Positions 1-53,945 of a stretch of 53,945 nucleotides of DNA are shown here, in pieces. The stretch is taken from assembly GCA_025350405.1 (NCBI GenBank), contig JANXXX010000171.1, positions 1 to 53,945 of the forward strand, in the 5' to 3' direction. How positions within the stretch are numbered: the first letter of the stretch is position 1; each line of letters opens with the position of its first letter. Below the pieces are notes generated by a model. It had not been told where the DNA came from. It saw only the letters and a program-made list of their open reading frames with translations, and did no database searches. Both the position numbers and the translations under genes were made by a program. This stretch comes from Gallionella sp. (GTDB taxonomy: Bacteria; Pseudomonadota; Gammaproteobacteria; Burkholderiales; Gallionellaceae).

Positions 1-90
1 AATTGCCCCTGGTTTAAATCCTTGCTGGAGCTGGGTTTGAATCAAGACTCTATCATCCAAGGTGAGGTGTTTGTATTTTTCCGCCATCCA

Positions 91-112
91 ACATTCTTTC
101 ATGAAAGAATGT
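91..112. promoter_or_regulatory. perfect 22-bp palindrome over a start codon
   Basis: The half ACATTCTTTCA is followed directly by its exact reverse complement TGAAAGAATGT. The ATG at 101-103 of the following membrane-protein gene lies in its centre. It could be an operator for a dimeric regulator or an mRNA hairpin masking the start codon. If translation starts at the GTG at 62 it is only coding sequence. The palindrome is seen directly; any function is inference. Confidence 0.4.
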
Positions 113-1990
113 TGCACTTGGTTTTCGCGCCCGCCAAGCGTGGCCGTGGCAATTGCCGCCTACCTGCAAGCGCTTCACTACCCGTTCATCGGGGACGATG
201 CAATCCAAATATCCGAGAATACAAAACTGGCAAAGCTTCCCGTCAGCGAGTTATGGAGGCTCTTGACCGAGCCATATAACTCCATGTTTGAATTCCTACC
301 GCTGCGGGATCTTTCCTACTGGTTCGATATGACGCTGTTCGGTCTGAACCCCTCCGCGTTTCGGCTGCACAACATTTTGTTGTATCTGCTTTGCTTGCCA
401 CTGGTCTATGGCACAACGCACTGGTTGTGGCGATACTTCCGCCCGGCGGATGTTGCCAGCGCATCATGGGCTGCAGCGACAGTCACTGCATTATTTGTGC
501 TGCATCCTGCTTTGGTCGAATCAGTGGTTTGGATCACTGGGCGAAAGTACGTGCTTCCCAATCTTTTTTCGATGCTTGCATTGTGGTTGGCCGTGAATGC
601 CAAGCATGAGCATGGGCTTTCAGTACCTTATGCTACCGCAGCTTTGTTTGCCTTCGCCGCAGTGATGCTTTCCAAGTCGTCATACATCGCAGTGGCACCG
701 ATTATCGCGATGCTTTGGATTCTCTTTTGGCGTGATATCCCTGCGCCTAACCGGAAGCGATATACATTGCTATGGCCACTCGCCATTTTGCTCCTGGCCA
801 TGTTTATGGTTCGTATCTTCATCTCCAAAAGCGAAGACCATGTTCCATTTTATTTTGGAATCGAGGCGCTAATCCGATCATTGGCCGTGTTGGGGTGGAT
901 GGCTCGCCTTGCCATCAGCCCTGAAAACCATCATTATTTTTATCCGGTTTTCGAGGATCCGTATTTGCCTGCTATGGTGGCACTCGGAGTAGCGGTTCTG
1001 CTGGCTGCCGGGGTGGGTGCGGTAATGATTTTTCGCAAGCGCTCGCTTGAGGGATTTGCTCTGGCCACATTTTTTCTACTCAGCATGCCTTATATCCAAC
1101 TGATTCCCTATGAATCACCTTCGTTAGTTCAAGACCGTTACTTGTCCCTCGCGGCATGGCCGGCCGTGATGCTGACTGTTGCCCTGGCATGGCGATTGAG
1201 AGCAATGTACCGTACGTTACTGTTGCTCATCATCGCGCTGTCATGGTGCTTCCAGACCGTAGAAAGGCCTCGTGACTGGCGCAGCTTCGAATCGCTGGTA
1301 GATACCGATATCAGAGCCTACCCGGGGTTCTACATGCCTGTTGCTTACAGAATCTTTATTGCCATATTTCGGCAGGAATCAATTCGCGAGGCAAGCGAGG
1401 CGGCCAATAACATAGCAAGCACTGAATTCCGCAATATCGTGAACGGAATGATACAAGCTAATCTTGAGATAAATATCGCCACAGCTTCAAAGGGCAACCA
1501 CCAAAAAGTAACTGAGTTACTTTGGAAATTGGGTCTTGATCTCAAGCAACCACCAGCTCAGTCCAAGTGGAATTTGCCGATAAATCACTTCTGGAAAAAG
1601 AGCCAATATATACTCTCTTCAGATTGGTCTCATCTGGCCGGACATTTTCCCGATGATACGTCGATATTCTACAGCGCGGGGTTGTGGTCGTTGGAGATAC
1701 ATTACTTCGATGACGCGGTGACTTATTTAACAGCCGCGACGCAATCACAGAGCCTTGCGGAATCCGTGCGTGGCACAGCCCTCAAAAGCCTTGGTCTTGC
1801 CTTGATGAATTCCGGGCATATTGCCCAGGCGGAAGCGCCATTACGTGCCGCACTGACACAATCACCTCCGGATTTGCGGGCTCATTGCGCGCTCTCGGTG
1901 GTATACAGGCAGACCAACCGGCCTGAAGAGTCTGCTCGCTCCGCGGCCAACTGTTCAGGCGGGGCAGGTATAGTTCCTCGTCATCCTTGA
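101..1990 (+). CDS. multi-pass membrane protein with C-terminal TPRs (GT-C/TMTC-like)
   Basis: This is a protein of about 629 residues. The first two thirds are strongly hydrophobic, with roughly ten membrane segments. An early luminal-type loop, HYPFIGDDAIQI, follows the first segment; an acidic pair at this place is typical of GT-C glycosyltransferases that use polyprenyl-linked sugars. The last 130 or so residues are soluble and contain TPR-like helix pairs (for example AEAPLRAALTQSPPDLRAH). The architecture resembles bacterial relatives of TMTC/O-mannosyltransferase-like proteins, so transfer of sugar to proteins or lipids at the inner membrane is plausible but unproven. The start is uncertain: ATG at 101 or GTG at 62 in the same frame. 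The 3' end overlaps the convergent rquA-like gene by 10 bp. Nothing upstream within the window identifies an operon partner. Confidence 0.7.
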   Translation: MKECCTWFSRPPSVAVAIAAYLQALHYPFIGDDAIQISENTKLAKLPVSELWRLLTEPYNSMFEFLPLRDLSYWFDMTLFGLNPSAFRLHNILLYLLCLPLVYGTTHWLWRYFRPADVASASWAAATVTALFVLHPALVESVVWITGRKYVLPNLFSMLALWLAVNAKHEHGLSVPYATAALFAFAAVMLSKSSYIAVAPIIAMLWILFWRDIPAPNRKRYTLLWPLAILLLAMFMVRIFISKSEDHVPFYFGIEALIRSLAVLGWMARLAISPENHHYFYPVFEDPYLPAMVALGVAVLLAAGVGAVMIFRKRSLEGFALATFFLLSMPYIQLIPYESPSLVQDRYLSLAAWPAVMLTVALAWRLRAMYRTLLLLIIALSWCFQTVERPRDWRSFESLVDTDIRAYPGFYMPVAYRIFIAIFRQESIREASEAANNIASTEFRNIVNGMIQANLEINIATASKGNHQKVTELLWKLGLDLKQPPAQSKWNLPINHFWKKSQYILSSDWSHLAGHFPDDTSIFYSAGLWSLEIHYFDDAVTYLTAATQSQSLAESVRGTALKSLGLALMNSGHIAQAEAPLRAALTQSPPDLRAHCALSVVYRQTNRPEESARSAANCSGGAGIVPRHP

Positions 1991-2709
1991 TTTGTCGCGA
2001 TATTAAAACGCATGATGCAGTAAAAACCCGCGAAACAATGTTCAACTCGGGGTTCACCGTGCAGCGCTTTGTTGTTCTGCCTGAGCGAGTCGCTTAATTT
2101 TTTCGCCACATCTTCCTGCCAGAATCCCGGCAGGAAAGGCTCGAGATACCCAAGCAGCAAACGGAATGGCATGAAGCGATACAGCAAGTGCCGATACGGG
2201 GCCGCGCCATATTCCGTGATCAGCACCGAGCCGCCCGGGCTCACCACACGCGCGATTTCGGCATAAGTGTTATTCCGCGCTTCAGCAGGCATTTCGTGAA
2301 ACAGGAAAAACACAATCACCTGATCGAATATATCGCTGCGATACCCCAGACACTCTGCGTTCATGCGTGCCAGATGACAACGATCCGAGTAGTGCAGCGT
2401 CTTGCGTCGCGCCAATTGCAACTGACCCGTTGCAACATCGCACAAATGAATTTCATTGTTGGCGCCGAAAAACATCGACGGCGTGAACTTGCCGTACACG
2501 CAGGTCAGTTGCAGCAATCTTACGTTCGGCCTGGTCTCGACCTGAGCCAGTGTCTTTCTCAGCAGGCTGTCGTATTGGCCGAACAGGATGGCGTTGATGA
2601 TGGGCTGATGATCAAAGAACCAGATGCCCCAGCGCCACAGATACGCCCACCAGTAATAGCGCGCGAGGTATTCGGGTACGCCGTCGAGGAATTTTTTGTA
2701 TAAGCGCAT
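1981..2709 (-). CDS. rquA: RquA-like rhodoquinone biosynthesis methyltransferase-family protein
   Basis: The protein has 242 residues and resembles RquA, the enzyme family needed to convert ubiquinone to rhodoquinone, a low-potential quinone used with fumarate reductase. Visible hallmarks are an N-terminal YLARYYWWAYLWR stretch and, in place of the usual glycine-rich SAM motif I, LLQLTCVYGKFTPSM. An HLCDVATGQLQLARRK segment, a central VIFFLFHEMPAEAR-type strand-helix and an ARVVSPGGSVLITEYG strand follow. Loss of the GxGxG signature with retention of VYGxxTP is what separates RquA from UbiE/COQ5-type methyltransferases. The assignment rests on remembered family motifs. The start ATG at 2709 has only a weak ribosome-binding site. 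The small secreted protein gene lies upstream on the same strand. The alternative is an unassigned class I methyltransferase. Confidence 0.72.
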   Translation of the reverse strand: MRLYKKFLDGVPEYLARYYWWAYLWRWGIWFFDHQPIINAILFGQYDSLLRKTLAQVETRPNVRLLQLTCVYGKFTPSMFFGANNEIHLCDVATGQLQLARRKTLHYSDRCHLARMNAECLGYRSDIFDQVIVFFLFHEMPAEARNNTYAEIARVVSPGGSVLITEYGAAPYRHLLYRFMPFRLLLGYLEPFLPGFWQEDVAKKLSDSLRQNNKALHGEPRVEHCFAGFYCIMRFNIATNQG

Positions 2710-2737
2710 GCCGGCACGAAGATCCGAGGGCGATTAC

Positions 2738-3349
2738 TTAGAAGACTTCCTTGTTCTTGTTTTCTTCCAGCGCAGTCCTGAGATTTTTCATGCACAAGGA
2801 CAGCTTGCCGGCTTCGTCCTCCTTGAGCCGCCTATCAAACTGGAATATCTCGTCAGGCCCGGATTCGTTTCTATTGAGTCCGACCTTGAAGTTTTCCTGC
2901 GACATCGCAAGCAACAATTCCACGGTACTGGTAAATTCCGTGTTCACCATATAAGCGTCGCTGTGCAACGACCCGTCATTTTTAGAAGTCAGGGGTTGCT
3001 TCCCCGAGTCGGGTTTTATCCAGGCCTTATGTATTTTTCCGAGGTTTGCATAGGTGATCTTGCCGTCCTTCAGCAGAGGAACGCCGTCCTTTGTATTTAC
3101 TTTTCTGGCGACCACTTTGATCACCCCGAAAGTGGCTCCCGTATCTTTCCTGAAGACAGTGATCAACACATTGAGCCATAAGTCGTCCTCGGTCTCCCCG
3201 GTGGCTCGCAACCCGCACCCCGTTTGCTGTCCATTGCTGAAATAATCGACCACCGCCAAATTCTGGTTCAACGGAATGACAGGGGCAGGGGAGTCGGCAA
3301 GCGCATGTGCGGATAACAGCGCGCTGAAAAGAAGAACCCAGCATTTCAT
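2738..3349 (-). CDS. small secreted protein, unknown function
   Basis: The 203-residue protein starts with a clear Sec signal peptide (MKCWVLLFSALLSAHALA, predicted cut after ALA). The mature part is hydrophilic, lysine-rich and has two cysteines, near residues 45 and 187 (NGQQTGCGLRA and KLSLCMKNL), that could form a disulphide in the periplasm. I recognise no domain. The ribosome-binding site GGAGCAATCAA precedes the ATG at 3349. It lies 28 bp upstream of the rquA-like gene on the same strand and could be cotranscribed with it, but nothing in the sequence ties the two functions together. Confidence 0.65.
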   Translation of the reverse strand: MKCWVLLFSALLSAHALADSPAPVIPLNQNLAVVDYFSNGQQTGCGLRATGETEDDLWLNVLITVFRKDTGATFGVIKVVARKVNTKDGVPLLKDGKITYANLGKIHKAWIKPDSGKQPLTSKNDGSLHSDAYMVNTEFTSTVELLLAMSQENFKVGLNRNESGPDEIFQFDRRLKEDEAGKLSLCMKNLRTALEENKNKEVF

Positions 3350-3409
3350 TTGATTGCTCCTTCTGCTTATCGGTCATGGAATTTGGGCAAGATGCTCGCG
3401 CTCGAAGCG

Positions 3410-4501
3410 TTACACGTTGAATAAAAAATTCATCACATCGCCATCCTGCACAACATAATCCTTGCCCTCGACGCGCATCTTGCCCTTCTCCTTGGCGCCC
3501 GCCTCGCCACCGCAGGCGATGAAGTCGGCGTAAGATATCGTCTGCGCGCGGATGAAACCCTTCTCGAAATCGGTGTGGATCACGCCTGCTGCCTGAGGCG
3601 CAGTGTCGCCCTTGTGGATCGTCCAGGCGCGCACTTCTTTTACACCGGCGGTGAAATAAGTTTGCAGGCCGAGCAGGTCGTAACCGGTGCGGATCAGGCG
3701 ATTCAGGCCGGGTTCATCCAGGCCGAGGTCGGCAAGGAATTCTTTCTTGTCGGCGTCATCGAGATCGGCCAGCTCGGCCTCGATCTTGGCGCATAGCGCG
3801 ACAACAGGCGCGCCTTCTTTCGCCGCGTGTTCGCGCAGGCGGTCGAGGTGAGGGTTGTTCTTGAAGCCGTCCTCCAATACATTGCCCACATACATCGCAG
3901 GTTTGATGGTCAGCAGGCACAGCGGCTTGATGAGCAGCTTCTCGTCGTCGCTCAAATTAAAAGTGCGCGCGGGTTTGCCTTGATTCATATGCGGCAGCAG
4001 CTTCTCCAGTACAGCGATCAGTTTCTGCGCATCCTTGTCGCCGGACTTAGCTTTCTTGCCGTCGCGCTGGATGGTGCGCTCCACCACGGCGAGATCGGCC
4101 AGCGCCAGCTCGGTAAGGATGACTTCAATATCGGAAATCGGATCGACTTTGCCTGCCACATGAACCACATTGGGATCGTCGAAGCAGCGCACCACATTGA
4201 CGATCGCGTCGGTCTCGCGGATGTTGGCGAGGAACTGGTTGCCCAGACCTTCACCCTTAGATGCACCCGCAACCAGCCCGGCGATATCGACGAACTCCAC
4301 GATGGCCGGTTGCATGCGCTGCGGCTTGACGATCTCGGCCAAGGCCTGCATGCGCGGATCGGGCACCTCGACGATGCCGACGTTCGGCTCGATTGTACAA
4401 AACGGATAGTTTTCCGCCGCAATACCCGCCTTGGTCAGCGCATTGAACAAGGTGGATTTGCCCACGTTGGGCAGGCCGACGATACCGCATTTCAAACTCA
4501 T
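3410..4501 (-). CDS. ychF: redox-regulated ribosome-binding ATPase YchF
   Basis: The 363-residue length matches the Obg-family P-loop ATPase YchF (OLA1), which binds ribosomes and hydrolyses ATP rather than GTP. Motifs are visible in order: G1 [15 protein letters not shown] near residue 8, the switch region [12 protein letters not shown] near 31, G3 DIAGLV near 72, a coiled-coil insert in the middle, and the C-terminal TGS-like domain ending in [12 protein letters not shown]. The start ATG at 4501 has AAGGAA about 8 nt upstream. The gene is the last in the minus-strand series that begins with the TPR lipoprotein/lolB. In many betaproteobacteria it directly follows pth; here an accessory patch of about 1.2 kb separates them. 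Confidence 0.97.
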
Positions 4502-4786
4502 GGTTGTTCCTTAACTATTGCTGGATTCTAAAAAGGCGCGAATTGTAACACCTTGGGCGATCCGGCCTGGCGGGCAGGAGATGCCAAGCTGAAAATAATT
4601 TCAGCAATGCGTTGGGCTTTTGGTCTGTTCGGCTGTGGTGATCAGCATGGAAGAATAAGCTGAATGTGCAGTCTACTTGCAATAAATGGCCGGTAGAGAG
4701 AAGCTCAAGCCGCCGCTTTCAACACCAAACCGCCATTTCACATTCTTAGAAACGGCCAAGAGGCCTATGTGTTCATAAAGGTAGTT
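4502..4786. other. non-coding gap, nothing recognised
   Basis: About 285 bp lie between the ychF start and the terminator of the small coiled-coil gene. Apart from the ychF ribosome-binding site (AAGGAA near 4509-4514) I see no ORF with a convincing start, no tRNA and no strong repeat. The ychF promoter should lie here. Confidence 0.5.
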
Positions 4787-4812
4787 AAAACAAAGGGCGG
4801 TTACCCGCCCTC
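4787..4812 (-). terminator. intrinsic terminator of the 75-aa coiled-coil gene
   Basis: Read on the minus strand, AGGGCGG-GTAA-CCGCCCT forms a GC-rich stem with a four-base loop, followed by TTGTTTT. It lies 56 bp downstream of the stop of the small gene at 4868-5095 and would end its transcript before ychF. Confidence 0.7.
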
Positions 4813-4867
4813 TGTGATGCTATTTGATGCCGTTGTTGCGTTTAAGTAAAAAAGCCATGTTAATTAG

Positions 4868-5095
4868 CTACAGGCTGGTGGCTATACTGGCAATCGTTAC
4901 TGCCGCCGCGCTAAGCCAGCCGAGTTCGCCGACAAACTTGACGTCTTCCCTCGATAGTTTTTCATTGTTTTTGATTTTCGATTCCATAACCGCTAATTCA
5001 TCTTGCAATTCTTTCAGTTTTTCTTGTTGAGCATGCAATTCTTTCAGCTTTCCTTGTTTTGTTTCTAGTAAATTGGCTTTTGATTTTGTTTCCAT
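4868..5095 (-). CDS. small coiled-coil protein with C-terminal hydrophobic segment, unknown
   Basis: This 75-residue protein has a strong ribosome-binding site (AGGAGA, 8 nt before ATG) and its own downstream terminator, so it is very likely real. Residues 1-50 are a charged heptad-like coiled coil rich in Lys, Glu, Gln and Leu (LKELHAQQEKLKELQDEL). Residues 55-75 are hydrophobic (ELGWLSAAAVTIASIATSL) and could be a membrane anchor. The shape resembles small membrane-tethered coiled-coil proteins, but I do not recognise a family. It sits alone in the accessory patch between pth and ychF. Confidence 0.7.
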   Translation of the reverse strand: METKSKANLLETKQGKLKELHAQQEKLKELQDELAVMESKIKNNEKLSREDVKFVGELGWLSAAAVTIASIATSL

Positions 5096-5188
5096 GATAG
5101 CAGTCTCCTAACGGTGAGTTGAAAAAGAAGAATGACGGCTACATCAGCCGACACGATACATGTGAACTCTATAACTAAAATTAGTTCA

Positions 5189-5464
5189 CTAACTATTGTT
5201 TGAAACTAAACTTGGTTCTATTATTGGGATGCTTCCTTTGCATTTCAATAGCATTTCGTAGCTCAGGCCTAAATTGAAAGCGTTGACAGCGAAATACACC
5301 CAACTCTGATCAAAGATGTATTGTCCGTTCACCATGAACCCTTGCTGATACTGGTACGCCATATCGTAATTACCAAGAGAGGCATGCATGTCACTACCCA
5401 ATTGGCTGTATGCGTTGTTAAGAGACGACTCCCCAGTTAGGTTGTAAGTTGTGTGGCGAATATC
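5189..5464 (-). pseudogene. gene fragment, possibly remnant of a HEPN-like protein
   Basis: An open frame of about 91 codons with no ATG at its head and only an internal TTG at 5401. The translated text (TGESSLNNAYSQLGSDMH, then VYFAVNAFNLGLSYEMLLK) looks like real protein. The FNLGLSYEMLLK stretch recalls the core helix of HEPN-type proteins. It is closed by a TGA upstream at 5465-5467 and stops soon after the conserved-looking helix, so it appears truncated at both ends. The HEPN link is a weak impression; the degraded state is supported by the missing start. No neighbour clarifies its origin. Confidence 0.35.
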
Positions 5465-5733
5465 TCATATAGAATGGGCTATATTAGGGCAGATTATGCA
5501 TATCTAGGCCATCAGGGGATGCTGACTTTCACATAACAAAGCGCTGCGGTTGGAGGTAGGAGTTTCCCTAATTGGGAGCATGGACTCACTAGCTGAAAGA
5601 CCACGCCGGCACTTTATAGTCACCCCGTCTTAGGTGAAATCAATCCAGGCTTAATGAGCACGCACTTCCTTGGCGAGAGAAATATACGGTGGAGTCATAT
5701 CGAATCTGCGTCACCGCTCCAATAACTTCAGGG
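5465..5733. other. non-coding gap downstream of pth, nothing recognised
   Basis: About 270 bp separate the degraded fragment from the pth stop codon. I find no convincing ORF, RNA gene or strong hairpin. It may be debris of the same decayed locus. Confidence 0.4.
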
Positions 5734-6309
5734 TTATGCGCTATGCAGTTTCAACATCGCCGCCTCGGTTTTTCCTTCAATGAGCAGATGTGCGATATTC
5801 TGCGCTTTTTGCATGGCCTCTTCCATCAATTCACTTTCTTCGTGACGCGGATCGCCCAGCACGTAATTGGACACTTCAGTGCGTTCGCCGGGATGCCCGA
5901 TGCCGATGCGCAATCGCCAGAAGTCTTTGCTACCGAGATGCGCGATGATGTCTTTCAGGCCGTTGTGCCCGCCGTGTCCACCGCCTAGTTTCAGGCGCGC
6001 CAAACCCGGTGGCAGATCCAGCTCGTCATGCACCACCAGCATCTCTGCCGGTTCGATCTTGTAGAACTGCACCAGTGCGCCGACGGCTCGTCCGCTGTGG
6101 TTCATGAAGGTTTGCGGCTTGAGCAACAATACTTCTTGCCCGTGTAACTGGCCGCGCGCGGTCAAGCCGTGAAACTTGCTCTCGCTCTTGAAACTCAACT
6201 TTTGCTTGCGCGCGAGTTCATCCACCCACTGGAAGCCGACGTTGTGCCGGGTGGTTTCGTATTCGCGTCCGGGATTGCCCAGACCAACAATTAAATGTAT
6301 CGCTGTCAT
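5734..6309 (-). CDS. pth: peptidyl-tRNA hydrolase
   Basis: The protein has 191 residues, normal for bacterial Pth, which recycles peptidyl-tRNAs released from stalled ribosomes. Family motifs are clear: IVGLGNPGREYETTRHNVGF at the N-terminus with the conserved Asn and catalytic His, QTFMNHSGRAV, the HDELDLPPG motif with the catalytic Asp, and GGGHGGHNGLKDI. I chose the ATG at 6309 because MTAIHLIVGLGNPG matches the usual N-terminus; an in-frame TTG at 6318 is less likely. It follows rplY on the minus strand, but an intrinsic terminator between the two suggests partly separate expression. Confidence 0.96.
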   Translation of the reverse strand: MTAIHLIVGLGNPGREYETTRHNVGFQWVDELARKQKLSFKSESKFHGLTARGQLHGQEVLLLKPQTFMNHSGRAVGALVQFYKIEPAEMLVVHDELDLPPGLARLKLGGGHGGHNGLKDIIAHLGSKDFWRLRIGIGHPGERTEVSNYVLGDPRHEESELMEEAMQKAQNIAHLLIEGKTEAAMLKLHSA

Positions 6310-6343
6310 TCCATTCAATGCGCCTGAATAGATAGTGCATGAA

Positions 6344-6381
6344 TAAAAAAACCCGCCACAGCTTTCGGCATGGCGGGTTTA
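6344..6381 (-). terminator. intrinsic terminator after rplY
   Basis: On the minus strand AAACCCGCCA and TGGCGGGTTT pair as a perfect 10-bp stem around a 12-nt loop, and the T-run TTTTTTT continues from the stem. It lies 18 bp beyond the rplY stop and about 35 bp before pth, so it ends or attenuates the prs-rplY transcript. Confidence 0.85.
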
Positions 6382-6398
6382 TTGTGCAGCCAATCGGA

Positions 6399-7112
6399 TT
6401 ACTTGGCTTTTTTGGCGGCCGGTGCAGCAGCAGGGGCAGGGGCAGCACCTGTCGTTTTAGCAGCACCTGCCGCAGGAGCCGGGGCTACGGCGGCAGAAGC
6501 TGCAGCGGCCGCTGCTGCCTCGGCAGTCACTTCAGCTTCCAGCATGCCACGCGGCACTTGCACGGTGGCGACTACTGCTTCAGCGGCATGAGCTGCGTGC
6601 GATGCAGCTTCGACGCCTTTCGGTAACTTCAAATCGGATACGTGGATGGAATGGCCGAGCGTCAGATGCGCCAAGTCAACTTCAATGAATGCCGGTAGAT
6701 CTTTTGGCAAACATGCGATGTCCAGATCGTTCATCACGTGGCTGATCTTGCCGCCTTCCTTCACGCCCGGCGCGAGATCTTCATTGATGAAGTGCAATGG
6801 CACTTTGATGTGCATCTTCTTCTTCTCATCCACGCGCTGAAAGTCGATGTGTTGCACTTGCTGGCGGAACGGGTGCATCACGAAATCGCGCAGCAGCACG
6901 GATTCCTTTTTGCCTTCCAGATTCAGCGTCAGGATGGAGGCATGGAACGCCTCTGCGCGCAGCTTGTAATACAACTCATTGTGATCCAGCTCGATCATGT
7001 TCACGTCGCCCACGCCATACAGAACACCTGGCACGCGGCCGGTGTTACGCAGACGGCGGCTCGCACCCGTTCCTTGCGCCTTACGATTAGTTGCATTGAT
7101 TTCGATTGCCAT
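6399..7112 (-). CDS. rplY: 50S ribosomal protein L25/Ctc-type
   Basis: The 237-residue protein is the long (Ctc/TL5) form of L25, which binds 5S rRNA. The N-terminal beta-barrel starts [20 protein letters not shown] and includes [19 protein letters not shown] second Ctc domain follows from about residue 100 ([20 protein letters not shown]). The last 50 or so residues are a low-complexity Ala/Pro/Lys tail ([17 protein letters not shown] and onward), probably disordered. The ATG at 7112 has GAGGAG seven bases upstream; an earlier in-frame codon at 7127 is less likely. It lies downstream of prs, as in most proteobacteria, but an inverted-repeat element sits between them. Confidence 0.96.
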
Positions 7113-7195
7113 TTTACTTCTCCTCAAAAAGAATCATCCGCGACCAGATGATTCAACATTTGCGACAGCCAACATGGCCATCGCTAAAAACTTAT

Positions 7196-7324
7196 GTAGG
7201 GTGGGCAGGTTTTTTTCCCCGCAAGAGGGAGGCCGTGGTTGTAAAGCCGACAAGTCGGCAACAACCATGCTCTGCCCAAGCGATACCGAACTGCTTGGGC
7301 ACGATGAAACCGTGCCCACCCTAC
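7196..7324. repeat. 129-bp inverted-repeat intergenic element
   Basis: The element starts with GTAGGGTGGGCA and ends with its exact reverse complement TGCCCACCCTAC. The right part also holds an internal inverted pair: TTGGGCACGAT-GAA-ACCGTGCCCA. No ORF is present. It fills nearly the whole prs-rplY gap, ending 5 bp from the prs stop codon. Terminal inverted repeats of this GTAGGGTGGGC kind are familiar as dispersed, MITE-like intergenic repeats in proteobacteria, from memory and unverified. In the mRNA it would fold into a long hairpin. Confidence 0.6.
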
Positions 7325-7328
7325 CCAT

Positions 7329-8279
7329 TTACTCGGCAAATAATGAACTCACCGACTCTTCGTTATTGATGCGGCGTATAGTTTCCGCCAGCAATTCTGC
7401 CGTACTCAGTTGGCGGATGCGCTTGCTCTTGCGTGCCGCTTCGCTCAACGGGATGGTGTCGGTTACTACCAGCTCATCCATCGCGGATTTCTCGATGCGC
7501 TCGATCGCCGGGCCGGACAGCACTGCATGAGTGCAATAGGCCAATACCCGTGCCGCGCCTTTTTCCTTCAACGCGTTGGCGGCTTCGCACAGCGTGTTGG
7601 CGGTATCCACCATGTCGTCCATGATCAAACAGGTGCGTCCGGCCACGTCACCGATGATGTTCATCACCTTGGCCACATTTGGCTTGGGGCGGCGCTTGTC
7701 GATGATCGCCAGATCCGCATCCAGTTCCTTGGCCAATGCGCGGGCACGTACCACGCCGCCCACGTCCGGCGATACCACGATCAGATTCGGATAATTGTGT
7801 TTCCACACATCGGACAGCAATATCGGGCTGGCGTAAATGTTGTCCACCGGAATATCGAAGAAGCCCTGAATCTGGTCGGAGTGCAAATCCATCGTCAACA
7901 AACGATCCACACCGGCGCTGCTCAACATGTCCGCAACCAGTTTTGCCGTGATCGCGACACGCGCCGAACGCGGGCGCCTATCCTGGCGCGCGTAGCCAAA
8001 ATACGGCATCGCAGCGGTGATACGTCCGGCAGAAGCGCGTTTCAGCGCGTCCACCATGACCAGCACTTCCATCAGGTTGTCATTGGTCGGCGCGCAAGTC
8101 GATTGCAGCACGAACACATCCCGTCCGCGCACATTCTCCAGCAGCTCGACCATCACTTCACCGTCGGAAAACCGCCCAACCTTGGCGCGACCGAGCTGAA
8201 TGTGCAGATACCGCGCGACCGCTTCAGCGAGCTTAGGATTGGCATTGCCGGTGAACACCATCAGGCTGTCGTAGGACAC
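7329..8279 (-). CDS. prs: ribose-phosphate pyrophosphokinase (PRPP synthetase)
   Basis: The protein has 316 residues, the standard length of class I PRPP synthetase, which makes PRPP from ribose 5-phosphate and ATP for nucleotide, His and Trp synthesis. Visible motifs are [18 protein letters not shown], the flexible-loop region [10 protein letters not shown], the catalytic [32 protein letters not shown], and the PRPP loop [18 protein letters not shown] chose GTG at 8279, preceded by GAAAGG, because betaproteobacterial homologues begin with an [16 protein letters not shown] sequence; an internal ATG at 8261 would shorten it. It lies directly downstream of ispE and tRNA-Gln, forming the usual isoprenoid-PRPP-L25 operon. 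Confidence 0.97.
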
Positions 8280-8342
8280 GTGCGACCTTTCAATCTATAA
8301 CAACAGGGCAATATATAACAACGGGGCGCATGCCCCGAAAAC

Positions 8343-8417
8343 TGGCTGGGGAGGTAGGGATCGAACCTACGAATGCCGGAATCAAAATCCGGTGCCTTAC
8401 CACTTGGCGACTCCCCA
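8343..8417 (-). tRNA. tRNA-Gln (anticodon TTG)
   Basis: This is a 75-nt cloverleaf on the minus strand. The acceptor arm is TGGGGAG paired with CTCCCCA, with discriminator G and an encoded CCA. The anticodon arm CCGGA-TTTTGAT-TCCGG gives anticodon TTG. The T arm is GTAGG-TTCGATC-CCTAC. It lies 9 bp after the ispE stop and 63 bp before the prs start, the conserved ispE-tRNA-Gln-prs order of betaproteobacteria. Confidence 0.97.
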
Positions 8418-8426
8418 TCAAAAACA

Positions 8427-9296
8427 TCAATCAGGCACCCAATCATGCAACGGATGCTTGGCTAAACCTTGTGCTACTACGCCGCGCATTTCGCGAGGCA
8501 AATTCTGTAAAACTGCTTCAGCCTGGTTGCGGTCGGCAAATTCGGCAAATACACAGGCACCTGAGCCGGTCATCATCGCTTTGCCGTATTTTTCAAGCCA
8601 GGCTATATGTCGCGCCACTTCCGGGTAAAGCTTGCACGCCAAAGGTTGCAGATCGTTGCGAAGTTGCTGCTCCCGGAATGGCCTTTCCGAAAGGGCGCGC
8701 ATTGTGATGGAAACCGTATCGCGTGTCAATTCCGGATGCGCAAAAATCTGTGCGGTCGGCACGTGCACCGGGGGAAATAACACCACGTACCACGCCTCCG
8801 CCAAGGGATAAGCCTGTAGCTCCTCGCCTACCCCTTCGGCAAACGCATTTTCGCCGAACACGAACACCGGCACATCGGCCCCCAGCCGCAAGCCAAGCTG
8901 CATCAGGCGCGCGCGCGACAAACCCAATGACCACAGGCGATTCAACGCGATCAGCGTGGTGGCCGCATCCGAACTGCCGCCGCCCAGGCCGCCACCCATC
9001 GGGATGCGTTTTTCTACCGTGATGTCCACCCCCAAGCCGCATCCAGTCTCGCTTTGCAGCAGACGCGCCGCACGCACGCACAAATCCTGTTCTTCGGCCA
9101 CGCCCTCGACAGTATTGGTACGCCGCACCGTGCCATCTTCGCGCAGGCTGAAGTGCAGCGTGTCGTGCAGGTCGATGAAGCGGAACAGGGTTTGCAGCAG
9201 GTGGTAGCCGTCCGGCCTGCGTCCGACGACATGGAGGAATAGATTTAATTTTGCCGGGGCAGGGCAGGTGAGTTCAATTGTCACTGTGGAATCCAT
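8427..9296 (-). CDS. ispE: 4-diphosphocytidyl-2-C-methyl-D-erythritol kinase
   Basis: The protein has 289 residues and belongs to the GHMP kinases. It phosphorylates CDP-methylerythritol in the MEP isoprenoid pathway. Motifs: CPAPAKLNLFLHVVGRRPDGYH at the N-terminus, the ATP-binding PMGGGLGGGSSDAATTL near residue 95, and the C-terminal MMTGSGACVFAEF. ATG at 9296 is preferred over GTG at 9302 because the translated start matches the family. Its 5' end overlaps the lolB 3' end by 16 bp, so the two genes are translationally linked. tRNA-Gln follows. Confidence 0.96.
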   Translation of the reverse strand: MDSTVTIELTCPAPAKLNLFLHVVGRRPDGYHLLQTLFRFIDLHDTLHFSLREDGTVRRTNTVEGVAEEQDLCVRAARLLQSETGCGLGVDITVEKRIPMGGGLGGGSSDAATTLIALNRLWSLGLSRARLMQLGLRLGADVPVFVFGENAFAEGVGEELQAYPLAEAWYVVLFPPVHVPTAQIFAHPELTRDTVSITMRALSERPFREQQLRNDLQPLACKLYPEVARHIAWLEKYGKAMMTGSGACVFAEFADRNQAEAVLQNLPREMRGVVAQGLAKHPLHDWVPD

Positions 9297-9853
9297 TCCC
9301 ACTCGTCGATCAGCAATTGAATTTGCAAGTCTTCATGATTTAACTGCATGCGTTTTGGCAAGCTGTCCGGCGTGCTGTCTGCATAGCGCAAGAAGCGCAC
9401 CTCCCAGCCATCCTGATGCAGCACGGAAATTTGGTCATTGTCAGCACGTTCGATTAGCGCAGGCGTTTCGGGATCAGCCATACCCAGCACCCAATGATGC
9501 AAGCCGTTGAGCGGCAGGTGCCAAGCCAACACCTGCTCCATCAGCGATTCTGCATCAACATCCTGATAGTGTTTGTCGCCATCATCCAGCGTCGCATTGC
9601 TAGCGTCGCGATAAATCCGCGCGGCAGTTTGCCCGAGCGGATTGAGCAGCAGGATTTCGTCGGAGTGCGCCTGATGCGTCCAGCGCAAACCGGCAGATTG
9701 GTGTGTTTGCGGGTGTTTGACCGAGACGCGTCCGTTCAACGCAAAAGGTGCGGATTCGGATTGTGCGGGACGCGCAACGGGTGTGGCCGAGGTTGGTAAT
9801 AACGTGCAGCCGCTCAACCAGGTCAGCCCTAAAAAAACCAGCCACCTCATCAT
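9281..9853 (-). CDS. lolB: outer-membrane lipoprotein insertion protein LolB
   Basis: About 190 residues, beginning with a lipoprotein signal and lipobox (LTWLSGC, acylated Cys near residue 16). The mature part has the LolB pattern: FALNGRVSVKHPQTHQSAGLRW, EILLLNPLGQTAARIY, and PLNGLHHWVLGMADPE towards the middle. LolB receives lipoproteins from LolA and inserts them in the outer membrane. The start ATG at 9853 shares one base with the stop of the upstream TPR lipoprotein gene (TGATG), and the 3' end overlaps ispE. The lolB-ispE-tRNA-Gln-prs order is typical of betaproteobacteria. Confidence 0.93.
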   Translation of the reverse strand: MMRWLVFLGLTWLSGCTLLPTSATPVARPAQSESAPFALNGRVSVKHPQTHQSAGLRWTHQAHSDEILLLNPLGQTAARIYRDASNATLDDGDKHYQDVDAESLMEQVLAWHLPLNGLHHWVLGMADPETPALIERADNDQISVLHQDGWEVRFLRYADSTPDSLPKRMQLNHEDLQIQLLIDEWEWIPQ

Positions 9854-11610
9854 CAAGGATCAAATTTTTTGATGACTGCTTGCAGTTGCTCATTGCCGGA
9901 ATTTTCCTTGAGGCTGTCCTGCCAAATCTTTTTGGCTTCCTCTTTATCGCCGCGCACCCACAACACTTCGCCCAGATGCGCAGCAATCTCGGGATTGGCA
10001 TTGCCGGCGAAAGCGCGCCGCAACATTTTTATGCTCTCATCCAGTTTGCCGCTGAGATAGTAGCCCCAGCCCACGCTGTCCATAATGGAGACATCGTCAG
10101 GCGCCAGCTGCAGGGCTTTTCCCACCAATTGCACCGCTTCCGGAATGCGCACGTTGCGTTCCAGCATGCCATAGCCCAGCGCATTGTAGGCTTGCGCGTG
10201 ATCGGGTTTGATTTTGATCAGTTTGCGCATCAATTGCTCGAACACATCCGGCTTGCCGATCTTGTCGGCCATCATCGCGGTCTCGTAAAGCAGGTCAACC
10301 TGGTCGGGTTGCTTTGCCAAGGCCTGATCCAATATTTTATATGCCTCGTCGAATTGATTCGCCTCGCGTAATAATTGCGCCTCGACCATCGCCAGTTGCG
10401 CACGAGGCAGATCGTTAGTGGGCCGCACCTGATGCAACAGATGGCGCGCCTCGGCAAGCTGACCGTGCTTGCTCAGCAAATAAGCGAGGCGGATCTGTGC
10501 AGGTACCTGATATTCGCCACCCTTGACCTCGCGATAAAAGGCAATCGCTTCTTCCTCGTTTTTCTTTGCTTCGCTCAACTGTCCGAGGTAATACTGCACG
10601 GTAGCCTGCTCTTTCTTTCCCTTGCTGAGTGCCTGCTTGAGTTGTATCTCTGCATTTTGCAAATCGTTCATTTGCAGCGAGATCAGCGCGATGGCATAGG
10701 CCATCTCCGGGTTGTCGGGATTATCGTCCGCCATACGCTGAAACTCGTCCCGCGCCTGCTTGTATTGTTTTTGATCGAGCAATGCGCGTGCATATTGCAA
10801 GCGTATTTCATGCGCATCGGGATAGCTGGCCAAATAGCTGTGCAATACATCCAAACCCTGTTGCGGTGACTTTTTCTGAAACAACTGCGCCTCCAGTGAG
10901 ACTGCAGCATCCCATTCGGGACGCAGCTTGCGCGCCTGTCTTACCTCGCTGAATGCAAGCTCTCCGTCGCCGGATGCTTGCGCCAATTGCGCCACCCCCC
11001 AATGCGCTTCAGCCACACGCGGATAAAGCTGCGCGAGCCCGCGCAACATCTTCAACGCCGCTGCCTTGTCCGGATAGGCCGCCAGCATTTGATAAACTTG
11101 GACAAAGGTTTGTGCGGAATGGCTTTCGTCCGCTTTTAATAAATTCGCCAATTCCTCGCTGGCTTCATCGAGATTGCCGCTGCGCAACAATACCGAAGAC
11201 AGCATGCGTCTTGCCACGATCGAGGAGGGATCAGCACCACGCCAAATCTTGAGCGCTTCGATAGCCTTGTCGATTTGGCCGGATTGAAGCGCCAAGTGGG
11301 CAGCGCGCATGGCAAGGCGCGGGTCGTGCGTCTTCTTGGCCAAGTCCGAGCTACCCTGGACGGCGAGAATATCGTTGCCGCGCTGGCTGGCGATTTCGGA
11401 CAGCAGAAATTCATAGAGTATTTCCTTGCTCAACTCAACGTTGGGTAAGCTCTTCGGCACTTCTACCTGCTGCTCAGGCGGCTCGACCTGATCTGCTGCC
11501 TCTGCTTGCGCGGCCTGATTCCCAGCCTGATTCCCAGCCTGATTAATTGGGGCGTGCGCACAAGCGGTGAGCAGCAAACTGCCGAGAATAATATATTTGA
11601 ACTGGGTCAT
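9853..11610 (-). CDS. TPR-repeat outer-membrane lipoprotein
   Basis: The protein is about 585 residues starting MTQFKYIILGSLLLTACA, a lipoprotein signal with Cys17 as the acylation site. I prefer this ATG at 11610 over the longer frame opening at 11673 because of the signal. After a short low-complexity linker with two NQAGNQA units, the rest is a chain of TPR-like helix hairpins (for example PEMAYAIALISLQMNDLQNAEIQLKQAL and AYNALGYGMLERN). Such proteins directly upstream of lolB are common in betaproteobacteria and may assist envelope assembly; the precise role is unknown. The gene starts the long minus-strand operon and is divergent from the ABC transporter operon across a 77-bp gap. Confidence 0.85.
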   Translation of the reverse strand: MTQFKYIILGSLLLTACAHAPINQAGNQAGNQAAQAEAADQVEPPEQQVEVPKSLPNVELSKEILYEFLLSEIASQRGNDILAVQGSSDLAKKTHDPRLAMRAAHLALQSGQIDKAIEALKIWRGADPSSIVARRMLSSVLLRSGNLDEASEELANLLKADESHSAQTFVQVYQMLAAYPDKAAALKMLRGLAQLYPRVAEAHWGVAQLAQASGDGELAFSEVRQARKLRPEWDAAVSLEAQLFQKKSPQQGLDVLHSYLASYPDAHEIRLQYARALLDQKQYKQARDEFQRMADDNPDNPEMAYAIALISLQMNDLQNAEIQLKQALSKGKKEQATVQYYLGQLSEAKKNEEEAIAFYREVKGGEYQVPAQIRLAYLLSKHGQLAEARHLLHQVRPTNDLPRAQLAMVEAQLLREANQFDEAYKILDQALAKQPDQVDLLYETAMMADKIGKPDVFEQLMRKLIKIKPDHAQAYNALGYGMLERNVRIPEAVQLVGKALQLAPDDVSIMDSVGWGYYLSGKLDESIKMLRRAFAGNANPEIAAHLGEVLWVRGDKEEAKKIWQDSLKENSGNEQLQAVIKKFDP

Positions 11611-11687
11611 AACATTAACTGCCTTTGATAGAGGTGCACATAATAGGTTATATTTAGCCAAACTCACAACCACGACTACACTCGATT

Positions 11688-12662
11688 TTGTCTAACGCCA
11701 CTCCCGAAATAACCCTCTCCGCACGCAACCTGAAGCGCCGCTTCGGCAATTTTCAGGTCATTCATGATGTGTCGCTGGAATTGAGACGCGGCGAAGTGCT
11801 GGGCCTGCTCGGGCACAATGGCGCGGGAAAAACCACCACGCTGCAAATGCTGACCGGTTGCCTGTTGCCGGACGATGCAGAACAAAATGGATGTGGCATA
11901 GACATCTGCGGCATCAATTTGTTGCATCATCCGGTGCAGGCCAAGGCGCATATCGGCTATCTGCCGGAAAACCCGCCGCTATATCGCGAGCTCGGCGTGG
12001 ACGATTACCTGATCTTTGCTGCGCGTTTGCGCGGCATGAAATCCGCCGCAGTGGCCGAGGCGCTGGCCCTGGCCAAGCAGCGTTGCGGCTTGGAAGATGT
12101 CGGCAAAAGGATCATCGGCACCTTGTCCAAGGGTTATCAGCAGCGCATCGGCATCGCGCAGGCCATCATCCACCGCCCTGCCGTGATCGTGCTGGATGAA
12201 CCCACTGTCGGCCTAGACCCTACACAAATCCGCGAGATACGCAGCCTGATCCGCGAACTGGGCGATACGCACAGCGTGATCCTGTCCACGCATTTGCTCA
12301 GCGAAGTGGAAAGCGTCTGCGACCGCGTCGAGATCATGCAGCACGGCAAGCTGATCTATGGCGACACCAGCGCGCACATGCAGCAACACGGCAGCGTGTC
12401 CGGCTTCATCATAGTCCTGGGCAACCCGCCGCCGCTGAGTGTGCTGGCAGGCATCACCGGTATCAGCCACGTAGAGCAAATTTCCGCCACGCAATTCCGT
12501 GTGTTGCACACACCGGACAGCAACCCCAAAGGCACGCTGCTCAGCATGGCAGAACAACAAGGCTGGCAACTGGAGCAACTCACGCCGCTGCAAGCCACGC
12601 TGGAAGAGGTGTTCGTCAAGATCACCGATGCGGAAAAGGCTACATCGGGAGCAATCAAATGA
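11688..12662 (+). CDS. ABC transporter ATP-binding protein, GldA/NatA type
   Basis: The 324-residue ATPase has Walker A GHNGAGKTTT near residue 43, a Q-loop region YLPENPPLY, signature LSKGYQQRIGIAQAI, Walker B VIVLDEPTVGLDP and a switch His in ILSTHLL. The C-terminal 90 residues are an extra domain typical of ABC-2 export ATPases of the GldA/NatA kind. The start is TTG at 11688, giving SNATPEITLSARNLKRRFG; no ATG fits. The gene overlaps the permease gene by four bases (ATGA), and the GldG-family gene follows, so the three form one exporter. The substrate is not evident; this family is named after gliding-motility proteins of Bacteroidetes but is widespread in non-gliding bacteria. Confidence 0.9.
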   Translation: MSNATPEITLSARNLKRRFGNFQVIHDVSLELRRGEVLGLLGHNGAGKTTTLQMLTGCLLPDDAEQNGCGIDICGINLLHHPVQAKAHIGYLPENPPLYRELGVDDYLIFAARLRGMKSAAVAEALALAKQRCGLEDVGKRIIGTLSKGYQQRIGIAQAIIHRPAVIVLDEPTVGLDPTQIREIRSLIRELGDTHSVILSTHLLSEVESVCDRVEIMQHGKLIYGDTSAHMQQHGSVSGFIIVLGNPPPLSVLAGITGISHVEQISATQFRVLHTPDSNPKGTLLSMAEQQGWQLEQLTPLQATLEEVFVKITDAEKATSGAIK

Positions 12663-13399
12663 TCCGCCTGCTCGCGCTGCGCGAACTGCGCAGCCTGTTT
12701 GCGATGCCGTCCACCTGGTTCGTTTTCGCCGTGCTGCAATTCATTCTGGCGTGGTTCTTTCTGGCACGGCTGGAAGCCTTCCTGGAAATACAGCCGCAGC
12801 TCGCGCAACTCGCCAATCCGCCCGGCGTGACGAGCACAGTAGCCGCACCGATGTTCAACACCGTCGCGCTGCTGTTGATGATGCTGGTGCCGATATTCAC
12901 GATGCGCCTGATCGCCGAAGAACGCCGCAACCAGACGCTTGTGCTGCTGCTCTCGGCTCCACTGTCCGGTCGCCATATCGTGCTCGGCAAATTTCTGGGC
13001 CTGCTGATCTTTCTGATCGTGCTGATGACCGGCGTGCCGCTGATGCTGTACACACTGGTGCTCGGCACCAGTCTCGATCACGGACTGATGCTGAGCAACC
13101 TGCTCGGCCTGTTGCTGCTCACTTCCAGCTATGTTGCGCTGGGCCTGTATATTTCCGCACTCACCACCCAGCCCATCATCGCTGCGATCGGCGCGCTGGC
13201 GGTGCTGCTCGGATTGTGGTTGGCCGACATCGGCGCGGCGGAAGATTCACCCTGGCATTCCATCTCGCCGCTCAGTCATTTCCAGAATTTCAACAACGGC
13301 TTGCTGGATAGCAGCGATGCCGCGTTCTTCGTTTTGTTTACCGCCGTCTTTCTGATCTTGACGATAAAGCGTTTGCACAACAACCGCGTCTACGGGTAA
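12659..13399 (+). CDS. ABC-2 type permease, GldF-like
   Basis: The 246-residue integral membrane protein has six predicted hydrophobic segments, starting around TWFVFAVLQFILAWFFL, with a cytoplasmic MRLIAEERRNQTLVLLLSAPLSGRHIVLGKFLG motif characteristic of ABC-2 permeases. It begins in the ATGA overlap with the ATPase gene and ends 3 bp before the GldG-family gene. Together with its neighbours it should form an inner-membrane exporter of unknown substrate. Confidence 0.9.
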   Translation: MIRLLALRELRSLFAMPSTWFVFAVLQFILAWFFLARLEAFLEIQPQLAQLANPPGVTSTVAAPMFNTVALLLMMLVPIFTMRLIAEERRNQTLVLLLSAPLSGRHIVLGKFLGLLIFLIVLMTGVPLMLYTLVLGTSLDHGLMLSNLLGLLLLTSSYVALGLYISALTTQPIIAAIGALAVLLGLWLADIGAAEDSPWHSISPLSHFQNFNNGLLDSSDAAFFVLFTAVFLILTIKRLHNNRVYG

Positions 13400-13402
13400 A
13401 TC

Positions 13403-14779
13403 ATGCTGCGTAAATTTCTCAAGACCCATTCGCTCCGCAACATTCTGTTCGTGCTGGTCCTGATCGGCATTGCAACAGGCCTGGGCTATCTCGCCACGCG
13501 CCATCACGTACAACGCGATGTCACCTACAACACCATCAACAGCCTGGAACCCGGCAGTGTCGAGGTTCTCAAACAACTGGACGGCCCGGTGAATATCTCC
13601 GTGTATGCGACCGAGCAGGACGCGCGCCTGGGCGACATCCGCAAGATCATTCGCGATTTCCTGTCGCTGTATCAACGCTACAAGACCGACATGCAACTGG
13701 TATTCATCGATCCGGAAAAAGACGAGGAAAAAGCCCGCGCCGCGCAAATCCGCTTCAATGGGGAAATGGTGGTCGAATACGCCGGACGCAGCGAACACCT
13801 GACCAAGATCAACGAGCCTATCCTTACCAGTACCCTGCTGCGCCTGGCACATACCCGCGACCAGACCGTGATGTATCTGGACGGACACGGCGAGCGCAAA
13901 CTGGACGGCATCGCCAACTATGACCTCGGCTCGCTGTTCGGCGCCAAGCTCAAACAGAACGGCTTTCATCTCGGCAGCCTGAATCTGGCGCTGGCGCAGG
14001 AAGTGCCCAGCAACGTCAGCGTGCTGGTCATCACCCAGCCGCAACTCGAACTGATGCGCGGCGAAGTGGACAAGTTGCTGCGCTATGTGGATCGCGGCGG
14101 CAACCTGCTGTGGCTGGTGGACGCAGAACCTTTGCGCGGACTGGAGCGCCTCGCCGAAAAACTCGACCTGCTGCTGCCGCCCGGCATCGTGATCGACCCG
14201 GCAGCCAGCGGGATGAACGCACCTGCCACCTGGTCGCTGGGCGCGACGTATCCGCCGCACGCGATCACACGCAACTTCAATTTGATCACCGCGTTTCCTT
14301 CCGCGCGTCCGCTGATCTGGAATGAAAGTACAGACTGGCAGCACAACGTGCTGGTGGAAGTCGCCCCGCGCGGCTGGGTGAGCCGCAACAAGCCAAGCGA
14401 CAAACCGCGCGACGAAAACCGTTTGTCCGGGCACCCGTTCGACAAACAGCATGACATCCCCGGTCCCGCCGTGATCGCGATGGCGCTGCAACGCCACATC
14501 AATGACCGGGAGCAGCGCATCGTGGTGGTCGGTAACGGCGCGTTCCTCGCCAACAGCTATGCCGGAAACGGCGGCAACGTCGACCTGGGCATGAACATGG
14601 TGCACTGGCTGGCCAGCGAAGAACGTTTCATCAACCTGCAACCGCATGCTGCAAAAGACAGCAGCCTGATGCTAAGCAAAGTGCAACTCGAGATCATCAG
14701 CGGCATCTTTCTGCTGGTCTTGCCGCTGTTGCTGGCCGGGGTGGGAATTTATATCTGGCGGAAACGCCGCCGTGCCTGA
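13403..14779 (+). CDS. GldG-family ABC transporter auxiliary protein
   Basis: The 458-residue protein has an N-terminal membrane segment ([21 protein letters not shown]), a large periplasmic region and a C-terminal membrane helix ([24 protein letters not shown]) followed by basic residues KRRR. The soluble part has the GldG-type pattern: [27 protein letters not shown] near residue 50, [15 protein letters not shown] near 160, and [34 protein letters not shown] near 210. It ends inside the start of mutM (8-bp overlap). Related operons often carry a DUF4340 gene after this one; here it is absent. Confidence 0.85.
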
Positions 14780-15587
14780 ACTTCCCGAAGTAGAAATCAC
14801 CCGGCGCGGACTGGACGCGCATCTCACCGGGCTCACCATCAGGGATGTCGTCATCCGCAACGCCAGTCTGCGCTGGCCGATCCCGAAAAATCTGCCCGGG
14901 CTGTTGCGCGGACAAACCATCCGCTCGCTCAAACGGCGCGCAAAATATTTGCTGATGGATTGCGGCAACGGCACGTTGATCCTGCACCTCGGCATGTCCG
15001 GCAGCTTGCGCATTCTGCTGGCGAACACACCGCCTGACAAACACGACCACTTTGATTTGATTTTTAACAACAACATGTTGATGCGTCTGCGCGACCCGCG
15101 CCGCTTCGGGGCGGTACTGTGGCATAGCGGCGATGCCCATACTCATCCGCTGCTCGCCGCACTGGGCCCTGAGCCTTTGCAAAAAGAATTCGATGCGCAC
15201 TATCTCTACCAGGCCACGCGCGGGCGCCGCGTCAGCATCAAGCAATGCATCATGGACAATCATATCGTGGTCGGCGTAGGCAACATCTACGCCAACGAAG
15301 CCCTGTTTCGTGCCGGTATCAAGCCGCAACTTGCCGCCGGAAAACTCAGCCTGCCGCGCTGCGCAAAACTGGTCGCGGAAATCCGCGCGACCCTGTCTGA
15401 AGCTATCAGCTTGGGCGGCAGCAGTCTGCGCGATTTTGTGAACACCTCGGGACAGCCAGGTTACTTCCAGCAGACTTATTGGGTATACGGCAGAGCAGGC
15501 GAGCCGTGCCGCCGTTGTGGTTCGCCCATCAAGCAAATCAGGCAAGGACAGCGTTCCAGTTTTTATTGTGGGCGTTGCCAGAAGTGA
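14772..15587 (+). CDS. mutM: formamidopyrimidine-DNA glycosylase
   Basis: The 271-residue enzyme removes 8-oxoguanine and formamidopyrimidines from DNA. The N-terminus [13 protein letters not shown] supplies the catalytic Pro and Glu after loss of the initiator residue. The conserved Lys lies in [23 protein letters not shown], the helix-two-turn-helix region includes [18 protein letters not shown], and the C-terminal zinc finger is [25 protein letters not shown] with four cysteines. The start is GTG at 14772, inside the end of the GldG-family gene, so translation is probably coupled. The link with the ABC transporter is positional only. Confidence 0.97.
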
Positions 15588-15727
15588 AATAAACGATTGG
15601 GCGAAGCCCATAGTCCCTTGGCGAAGCTCGTGGTAGCAATTCTTAATTGGCGCCCCAAGCGCATATTCCACAATCCCATGGCTATGTGGTACATTTAATC
15701 GTCCATCATTAAAAATGAAGTCTCACA

Positions 15728-16885
15728 ATGAATATGAGGAGCGCAATGATGTTATCCGCAATAAAAAAATCAGTATTCGCAATCATATTAGGATTCCTGC
15801 TGTGTCCGGTGATGGGCATTTCCGCCACACTGGAAGAAATCGATCGGCGTTTGAAAAATCTGGAGGGGACAGTTGAATCGCACCAGGATGAAATGGATGA
15901 CATCACGAACCGCTTTAAAAATAACATGTCCGTGTCGGGCTATGCCGATACTGAGTATGTGACGACCAACGGCCCGGACAAGCCGGGATTCCGCCTGCAC
16001 CACTTTTCCGTGTTCTTGAAGAAGCAAGTCAGCGAAGAGTTGCGCTTTTTCTCCGAGACCGAGTATGAAGATGCGCCATATGTGACCGCAAATTCACCGA
16101 ATGGCGTCAGCGGTAAACTTTTCGTAGAAGCGGTCAATTTCGATTACCAATGGCGCCCTGACAACAGCGTGCGCGTCGGGCGCTTCTTCACCCCGGCGGG
16201 CATCTGGTCGGTGGATCACTATCCGCCCTTCGTGCTCACACAACAGAGGCCGCAGCATATCCGCGAGATTTTTCCGCAACTGGTGGACGGCGCCGCGATC
16301 TCCGGCCGCCATGCCGTAAGCAGCGTATTTGCCAGTTATGACCTTTACTTCGGAAACGGCGAAACGCCCAACTTTGATGGTTCCGGCGATAGCAATACAA
16401 CCATGGCAGCAGGCCTGAGAGCCAACCTGGCTTTGCCGATAGCCACGCTGTTCGAGGTGGGAGCCAGCTTTTATCATGACAAGCTGGCAGCTTCAGCCGA
16501 TCCGAAAGAATCGAAAAAAGATGTCTACGGTGTGCATACCAAGATCGAGCTAGGCAGTTTTGGATTCCAGGCTGAGTATGCTGACGGCAAGTATGAACCT
16601 ACCTTCTTTCCCACGACTAATCTGCCTTTTCATAAAAAGGGCTATTACGCCCAGTTCGATTACAACATCAATAAATGGACGCTGGGCTACCGCTATGATT
16701 TTTTCGACTCGAATACTTCCTCTGCAATCTCCAATACCGGAGCAAAAATAAATTCTGCTATCGTCAACTATCACATCAATAAAAATGTGGTCATGAAGTT
16801 GGAGCATCACCTGGCGAAAGTAATTGATCCTGCCAAAAATGATTATTACAAGAATATTGTCAGCCTCGTAGTTAACCTCGACTAA
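15728..16885 (+). CDS. outer-membrane porin, phosphate-selective (OprO/P)-like
   Basis: The 385-residue protein begins with a Sec signal (SVFAIILGFLLCPVMGISA), then a short coiled coil (LEEIDRRLKNLEGTVESHQDEMDD) that may trimerise or contact peptidoglycan. An amphipathic beta-strand-rich domain follows, with aromatic girdles (VNFDYQWRPDNSVRVGRFFTP, GYYAQFDYNINKWTLGYRYDFF), and the terminal strand ends in LVVNLD. The pattern fits porins related to OprO/OprP or DUF-type beta-barrels found beside short PstS-like proteins. Substrate choice is not readable from sequence. The start could also be ATG at 15752 or 15755. The PstS-like gene follows 18 bp downstream. Confidence 0.75.
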   Translation: MNMRSAMMLSAIKKSVFAIILGFLLCPVMGISATLEEIDRRLKNLEGTVESHQDEMDDITNRFKNNMSVSGYADTEYVTTNGPDKPGFRLHHFSVFLKKQVSEELRFFSETEYEDAPYVTANSPNGVSGKLFVEAVNFDYQWRPDNSVRVGRFFTPAGIWSVDHYPPFVLTQQRPQHIREIFPQLVDGAAISGRHAVSSVFASYDLYFGNGETPNFDGSGDSNTTMAAGLRANLALPIATLFEVGASFYHDKLAASADPKESKKDVYGVHTKIELGSFGFQAEYADGKYEPTFFPTTNLPFHKKGYYAQFDYNINKWTLGYRYDFFDSNTSSAISNTGAKINSAIVNYHINKNVVMKLEHHLAKVIDPAKNDYYKNIVSLVVNLD

Positions 16886-16903
16886 GCGGTGGGGAAAATA
16901 CTC

Positions 16904-17335
16904 ATGAGAAAACTATACATTGCATTATTTTTGCTCGCATCCCTGTTGGGCATGCACGCGGCGCTCGCGGATCCCATAGCGGTTATCGTCAATAGTGCCA
17001 ACCCCCATCAATTATCTTTGGATGATGTAAAAAGCATCTATGCGGACAGAGCTATTGCCTGGGCCGGCGGAGGGAGGATTGCGGTGTATAACCTGCCGGC
17101 AGACGAGGCCGCTGCGGAAATTTTCGCGCGCAAAGTACTGGGAATGTCAGCCAGCGAAGCGGCAGCAGCAGAATCCAACCGTGTTGTTTCCAATGTGGCG
17201 CGCAACCCACAGCAAATGAAGCGCGATATACTGGTAGTTGCTATTGTCGCCAGAACACCCAATGCCATAGGCTATGTCCCCAAGTCAAAGGCCGAGGGCA
17301 AGCCCGGTATAAGAATCTTGTTTACGCTGGATTAA
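16904..17335 (+). CDS. short PstS-like periplasmic binding protein
   Basis: The 143-residue protein starts MRKLYIALFLLASLLGMHAALA, a Sec signal cut near ALA-DP. The rest matches the N-terminal part of PstS-type phosphate-binding proteins (IAVIVNSANPHQLSLDDVKSIYADRAIAW, and AIGYVPKS at the end), but is only about half a full periplasmic-binding protein. ATG at 16904 is preceded by GTGGGGA; the earlier in-frame codon at 16889 would spoil the signal peptide. Such single-lobe proteins frequently accompany porins, and the pair may collect phosphate or another oxyanion. No permease or ATPase gene is nearby. Confidence 0.75.
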   Translation: MRKLYIALFLLASLLGMHAALADPIAVIVNSANPHQLSLDDVKSIYADRAIAWAGGGRIAVYNLPADEAAAEIFARKVLGMSASEAAAAESNRVVSNVARNPQQMKRDILVVAIVARTPNAIGYVPKSKAEGKPGIRILFTLD

Positions 17336-17375
17336 TGCTCGGGTAGCGATATGAGAATCAAGAGGGATTAATGCG

Positions 17376-17406
17376 TAGAGGTAGTGGCCAGAAGCCAGTA
17401 CCTCTA
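17376..17406. other. inverted repeat/hairpin between PstS-like and lipoprotein genes
   Basis: TAGAGGTA-G-TGGC and GCCA-G-TACCTCTA can pair (8 + 4 bp with one symmetrical G-G mismatch) around a CAGAA loop. No T-run follows, so it is not a standard terminator. It could be an mRNA processing or stability hairpin, or a repeat remnant. Confidence 0.4.
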
Positions 17407-17444
17407 TATTGAAGCTCATGCACCGATACTTGCCTGGAGAATGA

Positions 17445-17621
17445 ATGAAATACATTTTGCTTGCACTTGCTTTGCTGTTCACTGCCTGTGACAAGTCTGC
17501 CCCAACGCCGAAAATCGCCGCGCCGCAACGCGAAGCGCTTGATAAAGCAAAAGGTGTAGATCAGGCGGTGCAGCAAAGCACTGATGAATTGAAGCAAAAA
17601 GCTGCGGACGCGGAAAAGTAG
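17445..17621 (+). CDS. 58-aa lipoprotein, unknown
   Basis: The gene starts at ATG 17445 with GGAGA just upstream. The product MKYILLALALLFTACDKS has a textbook lipobox (FTAC, Cys15) followed by a 43-residue hydrophilic helix-forming tail rich in Ala, Gln and Lys (VDQAVQQSTDELKQKAADAEK). Asp after the Cys might retain it in the inner membrane by the enterobacterial rule. No family is recognised. It sits between the PstS-like gene and the phosphoesterase on the same strand. Confidence 0.7.
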   Translation: MKYILLALALLFTACDKSAPTPKIAAPQREALDKAKGVDQAVQQSTDELKQKAADAEK

Positions 17622-17693
17622 CATCCACATCCGGTGTGCTTAAGCTGTGGCTGTGCTTGTGAGACCCAATCCGCCGATTCTGTGAATCCGACC

Positions 17694-18524
17694 ATGCGTC
17701 ACTTATTTCCCACCGCACTGCTTGCTTTAATTCTCGCACCCGCTGCATACGCCGAACGGTTGCCGCGCCCGGATCATGTCGTGGTAGTGATCGAGGAGAA
17801 TCGCGGTTATGCGCAGAACATGGACAAGCGCAACAATGCCTCCTATATTCATGCGTTGGCAAAACGCGGGGCGTTACTCACCGAGTCTTATGCTGTGTCA
17901 CATCCGAGCCAGCCGAACTACCTAGCCTTGTTCTCCGGCGCCACGCAAGGCATTACCAGCAATGCCTGCCCGAACACTTTCAATACCGACAACCTTGCTT
18001 CGACTTTACTGGATGCGGGTTTCAGCTTCGCCAGTTTTTCCGAATCGTTGCCCGCCACGGGCGATTTGAGTTGCATGTCTGGTGCATATCAACGCAAGCA
18101 CAATCCTGTAGCGAACTGGCAAGGCACGCGCTTGCCCGCCAAGCTAAATCAGCGCTTTGCCGATTTTCCGCAGGATTTTTCCAAACTGCCGACGGTATCT
18201 TTTGTGATCCCAGACCAGAACAGCGACATGCACGACGGCAGTTTCGAGGCGGCAGACGAGTGGCTGAAAACACGCATAGCGCCATACGTTGATTGGGCGT
18301 TCAAGCACAACAGTTTATTGATACTGACTTGGGATGAGGACAACTACCATGAAGACAATCACATCGTCACGCTACTGGTGGGGCCGATGGTGAAGCCGGG
18401 TAGCAGTCCGCAGCGCATCGATCACTACGGCGTGCTGCGCACGCTGCTAGACTTCTACGGCTTGCCAGCGCTGGGTGCGAGCCGCGATGCTGAGGCGATC
18501 AAGGACGTCTGGAAGCAACACTGA
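17694..18524 (+). CDS. secreted phosphoesterase (acid phosphatase/phospholipase C-like family)
   Basis: The 276-residue protein starts with a signal peptide (MRHLFPTALLALILAPAAYA). The mature protein has the alkaline-phosphatase-fold phosphoesterase family pattern: HVVVVIEENRGYAQNM near residue 29, SHPSQPNYLALFSG near 75, SFVIPDQNSDMHDG with metal-binding Asp/His, and LILTWDEDNYHEDNHIVTLLVGP with another metal cluster. It should hydrolyse phosphate esters in the periplasm or outside the cell. ATG at 17694 is chosen because it opens the signal peptide; the frame extends to 17634 without one. With the porin and PstS-like protein upstream this suggests phosphorus scavenging, although I see no clear Pho box. 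Confidence 0.85.
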   Translation: MRHLFPTALLALILAPAAYAERLPRPDHVVVVIEENRGYAQNMDKRNNASYIHALAKRGALLTESYAVSHPSQPNYLALFSGATQGITSNACPNTFNTDNLASTLLDAGFSFASFSESLPATGDLSCMSGAYQRKHNPVANWQGTRLPAKLNQRFADFPQDFSKLPTVSFVIPDQNSDMHDGSFEAADEWLKTRIAPYVDWAFKHNSLLILTWDEDNYHEDNHIVTLLVGPMVKPGSSPQRIDHYGVLRTLLDFYGLPALGASRDAEAIKDVWKQH

Positions 18525-18537
18525 CCCGATGTGGGAA

Positions 18538-18816
<279 letters not shown>

Positions 18817-18834
18817 TCACTTCCATAAGACAAT

Positions 18835-19320
18835 TCAATCCTGCAATAATTTATTTTTTTGCTGCAATTTATCCATCACATAGGGCGATACAAACTTGCT
18901 AACATCGCCGCCGAAGCGCGCGACCTCGCGTACCATCGTGGCCGAGATAAAGGTGTATTGTTCCGCCGGAGTCAGGAACAATGTTTCGACTTCGGGGTAC
19001 AGATTGCGGTTCATGCCCGCCAACTGGAACTCATATTCAAAATCCGACACCGCGCGCAAGCCGCGCAACACCACGCGCGCATCATGCGCCTGCACGAAGT
19101 TCATCAACAAGCCGCTGAAACCTTCCACGCGCACATTGGAGAAATTCGCGAACACTTCATTCGCGATCTCCACCCGTTCCGCCAAGTTGAACAAGGTTTG
19201 CGCGCGGCTTTCCGCCACCGCCACGATGACTTCGCCGAACAATCCGGCGGCACGCCGCACGACATCTTCATGGCCTCGAGTAATGGGGTCGAATGTACCG
19301 GGGTAAACGACTTTAATCAT
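18835..19320 (-). CDS. coaD: phosphopantetheine adenylyltransferase
   Basis: The 161-residue length is standard for CoaD, which transfers AMP from ATP to 4'-phosphopantetheine in coenzyme A synthesis. Motifs: [21 protein letters not shown] with the T/HxGH nucleotidyltransferase signature near residue 18, [23 protein letters not shown] near 90, and [23 protein letters not shown] near 125. The start ATG at 19320 has a poor ribosome-binding site, so it may depend on translation of rsmD 28 bp upstream. Confidence 0.97.
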
Positions 19321-19348
19321 ATTGAATTAACTTGTGGGCGAACCAAAT

Positions 19349-19909
19349 TTATGCGACTTTTAATAAAAAATAATGCACTTGCCCGGCCTTGTCTGATTTA
19401 ACTGCCTGCCAGGGCGGCGGAACATCTATCGCCGTGCCGGACTCGACATACACCATGCCGTTTTCGTTCAGGCGTTGCGGCAATACTGCCAGCAGCCTGG
19501 GCAGATAGTCGCCCAGAGAATTGTACTGAAACGGCGGGTCTAAAAAAATCACGTCATACTTTTGTGCATCACGCAAAACGAATTCTAGCCCATCCTGCCC
19601 CTGCAGGGACACATTCGCGCAACCCAGTTTTTTGACGTTGTCCTGCAAGGCGCGCAAAACCGTGCGGTTCATCTCCACCATCACCACCCGCTCGGCGCCG
19701 CGCGAAGCTGCCTCAAAGCCCAGCGCACCGCTCCCGGCGAACAGGTCCAGACAGGTGCGCCCATACAAGGTTTGTCCCAGCCAGTTGAACAAGGTCTCGC
19801 GCACGCGATCCGGGGTGGGGCGCAGGCCTTCCGCATCGGGAAATTCAATCAAGCGGCGGCGGTAATCGCCGCCGATTATTCTGACCTTGTTTGTTTTGGC
19901 CTTGCTTAT
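19349..19909 (-). CDS. rsmD: 16S rRNA (guanine966-N2)-methyltransferase, apparent AUA start
   Basis: RsmD methylates G966 of 16S rRNA. Motifs: RPTPDRVRETLFNWL, LDLFAGSGALGFEAASRGA (SAM motif I), and the catalytic FLDPPFQYN. The conserved family N-terminus VRIIGGDYRRR is encoded upstream of the first usual start codon, the TTG at 19852, so that TTG would cut it off. Between the in-frame TGA and the TTG there is no ATG, GTG or TTG. An ATA at 19909 gives ISKAKTNKVRIIGG, has GAGGGG 8 nt upstream, and overlaps the preceding gene's TAA exactly as an ATGA junction would. I therefore place the start there (186 residues). Alternatives are a recent G-to-A change or a sequence error. Confidence 0.85.
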   Translation of the reverse strand: MSKAKTNKVRIIGGDYRRRLIEFPDAEGLRPTPDRVRETLFNWLGQTLYGRTCLDLFAGSGALGFEAASRGAERVVMVEMNRTVLRALQDNVKKLGCANVSLQGQDGLEFVLRDAQKYDVIFLDPPFQYNSLGDYLPRLLAVLPQRLNENGMVYVESGTAIDVPPPWQAVKSDKAGQVHYFLLKVA

Positions 19910-21237
19910 TTCGTCGCCCCCTCAGGTGCTCCCACGATCACCGTCGCCATCGCCTGCGGATCAATGTGGCGCGCGAACGCTACACGTATCTGCGCCGTGG
20001 TTACCTGGTCGATGTTGCGCGTGAAATCGTCCAGATAGGTCAGCGGCAGATCGTAGAAGCCGATGATGCTCAGGTAGTCGAGTATCTTGCGGTTGCTGTC
20101 GATGCGCAGCGGAAATCCGCCGATGATGTTCTGCTTCGCGGCCCGTAATTCTTTCTCGGTCGGGCCTTTGGCGATGAAATCCGCCAGCGTTTTGCGTGCT
20201 ATTTGCAACGCTTCTTCTGCCTGTTCCTTTTTGGTTTGCAGGCCGATCTGGAATGCGCCCGGCTGTTTGAGCGGCATGAAGTAGCTATAGACGCTGTAGG
20301 CCAGGCCTTTCTTTTCGCGCACCTCTTCCATCAGGCGTGACACGAAGCCACCGCCGCCCAGGGTGTAATTGCCGACATACAACGGGAAGAAATCCGGGTC
20401 GCTGCGTGCCATGCCCGGCGCACCGATCAGGATGTGGCTTTGACTGGCGGGATGGGGAATACGCAGTTCACTCGCGGCGATCTTCATCGTCACGTTGGGC
20501 AATGCGGCAGGCGCAGCTGAAGAGGGTAATTGCGCGGTCAGTTGTTGCGCGATCGCTTCCGCCTGGGAGCGCGTAGCATCGCCCATGATGGCAACCACCG
20601 CGCGGCCAGCCTGGTAATGCGACTGATAAAAATCTTTCAGGTTTTGCACGGTGATTTTTTCCACCGTATCGACCTCGCCCGAACTGCGCAGCGCATAAGG
20701 ATGTGTGCCGAACACCGCTTTCTGAAAAGCCCTGTCGGCGATGCTTTCCGGCTTGGTCTCCGATTCTTTCAGGGCGGCGACCAGCCGCACTTTTTCGCGC
20801 TCCAGTATCGCATCGGGAAACACCGGGTGCTGCAGCACGCGCGCCATGATGTCCAGCGCCTTGTCGCGCTCCGCAGCGTTGCTCAAGGTGCGCAGGGTCA
20901 CACTGGCACGGTCATAATCGAAGCCGCCGCCGAACTGCGCGCCGATGTCCGCCATGCCACGCGAAATATCGTCCTCGCTCAATCCATCAGAGCCGGAATC
21001 CAGTAAGCCATGCGTCAAGCTCGCCACACCGGATCTTTCCGCAGTATCGAAGCTACTGCCCGCCGGAATACTCACCGCTACATCCAGCATTGGAATATCG
21101 TGATCTTCCACGAACAACACTTTCGCGCCGCTGGCGCTCTGCCAGTGCTGGATTTTCGGGGTGGCGAAAGCTGCAGTTGAAATGCAGCACAATGCTGCGA
21201 CACCAATCGCCTTGATTATTTTTGTTTTAGCGGACAT
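19906..21237 (-). CDS. M16 peptidase-family protein, inactive partner subunit
   Basis: The 443-residue protein has a signal peptide (IGVAALCCISTAAFATP) and the two-lobe M16 fold, but the zinc motif HxxEH is replaced by LTHGLLDSG, so it lacks the second His and the Glu. The C-terminal lobe keeps the substrate-binding RLMEEVREKKGLAYSVYSYF motif with Arg and Tyr. By analogy with heterodimeric M16B peptidases it pairs with the catalytic subunit encoded immediately upstream (11-bp overlap). The gene's stop overlaps the rsmD start. The likely site is the periplasm. Confidence 0.9.
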   Translation of the reverse strand: MSAKTKIIKAIGVAALCCISTAAFATPKIQHWQSASGAKVLFVEDHDIPMLDVAVSIPAGSSFDTAERSGVASLTHGLLDSGSDGLSEDDISRGMADIGAQFGGGFDYDRASVTLRTLSNAAERDKALDIMARVLQHPVFPDAILEREKVRLVAALKESETKPESIADRAFQKAVFGTHPYALRSSGEVDTVEKITVQNLKDFYQSHYQAGRAVVAIMGDATRSQAEAIAQQLTAQLPSSAAPAALPNVTMKIAASELRIPHPASQSHILIGAPGMARSDPDFFPLYVGNYTLGGGGFVSRLMEEVREKKGLAYSVYSYFMPLKQPGAFQIGLQTKKEQAEEALQIARKTLADFIAKGPTEKELRAAKQNIIGGFPLRIDSNRKILDYLSIIGFYDLPLTYLDDFTRNIDQVTTAQIRVAFARHIDPQAMATVIVGAPEGATK

Positions 21238-22594
21238 GTGACGAGCCTCCTGCTGACTGATGTTTCGGTTTGCCGGAAAGCGGCTGCGGATCGAGCACCG
21301 CGACTGTCAGATTGTCGTCCTGCAAAAATTCCTTGGCAACTTGCTGCACTTGTTCTGCCGTCACCGCCTGAATTTTTTTCAGCATCACCGGAATCGCCTG
21401 ATGGCCCAAACCGATGCTCTCCATCTCCCCGATCTGCATCGCCTGATAGAACAACGAATCGCGTTTGAATATCTCGGCTGCCGTTACCTGCGCCTTGACG
21501 CGTTTCAGTTCATCCGCGTTTACGCCATCTTTCACCAGCAGCGCGATCTCTTCGCGCAACGCGGTCTCTACATCCTGCACCGTTTTGCCTGTGCTCGGCG
21601 TGGCGTCCAGCGTGAACAGGCTCGGGCCGAGCGCGGTCGAGTCATAACCCGCTCCCGCCGCGCTGGCGATCTGCTGCTCGCGCACCAGATGTTTGTTGAG
21701 GCGCGCCGATTCGTTGCCATCCAGCACTCCGGCCAGCATCTCCAGCGCGTAAGGTTTCCAGTCCTGCTCGGGATCTTTGATGGTCGGTGCATGGTAAGCC
21801 ATCACCAGTTGCGGCAATTCGGCAGGCGCTTTCACAACCAGGCGCTTGATACCTGCTTGCGGAGGTTCGGCATAGTTTCGCCGTGCCGGCAGCTTATGTC
21901 GGGGGATGATGCCGTAATAGCGTTGCGCCAGGGCGAACACTTCGTCGGGCTTCACATCACCGGCGATGACCAGTGTGGCGTTGTTCGGTGCGTACCAGCG
22001 GTTATACCAAACCTTGGCGTCATTTACCGTTAACACTTGCAGGTCATTCATCCAGCCGATGACCGGGTTGTGATAGGGGTGTTCCTGATAAATCGTCGCT
22101 CTCATGATCTCATTCATCAGCGACTGCGGCTCATCGTCAGTGCGCATGCGCCGTTCTTCCATTACTACCTTGATCTCTTTGCCAAATTCCTTCGCGGTCA
22201 GATTGAGGTTCTGCATCCGGTCCGACTCCAGCTTCATCGCCAATGGTAATTCGGATTTGTGCAGTTGCTGGAAATAGGCGGTGTAGTCGCTGCTGGTGAA
22301 CGCATTCTCGCGCCCGCCCGCTGCCGCGATTCGTTTGGAAAATTCTCCCACCGGCACCGCCTTGGTGCCCTTGAACATCATATGCTCCAGCACGTGAGCG
22401 ACGCCTGTGGTTCCGGTGCTTTCGTCCATGCTGCCGGCCTTGTACCATATTTGTTGCACGATCACCGGCGCGCGGTGATCTTCCTTGACGATGACTTTCA
22501 GTCCATTCGCCAGCGTGCGTTCGAACACCTCCGCTTGTGCAATGTTTTGCGACCAAGCCAATAACAACGCGATGTAATATAAATAAACTTTCAT
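21227..22594 (-). CDS. M16 zinc metallopeptidase, catalytic subunit
   Basis: The 455-residue protein begins with a signal peptide (MKVYLYYIALLLAWSQNIAQA). HVLEH at residues 67-71 is the inverted zinc motif HxxEH, and the distal Glu lies in KEIKVVMEERRMR. It should degrade peptides in the periplasm together with the inactive homologue downstream. I chose ATG at 22594; an in-frame start at 22624 would put ten extra residues before the signal. It is divergent from ftsY across an 84-bp gap, an arrangement common in betaproteobacteria. Confidence 0.92.
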   Translation of the reverse strand: MKVYLYYIALLLAWSQNIAQAEVFERTLANGLKVIVKEDHRAPVIVQQIWYKAGSMDESTGTTGVAHVLEHMMFKGTKAVPVGEFSKRIAAAGGRENAFTSSDYTAYFQQLHKSELPLAMKLESDRMQNLNLTAKEFGKEIKVVMEERRMRTDDEPQSLMNEIMRATIYQEHPYHNPVIGWMNDLQVLTVNDAKVWYNRWYAPNNATLVIAGDVKPDEVFALAQRYYGIIPRHKLPARRNYAEPPQAGIKRLVVKAPAELPQLVMAYHAPTIKDPEQDWKPYALEMLAGVLDGNESARLNKHLVREQQIASAAGAGYDSTALGPSLFTLDATPSTGKTVQDVETALREEIALLVKDGVNADELKRVKAQVTAAEIFKRDSLFYQAMQIGEMESIGLGHQAIPVMLKKIQAVTAEQVQQVAKEFLQDDNLTVAVLDPQPLSGKPKHQSAGGSSHVR

Positions 22595-22678
22595 GTCCCT
22601 AGCCCTTTGAGGTGTAATCGGCATAAAATGCGGCGTGCATTATGCGACATTTTTCTGCTTACCGGCCATATCCATTCA

Positions 22679-23635
22679 ATGTTTAGCTTCCTGAAAAGAA
22701 ACCCGCCTGAAACCAAGCGCGAAAAGCCAGGCAAATGGCTCGCGCGTCTGAAGACCGGCCTGGCGCGTACCGGCGGCCAACTTGCCGATCTGTTCAGCAG
22801 CGGCGGCAAGATCGACGATGATCTCTATGAGGAACTGGAGACCATCCTGATTACCGCCGATGTCGGCATGGATGCGACCCGCGCGCTGCTGGCCGACCTG
22901 CGCCATCACGTCAAGGAACATCGGCTGAGCGAAGCGTCGCAGATGAAAGAGGCGCTCGCGCATTGCCTGCTCAAGTTGCTCAAGCCGCTGGCGCAACCGC
23001 TGCAAGTCGATGCCCATAAACCTTTTGTCATCATGATGGTCGGCGTAAACGGCGTGGGCAAGACCACCTCGATAGGCAAATTGGCGAAGCATTTGCAAGA
23101 CCAGGGCTTGTCGGTATTGCTCGCGGCGGGCGACACCTTCCGTGCTGCGGCACGCGAGCAACTGATGGCATGGGGAGTGCGCAACAGCATTTCAGTAATT
23201 ACGCAGCAAAGCGGCGATGCCGCTGCGGTGATTTACGACGCGGTGCAAGCCGCGCAGGCACGCAACATCGATGTGGTGCTGGCTGATACCGCAGGGCGAC
23301 TGACTACCCAGGCGAACCTGATGGAAGAGATCAAAAAAGTGAAGCGCGTCATCGCCAAGGTCTTGCCTGATGCACCGCATGAAGTGATGCTGGTGCTGGA
23401 TGCCAACACCGGACAGAATGCGCTGAGCCAGGTCAAAGCCTTTGATGAAGCTCTGGGTGTGACCGGACTGATACTCACCAAGCTGGACGGCACCGCCAAG
23501 GGCGGCGTGATCGCCGCGATCGCCAGGGCGCATCCGATCCCGGTGCGTTTTATCGGGGTGGGCGAGAGGCTGGATGATTTGCGTCCCTTTGTTGCGGAGG
23601 AGTTTGTCGCGGCACTGATGGGTCTGGAAGAATGA
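22679..23635 (+). CDS. ftsY: signal recognition particle receptor FtsY
   Basis: The 318-residue SRP GTPase docks ribosome-nascent chain complexes at the membrane. The acidic A domain of the E. coli protein is almost absent here; the N-terminus is a short basic region. The N domain (LFSSGGKIDDDLYEELE) is followed by the G domain: GVNGVGKTTSIGKLAKHL (G1), AAGDTFRAAAREQL, LADTAGRL (G3), TKLDGTAKGG (G4) and FIGVGERLDDLRPF (closing motif). ATG at 22679 is chosen; the frame runs open to 22607. It overlaps ftsE by four bases (ATGA) and so forms the ftsYEX operon. Confidence 0.97.
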   Translation: MFSFLKRNPPETKREKPGKWLARLKTGLARTGGQLADLFSSGGKIDDDLYEELETILITADVGMDATRALLADLRHHVKEHRLSEASQMKEALAHCLLKLLKPLAQPLQVDAHKPFVIMMVGVNGVGKTTSIGKLAKHLQDQGLSVLLAAGDTFRAAAREQLMAWGVRNSISVITQQSGDAAAVIYDAVQAAQARNIDVVLADTAGRLTTQANLMEEIKKVKRVIAKVLPDAPHEVMLVLDANTGQNALSQVKAFDEALGVTGLILTKLDGTAKGGVIAAIARAHPIPVRFIGVGERLDDLRPFVAEEFVAALMGLEE

Positions 23636-24333
23636 TCCGTTTCACCCAAGTCCACAAGCGTTATCCGGGTGGTTATCAGGCGTTGAAGAATGTCTCTTTC
23701 GAAATCGCAGCAGGGGAGATGGTGTTTCTCACCGGTCACTCCGGTGCGGGCAAAAGTACTTTGCTTAAGCTGATTGCTGCGATCGAACGACCCAACCTCG
23801 GCAGTGTGCTGGTCAACCATCAGAATGTCGGTGCGCTCAAAGAGCGTGCGCTGCCTTTTCTGCGCCGCAATCTGGGCATTATTTTCCAGGATCACAAACT
23901 GTTGTTCGACCGCAACGTGTTCGACAACGTGATGCTGCCGCTGCAAATCTGCGGCTTCGATTACCGCGAAAGCAATAAACGGGTACGCGCAGCACTCGAC
24001 AAGGTCGGTTTGCTCAAACGCGAAAAATCCAATCCCATCGAACTGTCCGGCGGCGAGCAACAACGTCTGTGTATCGCACGCGCCATCGTGAACCGCCCCG
24101 CCATCCTGTTGGCCGATGAGCCGACTGGCAATCTGGATACCGGATACGCCCAAGAGATCATGGCGATATTTAAATCCTTCCATCAAGTCGGCGTCACGCT
24201 GCTGATCTCCACCCACGATGAAACGGTGCTGCAAAATAATGATGTGCGTGTGCTCGCGCTAAAGCAGGGAGAATTGCAAACCACTTCGACAGGTTCAGGA
24301 CTGACCGCTGCGACCGGCTCAGGACAGGCATGA
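23632..24333 (+). CDS. ftsE: cell division ATP-binding protein FtsE
   Basis: The 233-residue ABC ATPase has Walker [13 protein letters not shown] near residue 36, signature [15 protein letters not shown], Walker [13 protein letters not shown] and the switch His in LISTHDE. FtsE works with FtsX at the septum to activate periplasmic peptidoglycan hydrolases. The C-terminus has a short Gly/Ser/Thr-rich extension ([17 protein letters not shown]) not usual in the family, probably unstructured. It overlaps both ftsY and ftsX by four bases. Confidence 0.96.
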
Positions 24334-25226
24334 GGCACGCTCTCGCGCAAAATATCGGACTATTGCGGCGCATGTTTGCCTCGCCGCTGGCAGGGATACT
24401 CAATATTCTGGTCATCGGCATCGCACTCAGCCTGCCTGCCGGTATGTATGTGCTACTGCAAAACGCTGAGAGCCTGATTGCGCAACTCTCCGGTACACCG
24501 CAGATCAGCTTGTTTCTGGGCATGGATGCGAAAGCGGACGATATTGATAAGCTACAAAAACAACTCGAGCAACATGCGGCCATCGCCCACGTCGAATTTG
24601 TTGCTCGCGCTCAGGCTCTGGAGCAACTCAAACAAAGCACCGGACTGGCCGACGTGATTGGGGGCCTGAACCAGAACCCCTTGCCGGATGCCTTCATCGT
24701 TTACCCCAAACCAAGCTCAGCACAAGCGCTGGAAGCGCTGCGCAACGAACTGGCGAAACTACCCAAAGTGGAGCAGGCTCAACTCGATTCAGCCTGGGCT
24801 TACAAGCTTGAAGCCATGCTCAAATTCGGTCGTATGGTGGTGTTGATACTTGCCAGCCTGCTCAGCCTGGCGCTGGTCGCCGTCACCTTCAATACCATCC
24901 GTCTGCAAATTCTTACTCAGCGCGATGAAATCGAAGTGGCCAAACTGATCGGCGCCACCAACGGCTTCATTCGCCGCCCCTTCCTGTATTTCGGCGCGAC
25001 GCAGGGACTGCTCGGGGGCATCATGGCCTGGTTCATCATCACCATCAGCTTGTTGTTGCTCAACCATCAACTCAACGCGTTAGCGCAACTCTACGTCAGC
25101 CAGTTTGTTTTGCATTCGCTGTCGCTCGGCGATAGTCTGACGCTGTTGTTGTTCTCGATGTATCTCGGCTGGCTGGGAGCGTGGCTGTCAGTAGCGCGGC
25201 ATTTGTCGCAAATCAAACCGCACTGA
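24330..25226 (+). CDS. ftsX: cell division protein FtsX
   Basis: The 298-residue integral membrane protein has one N-terminal membrane segment (GILNILVIGIALSLPAGMYVL), a periplasmic loop of about 130 residues and three C-terminal segments (VVLILASLLSLALVAVTFNT onward). The FtsX-type ILTQRDEIEVAKLIGATNGFIRRPFLYFG motif lies between the second and third segments. It couples FtsE ATP hydrolysis to septal hydrolase activation. The ftsYEX operon ends here. Confidence 0.95.
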   Translation: MRHALAQNIGLLRRMFASPLAGILNILVIGIALSLPAGMYVLLQNAESLIAQLSGTPQISLFLGMDAKADDIDKLQKQLEQHAAIAHVEFVARAQALEQLKQSTGLADVIGGLNQNPLPDAFIVYPKPSSAQALEALRNELAKLPKVEQAQLDSAWAYKLEAMLKFGRMVVLILASLLSLALVAVTFNTIRLQILTQRDEIEVAKLIGATNGFIRRPFLYFGATQGLLGGIMAWFIITISLLLLNHQLNALAQLYVSQFVLHSLSLGDSLTLLLFSMYLGWLGAWLSVARHLSQIKPH

Positions 25227-25375
25227 ATTCAAAATGGAGTTGTAAAGCAGCTTGACTTTGGAGCCTGCGGGCTATTATTCATCCGCCGAGCTGCCTGGTG
25301 TTGGTCTTGGGTTTGTGCGCTGCGGTCAGGGGGCTAAAGGTATTGCAGAACTTTCGATTGTGGCATTCAATTACG

Positions 25376-25561
25376 TCAATGTTTATTGGCGCTATTGCTT
25401 ACTTGGGGAGGGAATAGAGGCAAACTTAACTGATGCTGATAGGTTAGATCATCATCAGGGATTTCGAGCGCCCGTCCGAAGAGTATGATCTCATCGTCGT
25501 GATCTGCGCTATTCATATCGTCCACGGTAAGGTAGTTGTTCATAGCCAAAGTGAAACTCAT
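25376..25561 (-). CDS. 61-aa small protein, diverged tandem copy of the 73-aa ORF
   Basis: The product begins MSFTLAMNNYLTVDDMNSAD and aligns with the 73-residue ORF at 25891-26112: both share an MSxTxxMxxY start, an acidic stretch, an EI..xG block and a QLxLP/QLLIP segment. The leaders are also related, with the same GGTGTGTCATGAGTnTCACT sequence around the start codon. Its ribosome-binding site (ACGGG) is weaker than that of the other copy and its C-terminus differs, so it may be decaying. No function is known to me. Both leaders lie behind a similar upstream tail (see 25591-25821). Confidence 0.45.
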   Translation of the reverse strand: MSFTLAMNNYLTVDDMNSADHDDEIILFGRALEIPDDDLTYQHQLSLPLFPPQVSNSANKH

Positions 25562-25590
25562 GACACACCCGTTTATTTTCCGTGTAATTA

Positions 25591-25821
25591 TTACTGTTTG
25601 CTACCGAATTTAAAACTGCATCTTCGCAGTACCGGCAACACAGAGTGAATCGAAATACCAAGTAAAACTGCTCGTTCCAAATCTGAAGCTGATGGATCAT
25701 GCAGTGGGTTGGGCCACGTTATAAAACCCTTTACTTTATCCTGAAGCGCTTGGGCTTTTTCCATATTCGCCACTATGGTGTACCTCAATATGCCATGGTC
25801 ATAGGCGCATAGTTTATGCAT
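25591..25821 (-). CDS. 76-aa hypothetical protein in the duplicated patch
   Basis: An ORF with AGGG six bases before ATG at 25821. The product (MHKLCAYDHGILRYTIVANM, then MEKAQALQDKVKGF-like helix) has no recognised domain. Its last residues LRRCSFKFGSKQ are echoed in another copy upstream of the 73-residue ORF, where the frame reads HRRRFKFCGNRP before a stop, at nearly the same distance from the next start codon. This suggests that the end of this ORF and the following small gene were duplicated together. Coding status is uncertain. Confidence 0.35.
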   Translation of the reverse strand: MHKLCAYDHGILRYTIVANMEKAQALQDKVKGFITWPNPLHDPSASDLERAVLLGISIHSVLPVLRRCSFKFGSKQ

Positions 25822-25890
25822 GGTGATCCCTAATCCGCCATATCGTACAGCGCATTAATATCGCCCTATCTACCTTGTGCAACATGGAAG

Positions 25891-26112
25891 CTAGCGCCGG
25901 TAAGAGTACATTTTTTGCATGAACAACTCCGCAATCACCTCAGTAAGATCAGTAGGCATGGACCTCTGTCTTTCAGTTGGGATGAGAAGTTGTTGCTGAC
26001 ACATCAAATCAACAGCGGGATTCCAACCAGCACACATGATTTCCGCACCGTATTCTTCTTCCATCGAATCGTGATCGATTTCGTAGCTGCTCATATTCAT
26101 AGTGATACTCAT
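25891..26112 (-). CDS. 73-aa small protein, unknown
   Basis: The ATG at 26112 follows AAGGAGG by six bases, one of the strongest ribosome-binding sites in the window, so it is likely translated. The product begins MSITMNMSSYEIDHDSMEEE, is acidic in its first third, has a central EIMCAGWNPAVDL block and a C-terminal helix (TDLTEVIAELFMQKMYSY). I know of no function. It is the better-preserved of two tandem related ORFs on the minus strand between ftsX and ruvB. Confidence 0.6.
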   Translation of the reverse strand: MSITMNMSSYEIDHDSMEEEYGAEIMCAGWNPAVDLMCQQQLLIPTERQRSMPTDLTEVIAELFMQKMYSYRR

Positions 26113-26746
26113 GACACACCTCCTTCTGCTTACCTACTGCTACGGCCTATTGCCGCAAAATTTGAATCTGCGTCGATGACTTAAGTTGACACCGGCAATG
26201 AACTTGCAGCATATTGCATGCCAGTACCCTTGGATATATCCTGATTAGGTTGTCAAGAGTGGCGCAGATATTGTCTTTTGCGGCTGTTGTGCCAGCATGC
26301 TAACGTGCTTGGCTGCATATGCAAAATAGCCGAAATTCCCTCAGCAGTCTTATTAATGGGAAGCTGGGATTCTAATTCGAGAGAAGGAAAGGCTTGCCAG
26401 GGTAACGGTTCAATAATGGGTTAAGTGTCAAGCCGGTGAGGTTTTGAGTGCAGTAGCCGGAAGTGGATGTACATCCGTGTTATTCGACTGGTATTGCGGA
26501 ACAAGTGGAAATACGCATGGTTTGTCATGAAAAGACTTTGCGGAGGGCTTGGATATTAGCGCCGCCATTCAGAAAACACTTGCAGAAGACATGAAAAAAC
26601 TGAATCATCGCTCCCGCAAATAGGCTCGGCTACCGGACTTCTCGTGAAGTCTTTCAGGAAGCCGGGCGCAGTGCGGTTACAATGCGGATTTACCAAGATT
26701 GTCTCGAAGAAACAATTATCCGGCGCATGATAAAGCGATCCCCAAT
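26113..26746. other. long intergenic region upstream of ruvB
   Basis: About 630 bp carry no convincing gene. I see the tail of the duplicated unit (26115-26175), a 12-bp palindrome GGATGTACATCC at 26465-26476, and a hairpin GACTTC-TCGT-GAAGTC at 26636-26651 followed by TTTC, which could be a weak plus-strand terminator before ruvB. The ruvB promoter should lie near the end of the region. Confidence 0.4.
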
Positions 26747-27823
26747 ATGATCCACAGCGATAACCTCTCTGCCGAACCGCGCCTGATCGCGTCAACTGCC
26801 GCCTCTCATCAGGAGGAGGCGCTGGAGCGCGCGTTGCGCCCCAAGCAGCTCGACGAATATGTCGGGCAGGAAAAGATACGCGGGCAGCTGGAGATATTCA
26901 TCGAAGCGGCGAAGCGGCGCAAGGAGCCGCTCGATCACGTGCTGCTGTTCGGCCCGCCCGGACTGGGCAAGACCACGCTGGCACAGATCATCGCGCGCGA
27001 GATGGGCGTGAATCTGCGCCACACCTCCGGCCCGGTGCTGGAACGTGCCGGCGACCTGGCCGCATTGCTGACCAATCTCGAACCCAACGATGTGCTGTTC
27101 ATCGACGAGATCCATCGTTTGTCGCCGGTGGTGGAAGAGATCCTGTACCCCGCGCTGGAGGATTACCAGATCGACATCATGATAGGCGAAGGCCCGGCGG
27201 CGCGCTCGGTGAAGCTGGACCTGCCGCCGTTCACGCTGGTCGGTGCAACCACGCGCGCGGGGATGCTGACCAATCCTTTGCGCGACCGCTTCGGGATTGT
27301 CGCAAGGCTGGAGTTCTACACGCCGGAAGAATTGCAGCGCATCGTGATGCGCTCGGCTAATCTGCTAAAGATGAACTTGACCCACGACGGCGCGCTGGAG
27401 ATCGCCAAGCGTTCGCGCGGCACGCCGCGTATCGCCAACCGGCTGCTGCGCCGCGTGCGCGACTACGCCGATGTGAAGGCGGACGGCGATGCGACCCGCG
27501 CGGTGGCGGATGCCGCGCTGACCATGCTGGATGTGGATGCGCGCGGACTGGACATCATGGACAGAAAGTTACTGCTGGCGGTCATCGAAAAATTCCTCGG
27601 CGGCCCGGTCGGGCTGGACAACCTTGCTGCCGCGATCGGCGAGGAGAGCGATACCATCGAGGATGTGCTGGAGCCGTATCTGATCCAGCAGGGTTATCTG
27701 CAGCGCACGCCGCGCGGACGCATGGCCACCGCGATCGCCTATCGCCATTTCGGGCTGACGGTGGCCAATAATCCGATCAACCTGAATCCGGTCACTGGCG
27801 AGTTGCCATTGGCTGACGACTGA
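26747..27823 (+). CDS. ruvB: Holliday junction branch-migration helicase RuvB
   Basis: The 358-residue AAA+ ATPase drives branch migration with RuvA. Motifs: [19 protein letters not shown] near residue 30, Walker [16 protein letters not shown], Walker [13 protein letters not shown], sensor 1 [20 protein letters not shown] with Arg finger, and the C-terminal winged-helix domain with [21 protein letters not shown] at 26747 is chosen over an in-frame start at 26699 because it matches the family N-terminus. ruvB heads the ybgC-tolQRAB-pal run, with ybgC 4 bp downstream; ruvA and ruvC are not in the window. Confidence 0.97.
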
Positions 27824-27827
27824 TAAA

Positions 27828-28235
27828 ATGACCAAAAGCAAAATATTTTCATTGCCGGTGCGCGTGTATTTTCAGGACACCGATGCAGGCGGCGTGGTTT
27901 ATCACGCCAGCTACTTGAACTTTATGGAGCGTGCGCGGACTGAGTGGCTGCGCAGCCACGGTTACAGCAATGCCGGATTGATGAAGGAATTCGGGTCGGT
28001 GTTCGTGGTGCGTTCGATCAAACTCGATTATTTCAAGCCCGCGCTGCTGGATGATCTGCTGGATGTGACAGCGCAGATCAAGGACATCGGGCGCAGCCGC
28101 ATGTCGCTGTTGCATACTGTGCGGCGCGGGGCAGAGTTGTTGACCGAAGCCGAAGTGCATCTGGTCTATATCTCGCTGGAAAGTTTCAAGCCGGTCAGCG
28201 TGCCGGAGTTGTTGCGCGAGCAATGGAAAAATTGA
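27828..28235 (+). CDS. ybgC: Tol-Pal-associated acyl-CoA thioesterase YbgC
   Basis: The 135-residue hot-dog-fold thioesterase has the active-site motif VYFQDTDAGGVVYHASYLNFMERARTEWLR with the conserved Asp. YbgC hydrolyses acyl-CoA or acyl-ACP and is almost always encoded upstream of tolQ, with a suggested role in phospholipid metabolism at the envelope. It is spaced 4 bp after ruvB and 15 bp before tolQ. Confidence 0.96.
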   Translation: MTKSKIFSLPVRVYFQDTDAGGVVYHASYLNFMERARTEWLRSHGYSNAGLMKEFGSVFVVRSIKLDYFKPALLDDLLDVTAQIKDIGRSRMSLLHTVRRGAELLTEAEVHLVYISLESFKPVSVPELLREQWKN

Positions 28236-28250
28236 GGGAGAAGAGTTGAA

Positions 28251-28928
28251 ATGGGCGTAACGCAGGATTTATCGTTTGTGCAGCTTATCAGCCACGCCAG
28301 CGTGCTGGTGCAGTTAGTGATGGGCTTGTTGTTGTTGGTGTCGCTGATGTCGTGGTGGTATATTTTTCTCAAGATGTTCGCGATCCGCGATGAAGCCAGG
28401 TTGACCGCAGAATTTGAAGAGGCATTCTGGCACAACCAGAATTTGAATGAACTTTACAAGTATGCCAACAGCAGTTCACTGCGCGAGCAGGGTGCATTGG
28501 AGCGTATTTTCGCCGCCGGTTTCGCCGAGTTTTTGAAATTGAAAAAACAGCAGGGGGTGGATGCCGATGCGGTGACGGAGGGTTCGCGTCGCGCCATGCG
28601 CGCGACTTATCAGCGCGAGATGGACAGGCTGGAGTCGCATCTGGCGTTTCTCGCCTCGGTCGGTTCGGTCAGCCCCTATGTGGGACTGTTCGGCACGGTG
28701 TGGGGGATCATGAACGCGTTCCGCGGCTTGGCGAACGTGGGGCAGGCGACCTTGGCGCACGTCGCGCCCGGCATCGCCGAAGCTTTGGTGGCGACCGCAA
28801 TGGGCTTGTTCGCGGCGATCCCGGCAGTGCTTGCGTACAACCGCTATGCGCATGACATCAATCGCCTTTCCACTCGCTTCGACAGTTTTACCGAAGAATT
28901 TTCCAACGTGTTGCAACGCCAACCATAA
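28251..28928 (+). CDS. tolQ: Tol-Pal system proton channel TolQ
   Basis: The 225-residue inner-membrane protein has three membrane segments: one near residues 15-38 (VLVQLVMGLLLLVSLMSWWYIFL) and two in the C-terminal half (FLASVGSVSPYVGLFGTVWGIMNAF and APGIAEALVATAMGLFAAIPAVLAYNRY). These are the ExbB/MotA-type signatures. With TolR it uses the proton gradient to energise TolA during outer-membrane constriction at division. An ATAAGC-TTG-GCTTAT hairpin overlaps the stop codon just before tolR and may influence coupling. Confidence 0.97.
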   Translation: MGVTQDLSFVQLISHASVLVQLVMGLLLLVSLMSWWYIFLKMFAIRDEARLTAEFEEAFWHNQNLNELYKYANSSSLREQGALERIFAAGFAEFLKLKKQQGVDADAVTEGSRRAMRATYQREMDRLESHLAFLASVGSVSPYVGLFGTVWGIMNAFRGLANVGQATLAHVAPGIAEALVATAMGLFAAIPAVLAYNRYAHDINRLSTRFDSFTEEFSNVLQRQP

Positions 28929-28943
28929 GCTTGGCTTATATAT

Positions 28944-29369
28944 ATGAGATCGAATCGCCGCACGGGTGGTAACCGCCTGATGAACGAGATAAATGTCGTG
29001 CCGTATATCGACGTGATGCTGGTGTTGCTGGTTATTTTTATGGTGACCGCGCCGCTGATGAATCCCGGCCAGATCGATTTGCCCAGCGTGGCCAAGTCGC
29101 TTGCGCCGCCGCTGGCCCCGTTGGAAGTCATTATCAAAAAGGATACTACGCTGGCGTTGCGCGACCATGCCAGCGGCGGCAAGGAAAGCAGTGTGTCGCT
29201 CGATGAGTTGATTGCAATATTGAAGGTAAGGCAGAAAAAGCAAACGGAGCAGGCGGTGGTGATTTCCGCAGACAGGAACGTGCGCTATGAAGAAGTCATC
29301 AATATAATGGACATGCTGCAACAGCAACATATCCAGAAAGTCGGTCTGTTGACGCAAGCCAAGAAATGA
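28944..29369 (+). CDS. tolR: Tol-Pal system protein TolR
   Basis: The 141-residue protein has a short basic N-terminus, one membrane segment with the critical Asp (NVVPYIDVMLVLLVIFMVTAPL) and a periplasmic ExbD/TolR domain ending in the MLQQQHIQKVGLLTQ region. It pairs with TolQ as stator. ATG at 28944 has a poor ribosome-binding site, consistent with translational coupling to tolQ 15 bp upstream. It overlaps tolA by four bases. Confidence 0.95.
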   Translation: MRSNRRTGGNRLMNEINVVPYIDVMLVLLVIFMVTAPLMNPGQIDLPSVAKSLAPPLAPLEVIIKKDTTLALRDHASGGKESSVSLDELIAILKVRQKKQTEQAVVISADRNVRYEEVINIMDMLQQQHIQKVGLLTQAKK

Positions 29370-30091
29370 GTGCGACAGCTTATTACGAACCCTATAGGCT
29401 GCCTGCTGGCATCCTGGCTTTGTTGGTGCACAGCGTGTTTTTCGCGTTGTTGTATTTGGGCTTGAGTTGGAACAGGCAGGCTTATCTACCTCCGACGATG
29501 AGTGTGGAGTTGTGGCCGAGCATACCAGAGGAGGTCGTCGCCCCACCCGTCAATCCCAAGATCGAGGCCATGCAGCCGCCGCAGAAAAAAATGGCTGAAC
29601 CCGATATCGCGATACCGGATAAAAAGAAAGTCGCGGCCAAGCCGGAGAAGAAGCCCGACCTAAAGCCGGTTGAAGTGGTCAAGCCCAAGCCTAAAACTGA
29701 TACACAAAAACCTGTCGAGCAAAAACCGGACACCCGCGTCGCAGATCAACAGGCTGCAAGCATACAGGCCGAGCGGATCAAGCAAGAAGAGCAAGCCGCA
29801 GCGAAAAATAAAATGGTGGATGAGTACAAGGCAAAAATCATGGCCAAGATACGCCGCAACGTCGTGATGCCCCCGGATGTGGCGAATAATGCACGCGCTG
29901 AATTTTTGGTGACATTGTTGCCGGGTGGCGCGGTGCTGAAGACGGAGTTGAAAAAATCCAGCGGCAATGCGGCGTATGACAATGCGGTGGAGCGCGCGAT
30001 CTTGAAATCCGATCCGTTGCCCTTGCCGCCGGATGCACAGTTGTTCAATCGTTTCCGTGAATTAAATCTGGTCTTTAGGCCGACCGAATAA
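29366..30091 (+). CDS. tolA: Tol-Pal system protein TolA
   Basis: The 241-residue protein has an N-terminal membrane anchor (GILALLVHSVFFALLYLGL), then a long Pro/Lys/Ala-rich periplasmic arm (about residues 50-150) and a C-terminal TonB/TolA-type domain (MAKIRRNVVMPPDVANNARAEFLV, then NAAYDNAVERAILKSDPLPLP). TolA bridges TolQR in the inner membrane to Pal and TolB at the outer membrane. The arm is shorter than in E. coli (total 421 residues there), which is common in betaproteobacteria. Confidence 0.94.
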   Translation: MSATAYYEPYRLPAGILALLVHSVFFALLYLGLSWNRQAYLPPTMSVELWPSIPEEVVAPPVNPKIEAMQPPQKKMAEPDIAIPDKKKVAAKPEKKPDLKPVEVVKPKPKTDTQKPVEQKPDTRVADQQAASIQAERIKQEEQAAAKNKMVDEYKAKIMAKIRRNVVMPPDVANNARAEFLVTLLPGGAVLKTELKKSSGNAAYDNAVERAILKSDPLPLPPDAQLFNRFRELNLVFRPTE

Positions 30092-30102
30092 CAGGAGTGT
30101 TT

Positions 30103-31374
30103 ATGGTGTTGCGTGCATTGAGAAGCATGATCGGATTGCTGTTGTTGGCGCAGGCATCGGTGGCCAATGCCGCATTGGATATTGAAATCATCGGCGCGGG
30201 GGAGCACCAGATTCCGGTGGCGATCGTGCCGTTCGGCGGTGATGGCAAGCTGGCGCAAGCCATCAATGAAGTGGTGGTGGGCGACTTGACACGCAGCGGC
30301 TTGTTCCGGCTGGTTGACCTGGCGGGAAAATCGCCGCACGAATTGGCCGAGGTCAGTTACCCGGATTGGCAGGTGCGCGGTGCGGATGCTTTGGCGATAG
30401 GTACGGTCGCTGTGCAAACCAATGGCCGCATCGAGGCGCGCTTCCGCTTGCTGGATGTGGTCAAGCAGGTTGAATTGATCGGGCAAGCGGTCTCGGCGAA
30501 TGGTGACCAGGTACGCGCTGTCGGACATCGCGTCGCGGATTTGATCTACGAGAAATTAACCGGCGACAAGGGGGTGTTCGGCACACGCATCGCCTATGTG
30601 AACAGGCAGGGACGCAAGTTTAGCCTGCTGGTGGCGGATAGCGACGGTTACAACGAACAAACCGTGCTTGCGCAAAACGAGCCCATCATGTCACCGGCTT
30701 GGTCGCCGGATGGCAGCCATCTCGCTTACGTGAGCTTTGAAACGGGACGTGCGACCATCTATGTGCAATCGCTATACACCAACCAGCGTTTGGTGCTGGC
30801 CAATTTCCGCGGCAGCAATAGCGCGCCGGCCTGGTCGCCGGATGGCAAGCAACTGGCTATCGTGTTGACTCGCGATGGCAGTTCGCAAATTTACCTGGTA
30901 CGGTCGGACGGCAGCGGAGTTCGCCGCATCTCTTTCAGCGGTGCGATCGATACCGAGCCGAATTTCTCGCCGGACGGACAAACGCTGTTGTTTACCTCGG
31001 ATCGCGGCGGCAGTGCGCAAATCTACAGCATGCCGGCGGAGGGCGGGGCGGGGCAACGCATGACATTTGGCGAGGGCAACAACTTTTCGCCGCGCTATAG
31101 TTCCGATGGCAAAGGTTTCGTCTATACGCATTATATCAACGGCAAGTTTTATATTGCCACGCAGGATTTTCAGAATGGGCAGGTGGAAATTCTCACTGCA
31201 GGAGGATGGGAGAAAAAGCCCAGTTTTGCTCCTAACGGGAAAATTATCCTGTTTGCCAGTGAAGCGCGTGGTCGTGGTATATTGGCGACTGTGTCCAGCG
31301 ATGGTCGTGTGCAACAGCGTATGTTCACACAGAGCGGCGATGCACGTGAACCGGTGTGGGGACCACATCTATAA
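30103..31374 (+). CDS. tolB: Tol-Pal system beta-propeller protein TolB
   Basis: The 423-residue periplasmic protein has a signal peptide (GLLLLAQASVANA), an N-terminal alpha/beta domain (IPVAIVPFGGDG) and a six-bladed WD-like beta-propeller. The blades show repeated SPDG motifs (AWSPDGSHLAYVS, AWSPDGKQLAIVL, NFSPDGQTLLFTS, YSSDGKGFVYTH). TolB binds Pal and the TolA C-terminus. ATG at 30103 is preceded by AGGAG; a GTG at 30097 is less likely. The gene lies 11 bp after tolA. Confidence 0.97.
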   Translation: MVLRALRSMIGLLLLAQASVANAALDIEIIGAGEHQIPVAIVPFGGDGKLAQAINEVVVGDLTRSGLFRLVDLAGKSPHELAEVSYPDWQVRGADALAIGTVAVQTNGRIEARFRLLDVVKQVELIGQAVSANGDQVRAVGHRVADLIYEKLTGDKGVFGTRIAYVNRQGRKFSLLVADSDGYNEQTVLAQNEPIMSPAWSPDGSHLAYVSFETGRATIYVQSLYTNQRLVLANFRGSNSAPAWSPDGKQLAIVLTRDGSSQIYLVRSDGSGVRRISFSGAIDTEPNFSPDGQTLLFTSDRGGSAQIYSMPAEGGAGQRMTFGEGNNFSPRYSSDGKGFVYTHYINGKFYIATQDFQNGQVEILTAGGWEKKPSFAPNGKIILFASEARGRGILATVSSDGRVQQRMFTQSGDAREPVWGPHL

Positions 31375-31400
31375 CAAACCTAGCAATGGAGAGAAACGCC

Positions 31401-31925
31401 ATGAAGAAACTCGTAATCAGTATTGTGTTGGTGAATTTGCTTGCGTCGTGTGCCAGCGAGAAACCGAAAGAGCCCGAAGCTGCGGTGCCCGAGTCTGCCC
31501 CTGTAGTAACAGCTCCGGTAGCAACACCTGAAGCGGCACCCGCACCTGCACCCGCACCTGTGGTCGCGGTTGATCCTTTGAATGATCCGGCCAATATTCT
31601 GGCCAAGCGCAGTATCTATTACCCGTTTGATGTCTCTGCTGTGCAGGATGCCGATAAGCCTATCGTGTTGGCGCATGCTAAATATTTGAGCGAGCACCTC
31701 GATCGCAAAATTCGCGTGGAAGGCAATGCCGATGAACGCGGTAGCAACGAATACAATCTGGCACTCGGCCAACGTCGTGCAGATGGCGTGAAGAAGATGC
31801 TGGAGTTGGGCGGCGCTAAAGCCGGCCAGATCGAAACCGCCAGCTATGGCGAAGAAAAGCCCAAAGCGACTGGCCATGACGAGGCTTCCTGGTCGCAGAA
31901 TCGCCGGAGCGATATAAAGTACTAA
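31401..31925 (+). CDS. pal: peptidoglycan-associated lipoprotein Pal
   Basis: The 174-residue lipoprotein has lipobox LLASC (Cys16) and an Ala/Pro/Val-rich linker. An OmpA-type peptidoglycan-binding domain follows, with IYYPFDVSAVQDADKPIV, the NADERGSNEYNLALGQRRA motif that contacts diaminopimelate, and a C-terminal SWSQNRRSDIKY end. It anchors the outer membrane to the wall and is a TolB partner. ATG at 31401 opens the signal peptide. Confidence 0.97.
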   Translation: MKKLVISIVLVNLLASCASEKPKEPEAAVPESAPVVTAPVATPEAAPAPAPAPVVAVDPLNDPANILAKRSIYYPFDVSAVQDADKPIVLAHAKYLSEHLDRKIRVEGNADERGSNEYNLALGQRRADGVKKMLELGGAKAGQIETASYGEEKPKATGHDEASWSQNRRSDIKY

Positions 31926-31935
31926 AGTAGCAACC

Positions 31936-32742
31936 ATGCTGAAGCAACGCGCGCTCTTATTGTTGAGTCTGTGTATCGCCATTCCCGCGCAAGCGGGATT
32001 ATTGGAGGACGACGAAGCCCGCAAACAAATCAAGCAACTTGAGACGCGTGTGCTGAAGCTGGCAGACGAGGCGCGTGTGCAGAAATTGGACGAGGCCGTC
32101 AAGCAGCAAACCAGATCCATGGTGGATCTGCAAAGTCAGATCGAAGCGCTGAATACGGAAATCCGCAAACTGCGCGGACAAATTGAAGAGATCGCACATG
32201 GCTTGCTGGATGCCGAAAAACGCCAAAAAGATTTTTATGTGGATCTGGATACACGCTTGCGTCATTTCGAAGCCGCTGAAGAAGCAGCTAAAGAAGCCGC
32301 CGCTGCTAAAGAAGCCGCCACCGTTAAACCCCCTGTAGCACCCGTTTCAGTCGATCCGTCTGATCCGGCTCCTGAGAACCGCGCCTTTGAAGCAGCTTAT
32401 GGTTTGCTCAGGGCTGGCAGCAATGCCGATGCGGTCAAGGCATTTCAGGAGTTCCTTAAAAAGTACCCAGAATCGGTACATGTTGCCAATGCGAATTATT
32501 GGCTGGGCAACGCTCAATTCGCGCTGAAGGATTACCGGGGCGCATTGGATACCTATCAGGGCTTGCTCAAGGATTTTCCGGATACTCCTAGAGCCGCCGA
32601 TGTTTTATTGGGTATTGCACGCTGCCAGCAAGGGTTGCAGAAGACCAACGCGGCGCGCAAAACGCTCAAACACCTTATTGCCAAATATCCCGCCAGCAAA
32701 GCAGCAGCCAAAGCAAAGAAGCTGCTCGCTGCCACCAAGTAG
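31936..32742 (+). CDS. cpoB: cell division coordinator CpoB (YbgF)
   Basis: The 268-residue periplasmic protein has a signal peptide (MLKQRALLLLSLCIAIPAQA) and an N-terminal trimeric coiled coil (residues 25-105, rich in Gln, Leu and Lys). An Ala/Glu/Pro linker leads to a C-terminal TPR domain (FEAAYGLLRAGSNADAVKAFQEFLKKYPES, then NANYWLGNAQFALKDYRGAL). It links Tol-Pal to peptidoglycan synthesis at division. It is 10 bp after pal and 5 bp before queE, so the operon continues into queuosine synthesis. Confidence 0.95.
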   Translation: MLKQRALLLLSLCIAIPAQAGLLEDDEARKQIKQLETRVLKLADEARVQKLDEAVKQQTRSMVDLQSQIEALNTEIRKLRGQIEEIAHGLLDAEKRQKDFYVDLDTRLRHFEAAEEAAKEAAAAKEAATVKPPVAPVSVDPSDPAPENRAFEAAYGLLRAGSNADAVKAFQEFLKKYPESVHVANANYWLGNAQFALKDYRGALDTYQGLLKDFPDTPRAADVLLGIARCQQGLQKTNAARKTLKHLIAKYPASKAAAKAKKLLAATK

Positions 32743-32747
32743 TCCAC

Positions 32748-33407
32748 ATGCCGCAAGCTAACACAGGCGCGCAATTGCGCATCAGCGAGATTTTTTATTC
32801 CCTGCAAGGCGAAACCAGTCGCGTTGGTTTGCCCACGGTATTCATACGCTTGACCGGTTGTCCGTTGCGCTGCACATACTGCGACACTGCTTACGCTTTT
32901 ACAGGCGGAGAAAATATGAGCCTGGCAAACATTCTCCATCGGGTTGCCGAATATAAACCGCACTATGTGACCGTTACCGGCGGAGAGCCGTTGGCGCAAA
33001 AAAATTGCCTGCCTTTGTTGAGTGCCTTGTGTGATGCGGGCTATGAAGTGTCTTTGGAAACCGGCGGGGCGCTGGATATCGGCGAGGTGGATGCGCGAGT
33101 GATGCGTGTGGTGGACATCAAAACCCCGGCGTCCGGCGAAGTGGCAAAGAATCGTTGGGAAAATCTGGTGCTGTTGACCCCTCATGACGAAATAAAATTC
33201 GTGTTGTGCGATGAAAACGATTACCTTTGGGCAAAACAAATCGTGCAGCAACATCATCTCGCTGAAAAGTGCGCGGTGTTATTTTCGCCCGCGCACGGCA
33301 CGCTGAATCCCACCCCGTTGGCCGAATGGATCTTGCGCGACCGCTTGCCGGTGCGTTTACAAGTGCAGCTGCATAAATTACTGTGGAACAACGTCCCCGG
33401 ACACTGA
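32748..33407 (+). CDS. queE: 7-carboxy-7-deazaguanine synthase QueE
   Basis: The 219-residue radical-SAM enzyme converts 6-carboxytetrahydropterin to 7-carboxy-7-deazaguanine in queuosine synthesis. Motifs: EIFYSLQGETSRVGLPTVFIRLTGCPLRCTYCDT with the CxxxCxxC cluster site, VTVTGGEPLAQ, and EVSLETGGALDI. It lies directly after cpoB and 144 bp before queC, a common betaproteobacterial order. Confidence 0.96.
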   Translation: MPQANTGAQLRISEIFYSLQGETSRVGLPTVFIRLTGCPLRCTYCDTAYAFTGGENMSLANILHRVAEYKPHYVTVTGGEPLAQKNCLPLLSALCDAGYEVSLETGGALDIGEVDARVMRVVDIKTPASGEVAKNRWENLVLLTPHDEIKFVLCDENDYLWAKQIVQQHHLAEKCAVLFSPAHGTLNPTPLAEWILRDRLPVRLQVQLHKLLWNNVPGH

Positions 33408-33551
33408 TGGACATCTCAATAAATTCATTTTTGGGCGAATCGCGGCGTCACTGCTCTCCCACTCCTTGTCTATCTATCCGATATGCCGCGTCGTTCGCTG
33501 CGCGGCTCCTTGCGCTTCATCCCGCAAAAGTGAATTTCTAGAAACGCCAAG

Positions 33552-34226
33552 ATGAAAAACGCAGTGGTGCTTTTATCTGGCGGGATGGATTCCGCAACTG
33601 TGCTGGCGATGGCGCGAGCACAGGGCTTTGTCTGTTACGCTTTGAGCGTGGATTACGGGCAGCGCCATCACGCCGAGTTGGCCGCTGCGCAGCGCGTAGC
33701 GCAAACGCTGGGGGCGCATGAGCACCGCGTGGTGAAGATCGACCTTACCGGTTTCGGCGGTTCGGCGCTGACGGATAACAAGATCGCGGTGGCGCAACAA
33801 CCTACCGAGGGCATCCCGCTGACTTATGTCCCGGCACGCAACACCATCATGTTGTCGCTGGCCTTGGCGTGGGCCGAGGTGCTGAAAGCGCAGGACATCT
33901 TCATCGGTGTGAATGCGGTCGATTATTCCGGTTATCCCGATTGCCGACCTGCATATATCGATGCTTTCGAGCGCATGGCCAATCTTGCCACCAAGGCCGC
34001 CGTGGAAGGGCATACGCTCACCGTGCATGCGCCGTTGCTGCATTTGTCCAAGGCCGAGATCATCCGGCAAGGCCGTGCGTTGGGCGTGGATTTTGCGCAG
34101 ACAGTGTCTTGCTATCAGGCCGATGAATCGGGACGCGCCTGTGGTGTATGCGACTCATGCCGCTTGCGCCGTGCCGGATTTGTGGCTGCCGGTGTCGATG
34201 ATCCAACAACGTATCGCTTAACATAG
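33552..34226 (+). CDS. queC: 7-cyano-7-deazaguanine synthase QueC
   Basis: The 224-residue enzyme turns carboxydeazaguanine into preQ0 using ATP and ammonia. It has the PP-loop [14 protein letters not shown] at the N-terminus, [52 protein letters not shown], and a C-terminal zinc site [24 protein letters not shown] with four cysteines. It follows queE; the gap of 144 bp holds nothing I recognise. A strong promoter for the tRNA pair follows. Confidence 0.97.
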
Positions 34227-34255
34227 TTATATAAGTCTGCTGTGTGTATTTTGCG

Positions 34256-34283
34256 TTGACAGGGTGGGTCAAATCCGTATAAT
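34256..34283 (+). promoter_or_regulatory. sigma-70 promoter of the tRNA-Lys/tRNA-Thr pair
   Basis: Perfect -35 TTGACA (34256-34261) and perfect -10 TATAAT (34278-34283) are separated by 16 bp. The expected start is around 34290, with tRNA-Lys beginning at 34301. Confidence 0.88.
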
Positions 34284-34300
34284 TCGCGCTCCTTTGCGAG

Positions 34301-34376
34301 GGGTCGTTAGCTCAGCCGGTAGAGCAGCGGACTTTTAATCCGTTGGTCGCGTGTTCGAATCACGCACGACCCACCA
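34301..34376 (+). tRNA. tRNA-Lys (anticodon TTT)
   Basis: A 76-nt cloverleaf: acceptor GGGTCGT pairs with ACGACCC, discriminator A, encoded CCA. The D arm is GCTCAGCCGGTAGAGC, the anticodon arm CGGAC-TTTTAAT-CCG gives TTT, and the T arm is GCGTG-TTCGAAT-CACGC. It is cotranscribed with the tRNA-Thr 36 bp downstream. Confidence 0.97.
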
Positions 34377-34412
34377 CGTTGCAAAAGAGCTTTTAGTTTC
34401 TTCGTGTTTCAT

Positions 34413-34488
34413 GCCGCTTTAGCTCAGTTGGTAGAGCAACCGCCTTGTAAGCGGTAGGTCGACAGTTCGAGTCCGTCAAGCGGCACCA
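34413..34488 (+). tRNA. tRNA-Thr (anticodon TGT)
   Basis: A 76-nt cloverleaf: acceptor GCCGCTT pairs with AAGCGGC, discriminator A, encoded CCA. The anticodon arm CCGCC-TTGTAAG-CGG gives TGT, reading ACA and probably other ACN codons. The T arm is GACAG-TTCGAGT-CCGTC with one G-T pair. A strong terminator follows seven bases later. Confidence 0.96.
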
Positions 34489-34494
34489 AAATCC

Positions 34495-34523
34495 AAAAGG
34501 CCTGCAGTGATGCAGGCCTTTTT
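34495..34523 (+). terminator. intrinsic terminator of the tRNA operon
   Basis: AAAAGGCCTGCA and TGCAGGCCTTTTT form a stem of at least nine GC-rich pairs around a GTGA loop, with the T-run continuing. It is just downstream of tRNA-Thr. Confidence 0.92.
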
Positions 34524-34909
34524 CATGCCTAACAATATTTGATTTGTATAGGGGTGCTTAGGATTTTTCGGTCCAGGCAGCGTAACCCTTGCGGGTCATG
34601 AACTGTCGGGCTATAACAAGCGCCAGCGGGGTTGAGTGATCTACCGCCTTGTACATTCTTATTCATTATCATGGCGAGGTGCTGGACACGTGATCTGCGG
34701 GCGATACAACTGGATATGAGTCGGCAGGGCAGCTACAGAATAAGCCTGCTGTGCAGGCCCCCGGTGCTTTTTTATTGACTGTTGGACTGCAACGGCAAAG
34801 CTTGCGACAATGCAGCTGGTGGGCGGATGACTTGAGGTGCGGGTCACGGTATAGGCAATGCAAACTCACATTTGCAGTAGCCGCTGATCGTTAAACTTAA
34901 GGAGGCAAG
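34524..34909. other. intergenic region, nothing recognised
   Basis: About 385 bp lie between the tRNA terminator and the lipoprotein gene. No ORF has a convincing start, and I see no RNA gene or clear repeat. The promoter for the lipoprotein should lie at the right end; its ribosome-binding site AAGGAGG is at about 34900. Confidence 0.5.
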
Positions 34910-35452
34910 ATGAAGAAAATTATTGTCGCGGTATTGGTACTGGCTCTTGGCGCATGTTCATACATGCCACAGCGTTATAGCGTTTCCGCGGAAAACAATG
35001 AGGCGCTAAAAAAAATCGGGATTGTTAGTGTCAATGTAGGCCCATTCACGAACACTGCTGTATTTAACAATAGCTGCCATGTTACGGGTGGGGTAATCGA
35101 GGTTCCCGACAAAATTGGCTTTGAGGGCTATATTCAGAAGGCGCTGGTCGAGGAGTTGAAGTTTGCGGGTTTGTTTGATGATATAGCGCCGAAAATAACT
35201 CTCACCGGAGTCGTTGAAAAATTATCATTTACTACATTGCCCACTATCTATACCAGTAACTGGGACATCGGGGTGCGCCTGAATTCATCGAATGGAAAAT
35301 CGGTTTATGTTTCCCAGCATTACGAATTTAACGCTGGACCTAATAACTTGGCTGACTGCCAGAAAATCGCAGATCACTACATGCTGGCAGTTCAAAAAAC
35401 GCTCGGCAAATTAATCAATGCTCCAGAATTTCAATCCCTTGTAACCCCGTAA
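34910..35452 (+). CDS. outer-membrane lipoprotein, unknown
   Basis: The 180-residue protein starts MKKIIVAVLVLALGACSYMP with lipobox LGAC (Cys16). AAGGAGG precedes the ATG by seven bases. The mature domain (KKIGIVSVNVGPFTNTAVFNN, KALVEELKFAGLFDDIAPKITLTGVVEKL) resembles proteins that build a GNA1162/CsgG-like alpha/beta sandwich, in which an oligomerising lipoprotein folds around an ITLTGVV-type strand, but I cannot assign a family. It stands alone between the tRNA terminator and a convergent glycosyltransferase gene. Confidence 0.75.
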   Translation: MKKIIVAVLVLALGACSYMPQRYSVSAENNEALKKIGIVSVNVGPFTNTAVFNNSCHVTGGVIEVPDKIGFEGYIQKALVEELKFAGLFDDIAPKITLTGVVEKLSFTTLPTIYTSNWDIGVRLNSSNGKSVYVSQHYEFNAGPNNLADCQKIADHYMLAVQKTLGKLINAPEFQSLVTP

Positions 35453-35511
35453 GCAGCGGGAAGTTTGCTGCCATTATGTAAGTCTGGGGGTAAAGTTATG
35501 TTATTGTAGAG

Positions 35512-37770
35512 TCATGTTGGTTTTTCTTGAGCGGCTTGATAGATTTGCCACATCTCCCGCAGCGCATTCTCAAAATTTCGGGCAAAGCGCGGTGCGTCGA
35601 ATAGCGGGGACGCCAGCACTTGTTGCCGCAAACTGGCGCGCAGGGCAGCCAAGCGGTCAAGACCGTACGCAAATGCCATAGCTTTGGCTACATAATCATC
35701 CTCGTCACCGGCAATCCACTCAGGCAATCCGGCGTTGTGAGCGATGCTACCCGCAGTGCGGGTAAGGAATCTGTTACCACGCATACTCAAAACAGGCACA
35801 CCCATCCACAAAGCTTCGAAGCTGGTGGTAACCCCAGTATAGGGGAAGGTATCCAACGCGATGTCTACTTTGTTGTACATAGCTAGATGATCATCGGCGG
35901 AAGCAAGTGTCCCGCCCAGCAATAACCGGTCTGGGGCAATTCCGCAAACAGTAAAACGCTGGCGGGTCTTTTCGCAGACAACCGGATCACTCAGTTGTTT
36001 CGTCTTGAGCAATAACCGTGAGTTGGGCACAGCCTTGAGTATGCGCACCCACACAGCCACTACCGCATCATTCATCTTGGTCAAATTGTTGAAACTCCCG
36101 AAGGTCACATATCCCGCTGAAAGTGCTGGAAGCGGGGCCACATTCACGGTGGACAAAGGGACGCTAAGACACAAACAACTTTCAGGCATCCTCCACACGG
36201 TTTCCGAAAAATGGCTTTCATCTTCGGCGGGGATGGCATAGGGATCGCCCAGCACATAATCCATTTCCGCCACCCCGGTCGTGGATGGCAAACCCAGCCA
36301 CGAAACCTGCACCGGGGCAGGCTTCCAGGCGAACACCGGCAGGCGGTTGTGGGCACTGTGAACGGAGACATCTATCAGGACATTTACACCATCAGCGTGG
36401 ATCAATCGGGCAGCGGCTTCATCACTTTTGCCGATCAGCGGCTTCCATGCTGAAAAATAGGGGCGGATGCGTGCGGTGAGCTCGTCTTCCTTATGGTGGG
36501 TCGGATAGGCGATCAACTCAATATGATCAGGATTGATATGAGCTAATAAACCCGCCAAGAAATACCCCACGGGATGTCTAAATAAATCGCCAGACACCAG
36601 TCCGACACGCAGGCGTTCAGGTCGAGCAGCACACTGCCAGGCAGAAAATCGTGTTGTCACTTTCCTGGCTACCATCTGGCCATACTGGCGTGCCTGATCG
36701 AGATAATACGAAGGTGTATGATTGTTGACGTAGTTCAGGACAAACAACAGATTGCTATGTGCTTCGGCATAATCGGGTTTGATCTCCAATGCCTGTCGGT
36801 AACTTTCTATTGCGCTTTCAAGAAGTCCGAGTGATTGCAGGACACCGCCTAGATTGCTATGTGCCACGGCAAAATCAGGTTTGATTTCCAATGCACGACG
36901 GTAACACGCCACTGCATCTTCAAGCTGCCCGAGGTCTTGCAAGGTGATACCCAGATTGGTATGTGCTTCAACCAGATCAGGTTTGAGTTCCAGTGCGCGG
37001 CGACAACTTGCTGCAGCATCTTTAAAATATCCGAGATTTTGCAACGCAAGTCCCAAACTGCAATGCGCCCCGGCATAATCCGGTTTGATTTCCAAAGCAC
37101 GTCGGCAACTCGCCACTGCGCTTTCGAGTTGGCCGAGTGATTGCAGAGCGCTACCTAGATAATTATGCACCTCAGCATAATCGGGTTCGATCTTCAGAGC
37201 ATGCCGGTAACATGTCACTGCGCTTTCAAACTGCCAAAGGCTTTGCAGAACATTGCCCAGATTGATATTCGCCTCGGTTAAATCAGGATTGATCTCCAGC
37301 GCTTTCCGGAAATTTTTCTCCGCACTCTCAAGCTGTCCGAGCTCTTTGAAGGCGATGCCCAAGCTGCAATGCACCTCGGCATAATCGGGATTGATCTCCA
37401 GTGCCCGGCGGTAATTCGCCACCGCTTCGTCGAATTGACCGTTGCCCAGCAAGGCATTGCCGATGTTGTAATAAGCCCCGGCATAATCCGGTTTGTGTTC
37501 GATCGCGGTCCTGAAGGCTTCCAGTGCGCCCGGCAAGTCACCCTGCAACAACAACACATTGCCGCGATTGAGATGGGCACGCGCCGGATTGGGCGCCAGC
37601 TGGATGGCATGCAGATAACACTGCATCGCTTCGGCTAGCTTGCCCTCAGCCTCGAGGACATGTCCCTCTTCGATTGAGTGCGTAGCTTCCTGCTCGGATG
37701 CCTCGGTTCTGTTCCCGCTGCCGTTCGCAACAGTTGGTCCGGTAGCGCGAAGTCGATCAAATATTCCCAT
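35512..37770 (-). CDS. TPR-SPINDLY O-GlcNAc-transferase-like protein (GT41)
   Basis: The 752-residue protein has about ten TPRs of exactly 34 residues (roughly residues 30-375), followed by a GT41/SPINDLY catalytic domain. Catalytic-domain landmarks: LRVGLVSGDLFRHPVGYFLAGLL near 400, VLIDVSVHSAHNRLPVFAWKPAPVQVSWLGLPSTTG near 480, VTFGSFNNLTKMNDAVVAVW near 575, and IALDTFPYTGVTTSFEALWMGVPVLS near 655. The family transfers GlcNAc or fucose to Ser/Thr of proteins; bacterial targets are mostly unknown, flagellins and surface proteins being examples. The TPR units are so alike (repeated AxYRRALEIKPDYAEAH) that they form a 102-bp tandem DNA repeat. The start ATG has GAAAGG upstream. Confidence 0.92.
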   Translation of the reverse strand: MGIFDRLRATGPTVANGSGNRTEASEQEATHSIEEGHVLEAEGKLAEAMQCYLHAIQLAPNPARAHLNRGNVLLLQGDLPGALEAFRTAIEHKPDYAGAYYNIGNALLGNGQFDEAVANYRRALEINPDYAEVHCSLGIAFKELGQLESAEKNFRKALEINPDLTEANINLGNVLQSLWQFESAVTCYRHALKIEPDYAEVHNYLGSALQSLGQLESAVASCRRALEIKPDYAGAHCSLGLALQNLGYFKDAAASCRRALELKPDLVEAHTNLGITLQDLGQLEDAVACYRRALEIKPDFAVAHSNLGGVLQSLGLLESAIESYRQALEIKPDYAEAHSNLLFVLNYVNNHTPSYYLDQARQYGQMVARKVTTRFSAWQCAARPERLRVGLVSGDLFRHPVGYFLAGLLAHINPDHIELIAYPTHHKEDELTARIRPYFSAWKPLIGKSDEAAARLIHADGVNVLIDVSVHSAHNRLPVFAWKPAPVQVSWLGLPSTTGVAEMDYVLGDPYAIPAEDESHFSETVWRMPESCLCLSVPLSTVNVAPLPALSAGYVTFGSFNNLTKMNDAVVAVWVRILKAVPNSRLLLKTKQLSDPVVCEKTRQRFTVCGIAPDRLLLGGTLASADDHLAMYNKVDIALDTFPYTGVTTSFEALWMGVPVLSMRGNRFLTRTAGSIAHNAGLPEWIAGDEDDYVAKAMAFAYGLDRLAALRASLRQQVLASPLFDAPRFARNFENALREMWQIYQAAQEKPT

Positions 37771-37914
37771 CTAGCAACCTTTCTAAGATGATTTTTGCTA
37801 AACTGATTGCGCCAGTATGTTGTTCAGAATTATTGCGCCAAGGGTTTGGGCTAGGCCGGAATATAATATTAGGCGCAGTTTTTTCATTCCAGAACTTATG
37901 CTCGGAGCAACAAC

Positions 37915-38216
37915 ATGATACTTGATTGGTTCAAAGCCGGAGAAGCGGTCTTGTTTGCACAGGAAATTGTTCGTGACATAAACATCCTGTTTCCCCCTGT
38001 GTATCAAAAAGGGAAGGCGATCCCGGCGAAGACTTATCAGAAGAAATTTGATGGTCTGATCATTCGCATCCGTACCTTTACGTCCAAGCTTAAGCTGAAT
38101 ATTTACAAAAAGGCGAACTCCTGAATACGATCAAGTGGGAAATGCGGGATGCTGGGCATGAGGAGGTTATCATTGATGAGTTTATCTCCTTTATCACTCC
38201 AATATTGAACCAGTAG
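37915..38216 (+). pseudogene. small gene split by a one-base frameshift in an A-run
   Basis: A good ribosome-binding site (GGAG, seven bases before ATG) opens a frame of 69 codons ending at 38124 (MILDWFKAGEAVLFAQEIV onward). The -1 frame continues without a stop from the A5G run at 38107-38112: adding one A gives IYKKGELLNTIKWEMRDAG and a reading frame to TAG at 38214-38216, about 100 residues in total. The downstream peptide is protein-like (GHEEVIIDEFISFITPIL). It may be a recent one-base deletion, a sequencing error in a homopolymer, or programmed -1 frameshifting on AAAAAG. No family is recognised. It is divergent from the SPINDLY gene and precedes sucC. Confidence 0.6.
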
Positions 38217-38436
38217 TTTGTTCTTAACCGGGGGTGCCAGGTTTTCTTGTTCGTCGGTGTGGCCTATATTCAATCCTGTGCTGGATCAACAAAATACTAT
38301 ATTCTGTGCGCAGGTTCATTACATCAGGAACGCACCTTCTCTTGCCGCACGATTTTCCGCTTATCCGCTAATAATTCGGTAAGATTGCATTTGCGCCGCA
38401 ATGGCTGCGCACGTTTCGTTCAAGCGATCAACTATT

Positions 38437-39603
38437 ATGAAAATTCACGAATACCAAGGTAAAGAAATCCTGCGCCAATTTGGTGTGCCGACTCCGCGCG
38501 GGATGGCATGCTTCAGTGTCGATGAAGCGGTGGCGGCAGCGCGGCAACTCGGTGGCACGGTGTGGGTGGTGAAGGCACAAATACATGCGGGCGGACGTGG
38601 CAAGGGCGGCGGGGTAAAGGTGGCGAAGTCTCTCGATGAGGTGCGCAATGCCGCGCAGCAGATATTGGGCATGCATCTGGTCACCCATCAAACCAGCAAA
38701 GAGGGCCAGATGGTGCGCCGTTTGCTGATTGAAGAAGGCGCGCAAATCGTCAAGGAATTTTATTTCGGCATGGTGATCGACCGCAGCAAACAGCGTGTGG
38801 CGTTGCTGGCGAGCAGTGAGGGCGGCATGGAGATCGAGGTGGTCGCCGCGCACTCCCCGGATAAAATACACAAGGTGTGGATCGATCCGGTGGTGGGCTT
38901 GCGCGATGCCGAAGTCGACAGCGTTGCACGCGACATCGGTATTCCCGCCGCGGCTTTGACACAAGCACGCGCTTGCTTGCAAGGCTTGTATCGCGCCTTC
39001 GTTGAGAAAGATGCGATGCTGGCCGAGATCAATCCGCTGGTGCTGACCGCCGATGGGCGTGTGCTGGCATTGGATGCAAAGTTTAACTTTGATAGCAACG
39101 CGCTGTACCGTCACCCTGAGATTGTTGCATATCGCGATCTGGATGAAGAGGATCCGGCGGAAGTCGAGGCATCGAAATTCGACCTCAGCTATATCTCGCT
39201 GGATGGCGACATCGGCTGCCTGGTGAATGGCGCAGGACTCGCGATGGCGACGATGGACATCATCAAGCTGTATGGTGGCAGTCCGGCAAACTTTCTCGAT
39301 GTGGGCGGCGGGGCGAGCAAGGAGAAAGTCACCGAAGCGTTCAAGCTGATGCTGCACAATCCTAATTTGCAAGCGATCCTCGTCAACATCTTTGGCGGCA
39401 TCATGAAGTGCGATGTGATCGCCGAAGGTGTAGTCGCGGCGGCACGCGAAGTGCATCTGAAAGTTCCTCTGGTGGTGCGACTGGAAGGCACCAATGTGGA
39501 ATTAGGCAAAAAGATTCTGGCTGAATCAGGCCTGCCGATTATTTCCGGGGATGACATGGCGGATGCGGCTGAAAAAGTGGTTGCCGCTGCGAGGGGAAAA
39601 TAA
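38437..39603 (+). CDS. sucC: succinyl-CoA synthetase (ADP-forming) beta subunit
   Basis: The 388-residue subunit has the ATP-grasp N-terminus [64 protein letters not shown] and a CoA-ligase C-terminal domain with [19 protein letters not shown] and [19 protein letters not shown]. It completes the TCA-cycle step succinyl-CoA to succinate with substrate-level phosphorylation. ATG at 38437 is chosen over an in-frame ATG at 38401. Its TAA overlaps the sucD start (TAATG). Confidence 0.97.
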
Positions 39604-40487
39604 TGTCCATCCTGATTGATAAGAACACCAGAGTAATGACGCAGGGCATGACCGGCAAGGTCGGACAATTTCACACCGTCAATTGCAAGGCATATGCGAA
39701 TGGGACGAATTGTTTCGTTGCCGGAGTGAATCCGAAAAAAGCGGGCGAAATGTTTGAAGGTATACCTGTGTATGCCTCGGTGCGCGATGCCAAAGCAGCA
39801 ACCGGAGCCACGGTGTCGGTGATCTATGTGCCGCCCTCGGGTGCGGCAGCGGCGATAGACGAAGCGGTCGAGGCCGATCTGGATCTGGTGATCTGCATCA
39901 CCGAAGGTATTCCGGTGCACGACATGCTGCGCACGCGTTACAAGATGCAGGGCAAACGTACCTTGCTGATTGGTCCGAATTGCCCTGGATTGATCACGCC
40001 GGACGAGATCAAGATCGGCATCATGCCGGGGCACATTCACCGCAAGGGGCGCATCGGCGTGGTGTCGCGCTCAGGTACGCTTACCTATGAGGCGGTCGGG
40101 CAGTTGACCGCGCTGGGTTTGGGGCAGTCCTCCTGCGTGGGCATAGGCGGCGATCCGATCAATGGCCTGAAGCATCTGGATGTGATGAGGCTGTTCAACG
40201 ATGACCCGGCAACCGATGCGGTGATCATGGTCGGCGAGATCGGCGGCAGCGACGAAGAGGAGTGCGCAAGTTGGATCAAGGATAACATGCGCAAACCGGT
40301 GGTCGGTTTTATCGCCGGTATCACCGCGCCGCCTGGCAAGCGCATGGGACACGCTGGTGCGATCATTTCCGGCGGGCAGGGCGGTGCCGAGGACAAGCTG
40401 GCGGTGATGGAGGAGTGCGGTATCCATATCACGCGCAATCCGGCCGAGATGGGGCGGGTGATGCAAAAAATATTGAAGGGTTCTTGA
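39603..40487 (+). CDS. sucD: succinyl-CoA synthetase alpha subunit
   Basis: The 294-residue subunit starts [19 protein letters not shown]. It has a Rossmann CoA-binding domain ([19 protein letters not shown]), the [14 protein letters not shown] motif, [32 protein letters not shown], and the phosphohistidine loop [21 protein letters not shown], with the active-site His in MGHAGA. It overlaps sucC by one base and the TerC gene by one base. Confidence 0.97.
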
Positions 40488-41296
40488 TGTTGGAAATGCT
40501 GGCTTCGACCCAATTCTGGGTCGATGTATTCAAGATCATCGTGATTGATTTGCTGCTGAGCGGCGATAACGCGGTGGTGATCGCGCTGGCTTGCCGCAAC
40601 CTGCCTTTAGAGCAACGCAAAAAAGGAATTTTATTTGGTGTGCTGGGTGCGATTATTTTACGCATCGTTCTGACTTTTTTTGCCGTGAACCTGTTATCGC
40701 TGCCCTATCTGAAATTGGTGGGTGCCTTGCTGTTGATCTGGATAGGCATCAAGCTGATTTTGCCCGAAGACGAACACAGTGGGAACAATATTCAGGCTGA
40801 AACACGGCTGTTCGGTGCGGTCAAGACCATCATCATCGCCGACTTCGTGATGAGTCTGGATAACGTGCTGGGTGTGGCGGCTGCGGCCAAGGGCAATGCG
40901 CTATTGCTGGTGTTCGGCTTGCTGATCAGTATTCCGCTGATCGCCTGGAGCAGCCAGTTGGTGCTGAAATTGATAGACCGATTTTCTTTTGTCGTATATG
41001 CCGGTGGCGCACTGCTGGGTTACGTGGCAGGCGAGATGCTGGTCAGCGAAGCGTTGTTCGCAAGCCTGGTCGAAACGCGTCACTATCTGCACTGGTTGAT
41101 CCCCGCGCTGTGCGCGTTGCTGGTGCTGGGATTGGGTGGCTGGCTGGCGATGCGCAGGGCTGTGGCAGGTGAGGTCATCAATCTGGTAGATGAACAGGTT
41201 TTAGCAGGGATGGGCGGCCAGTTTCCCGACTCGCACAATAAACCGCCAGAAAAAAAACGTAAAAGGAGTGATGATGAAAATACTGATTCCGGTTGA
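40487..41296 (+). CDS. TerC-family integral membrane protein (YjbE-type)
   Basis: The 269-residue protein has about seven membrane segments and the two TerC signatures: IDLLLSGDNAVVIALACRNL near residue 19 and ADFVMSLDNVLGVAAAAKGN near 120, with paired acidic/Asn residues that bind metal. TerC proteins export Mn2+ or Ca2+, supporting exoenzymes during secretion or relieving manganese excess. The start ATG shares a base with the sucD stop (TGATG), so it is coupled. A 60-residue C-terminal tail is soluble and Lys-rich. It overlaps the following stress-protein gene by about 23 bp. Confidence 0.88.
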   Translation: MLEMLASTQFWVDVFKIIVIDLLLSGDNAVVIALACRNLPLEQRKKGILFGVLGAIILRIVLTFFAVNLLSLPYLKLVGALLLIWIGIKLILPEDEHSGNNIQAETRLFGAVKTIIIADFVMSLDNVLGVAAAAKGNALLLVFGLLISIPLIAWSSQLVLKLIDRFSFVVYAGGALLGYVAGEMLVSEALFASLVETRHYLHWLIPALCALLVLGLGGWLAMRRAVAGEVINLVDEQVLAGMGGQFPDSHNKPPEKKRKRSDDENTDSG

Positions 41297-41699
41297 TGGT
41301 TCAGCCAATGCGCAACGTGCGATTGACTATGTGATCAACAATATCGCCATGCTGAAGGAGACGCCGCAACTATTGTTGCTTAACGTGCAGTGGAATGTGG
41401 CGGCGGGCAATGTCAAACTGTTCATCAATCAAGAAACGATCAACGACTATTATCGCGAACAAGGCATTGCCGCGCTGCAGTCGGCGCGCGCGGCGCTGGA
41501 CGCTGCAGCTTTGTCTTACCAATACCACATCAGCATCGGCACCCCGGCGGAAGCGATCGTGCAATACGCTAATGAGCAACAAGTGGATCAGATCGTGATG
41601 GGCAGGCTGGGGCAAGGTGGATTGCAATCATTACTGTTGGGATCGGTGGTGAACAAGGTGTTGCATCTGGCAAACTGCCCGGTATTGCTGGTTAAATAG
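41274..41699 (+). CDS. universal stress protein (UspA family)
   Basis: The 141-residue protein starts MKILIPVDGSANAQRAIDY and ends with the ATP-binding pattern GRLGQGGLQSLLLGSVVNKVLHLANCPVLLVK, which is G-2X-G-9X-G(S). It probably binds ATP. ATG at 41274 is preceded by AAGGAG in the terC tail; in-frame GTG at 41268 and ATG at 41271 are alternatives. It ends the suc-terC-usp run. Confidence 0.92.
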   Translation: MKILIPVDGSANAQRAIDYVINNIAMLKETPQLLLLNVQWNVAAGNVKLFINQETINDYYREQGIAALQSARAALDAAALSYQYHISIGTPAEAIVQYANEQQVDQIVMGRLGQGGLQSLLLGSVVNKVLHLANCPVLLVK

Positions 41700-41859
41700 A
41701 TAAGCAAATTCTCCGATTGTTGGGCAGGCTATTTTGAATTTTGGTAATGCATAATAAATCTAGCGGACTGTGGTATGTCGTTGTGAATTATATTAATATC
41801 CGCGCCATAATTTATTTGACATCATGCATCGGACTCGACAACAGGCATCAGGGGGAGGC

Positions 41860-44385
41860 ATGAATAAGTTGCTGTTTTGGCGGAAAGACTGGTTCATAAG
41901 TTTGCTGGTTGCAGGGGTGTTTTTTCTTGCTGCCAATAGCGACCTGATGCAGAGTCTGGAACGCAAGGCTTATGATTTGGGTGTTTTGGCTTCATCGCGA
42001 ACCCCGAGCGACAAAATTGCGGTGATCGCGATCGATGATCAAAGTATCGCCAATTTGGGACGCTGGCCATGGCCGCGTGAAATCCACGCGATGATGATCG
42101 ATATTCTGGCAGCCGGGAAAGCAAAGGTCATTGGCCATACAGCCTTGTTTTCCGAGCCACAGGTTGATGCCGGGTTGGCGTATCTGGAAAAATTGAGTGC
42201 GTTGCTGGTTAATTCTTCCCTGCAAAAATCTAATCCGGCAGAATGGCTGAAGTTGAATGAGGTATTGCAGGACGCGCGCTCACATCTTGATAATGACAAG
42301 AAGCTGGCCGAGAGTATTGCGCTGGCAAACAAGGTGCTGCTCGGCATGATAGTTGAGCTCGGCGAACCTCAGGGGAAGCCGGATGTTGCGCTGCCGGAAT
42401 TCGTGGCAAGGAACGGCTTGACCAACATCAAGGAAGGCGTGCCAGGGGCCAAGCCCTTAGCCACTACCAGCATTCTGGCGCCTATCGCGTTGCTTGGGGA
42501 GCGGGCAGCTGCCATTGGGCATCTCTCGATGTCGAAAGATGTGGATGGCGGTGTTCGCACAGAGCCGCTGGTGTTGAGCTACTACGATCAGTATTTTCCA
42601 TCGTTGGCGCTGATGTTGGTGGCCAAGAATCTGAATCTGGAGCCGAAAGATATCCAGGTTAGGTTGGGGGAATCCGTCAAGCTCGGGAATCTGACTGTTC
42701 CGACCGATTTTGCATCGCGCATGTATACTTATTTTTACAGCAGTCGGGATGGCAAGCCGGCGTTCCAGGTGGATTCGTTCTATGATGTTTTGTCCGGCAA
42801 AATTCCAGCTGAGAAATATCGAGACAAGATCGTTCTGATTGGTGCTACAGCGGCGGGAGTGGGCGAATTCCCCGCTACGCCTGTTTCGCCCGGAATGTCC
42901 CCCGTCCTGATTTTGGCGCACTCGGTATCGAGCATCCTGAAGCAGGATTTTTTCATCCTTCCCGAGTGGTCGTTTTGGCTGGAAAAAGGTGTTTTCATAT
43001 TGGTTTCGTTGTACCTGATATTGTTGCTGCCGCACATGCCTGCTGGAATTGGCGCTAGCGTGACTGCCGTGATTTTTGTGGCCTTGCTGGGGAGTCACTT
43101 CCTGTTGATGACGATGCAGGGAATTTGGGTGCAATTGATGTTGCCCGCCGTACTGTTGTTGGTGGGCCATGTGTTGCTGACGACCAAGCGCTTCCTGATG
43201 ACCGAGAAGGGCAAGCAAAGATCCGATGCTGAATCTGCGGAAAGCAATCGTATGCTCGGCTTGGCCTTTCAGGGCCAGGGGCAACTGGATATGGCCTTCG
43301 ACAAATTCCGCAAAGTGCCCATGGATGATAGTTTAATGGAGGTGTTGTACAACCTGGGACTGGATTTTGAGCGCAAGCGGCAATTCAACAAGGCTGAATC
43401 GGTGTTCAAATATATGGCTGCGTACAACACCAAATTCCGCGACTTGGATGCGCGCTTGGTGCAAACCAAAGCGATGTCTGAATCAGTGATGCTCGGTGGT
43501 TCTTCCGGTAAGAGTAATGCCAGCACGATAGTGCTGGACAAAGCGGGTGTATCCAAGCCGATGCTCGGACGTTATGAAATTGAGAAGGAGCTCGGCAAGG
43601 GTGCGATGGGGGTGGTGTATCTCGGCAAAGACCCGAAAATCGGACGTGTCGTGGCGATCAAGACCATGGCACTGGCGCAAGAGTTTGCGGCCGATGAACT
43701 GGCAGATGTAAAAACCCGCTTCTTCCGCGAAGCGGAGACTGCTGGCCGCCTGAACCACCCGAACATCGTGACCATGTATGATGCGGGCGAAGAGCATGAT
43801 CTGGCCTACATTGCGATGGAGTTCATCAAAGGTAAAGATCTGGTTGCCCATACCAAGTCCGGTAATTTACTGCCCTTGCCCAAGGTCTTGAGCATTTTTG
43901 CCCGTGTTGCCGATGCGCTGGATTATGCACACAAACAGAACGTGGTGCATCGCGACATCAAACCGGCCAACATCATGTACGACCCTGAGACTGACACGGC
44001 CAAGGTGACTGATTTTGGTATTGCGCGCATCACTGATTCGAGCAAAACAAAAACCGGCATGATATTGGGCACGCCCTCTTTTATGTCGCCGGAGCAGTTG
44101 GCCGGGAAGAAGATTGAAGGTGCCTCCGACCTGTTTTCCTTGGGCGTGAGTTTGTATCAAATGGCTTGTGGTAAGCTTCCTTTCGAAGGAGATTCAATGG
44201 CGCAATTAATGTTCCAGATCACCAATCAACCGCATCCCGATATTCTGAGCATCAGGGCAGATTTGCCGGCGTGTTTGGTGGCGATCATTAACCGATCATT
44301 GGCCAAGCGAGTTGAGGATCGCTATGCCAATGGTGCTGAAATGGCCGACGCATTGCGCCAGTGCGCCGCGAGCTTACAGGGGTAG
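41860..44385 (+). CDS. CHASE2-domain serine/threonine protein kinase
   Basis: An 841-residue receptor kinase with AGGGGGAGG before ATG 41860. Domain order: N-terminal membrane helix (residues 9-26), extracytoplasmic CHASE2 sensor (about 30-365, with KIAVIAIDDQSIANLGRWPWPR), three membrane helices (about 375-455), a short TPR-like linker (about 470-540), then a Hanks-type kinase from 572. The kinase is intact: Gly loop LGKGAMGVVYLG (G579), VVAIKTM lysine, HRDIKPAN with D699, DFG with D718, and activation segment GTPSFMSPEQ. It senses an unknown periplasmic signal and phosphorylates cytoplasmic Ser/Thr targets. A PP2C phosphatase gene follows 2 bp later and an FHA protein after that, a classical phospho-signalling set. 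It is the first gene of the 11.5-kb signalling cluster. Confidence 0.93.
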   Translation: MNKLLFWRKDWFISLLVAGVFFLAANSDLMQSLERKAYDLGVLASSRTPSDKIAVIAIDDQSIANLGRWPWPREIHAMMIDILAAGKAKVIGHTALFSEPQVDAGLAYLEKLSALLVNSSLQKSNPAEWLKLNEVLQDARSHLDNDKKLAESIALANKVLLGMIVELGEPQGKPDVALPEFVARNGLTNIKEGVPGAKPLATTSILAPIALLGERAAAIGHLSMSKDVDGGVRTEPLVLSYYDQYFPSLALMLVAKNLNLEPKDIQVRLGESVKLGNLTVPTDFASRMYTYFYSSRDGKPAFQVDSFYDVLSGKIPAEKYRDKIVLIGATAAGVGEFPATPVSPGMSPVLILAHSVSSILKQDFFILPEWSFWLEKGVFILVSLYLILLLPHMPAGIGASVTAVIFVALLGSHFLLMTMQGIWVQLMLPAVLLLVGHVLLTTKRFLMTEKGKQRSDAESAESNRMLGLAFQGQGQLDMAFDKFRKVPMDDSLMEVLYNLGLDFERKRQFNKAESVFKYMAAYNTKFRDLDARLVQTKAMSESVMLGGSSGKSNASTIVLDKAGVSKPMLGRYEIEKELGKGAMGVVYLGKDPKIGRVVAIKTMALAQEFAADELADVKTRFFREAETAGRLNHPNIVTMYDAGEEHDLAYIAMEFIKGKDLVAHTKSGNLLPLPKVLSIFARVADALDYAHKQNVVHRDIKPANIMYDPETDTAKVTDFGIARITDSSKTKTGMILGTPSFMSPEQLAGKKIEGASDLFSLGVSLYQMACGKLPFEGDSMAQLMFQITNQPHPDILSIRADLPACLVAIINRSLAKRVEDRYANGAEMADALRQCAASLQG

Positions 44386-44387
44386 AT

Positions 44388-45215
44388 ATGCAGATTAATG
44401 AGGCATTGGAAATATTCAGCCAGACCCACTCCGGCATGGTGCGCTCACACAATGAGGATAGTGTCGCGTGCGAGCCCGCCTGTGGCTTAGTGGTGTTGGC
44501 TGACGGCATGGGGGGCTATAATGCTGGCGAGGTGGCCAGCGGTATTGCTGTTTCGGTGCTGGTGACCGAAGTCAGTCAGGGTTTGCTGAGTGCCAGTCCG
44601 GTGGAACACGGAGGGGGAGACGGCGAGGAGTTGGGCGTGTTGCTGTTGCGCAACAATATTCAGAAGGCCAATGACTCTATTTTTCATGCTGCGCAAAGTC
44701 AGCCGCAGTATGCCGGGATGGGAACAACCATCGTCTCGGGATTGTTTTATGACAACCGTGTGGTGGTTGGGCATGTGGGCGATTCGCGCATGTACAGATT
44801 GCGCGGCGAAGCGTTGGAAACAATCACCCGGGATCATTCCCTGTTACAGGAGCAGATTGATAGGGGGATGATCAGTGTTGAGGATGCGCGCCTGTCCAAG
44901 AACAAAAATTTGGTGACGCGTGCAGTCGGTATTGATGCCGTAGTCGAGCCGGAAATCCATGTGCATAACGTGCTGGTAGGGGATATTTACCTGCTATGTT
45001 CGGATGGTTTGAATGACATGGTGGAGGATGACGATATTCAGTCCACGCTTTATGCGTTGCAGAACAATTTGCCGCTTGCGGCAAATCAGTTGATTCAGAT
45101 GGCGAACGATAATGGCGGCCGCGATAATGTTTCAGTGATACTGGTGAAGGTAAAGGGAAAGTTTGCCGTGCCGCAGGGTTGGCTGGCTAAATTGCTCGTT
45201 TGGTTTGAGAAATAA
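44388..45215 (+). CDS. PP2C-family Ser/Thr protein phosphatase
   Basis: The 275-residue phosphatase has all metal-binding signatures: VRSHNEDS with D24, ADGMGGYNAG with D39-G40, GTTIVSGLFYD, VGHVGDSRMYRLR, LVTRAVG, LLCSDGLNDMV and NGGRDNVSVILV. It matches Stp1/PrpC-type soluble phosphatases and should reverse the upstream kinase. ATG at 44388 lies 2 bp after the kinase stop; a longer in-frame start at 44361 would overlap it. An FHA gene follows after 20 bp. Confidence 0.95.
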   Translation: MQINEALEIFSQTHSGMVRSHNEDSVACEPACGLVVLADGMGGYNAGEVASGIAVSVLVTEVSQGLLSASPVEHGGGDGEELGVLLLRNNIQKANDSIFHAAQSQPQYAGMGTTIVSGLFYDNRVVVGHVGDSRMYRLRGEALETITRDHSLLQEQIDRGMISVEDARLSKNKNLVTRAVGIDAVVEPEIHVHNVLVGDIYLLCSDGLNDMVEDDDIQSTLYALQNNLPLAANQLIQMANDNGGRDNVSVILVKVKGKFAVPQGWLAKLLVWFEK

Positions 45216-45235
45216 TTAGTACGAGGATTACGACT

Positions 45236-46024
45236 ATGGCTGCAAAATTAATACTTAGCATGGATGGGGCGGTAATCAAAGAATACCCCCTTACCAAGGA
45301 GCGCATGACCATCGGCCGCAAGGAACACAATGACATCGCCATCGACAATTTGGCGGTGAGCGGCGAGCATGCTGCGATTGTTACCATCCTGCACGATTCC
45401 TTTCTCGAGGATCTGGATAGTACTAACGGGCTGGAAGTGAACGGGGCACCAACCAAAAAACATTTTCTGCAAAACAACGATGTGATCGGAATCGGCAAAT
45501 ACAAACTCAAATATATCAGTGATCAAATTACCCAGACTATCCCGGCCGATTTTGAAAAAACGATGATATTGCGCACACCGCTTAAGCAGCCGACCCCAGG
45601 CGCAAACAAGCCTACGGAACCCGGCTCGCCAGCTGGTATTAAACCGGCACAAGCAGAGGTGGAAACCGGTAAGTTTGATGCGCACAAGCCGCCCCCAGCC
45701 ACTCCGGCTCAAGCAGCTGCGCCAACGCATCCAGATGTTGCACAAGCCGGTTCTTCAAAGCAGGTTGCTGTGGTGCAAGTCCTGACTGGGCCAAATGCAG
45801 GCAAAGAACTTGAGTTGGTAAAAAACCTCACTACTTTAGGTAAGCCGGGCATGCAGGTGGCGGTACTGACCCGTCGTCCGCAAGGTTTTTTCATCACGCA
45901 TGTGGAGGGGAAAGATTTCCCGATGGTGAATGGTCAAGCAATAACGAATCAGGCCCATCAACTGAATGAACACGATGTAATTGAGCTGGCTGGGGTCAAG
46001 ATGGAATTCTATTTCAAGGGGTAG
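45236..46024 (+). CDS. FHA-domain protein with a second, degenerate FHA domain
   Basis: The 262-residue protein has an N-terminal FHA domain with the canonical phosphothreonine-binding residues G27-R28, S42, H45 and N64-G65 (TIGRKEHNDIAI, SGEHA, DSTNGLEVNG). A Pro/Ala/Thr-rich linker (about 110-165) contains TMILRTP, a threonine context plausible as a kinase substrate. The C-terminal 90 residues look like another FHA sandwich (VLTGPNAGKELELVKNLTTLGKPG, FPMVNGQAITNQAHQLNEHDVIEL) lacking the Arg/Ser/His set. It is probably the adaptor that reads the phosphorylation state set by the kinase and phosphatase encoded just upstream. Confidence 0.92.
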   Translation: MAAKLILSMDGAVIKEYPLTKERMTIGRKEHNDIAIDNLAVSGEHAAIVTILHDSFLEDLDSTNGLEVNGAPTKKHFLQNNDVIGIGKYKLKYISDQITQTIPADFEKTMILRTPLKQPTPGANKPTEPGSPAGIKPAQAEVETGKFDAHKPPPATPAQAAAPTHPDVAQAGSSKQVAVVQVLTGPNAGKELELVKNLTTLGKPGMQVAVLTRRPQGFFITHVEGKDFPMVNGQAITNQAHQLNEHDVIELAGVKMEFYFKG

Positions 46025-46033
46025 TGGTGTTCA

Positions 46034-46135
46034 GAGGCCAGAAGACAGGGGGCATAGGACAGGAGTGTTATGGCGCCGAGTCTTTAATGAACGTGCCAAG
46101 CCGAACACAAAAATCTGTCCTCTGTCCCTGGTTCC
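46034..46135. repeat. imperfect inverted repeat at the FHA-cyclase junction
   Basis: GGGGGCATAGGACAG (46048-46062) and CTGTCCTCTGTCCCT (46115-46129) are inverted relatives matching at 12 of 15 positions, about 50 bp apart. The composition is unlike the coding DNA around it. It separates the FHA and cyclase genes by about 130 bp and may be a remnant of a dispersed intergenic repeat or an mRNA hairpin. Confidence 0.4.
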
Positions 46136-46154
46136 CCATCCTCTGTTAAACGTC

Positions 46155-48377
46155 GTGAAAAAAAACGCAATCTTAATCGGACTGGGGTTGCTGATAGTCG
46201 TGTTTTTTGTCGGCAGCGCTGCCCGTCTTTACCGGCTGGATATTGTCGAACAGCTGTCTTCTATAATTCACGATTACCGATTGAAGTTGACCATGCCGCG
46301 CACTCTGGATGGCCGCATCGTTATTGTCGATATAGACGAAAAAAGTCTGAAGGAGGAAGGGCGCTGGCCATGGGGGCGTGACCGTATGGCCCTGTTGATG
46401 GACAAATTGTTCGATAAATATGGCGTTGCGGTAGTGGGCTTTGACGTGGTTTTTGCCGAGAAGGATGAGAGCTCAGGGCTAAAGGTGTTGCAGAAGCTCG
46501 GGCAAAATCAACTCAAGGGAGATATGTTGTTTCAATCGACACTCAACCAAATTCAGCCGCAACTTGAGTACGACAACATGTTTGCCAGCAAGATCAAAAA
46601 TCGCAATGTGGTGTTGGGTTATTATCTAACCAATCAAAAAGACCAGCGTGCTTCCGGGATGCTTCCCGATCCGACCTTCCCATCTGGCTCGTTCAAGGGA
46701 CGTCCGGTTGAGTTCACGTCCTGGAATGGCTACGGTGCCAATCTTCCCGAATTACAGCAAGCCGCCGCCAGTGCGGGGCATTTCAATCCTTTGGTGGACT
46801 TTGATGGCCGGGTACGCCGTGTGCCAGTGCTCGCAGAATACGGCGGGGCATATTATGAGTCCTTATCTGTTGCAATGGTGCGCGCCTTGCTGGGCCACCC
46901 CAAATTGTTACCCGGCTTTGCCGATGTCTCGATCGGCGGGTATGCCGGTTTGGAATGGCTGGAGTTGGACGTTGCCGGGAACAAGCTGAAAATTCCGGTG
47001 GACAGGGATGTGGCCACCTTTGTGCCGTACCGTGGCAAACAAGGAAGTTTTCATTATATTTCGGCTGCGGATGTGCTGCATGATCGGGTTGATCTCGCGC
47101 AACTGCAGGGCAAGATCATTCTGGTGGGTACCACTGCTCCGGGGTTGCTGGATATGCGTGCCACGCCTGTGGAGGAGGTTTACCCGGGTGTAGAAGTTCA
47201 CGCCAATATGATTTCCGGCATTCTCGACCAGAATTTGAAGGGGCAGCCCGCTTATATGCTGGGTGCAGAGGTGGTTTGGCTGCTGTTGACCGGCATAGCG
47301 TTGAGCTTTTTGTTGCTGTTATTCACCCCGGCCAAAGCGATTCTCGCTTCGGTTTTTACTGTCGTGACTACGACTGGGCTGAGTTTGGTTGTCTGGCAGT
47401 ACGGGAATGTATTAATGCCAGTGGCGAATACCCTGTTGATGATCGCTGCGCTATTTGCTTTGAATATGTCTTATGGCTACTTTATCGAGTCACGAACCAA
47501 GCGGCTGATTAGCGGATTATTCGGGCAATATGTGCCGAACGAACTGGTCAATGAAATGGCGAAACATCCGGAAAGCATTTCCATGGAAAGTGAAAGCCGT
47601 GAAATGACCATATTGTTTTCGGATGTGCGCGGTTTTGCCGCGATCTCGAAGGGCTTGGAGTCCCAAGAATTATCCCTGTTGATGAATGAGTTTTTGACTC
47701 CCTTGTCGCGCGTTATTTATAAACACCGCGGCATAATAGACAAGTATATTGGCGACTGCATCATGGCGTTTTGGGGTGCCCCGCTGCCGGACAAGGCTCA
47801 TGCCCGCAACGCCATACTGGCGGGTATTGAAATGTTGGTGACTTTGCAGGCGTTGCAGCCACGTTTTAAGGAACATGGTTGGCCGGAAATTCATATTGGT
47901 GTGGGCATCAATACCGGCAACGTCAGTGTTGGCAACATGGGTTCTGAAGTGCGCGTCGCCTACACAGTGATGGGCGATGAGGTGAATCTGGCCTCACGCC
48001 TGGAGGGTCTCACCAAGCAATATGGCGTTGGCCTCATTGTCGGAGAAAACACACGGAAACTCGTGACGGACTTTGTATATCGCGAACTTGACCACGTGCG
48101 GGTAAAAGGTAAAGATAGGCCCGTGGCGATTTACGAACCGCTAGCATTGGTTAGCGAGGCGAGTAAAGCACTTCAGGACGAAGTCAAATTGTTCCATGAG
48201 ATGCGCCGCCTGTATCGCAGGCAGGATTGGGAACAGGCGGAATTGCAGTTGATGAATTTGCAGCGCATGTCGCCGGATACTGCCCTGTATAGAATCTACA
48301 CGGAGCGGGTTGTTTACTTCCGTAAAAATCCACCGACTGCGGAGTGGGACGGTGTGTTCGTGTTTCAGGCCAAGTAA
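46155..48377 (+). CDS. CHASE2-domain class III adenylate cyclase
   Basis: About 740 residues if started at GTG 46155 (MKKNAILIGLG); the open frame extends upstream to 45981 through a repeat-like gap, so the start is inferred from the membrane helix. Domain order: membrane helix, CHASE2 sensor (about 30-375, with RIVIVDIDEKSLKEEGRWPWGRD), three membrane helices (about 385-455) and a class III cyclase domain (about 480-665). Catalytic residues are complete: metal Asps D490 (FSDVRGF) and D534 (DKYIGD), adenine-selecting K530 with T604 (AYTVMGD), and N611/R615 (NLASRLE). The Lys/Thr pair points to cAMP rather than cGMP. The C-terminal tail is TPR-like. It shares its sensor type with the kinase at the head of the cluster, and the next gene encodes a cyclic-nucleotide phosphodiesterase. 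Confidence 0.92.
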   Translation: MKKNAILIGLGLLIVVFFVGSAARLYRLDIVEQLSSIIHDYRLKLTMPRTLDGRIVIVDIDEKSLKEEGRWPWGRDRMALLMDKLFDKYGVAVVGFDVVFAEKDESSGLKVLQKLGQNQLKGDMLFQSTLNQIQPQLEYDNMFASKIKNRNVVLGYYLTNQKDQRASGMLPDPTFPSGSFKGRPVEFTSWNGYGANLPELQQAAASAGHFNPLVDFDGRVRRVPVLAEYGGAYYESLSVAMVRALLGHPKLLPGFADVSIGGYAGLEWLELDVAGNKLKIPVDRDVATFVPYRGKQGSFHYISAADVLHDRVDLAQLQGKIILVGTTAPGLLDMRATPVEEVYPGVEVHANMISGILDQNLKGQPAYMLGAEVVWLLLTGIALSFLLLLFTPAKAILASVFTVVTTTGLSLVVWQYGNVLMPVANTLLMIAALFALNMSYGYFIESRTKRLISGLFGQYVPNELVNEMAKHPESISMESESREMTILFSDVRGFAAISKGLESQELSLLMNEFLTPLSRVIYKHRGIIDKYIGDCIMAFWGAPLPDKAHARNAILAGIEMLVTLQALQPRFKEHGWPEIHIGVGINTGNVSVGNMGSEVRVAYTVMGDEVNLASRLEGLTKQYGVGLIVGENTRKLVTDFVYRELDHVRVKGKDRPVAIYEPLALVSEASKALQDEVKLFHEMRRLYRRQDWEQAELQLMNLQRMSPDTALYRIYTERVVYFRKNPPTAEWDGVFVFQAK

Positions 48378-48409
48378 CCAGATAAAATTTTCAGGAAACA
48401 CGGGACAAA

Positions 48410-49174
48410 ATGAAACTCAGGGTATTGGGATGCAGCGGTGGAATCGGTGGCAATCTGCGCACCACTTCGTTCCTGCTCGATCATGATGTGCTGATTGATG
48501 CCGGTACCGGCGTGGGCGAACTCAGTCTGATGGAACTTGCTATGATTGATCATGTTTTCGTTACCCACTCCCATCTCGATCATATCGCCAGTATTCCGTT
48601 CATGGTAGACAGCGTCGGGTTCATGCGCGACCGCCCATTGACTGTTTACGCTAGCGAGGAGACGCTGGATATTCTCAAGCAACATATTTTCAATTGGAAA
48701 ATATGGCCTGATTTCAGCGAGATTCCCAATGCCCAGCGACCATACATGCGTTACCAGTCGATAGCACTAGGCGAGACTGTTATCCTGAATGGGCGCAAGA
48801 TAACTTCCATTCCCGCCAACCATGTTGTTCCTGCGGTTGGCTACCATTTGGACAGTGGTAAGGCGAGCCTGGTATTCAGCGGGGATACCACCACTAATGA
48901 CGCATTGTGGAGGGTGGTCAACAGGATTGAGAATTTGCGTTACCTCATCATCGAGACAGCATTTTCCAACAGTGAAAAGGATTTGGCGGTACTTTCCAAG
49001 CATCTTTGTCCCAACATGCTTGCTATAGAGTTGGCAAAACTTAAGCGCGAGGCGGAAGTATTCATTACCCATCTTAAACCGGGTGAGCTGGAGTTGACCA
49101 TGCAGGAAATAGACGATTGTGTGCGCGGGCTGCATCCCCGGATGTTGTTGAACAATCAGGAATTCGAGCTTTAA
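48410..49174 (+). CDS. class II cyclic-nucleotide phosphodiesterase-like metallo-beta-lactamase-fold enzyme
   Basis: The 254-residue enzyme begins MKLRVLGCSGGIGGNLRTTS. The metal motif THSHLDH is at residues 52-58, then a middle helix, VPAVGYHLDSGKASLVFSGDTT with metal Asp, and VFITHLKPGEL near the C-terminus supplying the last His. This layout matches class II cAMP phosphodiesterases more closely than lactonases or RNases. It should hydrolyse cAMP in the cytoplasm. The cyclase gene ends 32 bp upstream, so the pair would make and destroy the same messenger. Substrate is inferred. Confidence 0.85.
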   Translation: MKLRVLGCSGGIGGNLRTTSFLLDHDVLIDAGTGVGELSLMELAMIDHVFVTHSHLDHIASIPFMVDSVGFMRDRPLTVYASEETLDILKQHIFNWKIWPDFSEIPNAQRPYMRYQSIALGETVILNGRKITSIPANHVVPAVGYHLDSGKASLVFSGDTTTNDALWRVVNRIENLRYLIIETAFSNSEKDLAVLSKHLCPNMLAIELAKLKREAEVFITHLKPGELELTMQEIDDCVRGLHPRMLLNNQEFEL

Positions 49175-49286
49175 GGGCGGGCGATGAGTTATATCTCCGA
49201 CATCAAATTTTGGTTGGATATAGACCAAGGTTGATGCCGGGGTTGGTACAGCAGCAGCCCAACAATGAGACTGGCGAGGGAGTGGA

Positions 49287-51695
49287 ATGAATACAGGAAT
49301 GGTGACCAATAGCGCAGCAAAAAATGCCGGTGATATGAGCCTCAGGCTCGAATTCACCAAAAATCTCAATCAAGTCAACAACAAGATACACGCCACCGGC
49401 AACGTAGATGAAATCATGCTGGAGGTCAGCAAGGATATCTGCGCGCTGTTCAATGCGGATCGGCTGACCATCTATGTCGTGGGTGAAGACAGCATTTCAC
49501 TGGTTTCCAAGGTCAAGACCGGACTCAACTCTTTCAAGGATCTCAAGTTACCCATCGCTGAGCAAAGCCTTGCCGGTTATGCGGCTATGCATAAGAAATT
49601 ACTTAACATCAAGGATGTTTACGATGAAAAGGAGTTGGCGCAGTACAGCACGCATCTGCGTTTTTTGCAGGAAGTAGACAAGCGCACTGGCTACCGCACC
49701 AAACAAATGCTGGTTGCGCCAGTTCTGGATGCAGTTAGCGGTGATCTGCTTGGCGTTATTCAAGTTATCAATAACAAGGCCGGTGTTCCTTTTGCGGCAA
49801 TGATCGAAGACGGCGTGCAGGAGCTGGCGCAGACCATGGCGGTGACATTGCGCCAGCATCAGCGTCAGCAAACCAGCACGGCCAAAACCAAGTATGACTA
49901 TCTGGTCGCTGACGCGGTACTTTCCGCTGCGGAATTCGAATTGGCGACGCGCACTGCACGCCGCAAGGGTATAGATGTTGAAGAAGTGCTTATCGACGAA
50001 TTTCAAGTCAGTATTCCGGCTCTGGGCAAAGCGCTTTCCAGTTTTTTTGGGGTTCCTTATGAAGCATACCGTGGGGATCGCCTCAAGCCTACCGAGATGT
50101 TGAAAAACCTGAGGCGTGAATATGTCGAAAGCAGCCACTGGATTCCAATTGAAGAGACCCAGGAGGGTTTGATGATATTGACCACCGATCCTGAGCGAAT
50201 CCAGGCTTCGCGGGTGGTCAATAATATTTTTTCCAAGAGTCGGCTGATCTACAAGGTTTGCTCACAACGCGAATTCAAGCAAACCCTGGATCTTTTCTAC
50301 GGCGGCGGTGCTGTTTCAGATGGCAGTGGTGTTGTAGCAGTCGATGAGTCATCCATGGATGATTTGTTGTCCAGCCTGGGAGGAGAAGAGGAAGAATTTT
50401 CCGGTGTTAGTCAAGAGGATGTCAGTGCCGCCGCTGATAATGAACTGGTCAAATTGGTCAATAAGGTCATCGTGGATGCTTACCGGATGGGCGCGTCGGA
50501 TATTCATATTGAACCAGGACCGGGCAAAGCCAAGACGCAGATTCGGGTGCGCAAAGACGGTTCATTGATGAACTATATCGAAGTACCGTCCACCTATCGC
50601 AATGCGCTGGTGACGCGCCTCAAAATCATGTGCGACCTGGATATTTCCGAGAAGCGCAAGCCGCAGGACGGAAAGATAAAATTCAAGAAATACGGTCCGC
50701 TGGATATCGAGTTGCGCGTGGCGACCATCCCCTCTCAGGGCGGCGTGGAAGATGTAGTGATGCGTATTCTGGCCTCCGGTGAACCGTTGCCGCTGGAGAA
50801 AATGGGTTTCTCCACGCGTAACGACGAACTGATCAGGAAGACGGTGACCAAGCCATATGGCTTGTTTTTCGTGTGCGGCCCGACTGGTTCCGGTAAGACC
50901 ACTACACTGCATTCCATTCTGAAATTTATCAATACACCTGACACCAAGATATGGACTGCCGAAGATCCGGTTGAAATTACCCAGAAGGGCTTGCGCCAAG
51001 TGCAGATCAACAAAAAGGCCGGGCTGGATTTTGCCACCATCATGCGCGCTTTTTTGCGTGCCGATCCGGACGTGATCATGGTCGGTGAAATGCGTGACAA
51101 GGAAACCGTGTCCATCGGTATCGAAGCTTCGCTGACAGGCCACTTGGTGTTTGCCACGTTGCATACCAACAGTGCGCCGGAATCCATCAATCGTTTGCTG
51201 GATATGGGTATGGATCCGTTCAATTTTGCTGATGCGTTGCTGGGAATATTGGCGCAACGATTGGGCAAGCGCCTGTGCAGCGATTGCAAGAAGCCTCATA
51301 TTGCGACCGCTGATGAAATAAAATCCATGCTCACTGAATTTAGCTCTGAATTGACCAATACCGAGACCTGGAAGAAAGACCCCTCCGCTGCGATGAAAAA
51401 TTTGTATGCCGAATGGGTGAAATTATTCGCCGACCCTAAGGGGCAATTTACGCTTTATACCCCGGTGGGTTGTGAGAAGTGTTCCGGTACCGGTTATCGT
51501 GGGCGCGTGGGTTTGCACGAATTGCTGATAGGCTCCGATCCTATCAAGAAGGCCATTCAAGAACATGCGCGCGTCGCCGAATTGTTCTCGATCGCGCTGG
51601 ATGAAGGGATGCGAACTTTGAAACAGGACGGCATGGAGAAAGTGTTGCAAGGCATTACCGATATGTTCCAGGTGCGCGCAGTTTGTATCAAGTAA
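49287..51695 (+). CDS. GAF-domain PilB/GspE-type secretion ATPase
   Basis: The 802-residue protein fuses an N-terminal GAF domain (about 15-190: EIMLEVSKDICALFNADRLTIYVV, LLGVIQVINNKAG) to a GspE/PilB-type ATPase. Residues 205-350 resemble the T2SSE N-domain (VEEVLIDEFQVSIPALGKALSSFFGVPYE), although the RxLGxxL c-di-GMP-binding pattern of MshEN domains is not obvious. The motor follows: Walker A GPTGSGKT at 531-538, the Asp box, Walker B MVGEMRDKETVSIGIEAS with Glu, the His box GHLVFATLHTNSA, and a zinc knuckle CSDCKKP...CEKCSGTGYRGR, in which the usual short CxxC spacing is widened by some 55 residues. It should power pilus or pseudopilus extension under control of a GAF ligand. Its neighbours are cyclic-nucleotide enzymes and a pilin gene. 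Alternative: a regulatory ATPase paralogue. Confidence 0.92.
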   Translation: MNTGMVTNSAAKNAGDMSLRLEFTKNLNQVNNKIHATGNVDEIMLEVSKDICALFNADRLTIYVVGEDSISLVSKVKTGLNSFKDLKLPIAEQSLAGYAAMHKKLLNIKDVYDEKELAQYSTHLRFLQEVDKRTGYRTKQMLVAPVLDAVSGDLLGVIQVINNKAGVPFAAMIEDGVQELAQTMAVTLRQHQRQQTSTAKTKYDYLVADAVLSAAEFELATRTARRKGIDVEEVLIDEFQVSIPALGKALSSFFGVPYEAYRGDRLKPTEMLKNLRREYVESSHWIPIEETQEGLMILTTDPERIQASRVVNNIFSKSRLIYKVCSQREFKQTLDLFYGGGAVSDGSGVVAVDESSMDDLLSSLGGEEEEFSGVSQEDVSAAADNELVKLVNKVIVDAYRMGASDIHIEPGPGKAKTQIRVRKDGSLMNYIEVPSTYRNALVTRLKIMCDLDISEKRKPQDGKIKFKKYGPLDIELRVATIPSQGGVEDVVMRILASGEPLPLEKMGFSTRNDELIRKTVTKPYGLFFVCGPTGSGKTTTLHSILKFINTPDTKIWTAEDPVEITQKGLRQVQINKKAGLDFATIMRAFLRADPDVIMVGEMRDKETVSIGIEASLTGHLVFATLHTNSAPESINRLLDMGMDPFNFADALLGILAQRLGKRLCSDCKKPHIATADEIKSMLTEFSSELTNTETWKKDPSAAMKNLYAEWVKLFADPKGQFTLYTPVGCEKCSGTGYRGRVGLHELLIGSDPIKKAIQEHARVAELFSIALDEGMRTLKQDGMEKVLQGITDMFQVRAVCIK

Positions 51696-51708
51696 TAGTT
51701 ATTAGCTG

Positions 51709-51725
51709 CTAGCCGTTAGGGCTAG
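51709..51725. other. short perfect hairpin in the ATPase-HD-GYP gap
   Basis: CTAGCC-GTTAG-GGCTAG forms a six-base stem with a five-base loop in the 65-bp gap. No T-run follows. The surrounding sequence (AGTTATTAGCTGCTAGCC) is low-complexity. Probably minor; could modulate mRNA stability. Confidence 0.3.
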
Positions 51726-51760
51726 TTAAATTCAATCCTAAATCGACTAACGATTGCCCC

Positions 51761-53389
51761 ATGCATTCTCCGGACGACCTTCTGCATCGACTCAAAGATC
51801 TCAATGAAATTGGTATCGCACTGTCCCAGCAGCGCAATCTCAACAGCCTGCTGGAAACCATTCTGGTCGCGGCAATGCGCATTACCCATGCCGATGCCGG
51901 CACGCTCTATTTGCACGAACAGGAACAGCGGGTGCTGTGCTTTGAAATTTTGCGCAACAAGACGCTGAATATGGCAATGGGTGGAACCAGTGGCACACCG
52001 ATTACGTTTTATCCGATTCAGCTTTACGATGCTGCTGGAAAACCCAATCACGCCATGGTGGTGAGCCACTCGGCACTTAGTGGTGAGACAGTGAATATTC
52101 CTGACGCTTATGTTGCGCAGGGATTTGATTTTTCCGGTACCAAAAAATTTGATGCTAAGACTGGTTATCGTTCCCAGTCCTTTCTGACCGTGCCGATGCG
52201 CAACCACGAGAATGAGGTCATCGGGGTGTTGCAATTGATCAACGCGCAAGACCAGGAAAGTGGCGCGATCATCCCGTTTTCTTGGGGCGATCAACAGTTA
52301 CTGGAATCGCTGGCTTCGCAGGCAGCTATTGCACTGACGAACCGTCATCTCATCGAGCAATTGGAAGAATTGTTCGAGGCCTTCATTCAACTGATTAATA
52401 CTGCTATTGACGATAAGTCGCCTTACACCGGCGGTCACTGCGCGCGCGTACCGGCACTCACTATGATGCTGGCTGAAGCGGTCAATCGCACCACGTTGGG
52501 GCCGCTCAAAGATTTTGTGATGACCGACAAGGACCGGCACGAATTAAAGATTGCCGGCTTGCTGCATGACTGCGGCAAAATCACCACTCCGGTGCATGTG
52601 GTGGATAAGGCGACCAAGCTGCAAACCCTGTTCGATAGAATTGGTATGTTGGACACGCGTTTCGAAGTGCTCAAGCGAGATGCTGAAATCGTCATGCTGC
52701 ACGAAATTGCGGCGGCGGGTACCGATATCCAGCGAGTGGAGGCTGCCCGCCAAAGCTTCGCGGCGCGAGCGACGCAGCTTGATGAGGACCGTGAATTTTT
52801 GCGCCACTGCAATGTCGGCAGCGAGGCCATGTCCGCCGAGGCACAGCAACGTGTGCGCCAGATCGCCACCTATCAGTGGCGCGATGTTGATGGAAAGACG
52901 GGTAACTTTCTCAGTGAAGATGAAGTTGAAAATCTCACCATACGCACCGGTACATTGACGGCTGCAGAGCGCGAAATCATCAACCACCACATTGATGTCA
53001 CGATCAAAATGCTGGAATCGCTGCCTTGGCCGAGACATCTGAAAAATGTCGCAGAATATGCGGGCGGGCATCACGAACGCATGGATGGCAAGGGCTATCC
53101 GCGCGGGCTGACGCGCGAACAGATGTCGGTACAAGCCAGGGTCATGGGCATTGCCGATATTTTCGAGGCGCTCACCGCCAAGGACAGGCCGTATAAAAAA
53201 GGCAAAACTCTCACCGAATCTTTGACCATCCTCGGCAAGTTCAAAATGGGCGGGCATATCGACCCGGACTTGTTCGATGTTTTCATCCGCGAAAAAGTCT
53301 ATCTCGACTATGCCAAACAATTTCTTGCGCCCGAGCAGATAGACGATGTGGATATAAGCAAAATTCCCGGGGTTGATTTGTGCTCGTAG
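51761..53389 (+). CDS. GAF-domain HD-GYP cyclic-di-GMP phosphodiesterase-type protein
   Basis: The 542-residue protein has an N-terminal GAF domain (about 15-195: LNSLLETILVAAMRITHADAGTLYLHE, IGVLQLINAQDQESGAI) and an HD-GYP catalytic domain. Signature residues are H269-D270 in LLHDCGK, HHERMDGKGYP at 437-447, and VMGIADIFEALTAKDRPYK. About 110 residues are inserted between the HD site and the distal His motifs, longer than in typical HD-GYP proteins. It should hydrolyse c-di-GMP to GMP under control of the GAF ligand. It lies 65 bp after the GAF-ATPase gene and shares its GAF type, suggesting one ligand controls both. The pilin gene is 211 bp downstream. Confidence 0.9.
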   Translation: MHSPDDLLHRLKDLNEIGIALSQQRNLNSLLETILVAAMRITHADAGTLYLHEQEQRVLCFEILRNKTLNMAMGGTSGTPITFYPIQLYDAAGKPNHAMVVSHSALSGETVNIPDAYVAQGFDFSGTKKFDAKTGYRSQSFLTVPMRNHENEVIGVLQLINAQDQESGAIIPFSWGDQQLLESLASQAAIALTNRHLIEQLEELFEAFIQLINTAIDDKSPYTGGHCARVPALTMMLAEAVNRTTLGPLKDFVMTDKDRHELKIAGLLHDCGKITTPVHVVDKATKLQTLFDRIGMLDTRFEVLKRDAEIVMLHEIAAAGTDIQRVEAARQSFAARATQLDEDREFLRHCNVGSEAMSAEAQQRVRQIATYQWRDVDGKTGNFLSEDEVENLTIRTGTLTAAEREIINHHIDVTIKMLESLPWPRHLKNVAEYAGGHHERMDGKGYPRGLTREQMSVQARVMGIADIFEALTAKDRPYKKGKTLTESLTILGKFKMGGHIDPDLFDVFIREKVYLDYAKQFLAPEQIDDVDISKIPGVDLCS

Positions 53390-53433
53390 CAGACAGCATC
53401 ACGAGCATGGAGATGCCAGAATAACTGCCAGAA

Positions 53434-53452
53434 ATTGTCAGTTGATGACAAT
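53434..53452. promoter_or_regulatory. inverted repeat upstream of the pilin promoter, possible PilR-type enhancer
   Basis: ATTGTCA-GTTGA-TGACAAT is a perfect 7-bp inverted repeat with a 5-bp spacer, centred about 85 bp upstream of the sigma-54 -24 element. It contains TGTC half-sites, which are described for PilR binding upstream of Pseudomonas pilA. A role as a sigma-54 activator site is inference. Confidence 0.55.
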
Positions 53453-53525
53453 CCTGAGTTAGCCGGAACTGACGCGAAATTGAATTGCAAAGCAAATATA
53501 TTATATAAAACAATGGGTGGTTGTA

Positions 53526-53542
53526 TTGGCATGGCTATTGCT
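53526..53542 (+). promoter_or_regulatory. sigma-54 (-24/-12) promoter of the pilin gene
   Basis: TTGGCATGGCTATTGCT matches the sigma-54 consensus YTGGCACGRNNNTTGCW at every constrained position but one (T for C). GG is at 53528-53529 and GC at 53540-53541, 10 bp between the pairs. It lies 59 bp before the pilin ATG, giving a leader of about 45 nt. Confidence 0.88.
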
Positions 53543-53600
53543 GTGATACTACCCGACACATGACGTTAATGTGTTTAATTCAAACACAAGGAGCTTTAAC

Positions 53601-53945
53601 ATGAAGAACATTCAAAAAGGTTTTACCCTGATCGAACTGATGATCGTGGTTGCGATCATCGGTATTCTGGCAGCGGTGGCGATCCCGGCCTACGGCGATT
53701 ACACGGCTCGTGCGCAAGCTGCGGAAGGATTCACGCTGATGGACGGATTGAAGACTCCGCTGACTGAGTTATATACATCCAACGGTAGCTTCAGTGTTGT
53801 TTCTACGACTGGAACTCCCACGTCGTCGCAAGTTTCCGGTATTATTTCAGGTAAATATGTTGCCAATTTATCTGTTGCAGATACAACCAAAACCAGCATC
53901 CAGGTGAATTATTCAAACGCAGCCGGTATCAGCAGCAGGCTTCTG
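53601..53945 (+). CDS. pilA: type IV major pilin, 3' end beyond the window
   Basis: The gene is cut by the window end after 115 codons. The product starts with a six-residue leader and G7/F8 prepilin peptidase site ([30 protein letters not shown]) with Glu at mature position 5, the classic N-methylated type IVa pilin. The mature region has the [18 protein letters not shown] helix typical of betaproteobacterial PilA/PilE. AAGGAG precedes the ATG. It has a sigma-54 promoter and a possible enhancer, and follows a seven-gene signalling cluster that includes a pilus-type ATPase. No other pilus assembly gene is in the window. Confidence 0.93.

Follow-up and report, generated by a model that had tools for sequence, protein, structure and literature searches.

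We have analysed a seven-gene cluster of a Gallionella sp. that is probably the motor and control unit of a type IVa pilus (T4aP), with a GAF-bearing ATPase (GAF-PilB) standing in for PilB, the standard T4aP extension motor. In the window, the whole stretch of 53,945 nucleotides that was analysed, the cluster has intact catalytic motifs and a pair of CHASE2 sensors, and it lies beside a pilin gene (Table 1). Its gene order is conserved in relatives, and among genomes GAF-PilB and PilB are distributed in a complementary manner. These features argue strongly for GAF-PilB as a T4aP extension motor and, to a moderate degree, for the control wiring that we propose for the cluster.

Table 1. Features of the cluster and its surroundings in the window.
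Feature	Position	Strand	Basis
Upstream neighbours sucC, sucD, TerC, Usp	38401..41699	+	Pfam
CHASE2 sensor and Ser/Thr protein kinase (STK), 841 aa	41860..44385	+	Pfam CHASE2 3e-52, Pkinase 1.2e-53
PP2C-type protein phosphatase, 275 aa	44388..45215	+	Pfam PP2C_2 3.9e-10, PP2C 1e-7
FHA protein	45236..46024	+	Pfam FHA 5.8e-18
CHASE2 class III cyclase	46155..48377	+	Pfam CHASE2 6e-57, Guanylate_cyc 5e-21
Class II-type cyclic-nucleotide phosphodiesterase	48410..49174	+	Pfam PDEase_II 1.7e-16, Lactamase_B_2 4.7e-18
GAF-MshEN-T2SSE ATPase (GAF-PilB), 802 aa	49287..51695	+	Pfam T2SSE 1.7e-113, MshEN 4e-9, GAF 1.4e-8
GAF-HD-GYP, candidate c-di-GMP phosphodiesterase	51761..53389	+	Pfam HD_5 4e-42, GAF 1.4e-14
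Sigma-54 type -24/-12 element TGGCATGGCTATTGCT	53527..53542	+	Pattern match
Type IV prepilin (PilA-like), truncated at contig end	53601..53945	+	Pfam N_methyl 9e-11, Pilin 4.6e-10

The initial annotation had described seven consecutive plus-strand genes with intact catalytic motifs. All seven are open and match the families named there in Pfam, and the motifs are intact in the window and conserved in relatives. For each of the seven genes, the first position in Table 1 is the likely start, with a GTG codon for the cyclase, and the PP2C gene starts 2 bp past the kinase stop codon. The upstream genes sucC, sucD, TerC and Usp are probably not part of the system; this neighbourhood reappears upstream in a number of relatives. 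Neither sigma-70 promoter-like sites (4 vs 12.6 in shuffled sequences) nor terminator-like sites (15 vs 13.3) stood out, all five plus-strand terminator-like sites lie inside genes, and no inverted repeats were found in the two gaps that were searched.

Among the phosphorylation genes, the kinase retains HRDiKPAN, DFGIAR and the activation loop across 41 aligned sequences, and the phosphatase keeps ADGMGG, GDSR, SDGL and GGrDN in 61. Judged by eye, the kinase has a TPR-like linker. The third protein had been called a dual FHA protein, of which the first copy was upheld and the second was not. A single intact FHA domain matched by Pfam lies at residues 25-87, and its G27-R28, S42, H45 and N64 are invariant in an alignment of 39 of the 57 sequences. 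It is followed by a linker that is variable but contains a conserved D..KTM..R (DFEKTMILR in the window), and the second half is degenerate and FHA-like, with G-K and without S..H in the same 39 sequences. A second phosphopeptide-binding FHA is not supported, as the G-R, S and H binding residues are missing and this half alone gave no FHA match in Pfam, the only match being Yop-YscD_cpl below its cut-off.

Class III adenylate cyclases have two metal-binding Asp residues, a Lys and a Thr/Asp for adenine, and an Asn-Arg pair. The corresponding residues are present in the window cyclase, which we take to be of the adenylate type from these diagnostic positions; LFSDvrgF, DKY.GD, YTVMGD and VNl.SRLE are kept in 46 sequences. 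The class II-type phosphodiesterase has a metallo-beta-lactamase fold, with THsHlDH kept in 67 sequences, and HDCGK and HHERMDGkGYP, kept in 62 sequences, point to an HD-GYP enzyme in the last gene. A minority of relatives have an eighth gene, missing from the window, which comes after the phosphodiesterase gene and directly before the ATPase gene and encodes a cNMP-binding and rhodanese protein.

Conservation of the gene order in relatives had been set beforehand as a test. In a sample of 250 genomes from the taxonomic order, 104 carry the GAF-PilB ATPase. Two of them (G179, G192) were dropped because contig ends cut the ATPase, which gave 102 synteny loci, and a further 26, the window included, were left out for too little flank, which gave 76. 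The seven-gene order is complete in 35 of these 76 loci, covering 17 of 26 families, and we consider it conserved beyond chance because of this recurrence. Accordingly, refutation by non-conservation fails. No order or strand breaks were recorded in the 102 loci; in one of the 80 named loci (L130), the cyclase, phosphodiesterase and HD-GYP genes lie on the opposite strand. The STK and the CHASE2 cyclase are both present in 38 of the 76 loci, both absent in 34 and present singly in 4.

One point against the proposed unit is that its control genes can be lost: Nitrosomonas loci retain the phosphodiesterase and the ATPase only, 5 of the 76 loci retain none of the six ATPase partners, and the kinase and the cyclase are each missing in 36 of the 76 while the ATPase remains. 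The last count would agree with another explanation, that the phosphorylation, cAMP and HD-GYP genes make up a module for general stress or envelope signals which lies beside pilus genes and has at most transcriptional effects on pili; Usp and TerC upstream, and the rhodanese domain of unclear role in the relatives' extra gene, fit it as well. Against it stand the unbroken order of the 102 loci and the arrangement in distant relatives outside the taxonomic order, where the GAF ATPase is beside GAF-HD-GYP in two of the three loci read and, in one of these two, also beside a CHASE2 protein, and we consider this explanation unlikely. In both distant loci with partners, the partners are on the opposite strand.

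The claim that a pilin gene with a sigma-54 site accompanies the cluster was borne out in relatives. Coding-strand prepilin motifs around the ATPase loci number 81 downstream and 0 upstream, though no more than 43 of the 87 loci with room have a pilin within 3.6 kb. A sigma-54 element is present in 33 of the 53 pilin-bearing loci, the window included, against a background of 0.0126 per 330 nt. Two further associations were rejected, which weighs against the proposed replacement of PilB: pilin linkage is not tighter without PilB (26/47 vs 17/40 with PilB, p 0.28), and the complete order is not commoner without PilB (20/42 vs 15/34).

Walker A, Asp box, Walker B, His box and the paired cysteines of GAF-PilB are kept in 101 orthologs. 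The protein scored below the cut-off of the PilB model TIGR02538 (479.6 bits, cut-off 675.65), the GspE model TIGR02533 (436.9 bits, cut-off 630.25) and the TfpB model NF053534 (377.2 bits, cut-off 850), and it was not matched by NF053729; the genome's own GspE, on contig C63, reached 712.2 bits with TIGR02533. In a tree of 34 rows, support was 100/100 for the PilB clade, 100/99 for the GAF ATPases of the taxonomic order and 98/95 for these together with three distant GAF relatives. The grouping of GAF and PilB ATPases reached just 89/88 with a long-branch warning, and therefore we make no claim about ancestry. One ATPase, which contains a stop (L079), was left out of one alignment. Two genus paralogs of ~790 aa (L075, L076) were placed next to the GAF ATPases in this tree, but their alignment starts only at residue 227 or 192, and their neighbours are unrelated genes. 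In short, GAF-PilB resembles PilB (TIGR02538) as a T2SSE protein with all catalytic boxes that occurs with PilM and PilC, but differs in its extra N-terminal GAF, its location away from pilC and its separate clade on a long branch.

As to ligands, cAMP binding by GAF domains may go through an NKFDE-type motif. Its lysine and D-E positions are unconserved in the 101 orthologs, and therefore cAMP binding by the GAF of GAF-PilB is not claimed. On the one hand, GAF-PilB shares with MshE and related c-di-GMP receptors, as PMC5013675 describes them, the MshEN fold ahead of the ATPase domain. On the other hand, the RLG...Q binding motif of those receptors is lost. Reading of c-di-GMP through the motor's MshEN was thus rejected: [RK]LG occurs in just 1 of 101 orthologs, and the sites of the two RLGxx...LxxxLxxQ motifs of MshEN receptors are mostly occupied by K/R-Y/F-D and x-[IVL]-E.

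The distribution of GAF-PilB follows the T4aP core. It occurs in 102 of 188 PilM-positive genomes vs 2 of 62 PilM-negative genomes, i.e., 102 of its 104 genomes have PilM. Among the 188, GAF-PilB is alone in 58 and PilB in 82, with both in 44 and neither in 4 (Fisher p 1.2e-15, uncorrected for relatedness and overstating independence because the genomes share ancestry). The 58 GAF-only genomes spread over 18 families. Within the genus, PilB exceeds its cut-off in 0 of 37 genomes, and three (G002, G015, G028) have neither motor at full length. PilB absences may in part be assembly gaps, and in the 44 genomes with both motors GAF-PilB is no plain replacement. In 8 of 8 PilB-positive control loci, PilB adjoins PilC. 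In all 18 selected GAF-only genomes, hand-picked and mostly of few contigs (16 of the 58 and 2 from the genus), PilC is retained with no PilB within ~1.5 kb, and in 12 of them CorC is the next match upstream of PilC. In the Gallionella genome itself, GAF-PilB and pilC are on different contigs, and pilC (L178, L275) is adjoined by CorC.

The main extension motor could instead be TfpB or another T2SSE paralog, with GAF-PilB in an accessory or priming role or regulating extension. TfpB (NF053534) is likewise an extension-type ATPase distinct from PilB; PMC8213720 describes it in Acinetobacter baylyi as a second motor for extension and lists P. fluorescens A506 with TfpB present and PilB absent. 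It passes its cut-off in the Gallionella genome and is matched in 42 of the 58 GAF-only genomes, this one included. However, 16 of the 58 have no TfpB, and TfpB without both PilB and GAF-PilB is found in just 1 of the 188 PilM-positive genomes, a 680-contig draft, which makes this alternative improbable. TfpB also coexists with GAF-PilB in 73 of 102 PilM-positive genomes, and we know of no GAF in the A. baylyi TfpB as described. Service of the ATPase in type II secretion, an MSHA-like or another system is very improbable. Its membership of the shared T2SSE superfamily, and the several T2SSE ATPases and T2SSF proteins that the genome encodes, speak for such a role, but those systems have ATPases of their own (C63 passes the GspE model; C146, C14 and C49 are each beside T2SSF), GAF-PilB tracks PilM, and the neighbouring pilin is of the PilA type and has a sigma-54 site.

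Considering GAF-PilB as the T4aP motor, we propose that this GAF-MshEN-T2SSE ATPase powers pilus extension instead of canonical PilB, would partner an ordinary PilC platform encoded elsewhere and would act on the downstream pilin, expressed from the sigma-54 promoter. The CHASE2 kinase, PP2C and FHA adaptor may form a reversible phosphorylation relay, the target of which is likely the FHA protein itself and, via FHA, the motor. Between them, the CHASE2 cyclase and class II phosphodiesterase would set the cAMP level, which in some relatives may be read by the cNMP-binding/rhodanese protein. HD-GYP would reduce c-di-GMP, probably unread by the motor's MshEN. Motor function, targets, ligands and direction of control are all predictions of this scheme. 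The initial annotation had proposed that the cluster integrates signals to set pilus or pseudopilus activity; the gene order, pilin, sigma-54 element and paired CHASE2 sensors fit such an integrator, now narrowed to T4aP, and the pseudopilus was discarded, as the genome has a separate GspE. The replacement of PilB goes beyond that interpretation.

For a wider proposition, we see the balance as even: over a large part of the Betaproteobacteria, and in several families, a separate family of motors with a GAF sensor of their own would have taken the place of PilB. On this view the motor is encoded with a pilin and an entire circuit from sensor to motor, comprising two CHASE2 inputs, reversible phosphorylation on Thr, FHA, the synthesis, breakdown and reading of cAMP, and hydrolysis of c-di-GMP. 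If true, a sensor-bearing stand-in for PilB would mean that pilus extension is open to rewiring, and it would account for how pili could be made by many Betaproteobacteria that lack pilB. Phosphorylation and two second messengers would then converge on a single mechanical output within one compact system. No entry in the open-access collection searched describes this set of genes, or a PilB with a GAF domain in Betaproteobacteria.

PpkA, PppA and Fha form the threonine phosphorylation pathway of type VI secretion (T6SS). The window similarly clusters a kinase, PP2C and FHA with a cell-envelope machine, but has a CHASE2 sensor, a pilus motor rather than T6SS, and cAMP enzymes; no T6SS families were matched by Pfam among the 20 window ORFs scanned. 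An adenylate cyclase and cAMP are tied to T4aP also in the Pil-Chp/CyaB/Vfr system of P. aeruginosa, as outlined in PMC11656802. In contrast to the system outlined there, the seven genes of the window include no chemosensory gene, the cyclase has its own CHASE2, the phosphodiesterase is of the class II type and the kinase is of the Ser/Thr type.

We confirmed, by ORF reading and Pfam, that seven genes of the families named in the initial annotation follow one another on the + strand of contig C35 at 41860-53389: a CHASE2-kinase, a PP2C phosphatase, an FHA protein, a CHASE2-cyclase, a class II phosphodiesterase, a GAF-MshEN-T2SSE ATPase (GAF-PilB, 49287..51695) and a GAF-HD-GYP protein. The contig belongs to a draft genome of 2.84 Mb with a completeness of 93.9%, and the best named GTDB matches of the ATPase are metagenome genomes of Gallionella and other Nitrosomonadales, with identities of at most 91%. 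A consensus scan found no terminator-like site on the + strand within any intergenic gap of the cluster, and a single transcript across it would be compatible with these terminator-free gaps. The FHA-cyclase gap contains TCTGTCCTCTGTC at 46114-46126, which occurs in 4 of 301 loci, the window's own stretch included, and is possibly a small dispersed repeat.

Intergenic gaps of the seven-gene cluster and the adjoining prepilin gene
Gap	Length	Strand	Remark
kinase-PP2C	2 bp	+	starts inferred
PP2C-FHA	20 bp	+	starts inferred
FHA-cyclase	130 bp	+	starts inferred
cyclase-phosphodiesterase	32 bp	+	starts inferred
phosphodiesterase-ATPase	112 bp	+	starts inferred
ATPase-HD-GYP	65 bp	+	starts inferred
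HD-GYP-prepilin	211 bp	+	prepilin truncated by contig end; starts inferred

The gene order, on whose conservation the initial annotation had staked its proposal, recurs in relatives. In an even sample of 250 genomes across the order Burkholderiales, 104 contained the ATPase at a cut-off of E <= 1e-220. Loci were examined in 102 of these, and gene order was counted in the 76 whose flanks reached 8.9 kb or more upstream and 4 kb or more downstream. The complete seven-gene order was present in 35 of the 76, spanning 17 of 26 families, and no break in order or strand was seen among the 102 sample loci. The phosphodiesterase was found in 66 of the 76 loci, PP2C and the FHA protein in 59 each and always together, HD-GYP in 58, and the kinase and the cyclase in 40 each; five loci kept none of the six partners. 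The two CHASE2 proteins occurred together in 38 loci, singly in 4 and not at all in 34, and this co-occurrence is as expected, without being proof, if both serve one input. Nitrosomonas loci, with N. europaea as a carrier of this minimal form, kept TerC-Usp-phosphodiesterase-ATPase. When the flank filter was not applied, the complete order was present in 42 of the best 80 named loci, where a single locus (L130) carried three partners on the opposite strand. The cluster is also found in a metagenome-assembled record titled Bordetella parapertussis (L111), a name that may be a mislabel.

The ATPase scores under the NCBIfam cut-offs of PilB, GspE and TfpB. In the window's own genome, no protein matched the PilB model over its cut-off; PilM and two PilT/PilU-family ATPases are present, and PilC shows 71% identity to the PilC adjoining PilB in a control genome. 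We used PilM as the marker of the type IVa pilus (T4aP) machinery. Among the 188 of 250 genomes with PilM, 44 had both motors, 58 had GAF-PilB alone, 82 had PilB alone and 4 had neither (G084, G194, G196 and G275, the last three being fragmented or incomplete drafts), and GAF-PilB occurred in 2 of the 62 genomes without PilM. Genomes with GAF-PilB and without PilB fall into 18 families. TfpB, the second extension motor of Acinetobacter baylyi, does not account for this pattern, because it is the sole motor in one of the 188 PilM-positive genomes and is missing from 16 of the 58 with GAF-PilB alone. Among 61 near relatives, PilB exceeded its cut-off in 0 of 37 genomes of the genus versus 12 of 24 others. 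Three genomes of the genus (G002, G015 and G028), with neither full-length GAF-PilB nor PilB over the cut-off, are predicted to be without T4aP. Elsewhere in the window's genome, contig C139 carries a T2SSE-family ATPase divided by a stop into two open stretches (L179:3706-5050), probably a broken gene. Two other loci of the genus (L075 and L076) encode T2SSE ATPases of ~790 aa, whose first 190-230 residues are unalignable to GAF-PilB and whose neighbours are unrelated.

PilB adjoins PilC in all eight PilB-positive loci, and four of these have a CorC-type gene flanking PilB on its other side. PilC is retained in each of the 18 PilB-less genomes selected, PilB is absent within ~1.5 kb of it, and in 12 of them the next match upstream of PilC is CorC, at a distance of roughly 100 to 350 bp. 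The simplest account would be that pilB was lost from a CorC-pilB-pilC arrangement. On the coding strand, the sequence downstream of the ATPase (659,475 bp in total) holds 81 prepilin-type N-termini, versus 0 in the upstream sequence (928,031 bp). Of the 82 loci with room, 50 have a prepilin no more than 7.2 kb downstream, and 33 of the 53 loci that bear a pilin show a strict sigma-54 element 5' of it (expected, 0.0126 per 330 nt). Because downstream-only prepilins and sigma-54 elements recur, the pilin is part of the neighbourhood in many genomes, though not in all, and the sigma-54-driven pilin noted initially beside the cluster has counterparts in relatives. Considering the PilC loci without PilB, the distribution of the motors and the pilin linkage together, there is good support for the view that GAF-PilB would drive T4aP extension, which it would power together with PilC.

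A search of 398 genomes across the phylum recovered GAF-MshEN-T2SSE relatives, 41-43% identical over nearly the full length, in 22 genomes from outside the order. Three of these distant loci were read. In L297, the ATPase adjoins a GAF-HD-GYP as well as a CHASE2 protein alignable along the cyclase, in which Pfam finds CHASE2 only; in L298, it adjoins a GAF-HD-GYP; and in L296, it stands beside neither. The partners in L297 and L298 are on the strand opposite to the ATPase.

The catalytic motifs, initially reported as intact, are also kept across relatives, in alignments of 41 kinases, 61 phosphatases, 46 cyclases, 67 phosphodiesterases, 62 HD-GYPs and 101 ATPases. The description of a dual FHA protein was upheld for its first half, where G27-R28, S42, H45 and N64 are kept in all 39 aligned proteins, but not for its second half, which lacks the S..H pair in this alignment and has no match to the FHA model. 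The linker, otherwise variable, keeps D105, K108, T109, M110 and R113 in 90% or more of the 39. T109 could be the phosphorylated residue bound by the FHA domain, for which we take GarA to be an analogue.

Beyond the genes, motifs, linkage and distribution, which are established by sequence, we infer with moderate support that the FHA protein would be switched by the kinase and PP2C and then contact the motor, that the cyclase and phosphodiesterase would set the cAMP level, and that HD-GYP would lower c-di-GMP, which would act elsewhere than on the motor. A c-di-GMP-binding motif of MshEN is given in a published account (PMC5013675). This motif is lost in GAF-PilB, and we rejected the MshEN of the motor as a c-di-GMP receptor, since [RK]LG is present in just 1 of 101 orthologs. 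With regard to cAMP, a cNMP-binding/rhodanese protein is a better candidate reader than the motor. Using such a query, we sought an extra gene in the interval from the phosphodiesterase to the ATPase, in three overlapping sets of loci, and matches there were found in 28 of the best 80 named loci (one partial), 7 of 25 genus loci (one match of 33 residues only) and 13 of 102 sample loci. One extra locus each in the named set (L093) and the genus set (L044) has this gene with the phosphodiesterase undetected. Both domains were confirmed by Pfam in one locus (L041:8501-9592). The gene is missing from the window, and the window's genome gives weak matches only.

The PilB, TfpB and MshE motors, CHASE2 enzymes, HD-GYP and kinase/PP2C/FHA trios are already known separately, and the account of a Ramlibacter genome mentions three PilB paralogs alongside one T4P machinery (PMC3164672). 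In the open-access literature searched, we found no description of the seven-gene set or of a GAF-bearing PilB stand-in in Betaproteobacteria.

Additionally, a TPR-glycosyltransferase 41 (OGT-like) gene lies ~4 kb upstream of the cluster (35512-37770, - strand), and weak OGT-like matches occur 3' of HD-GYP in several relatives; that this gene is tied to pilin glycosylation is a guess.
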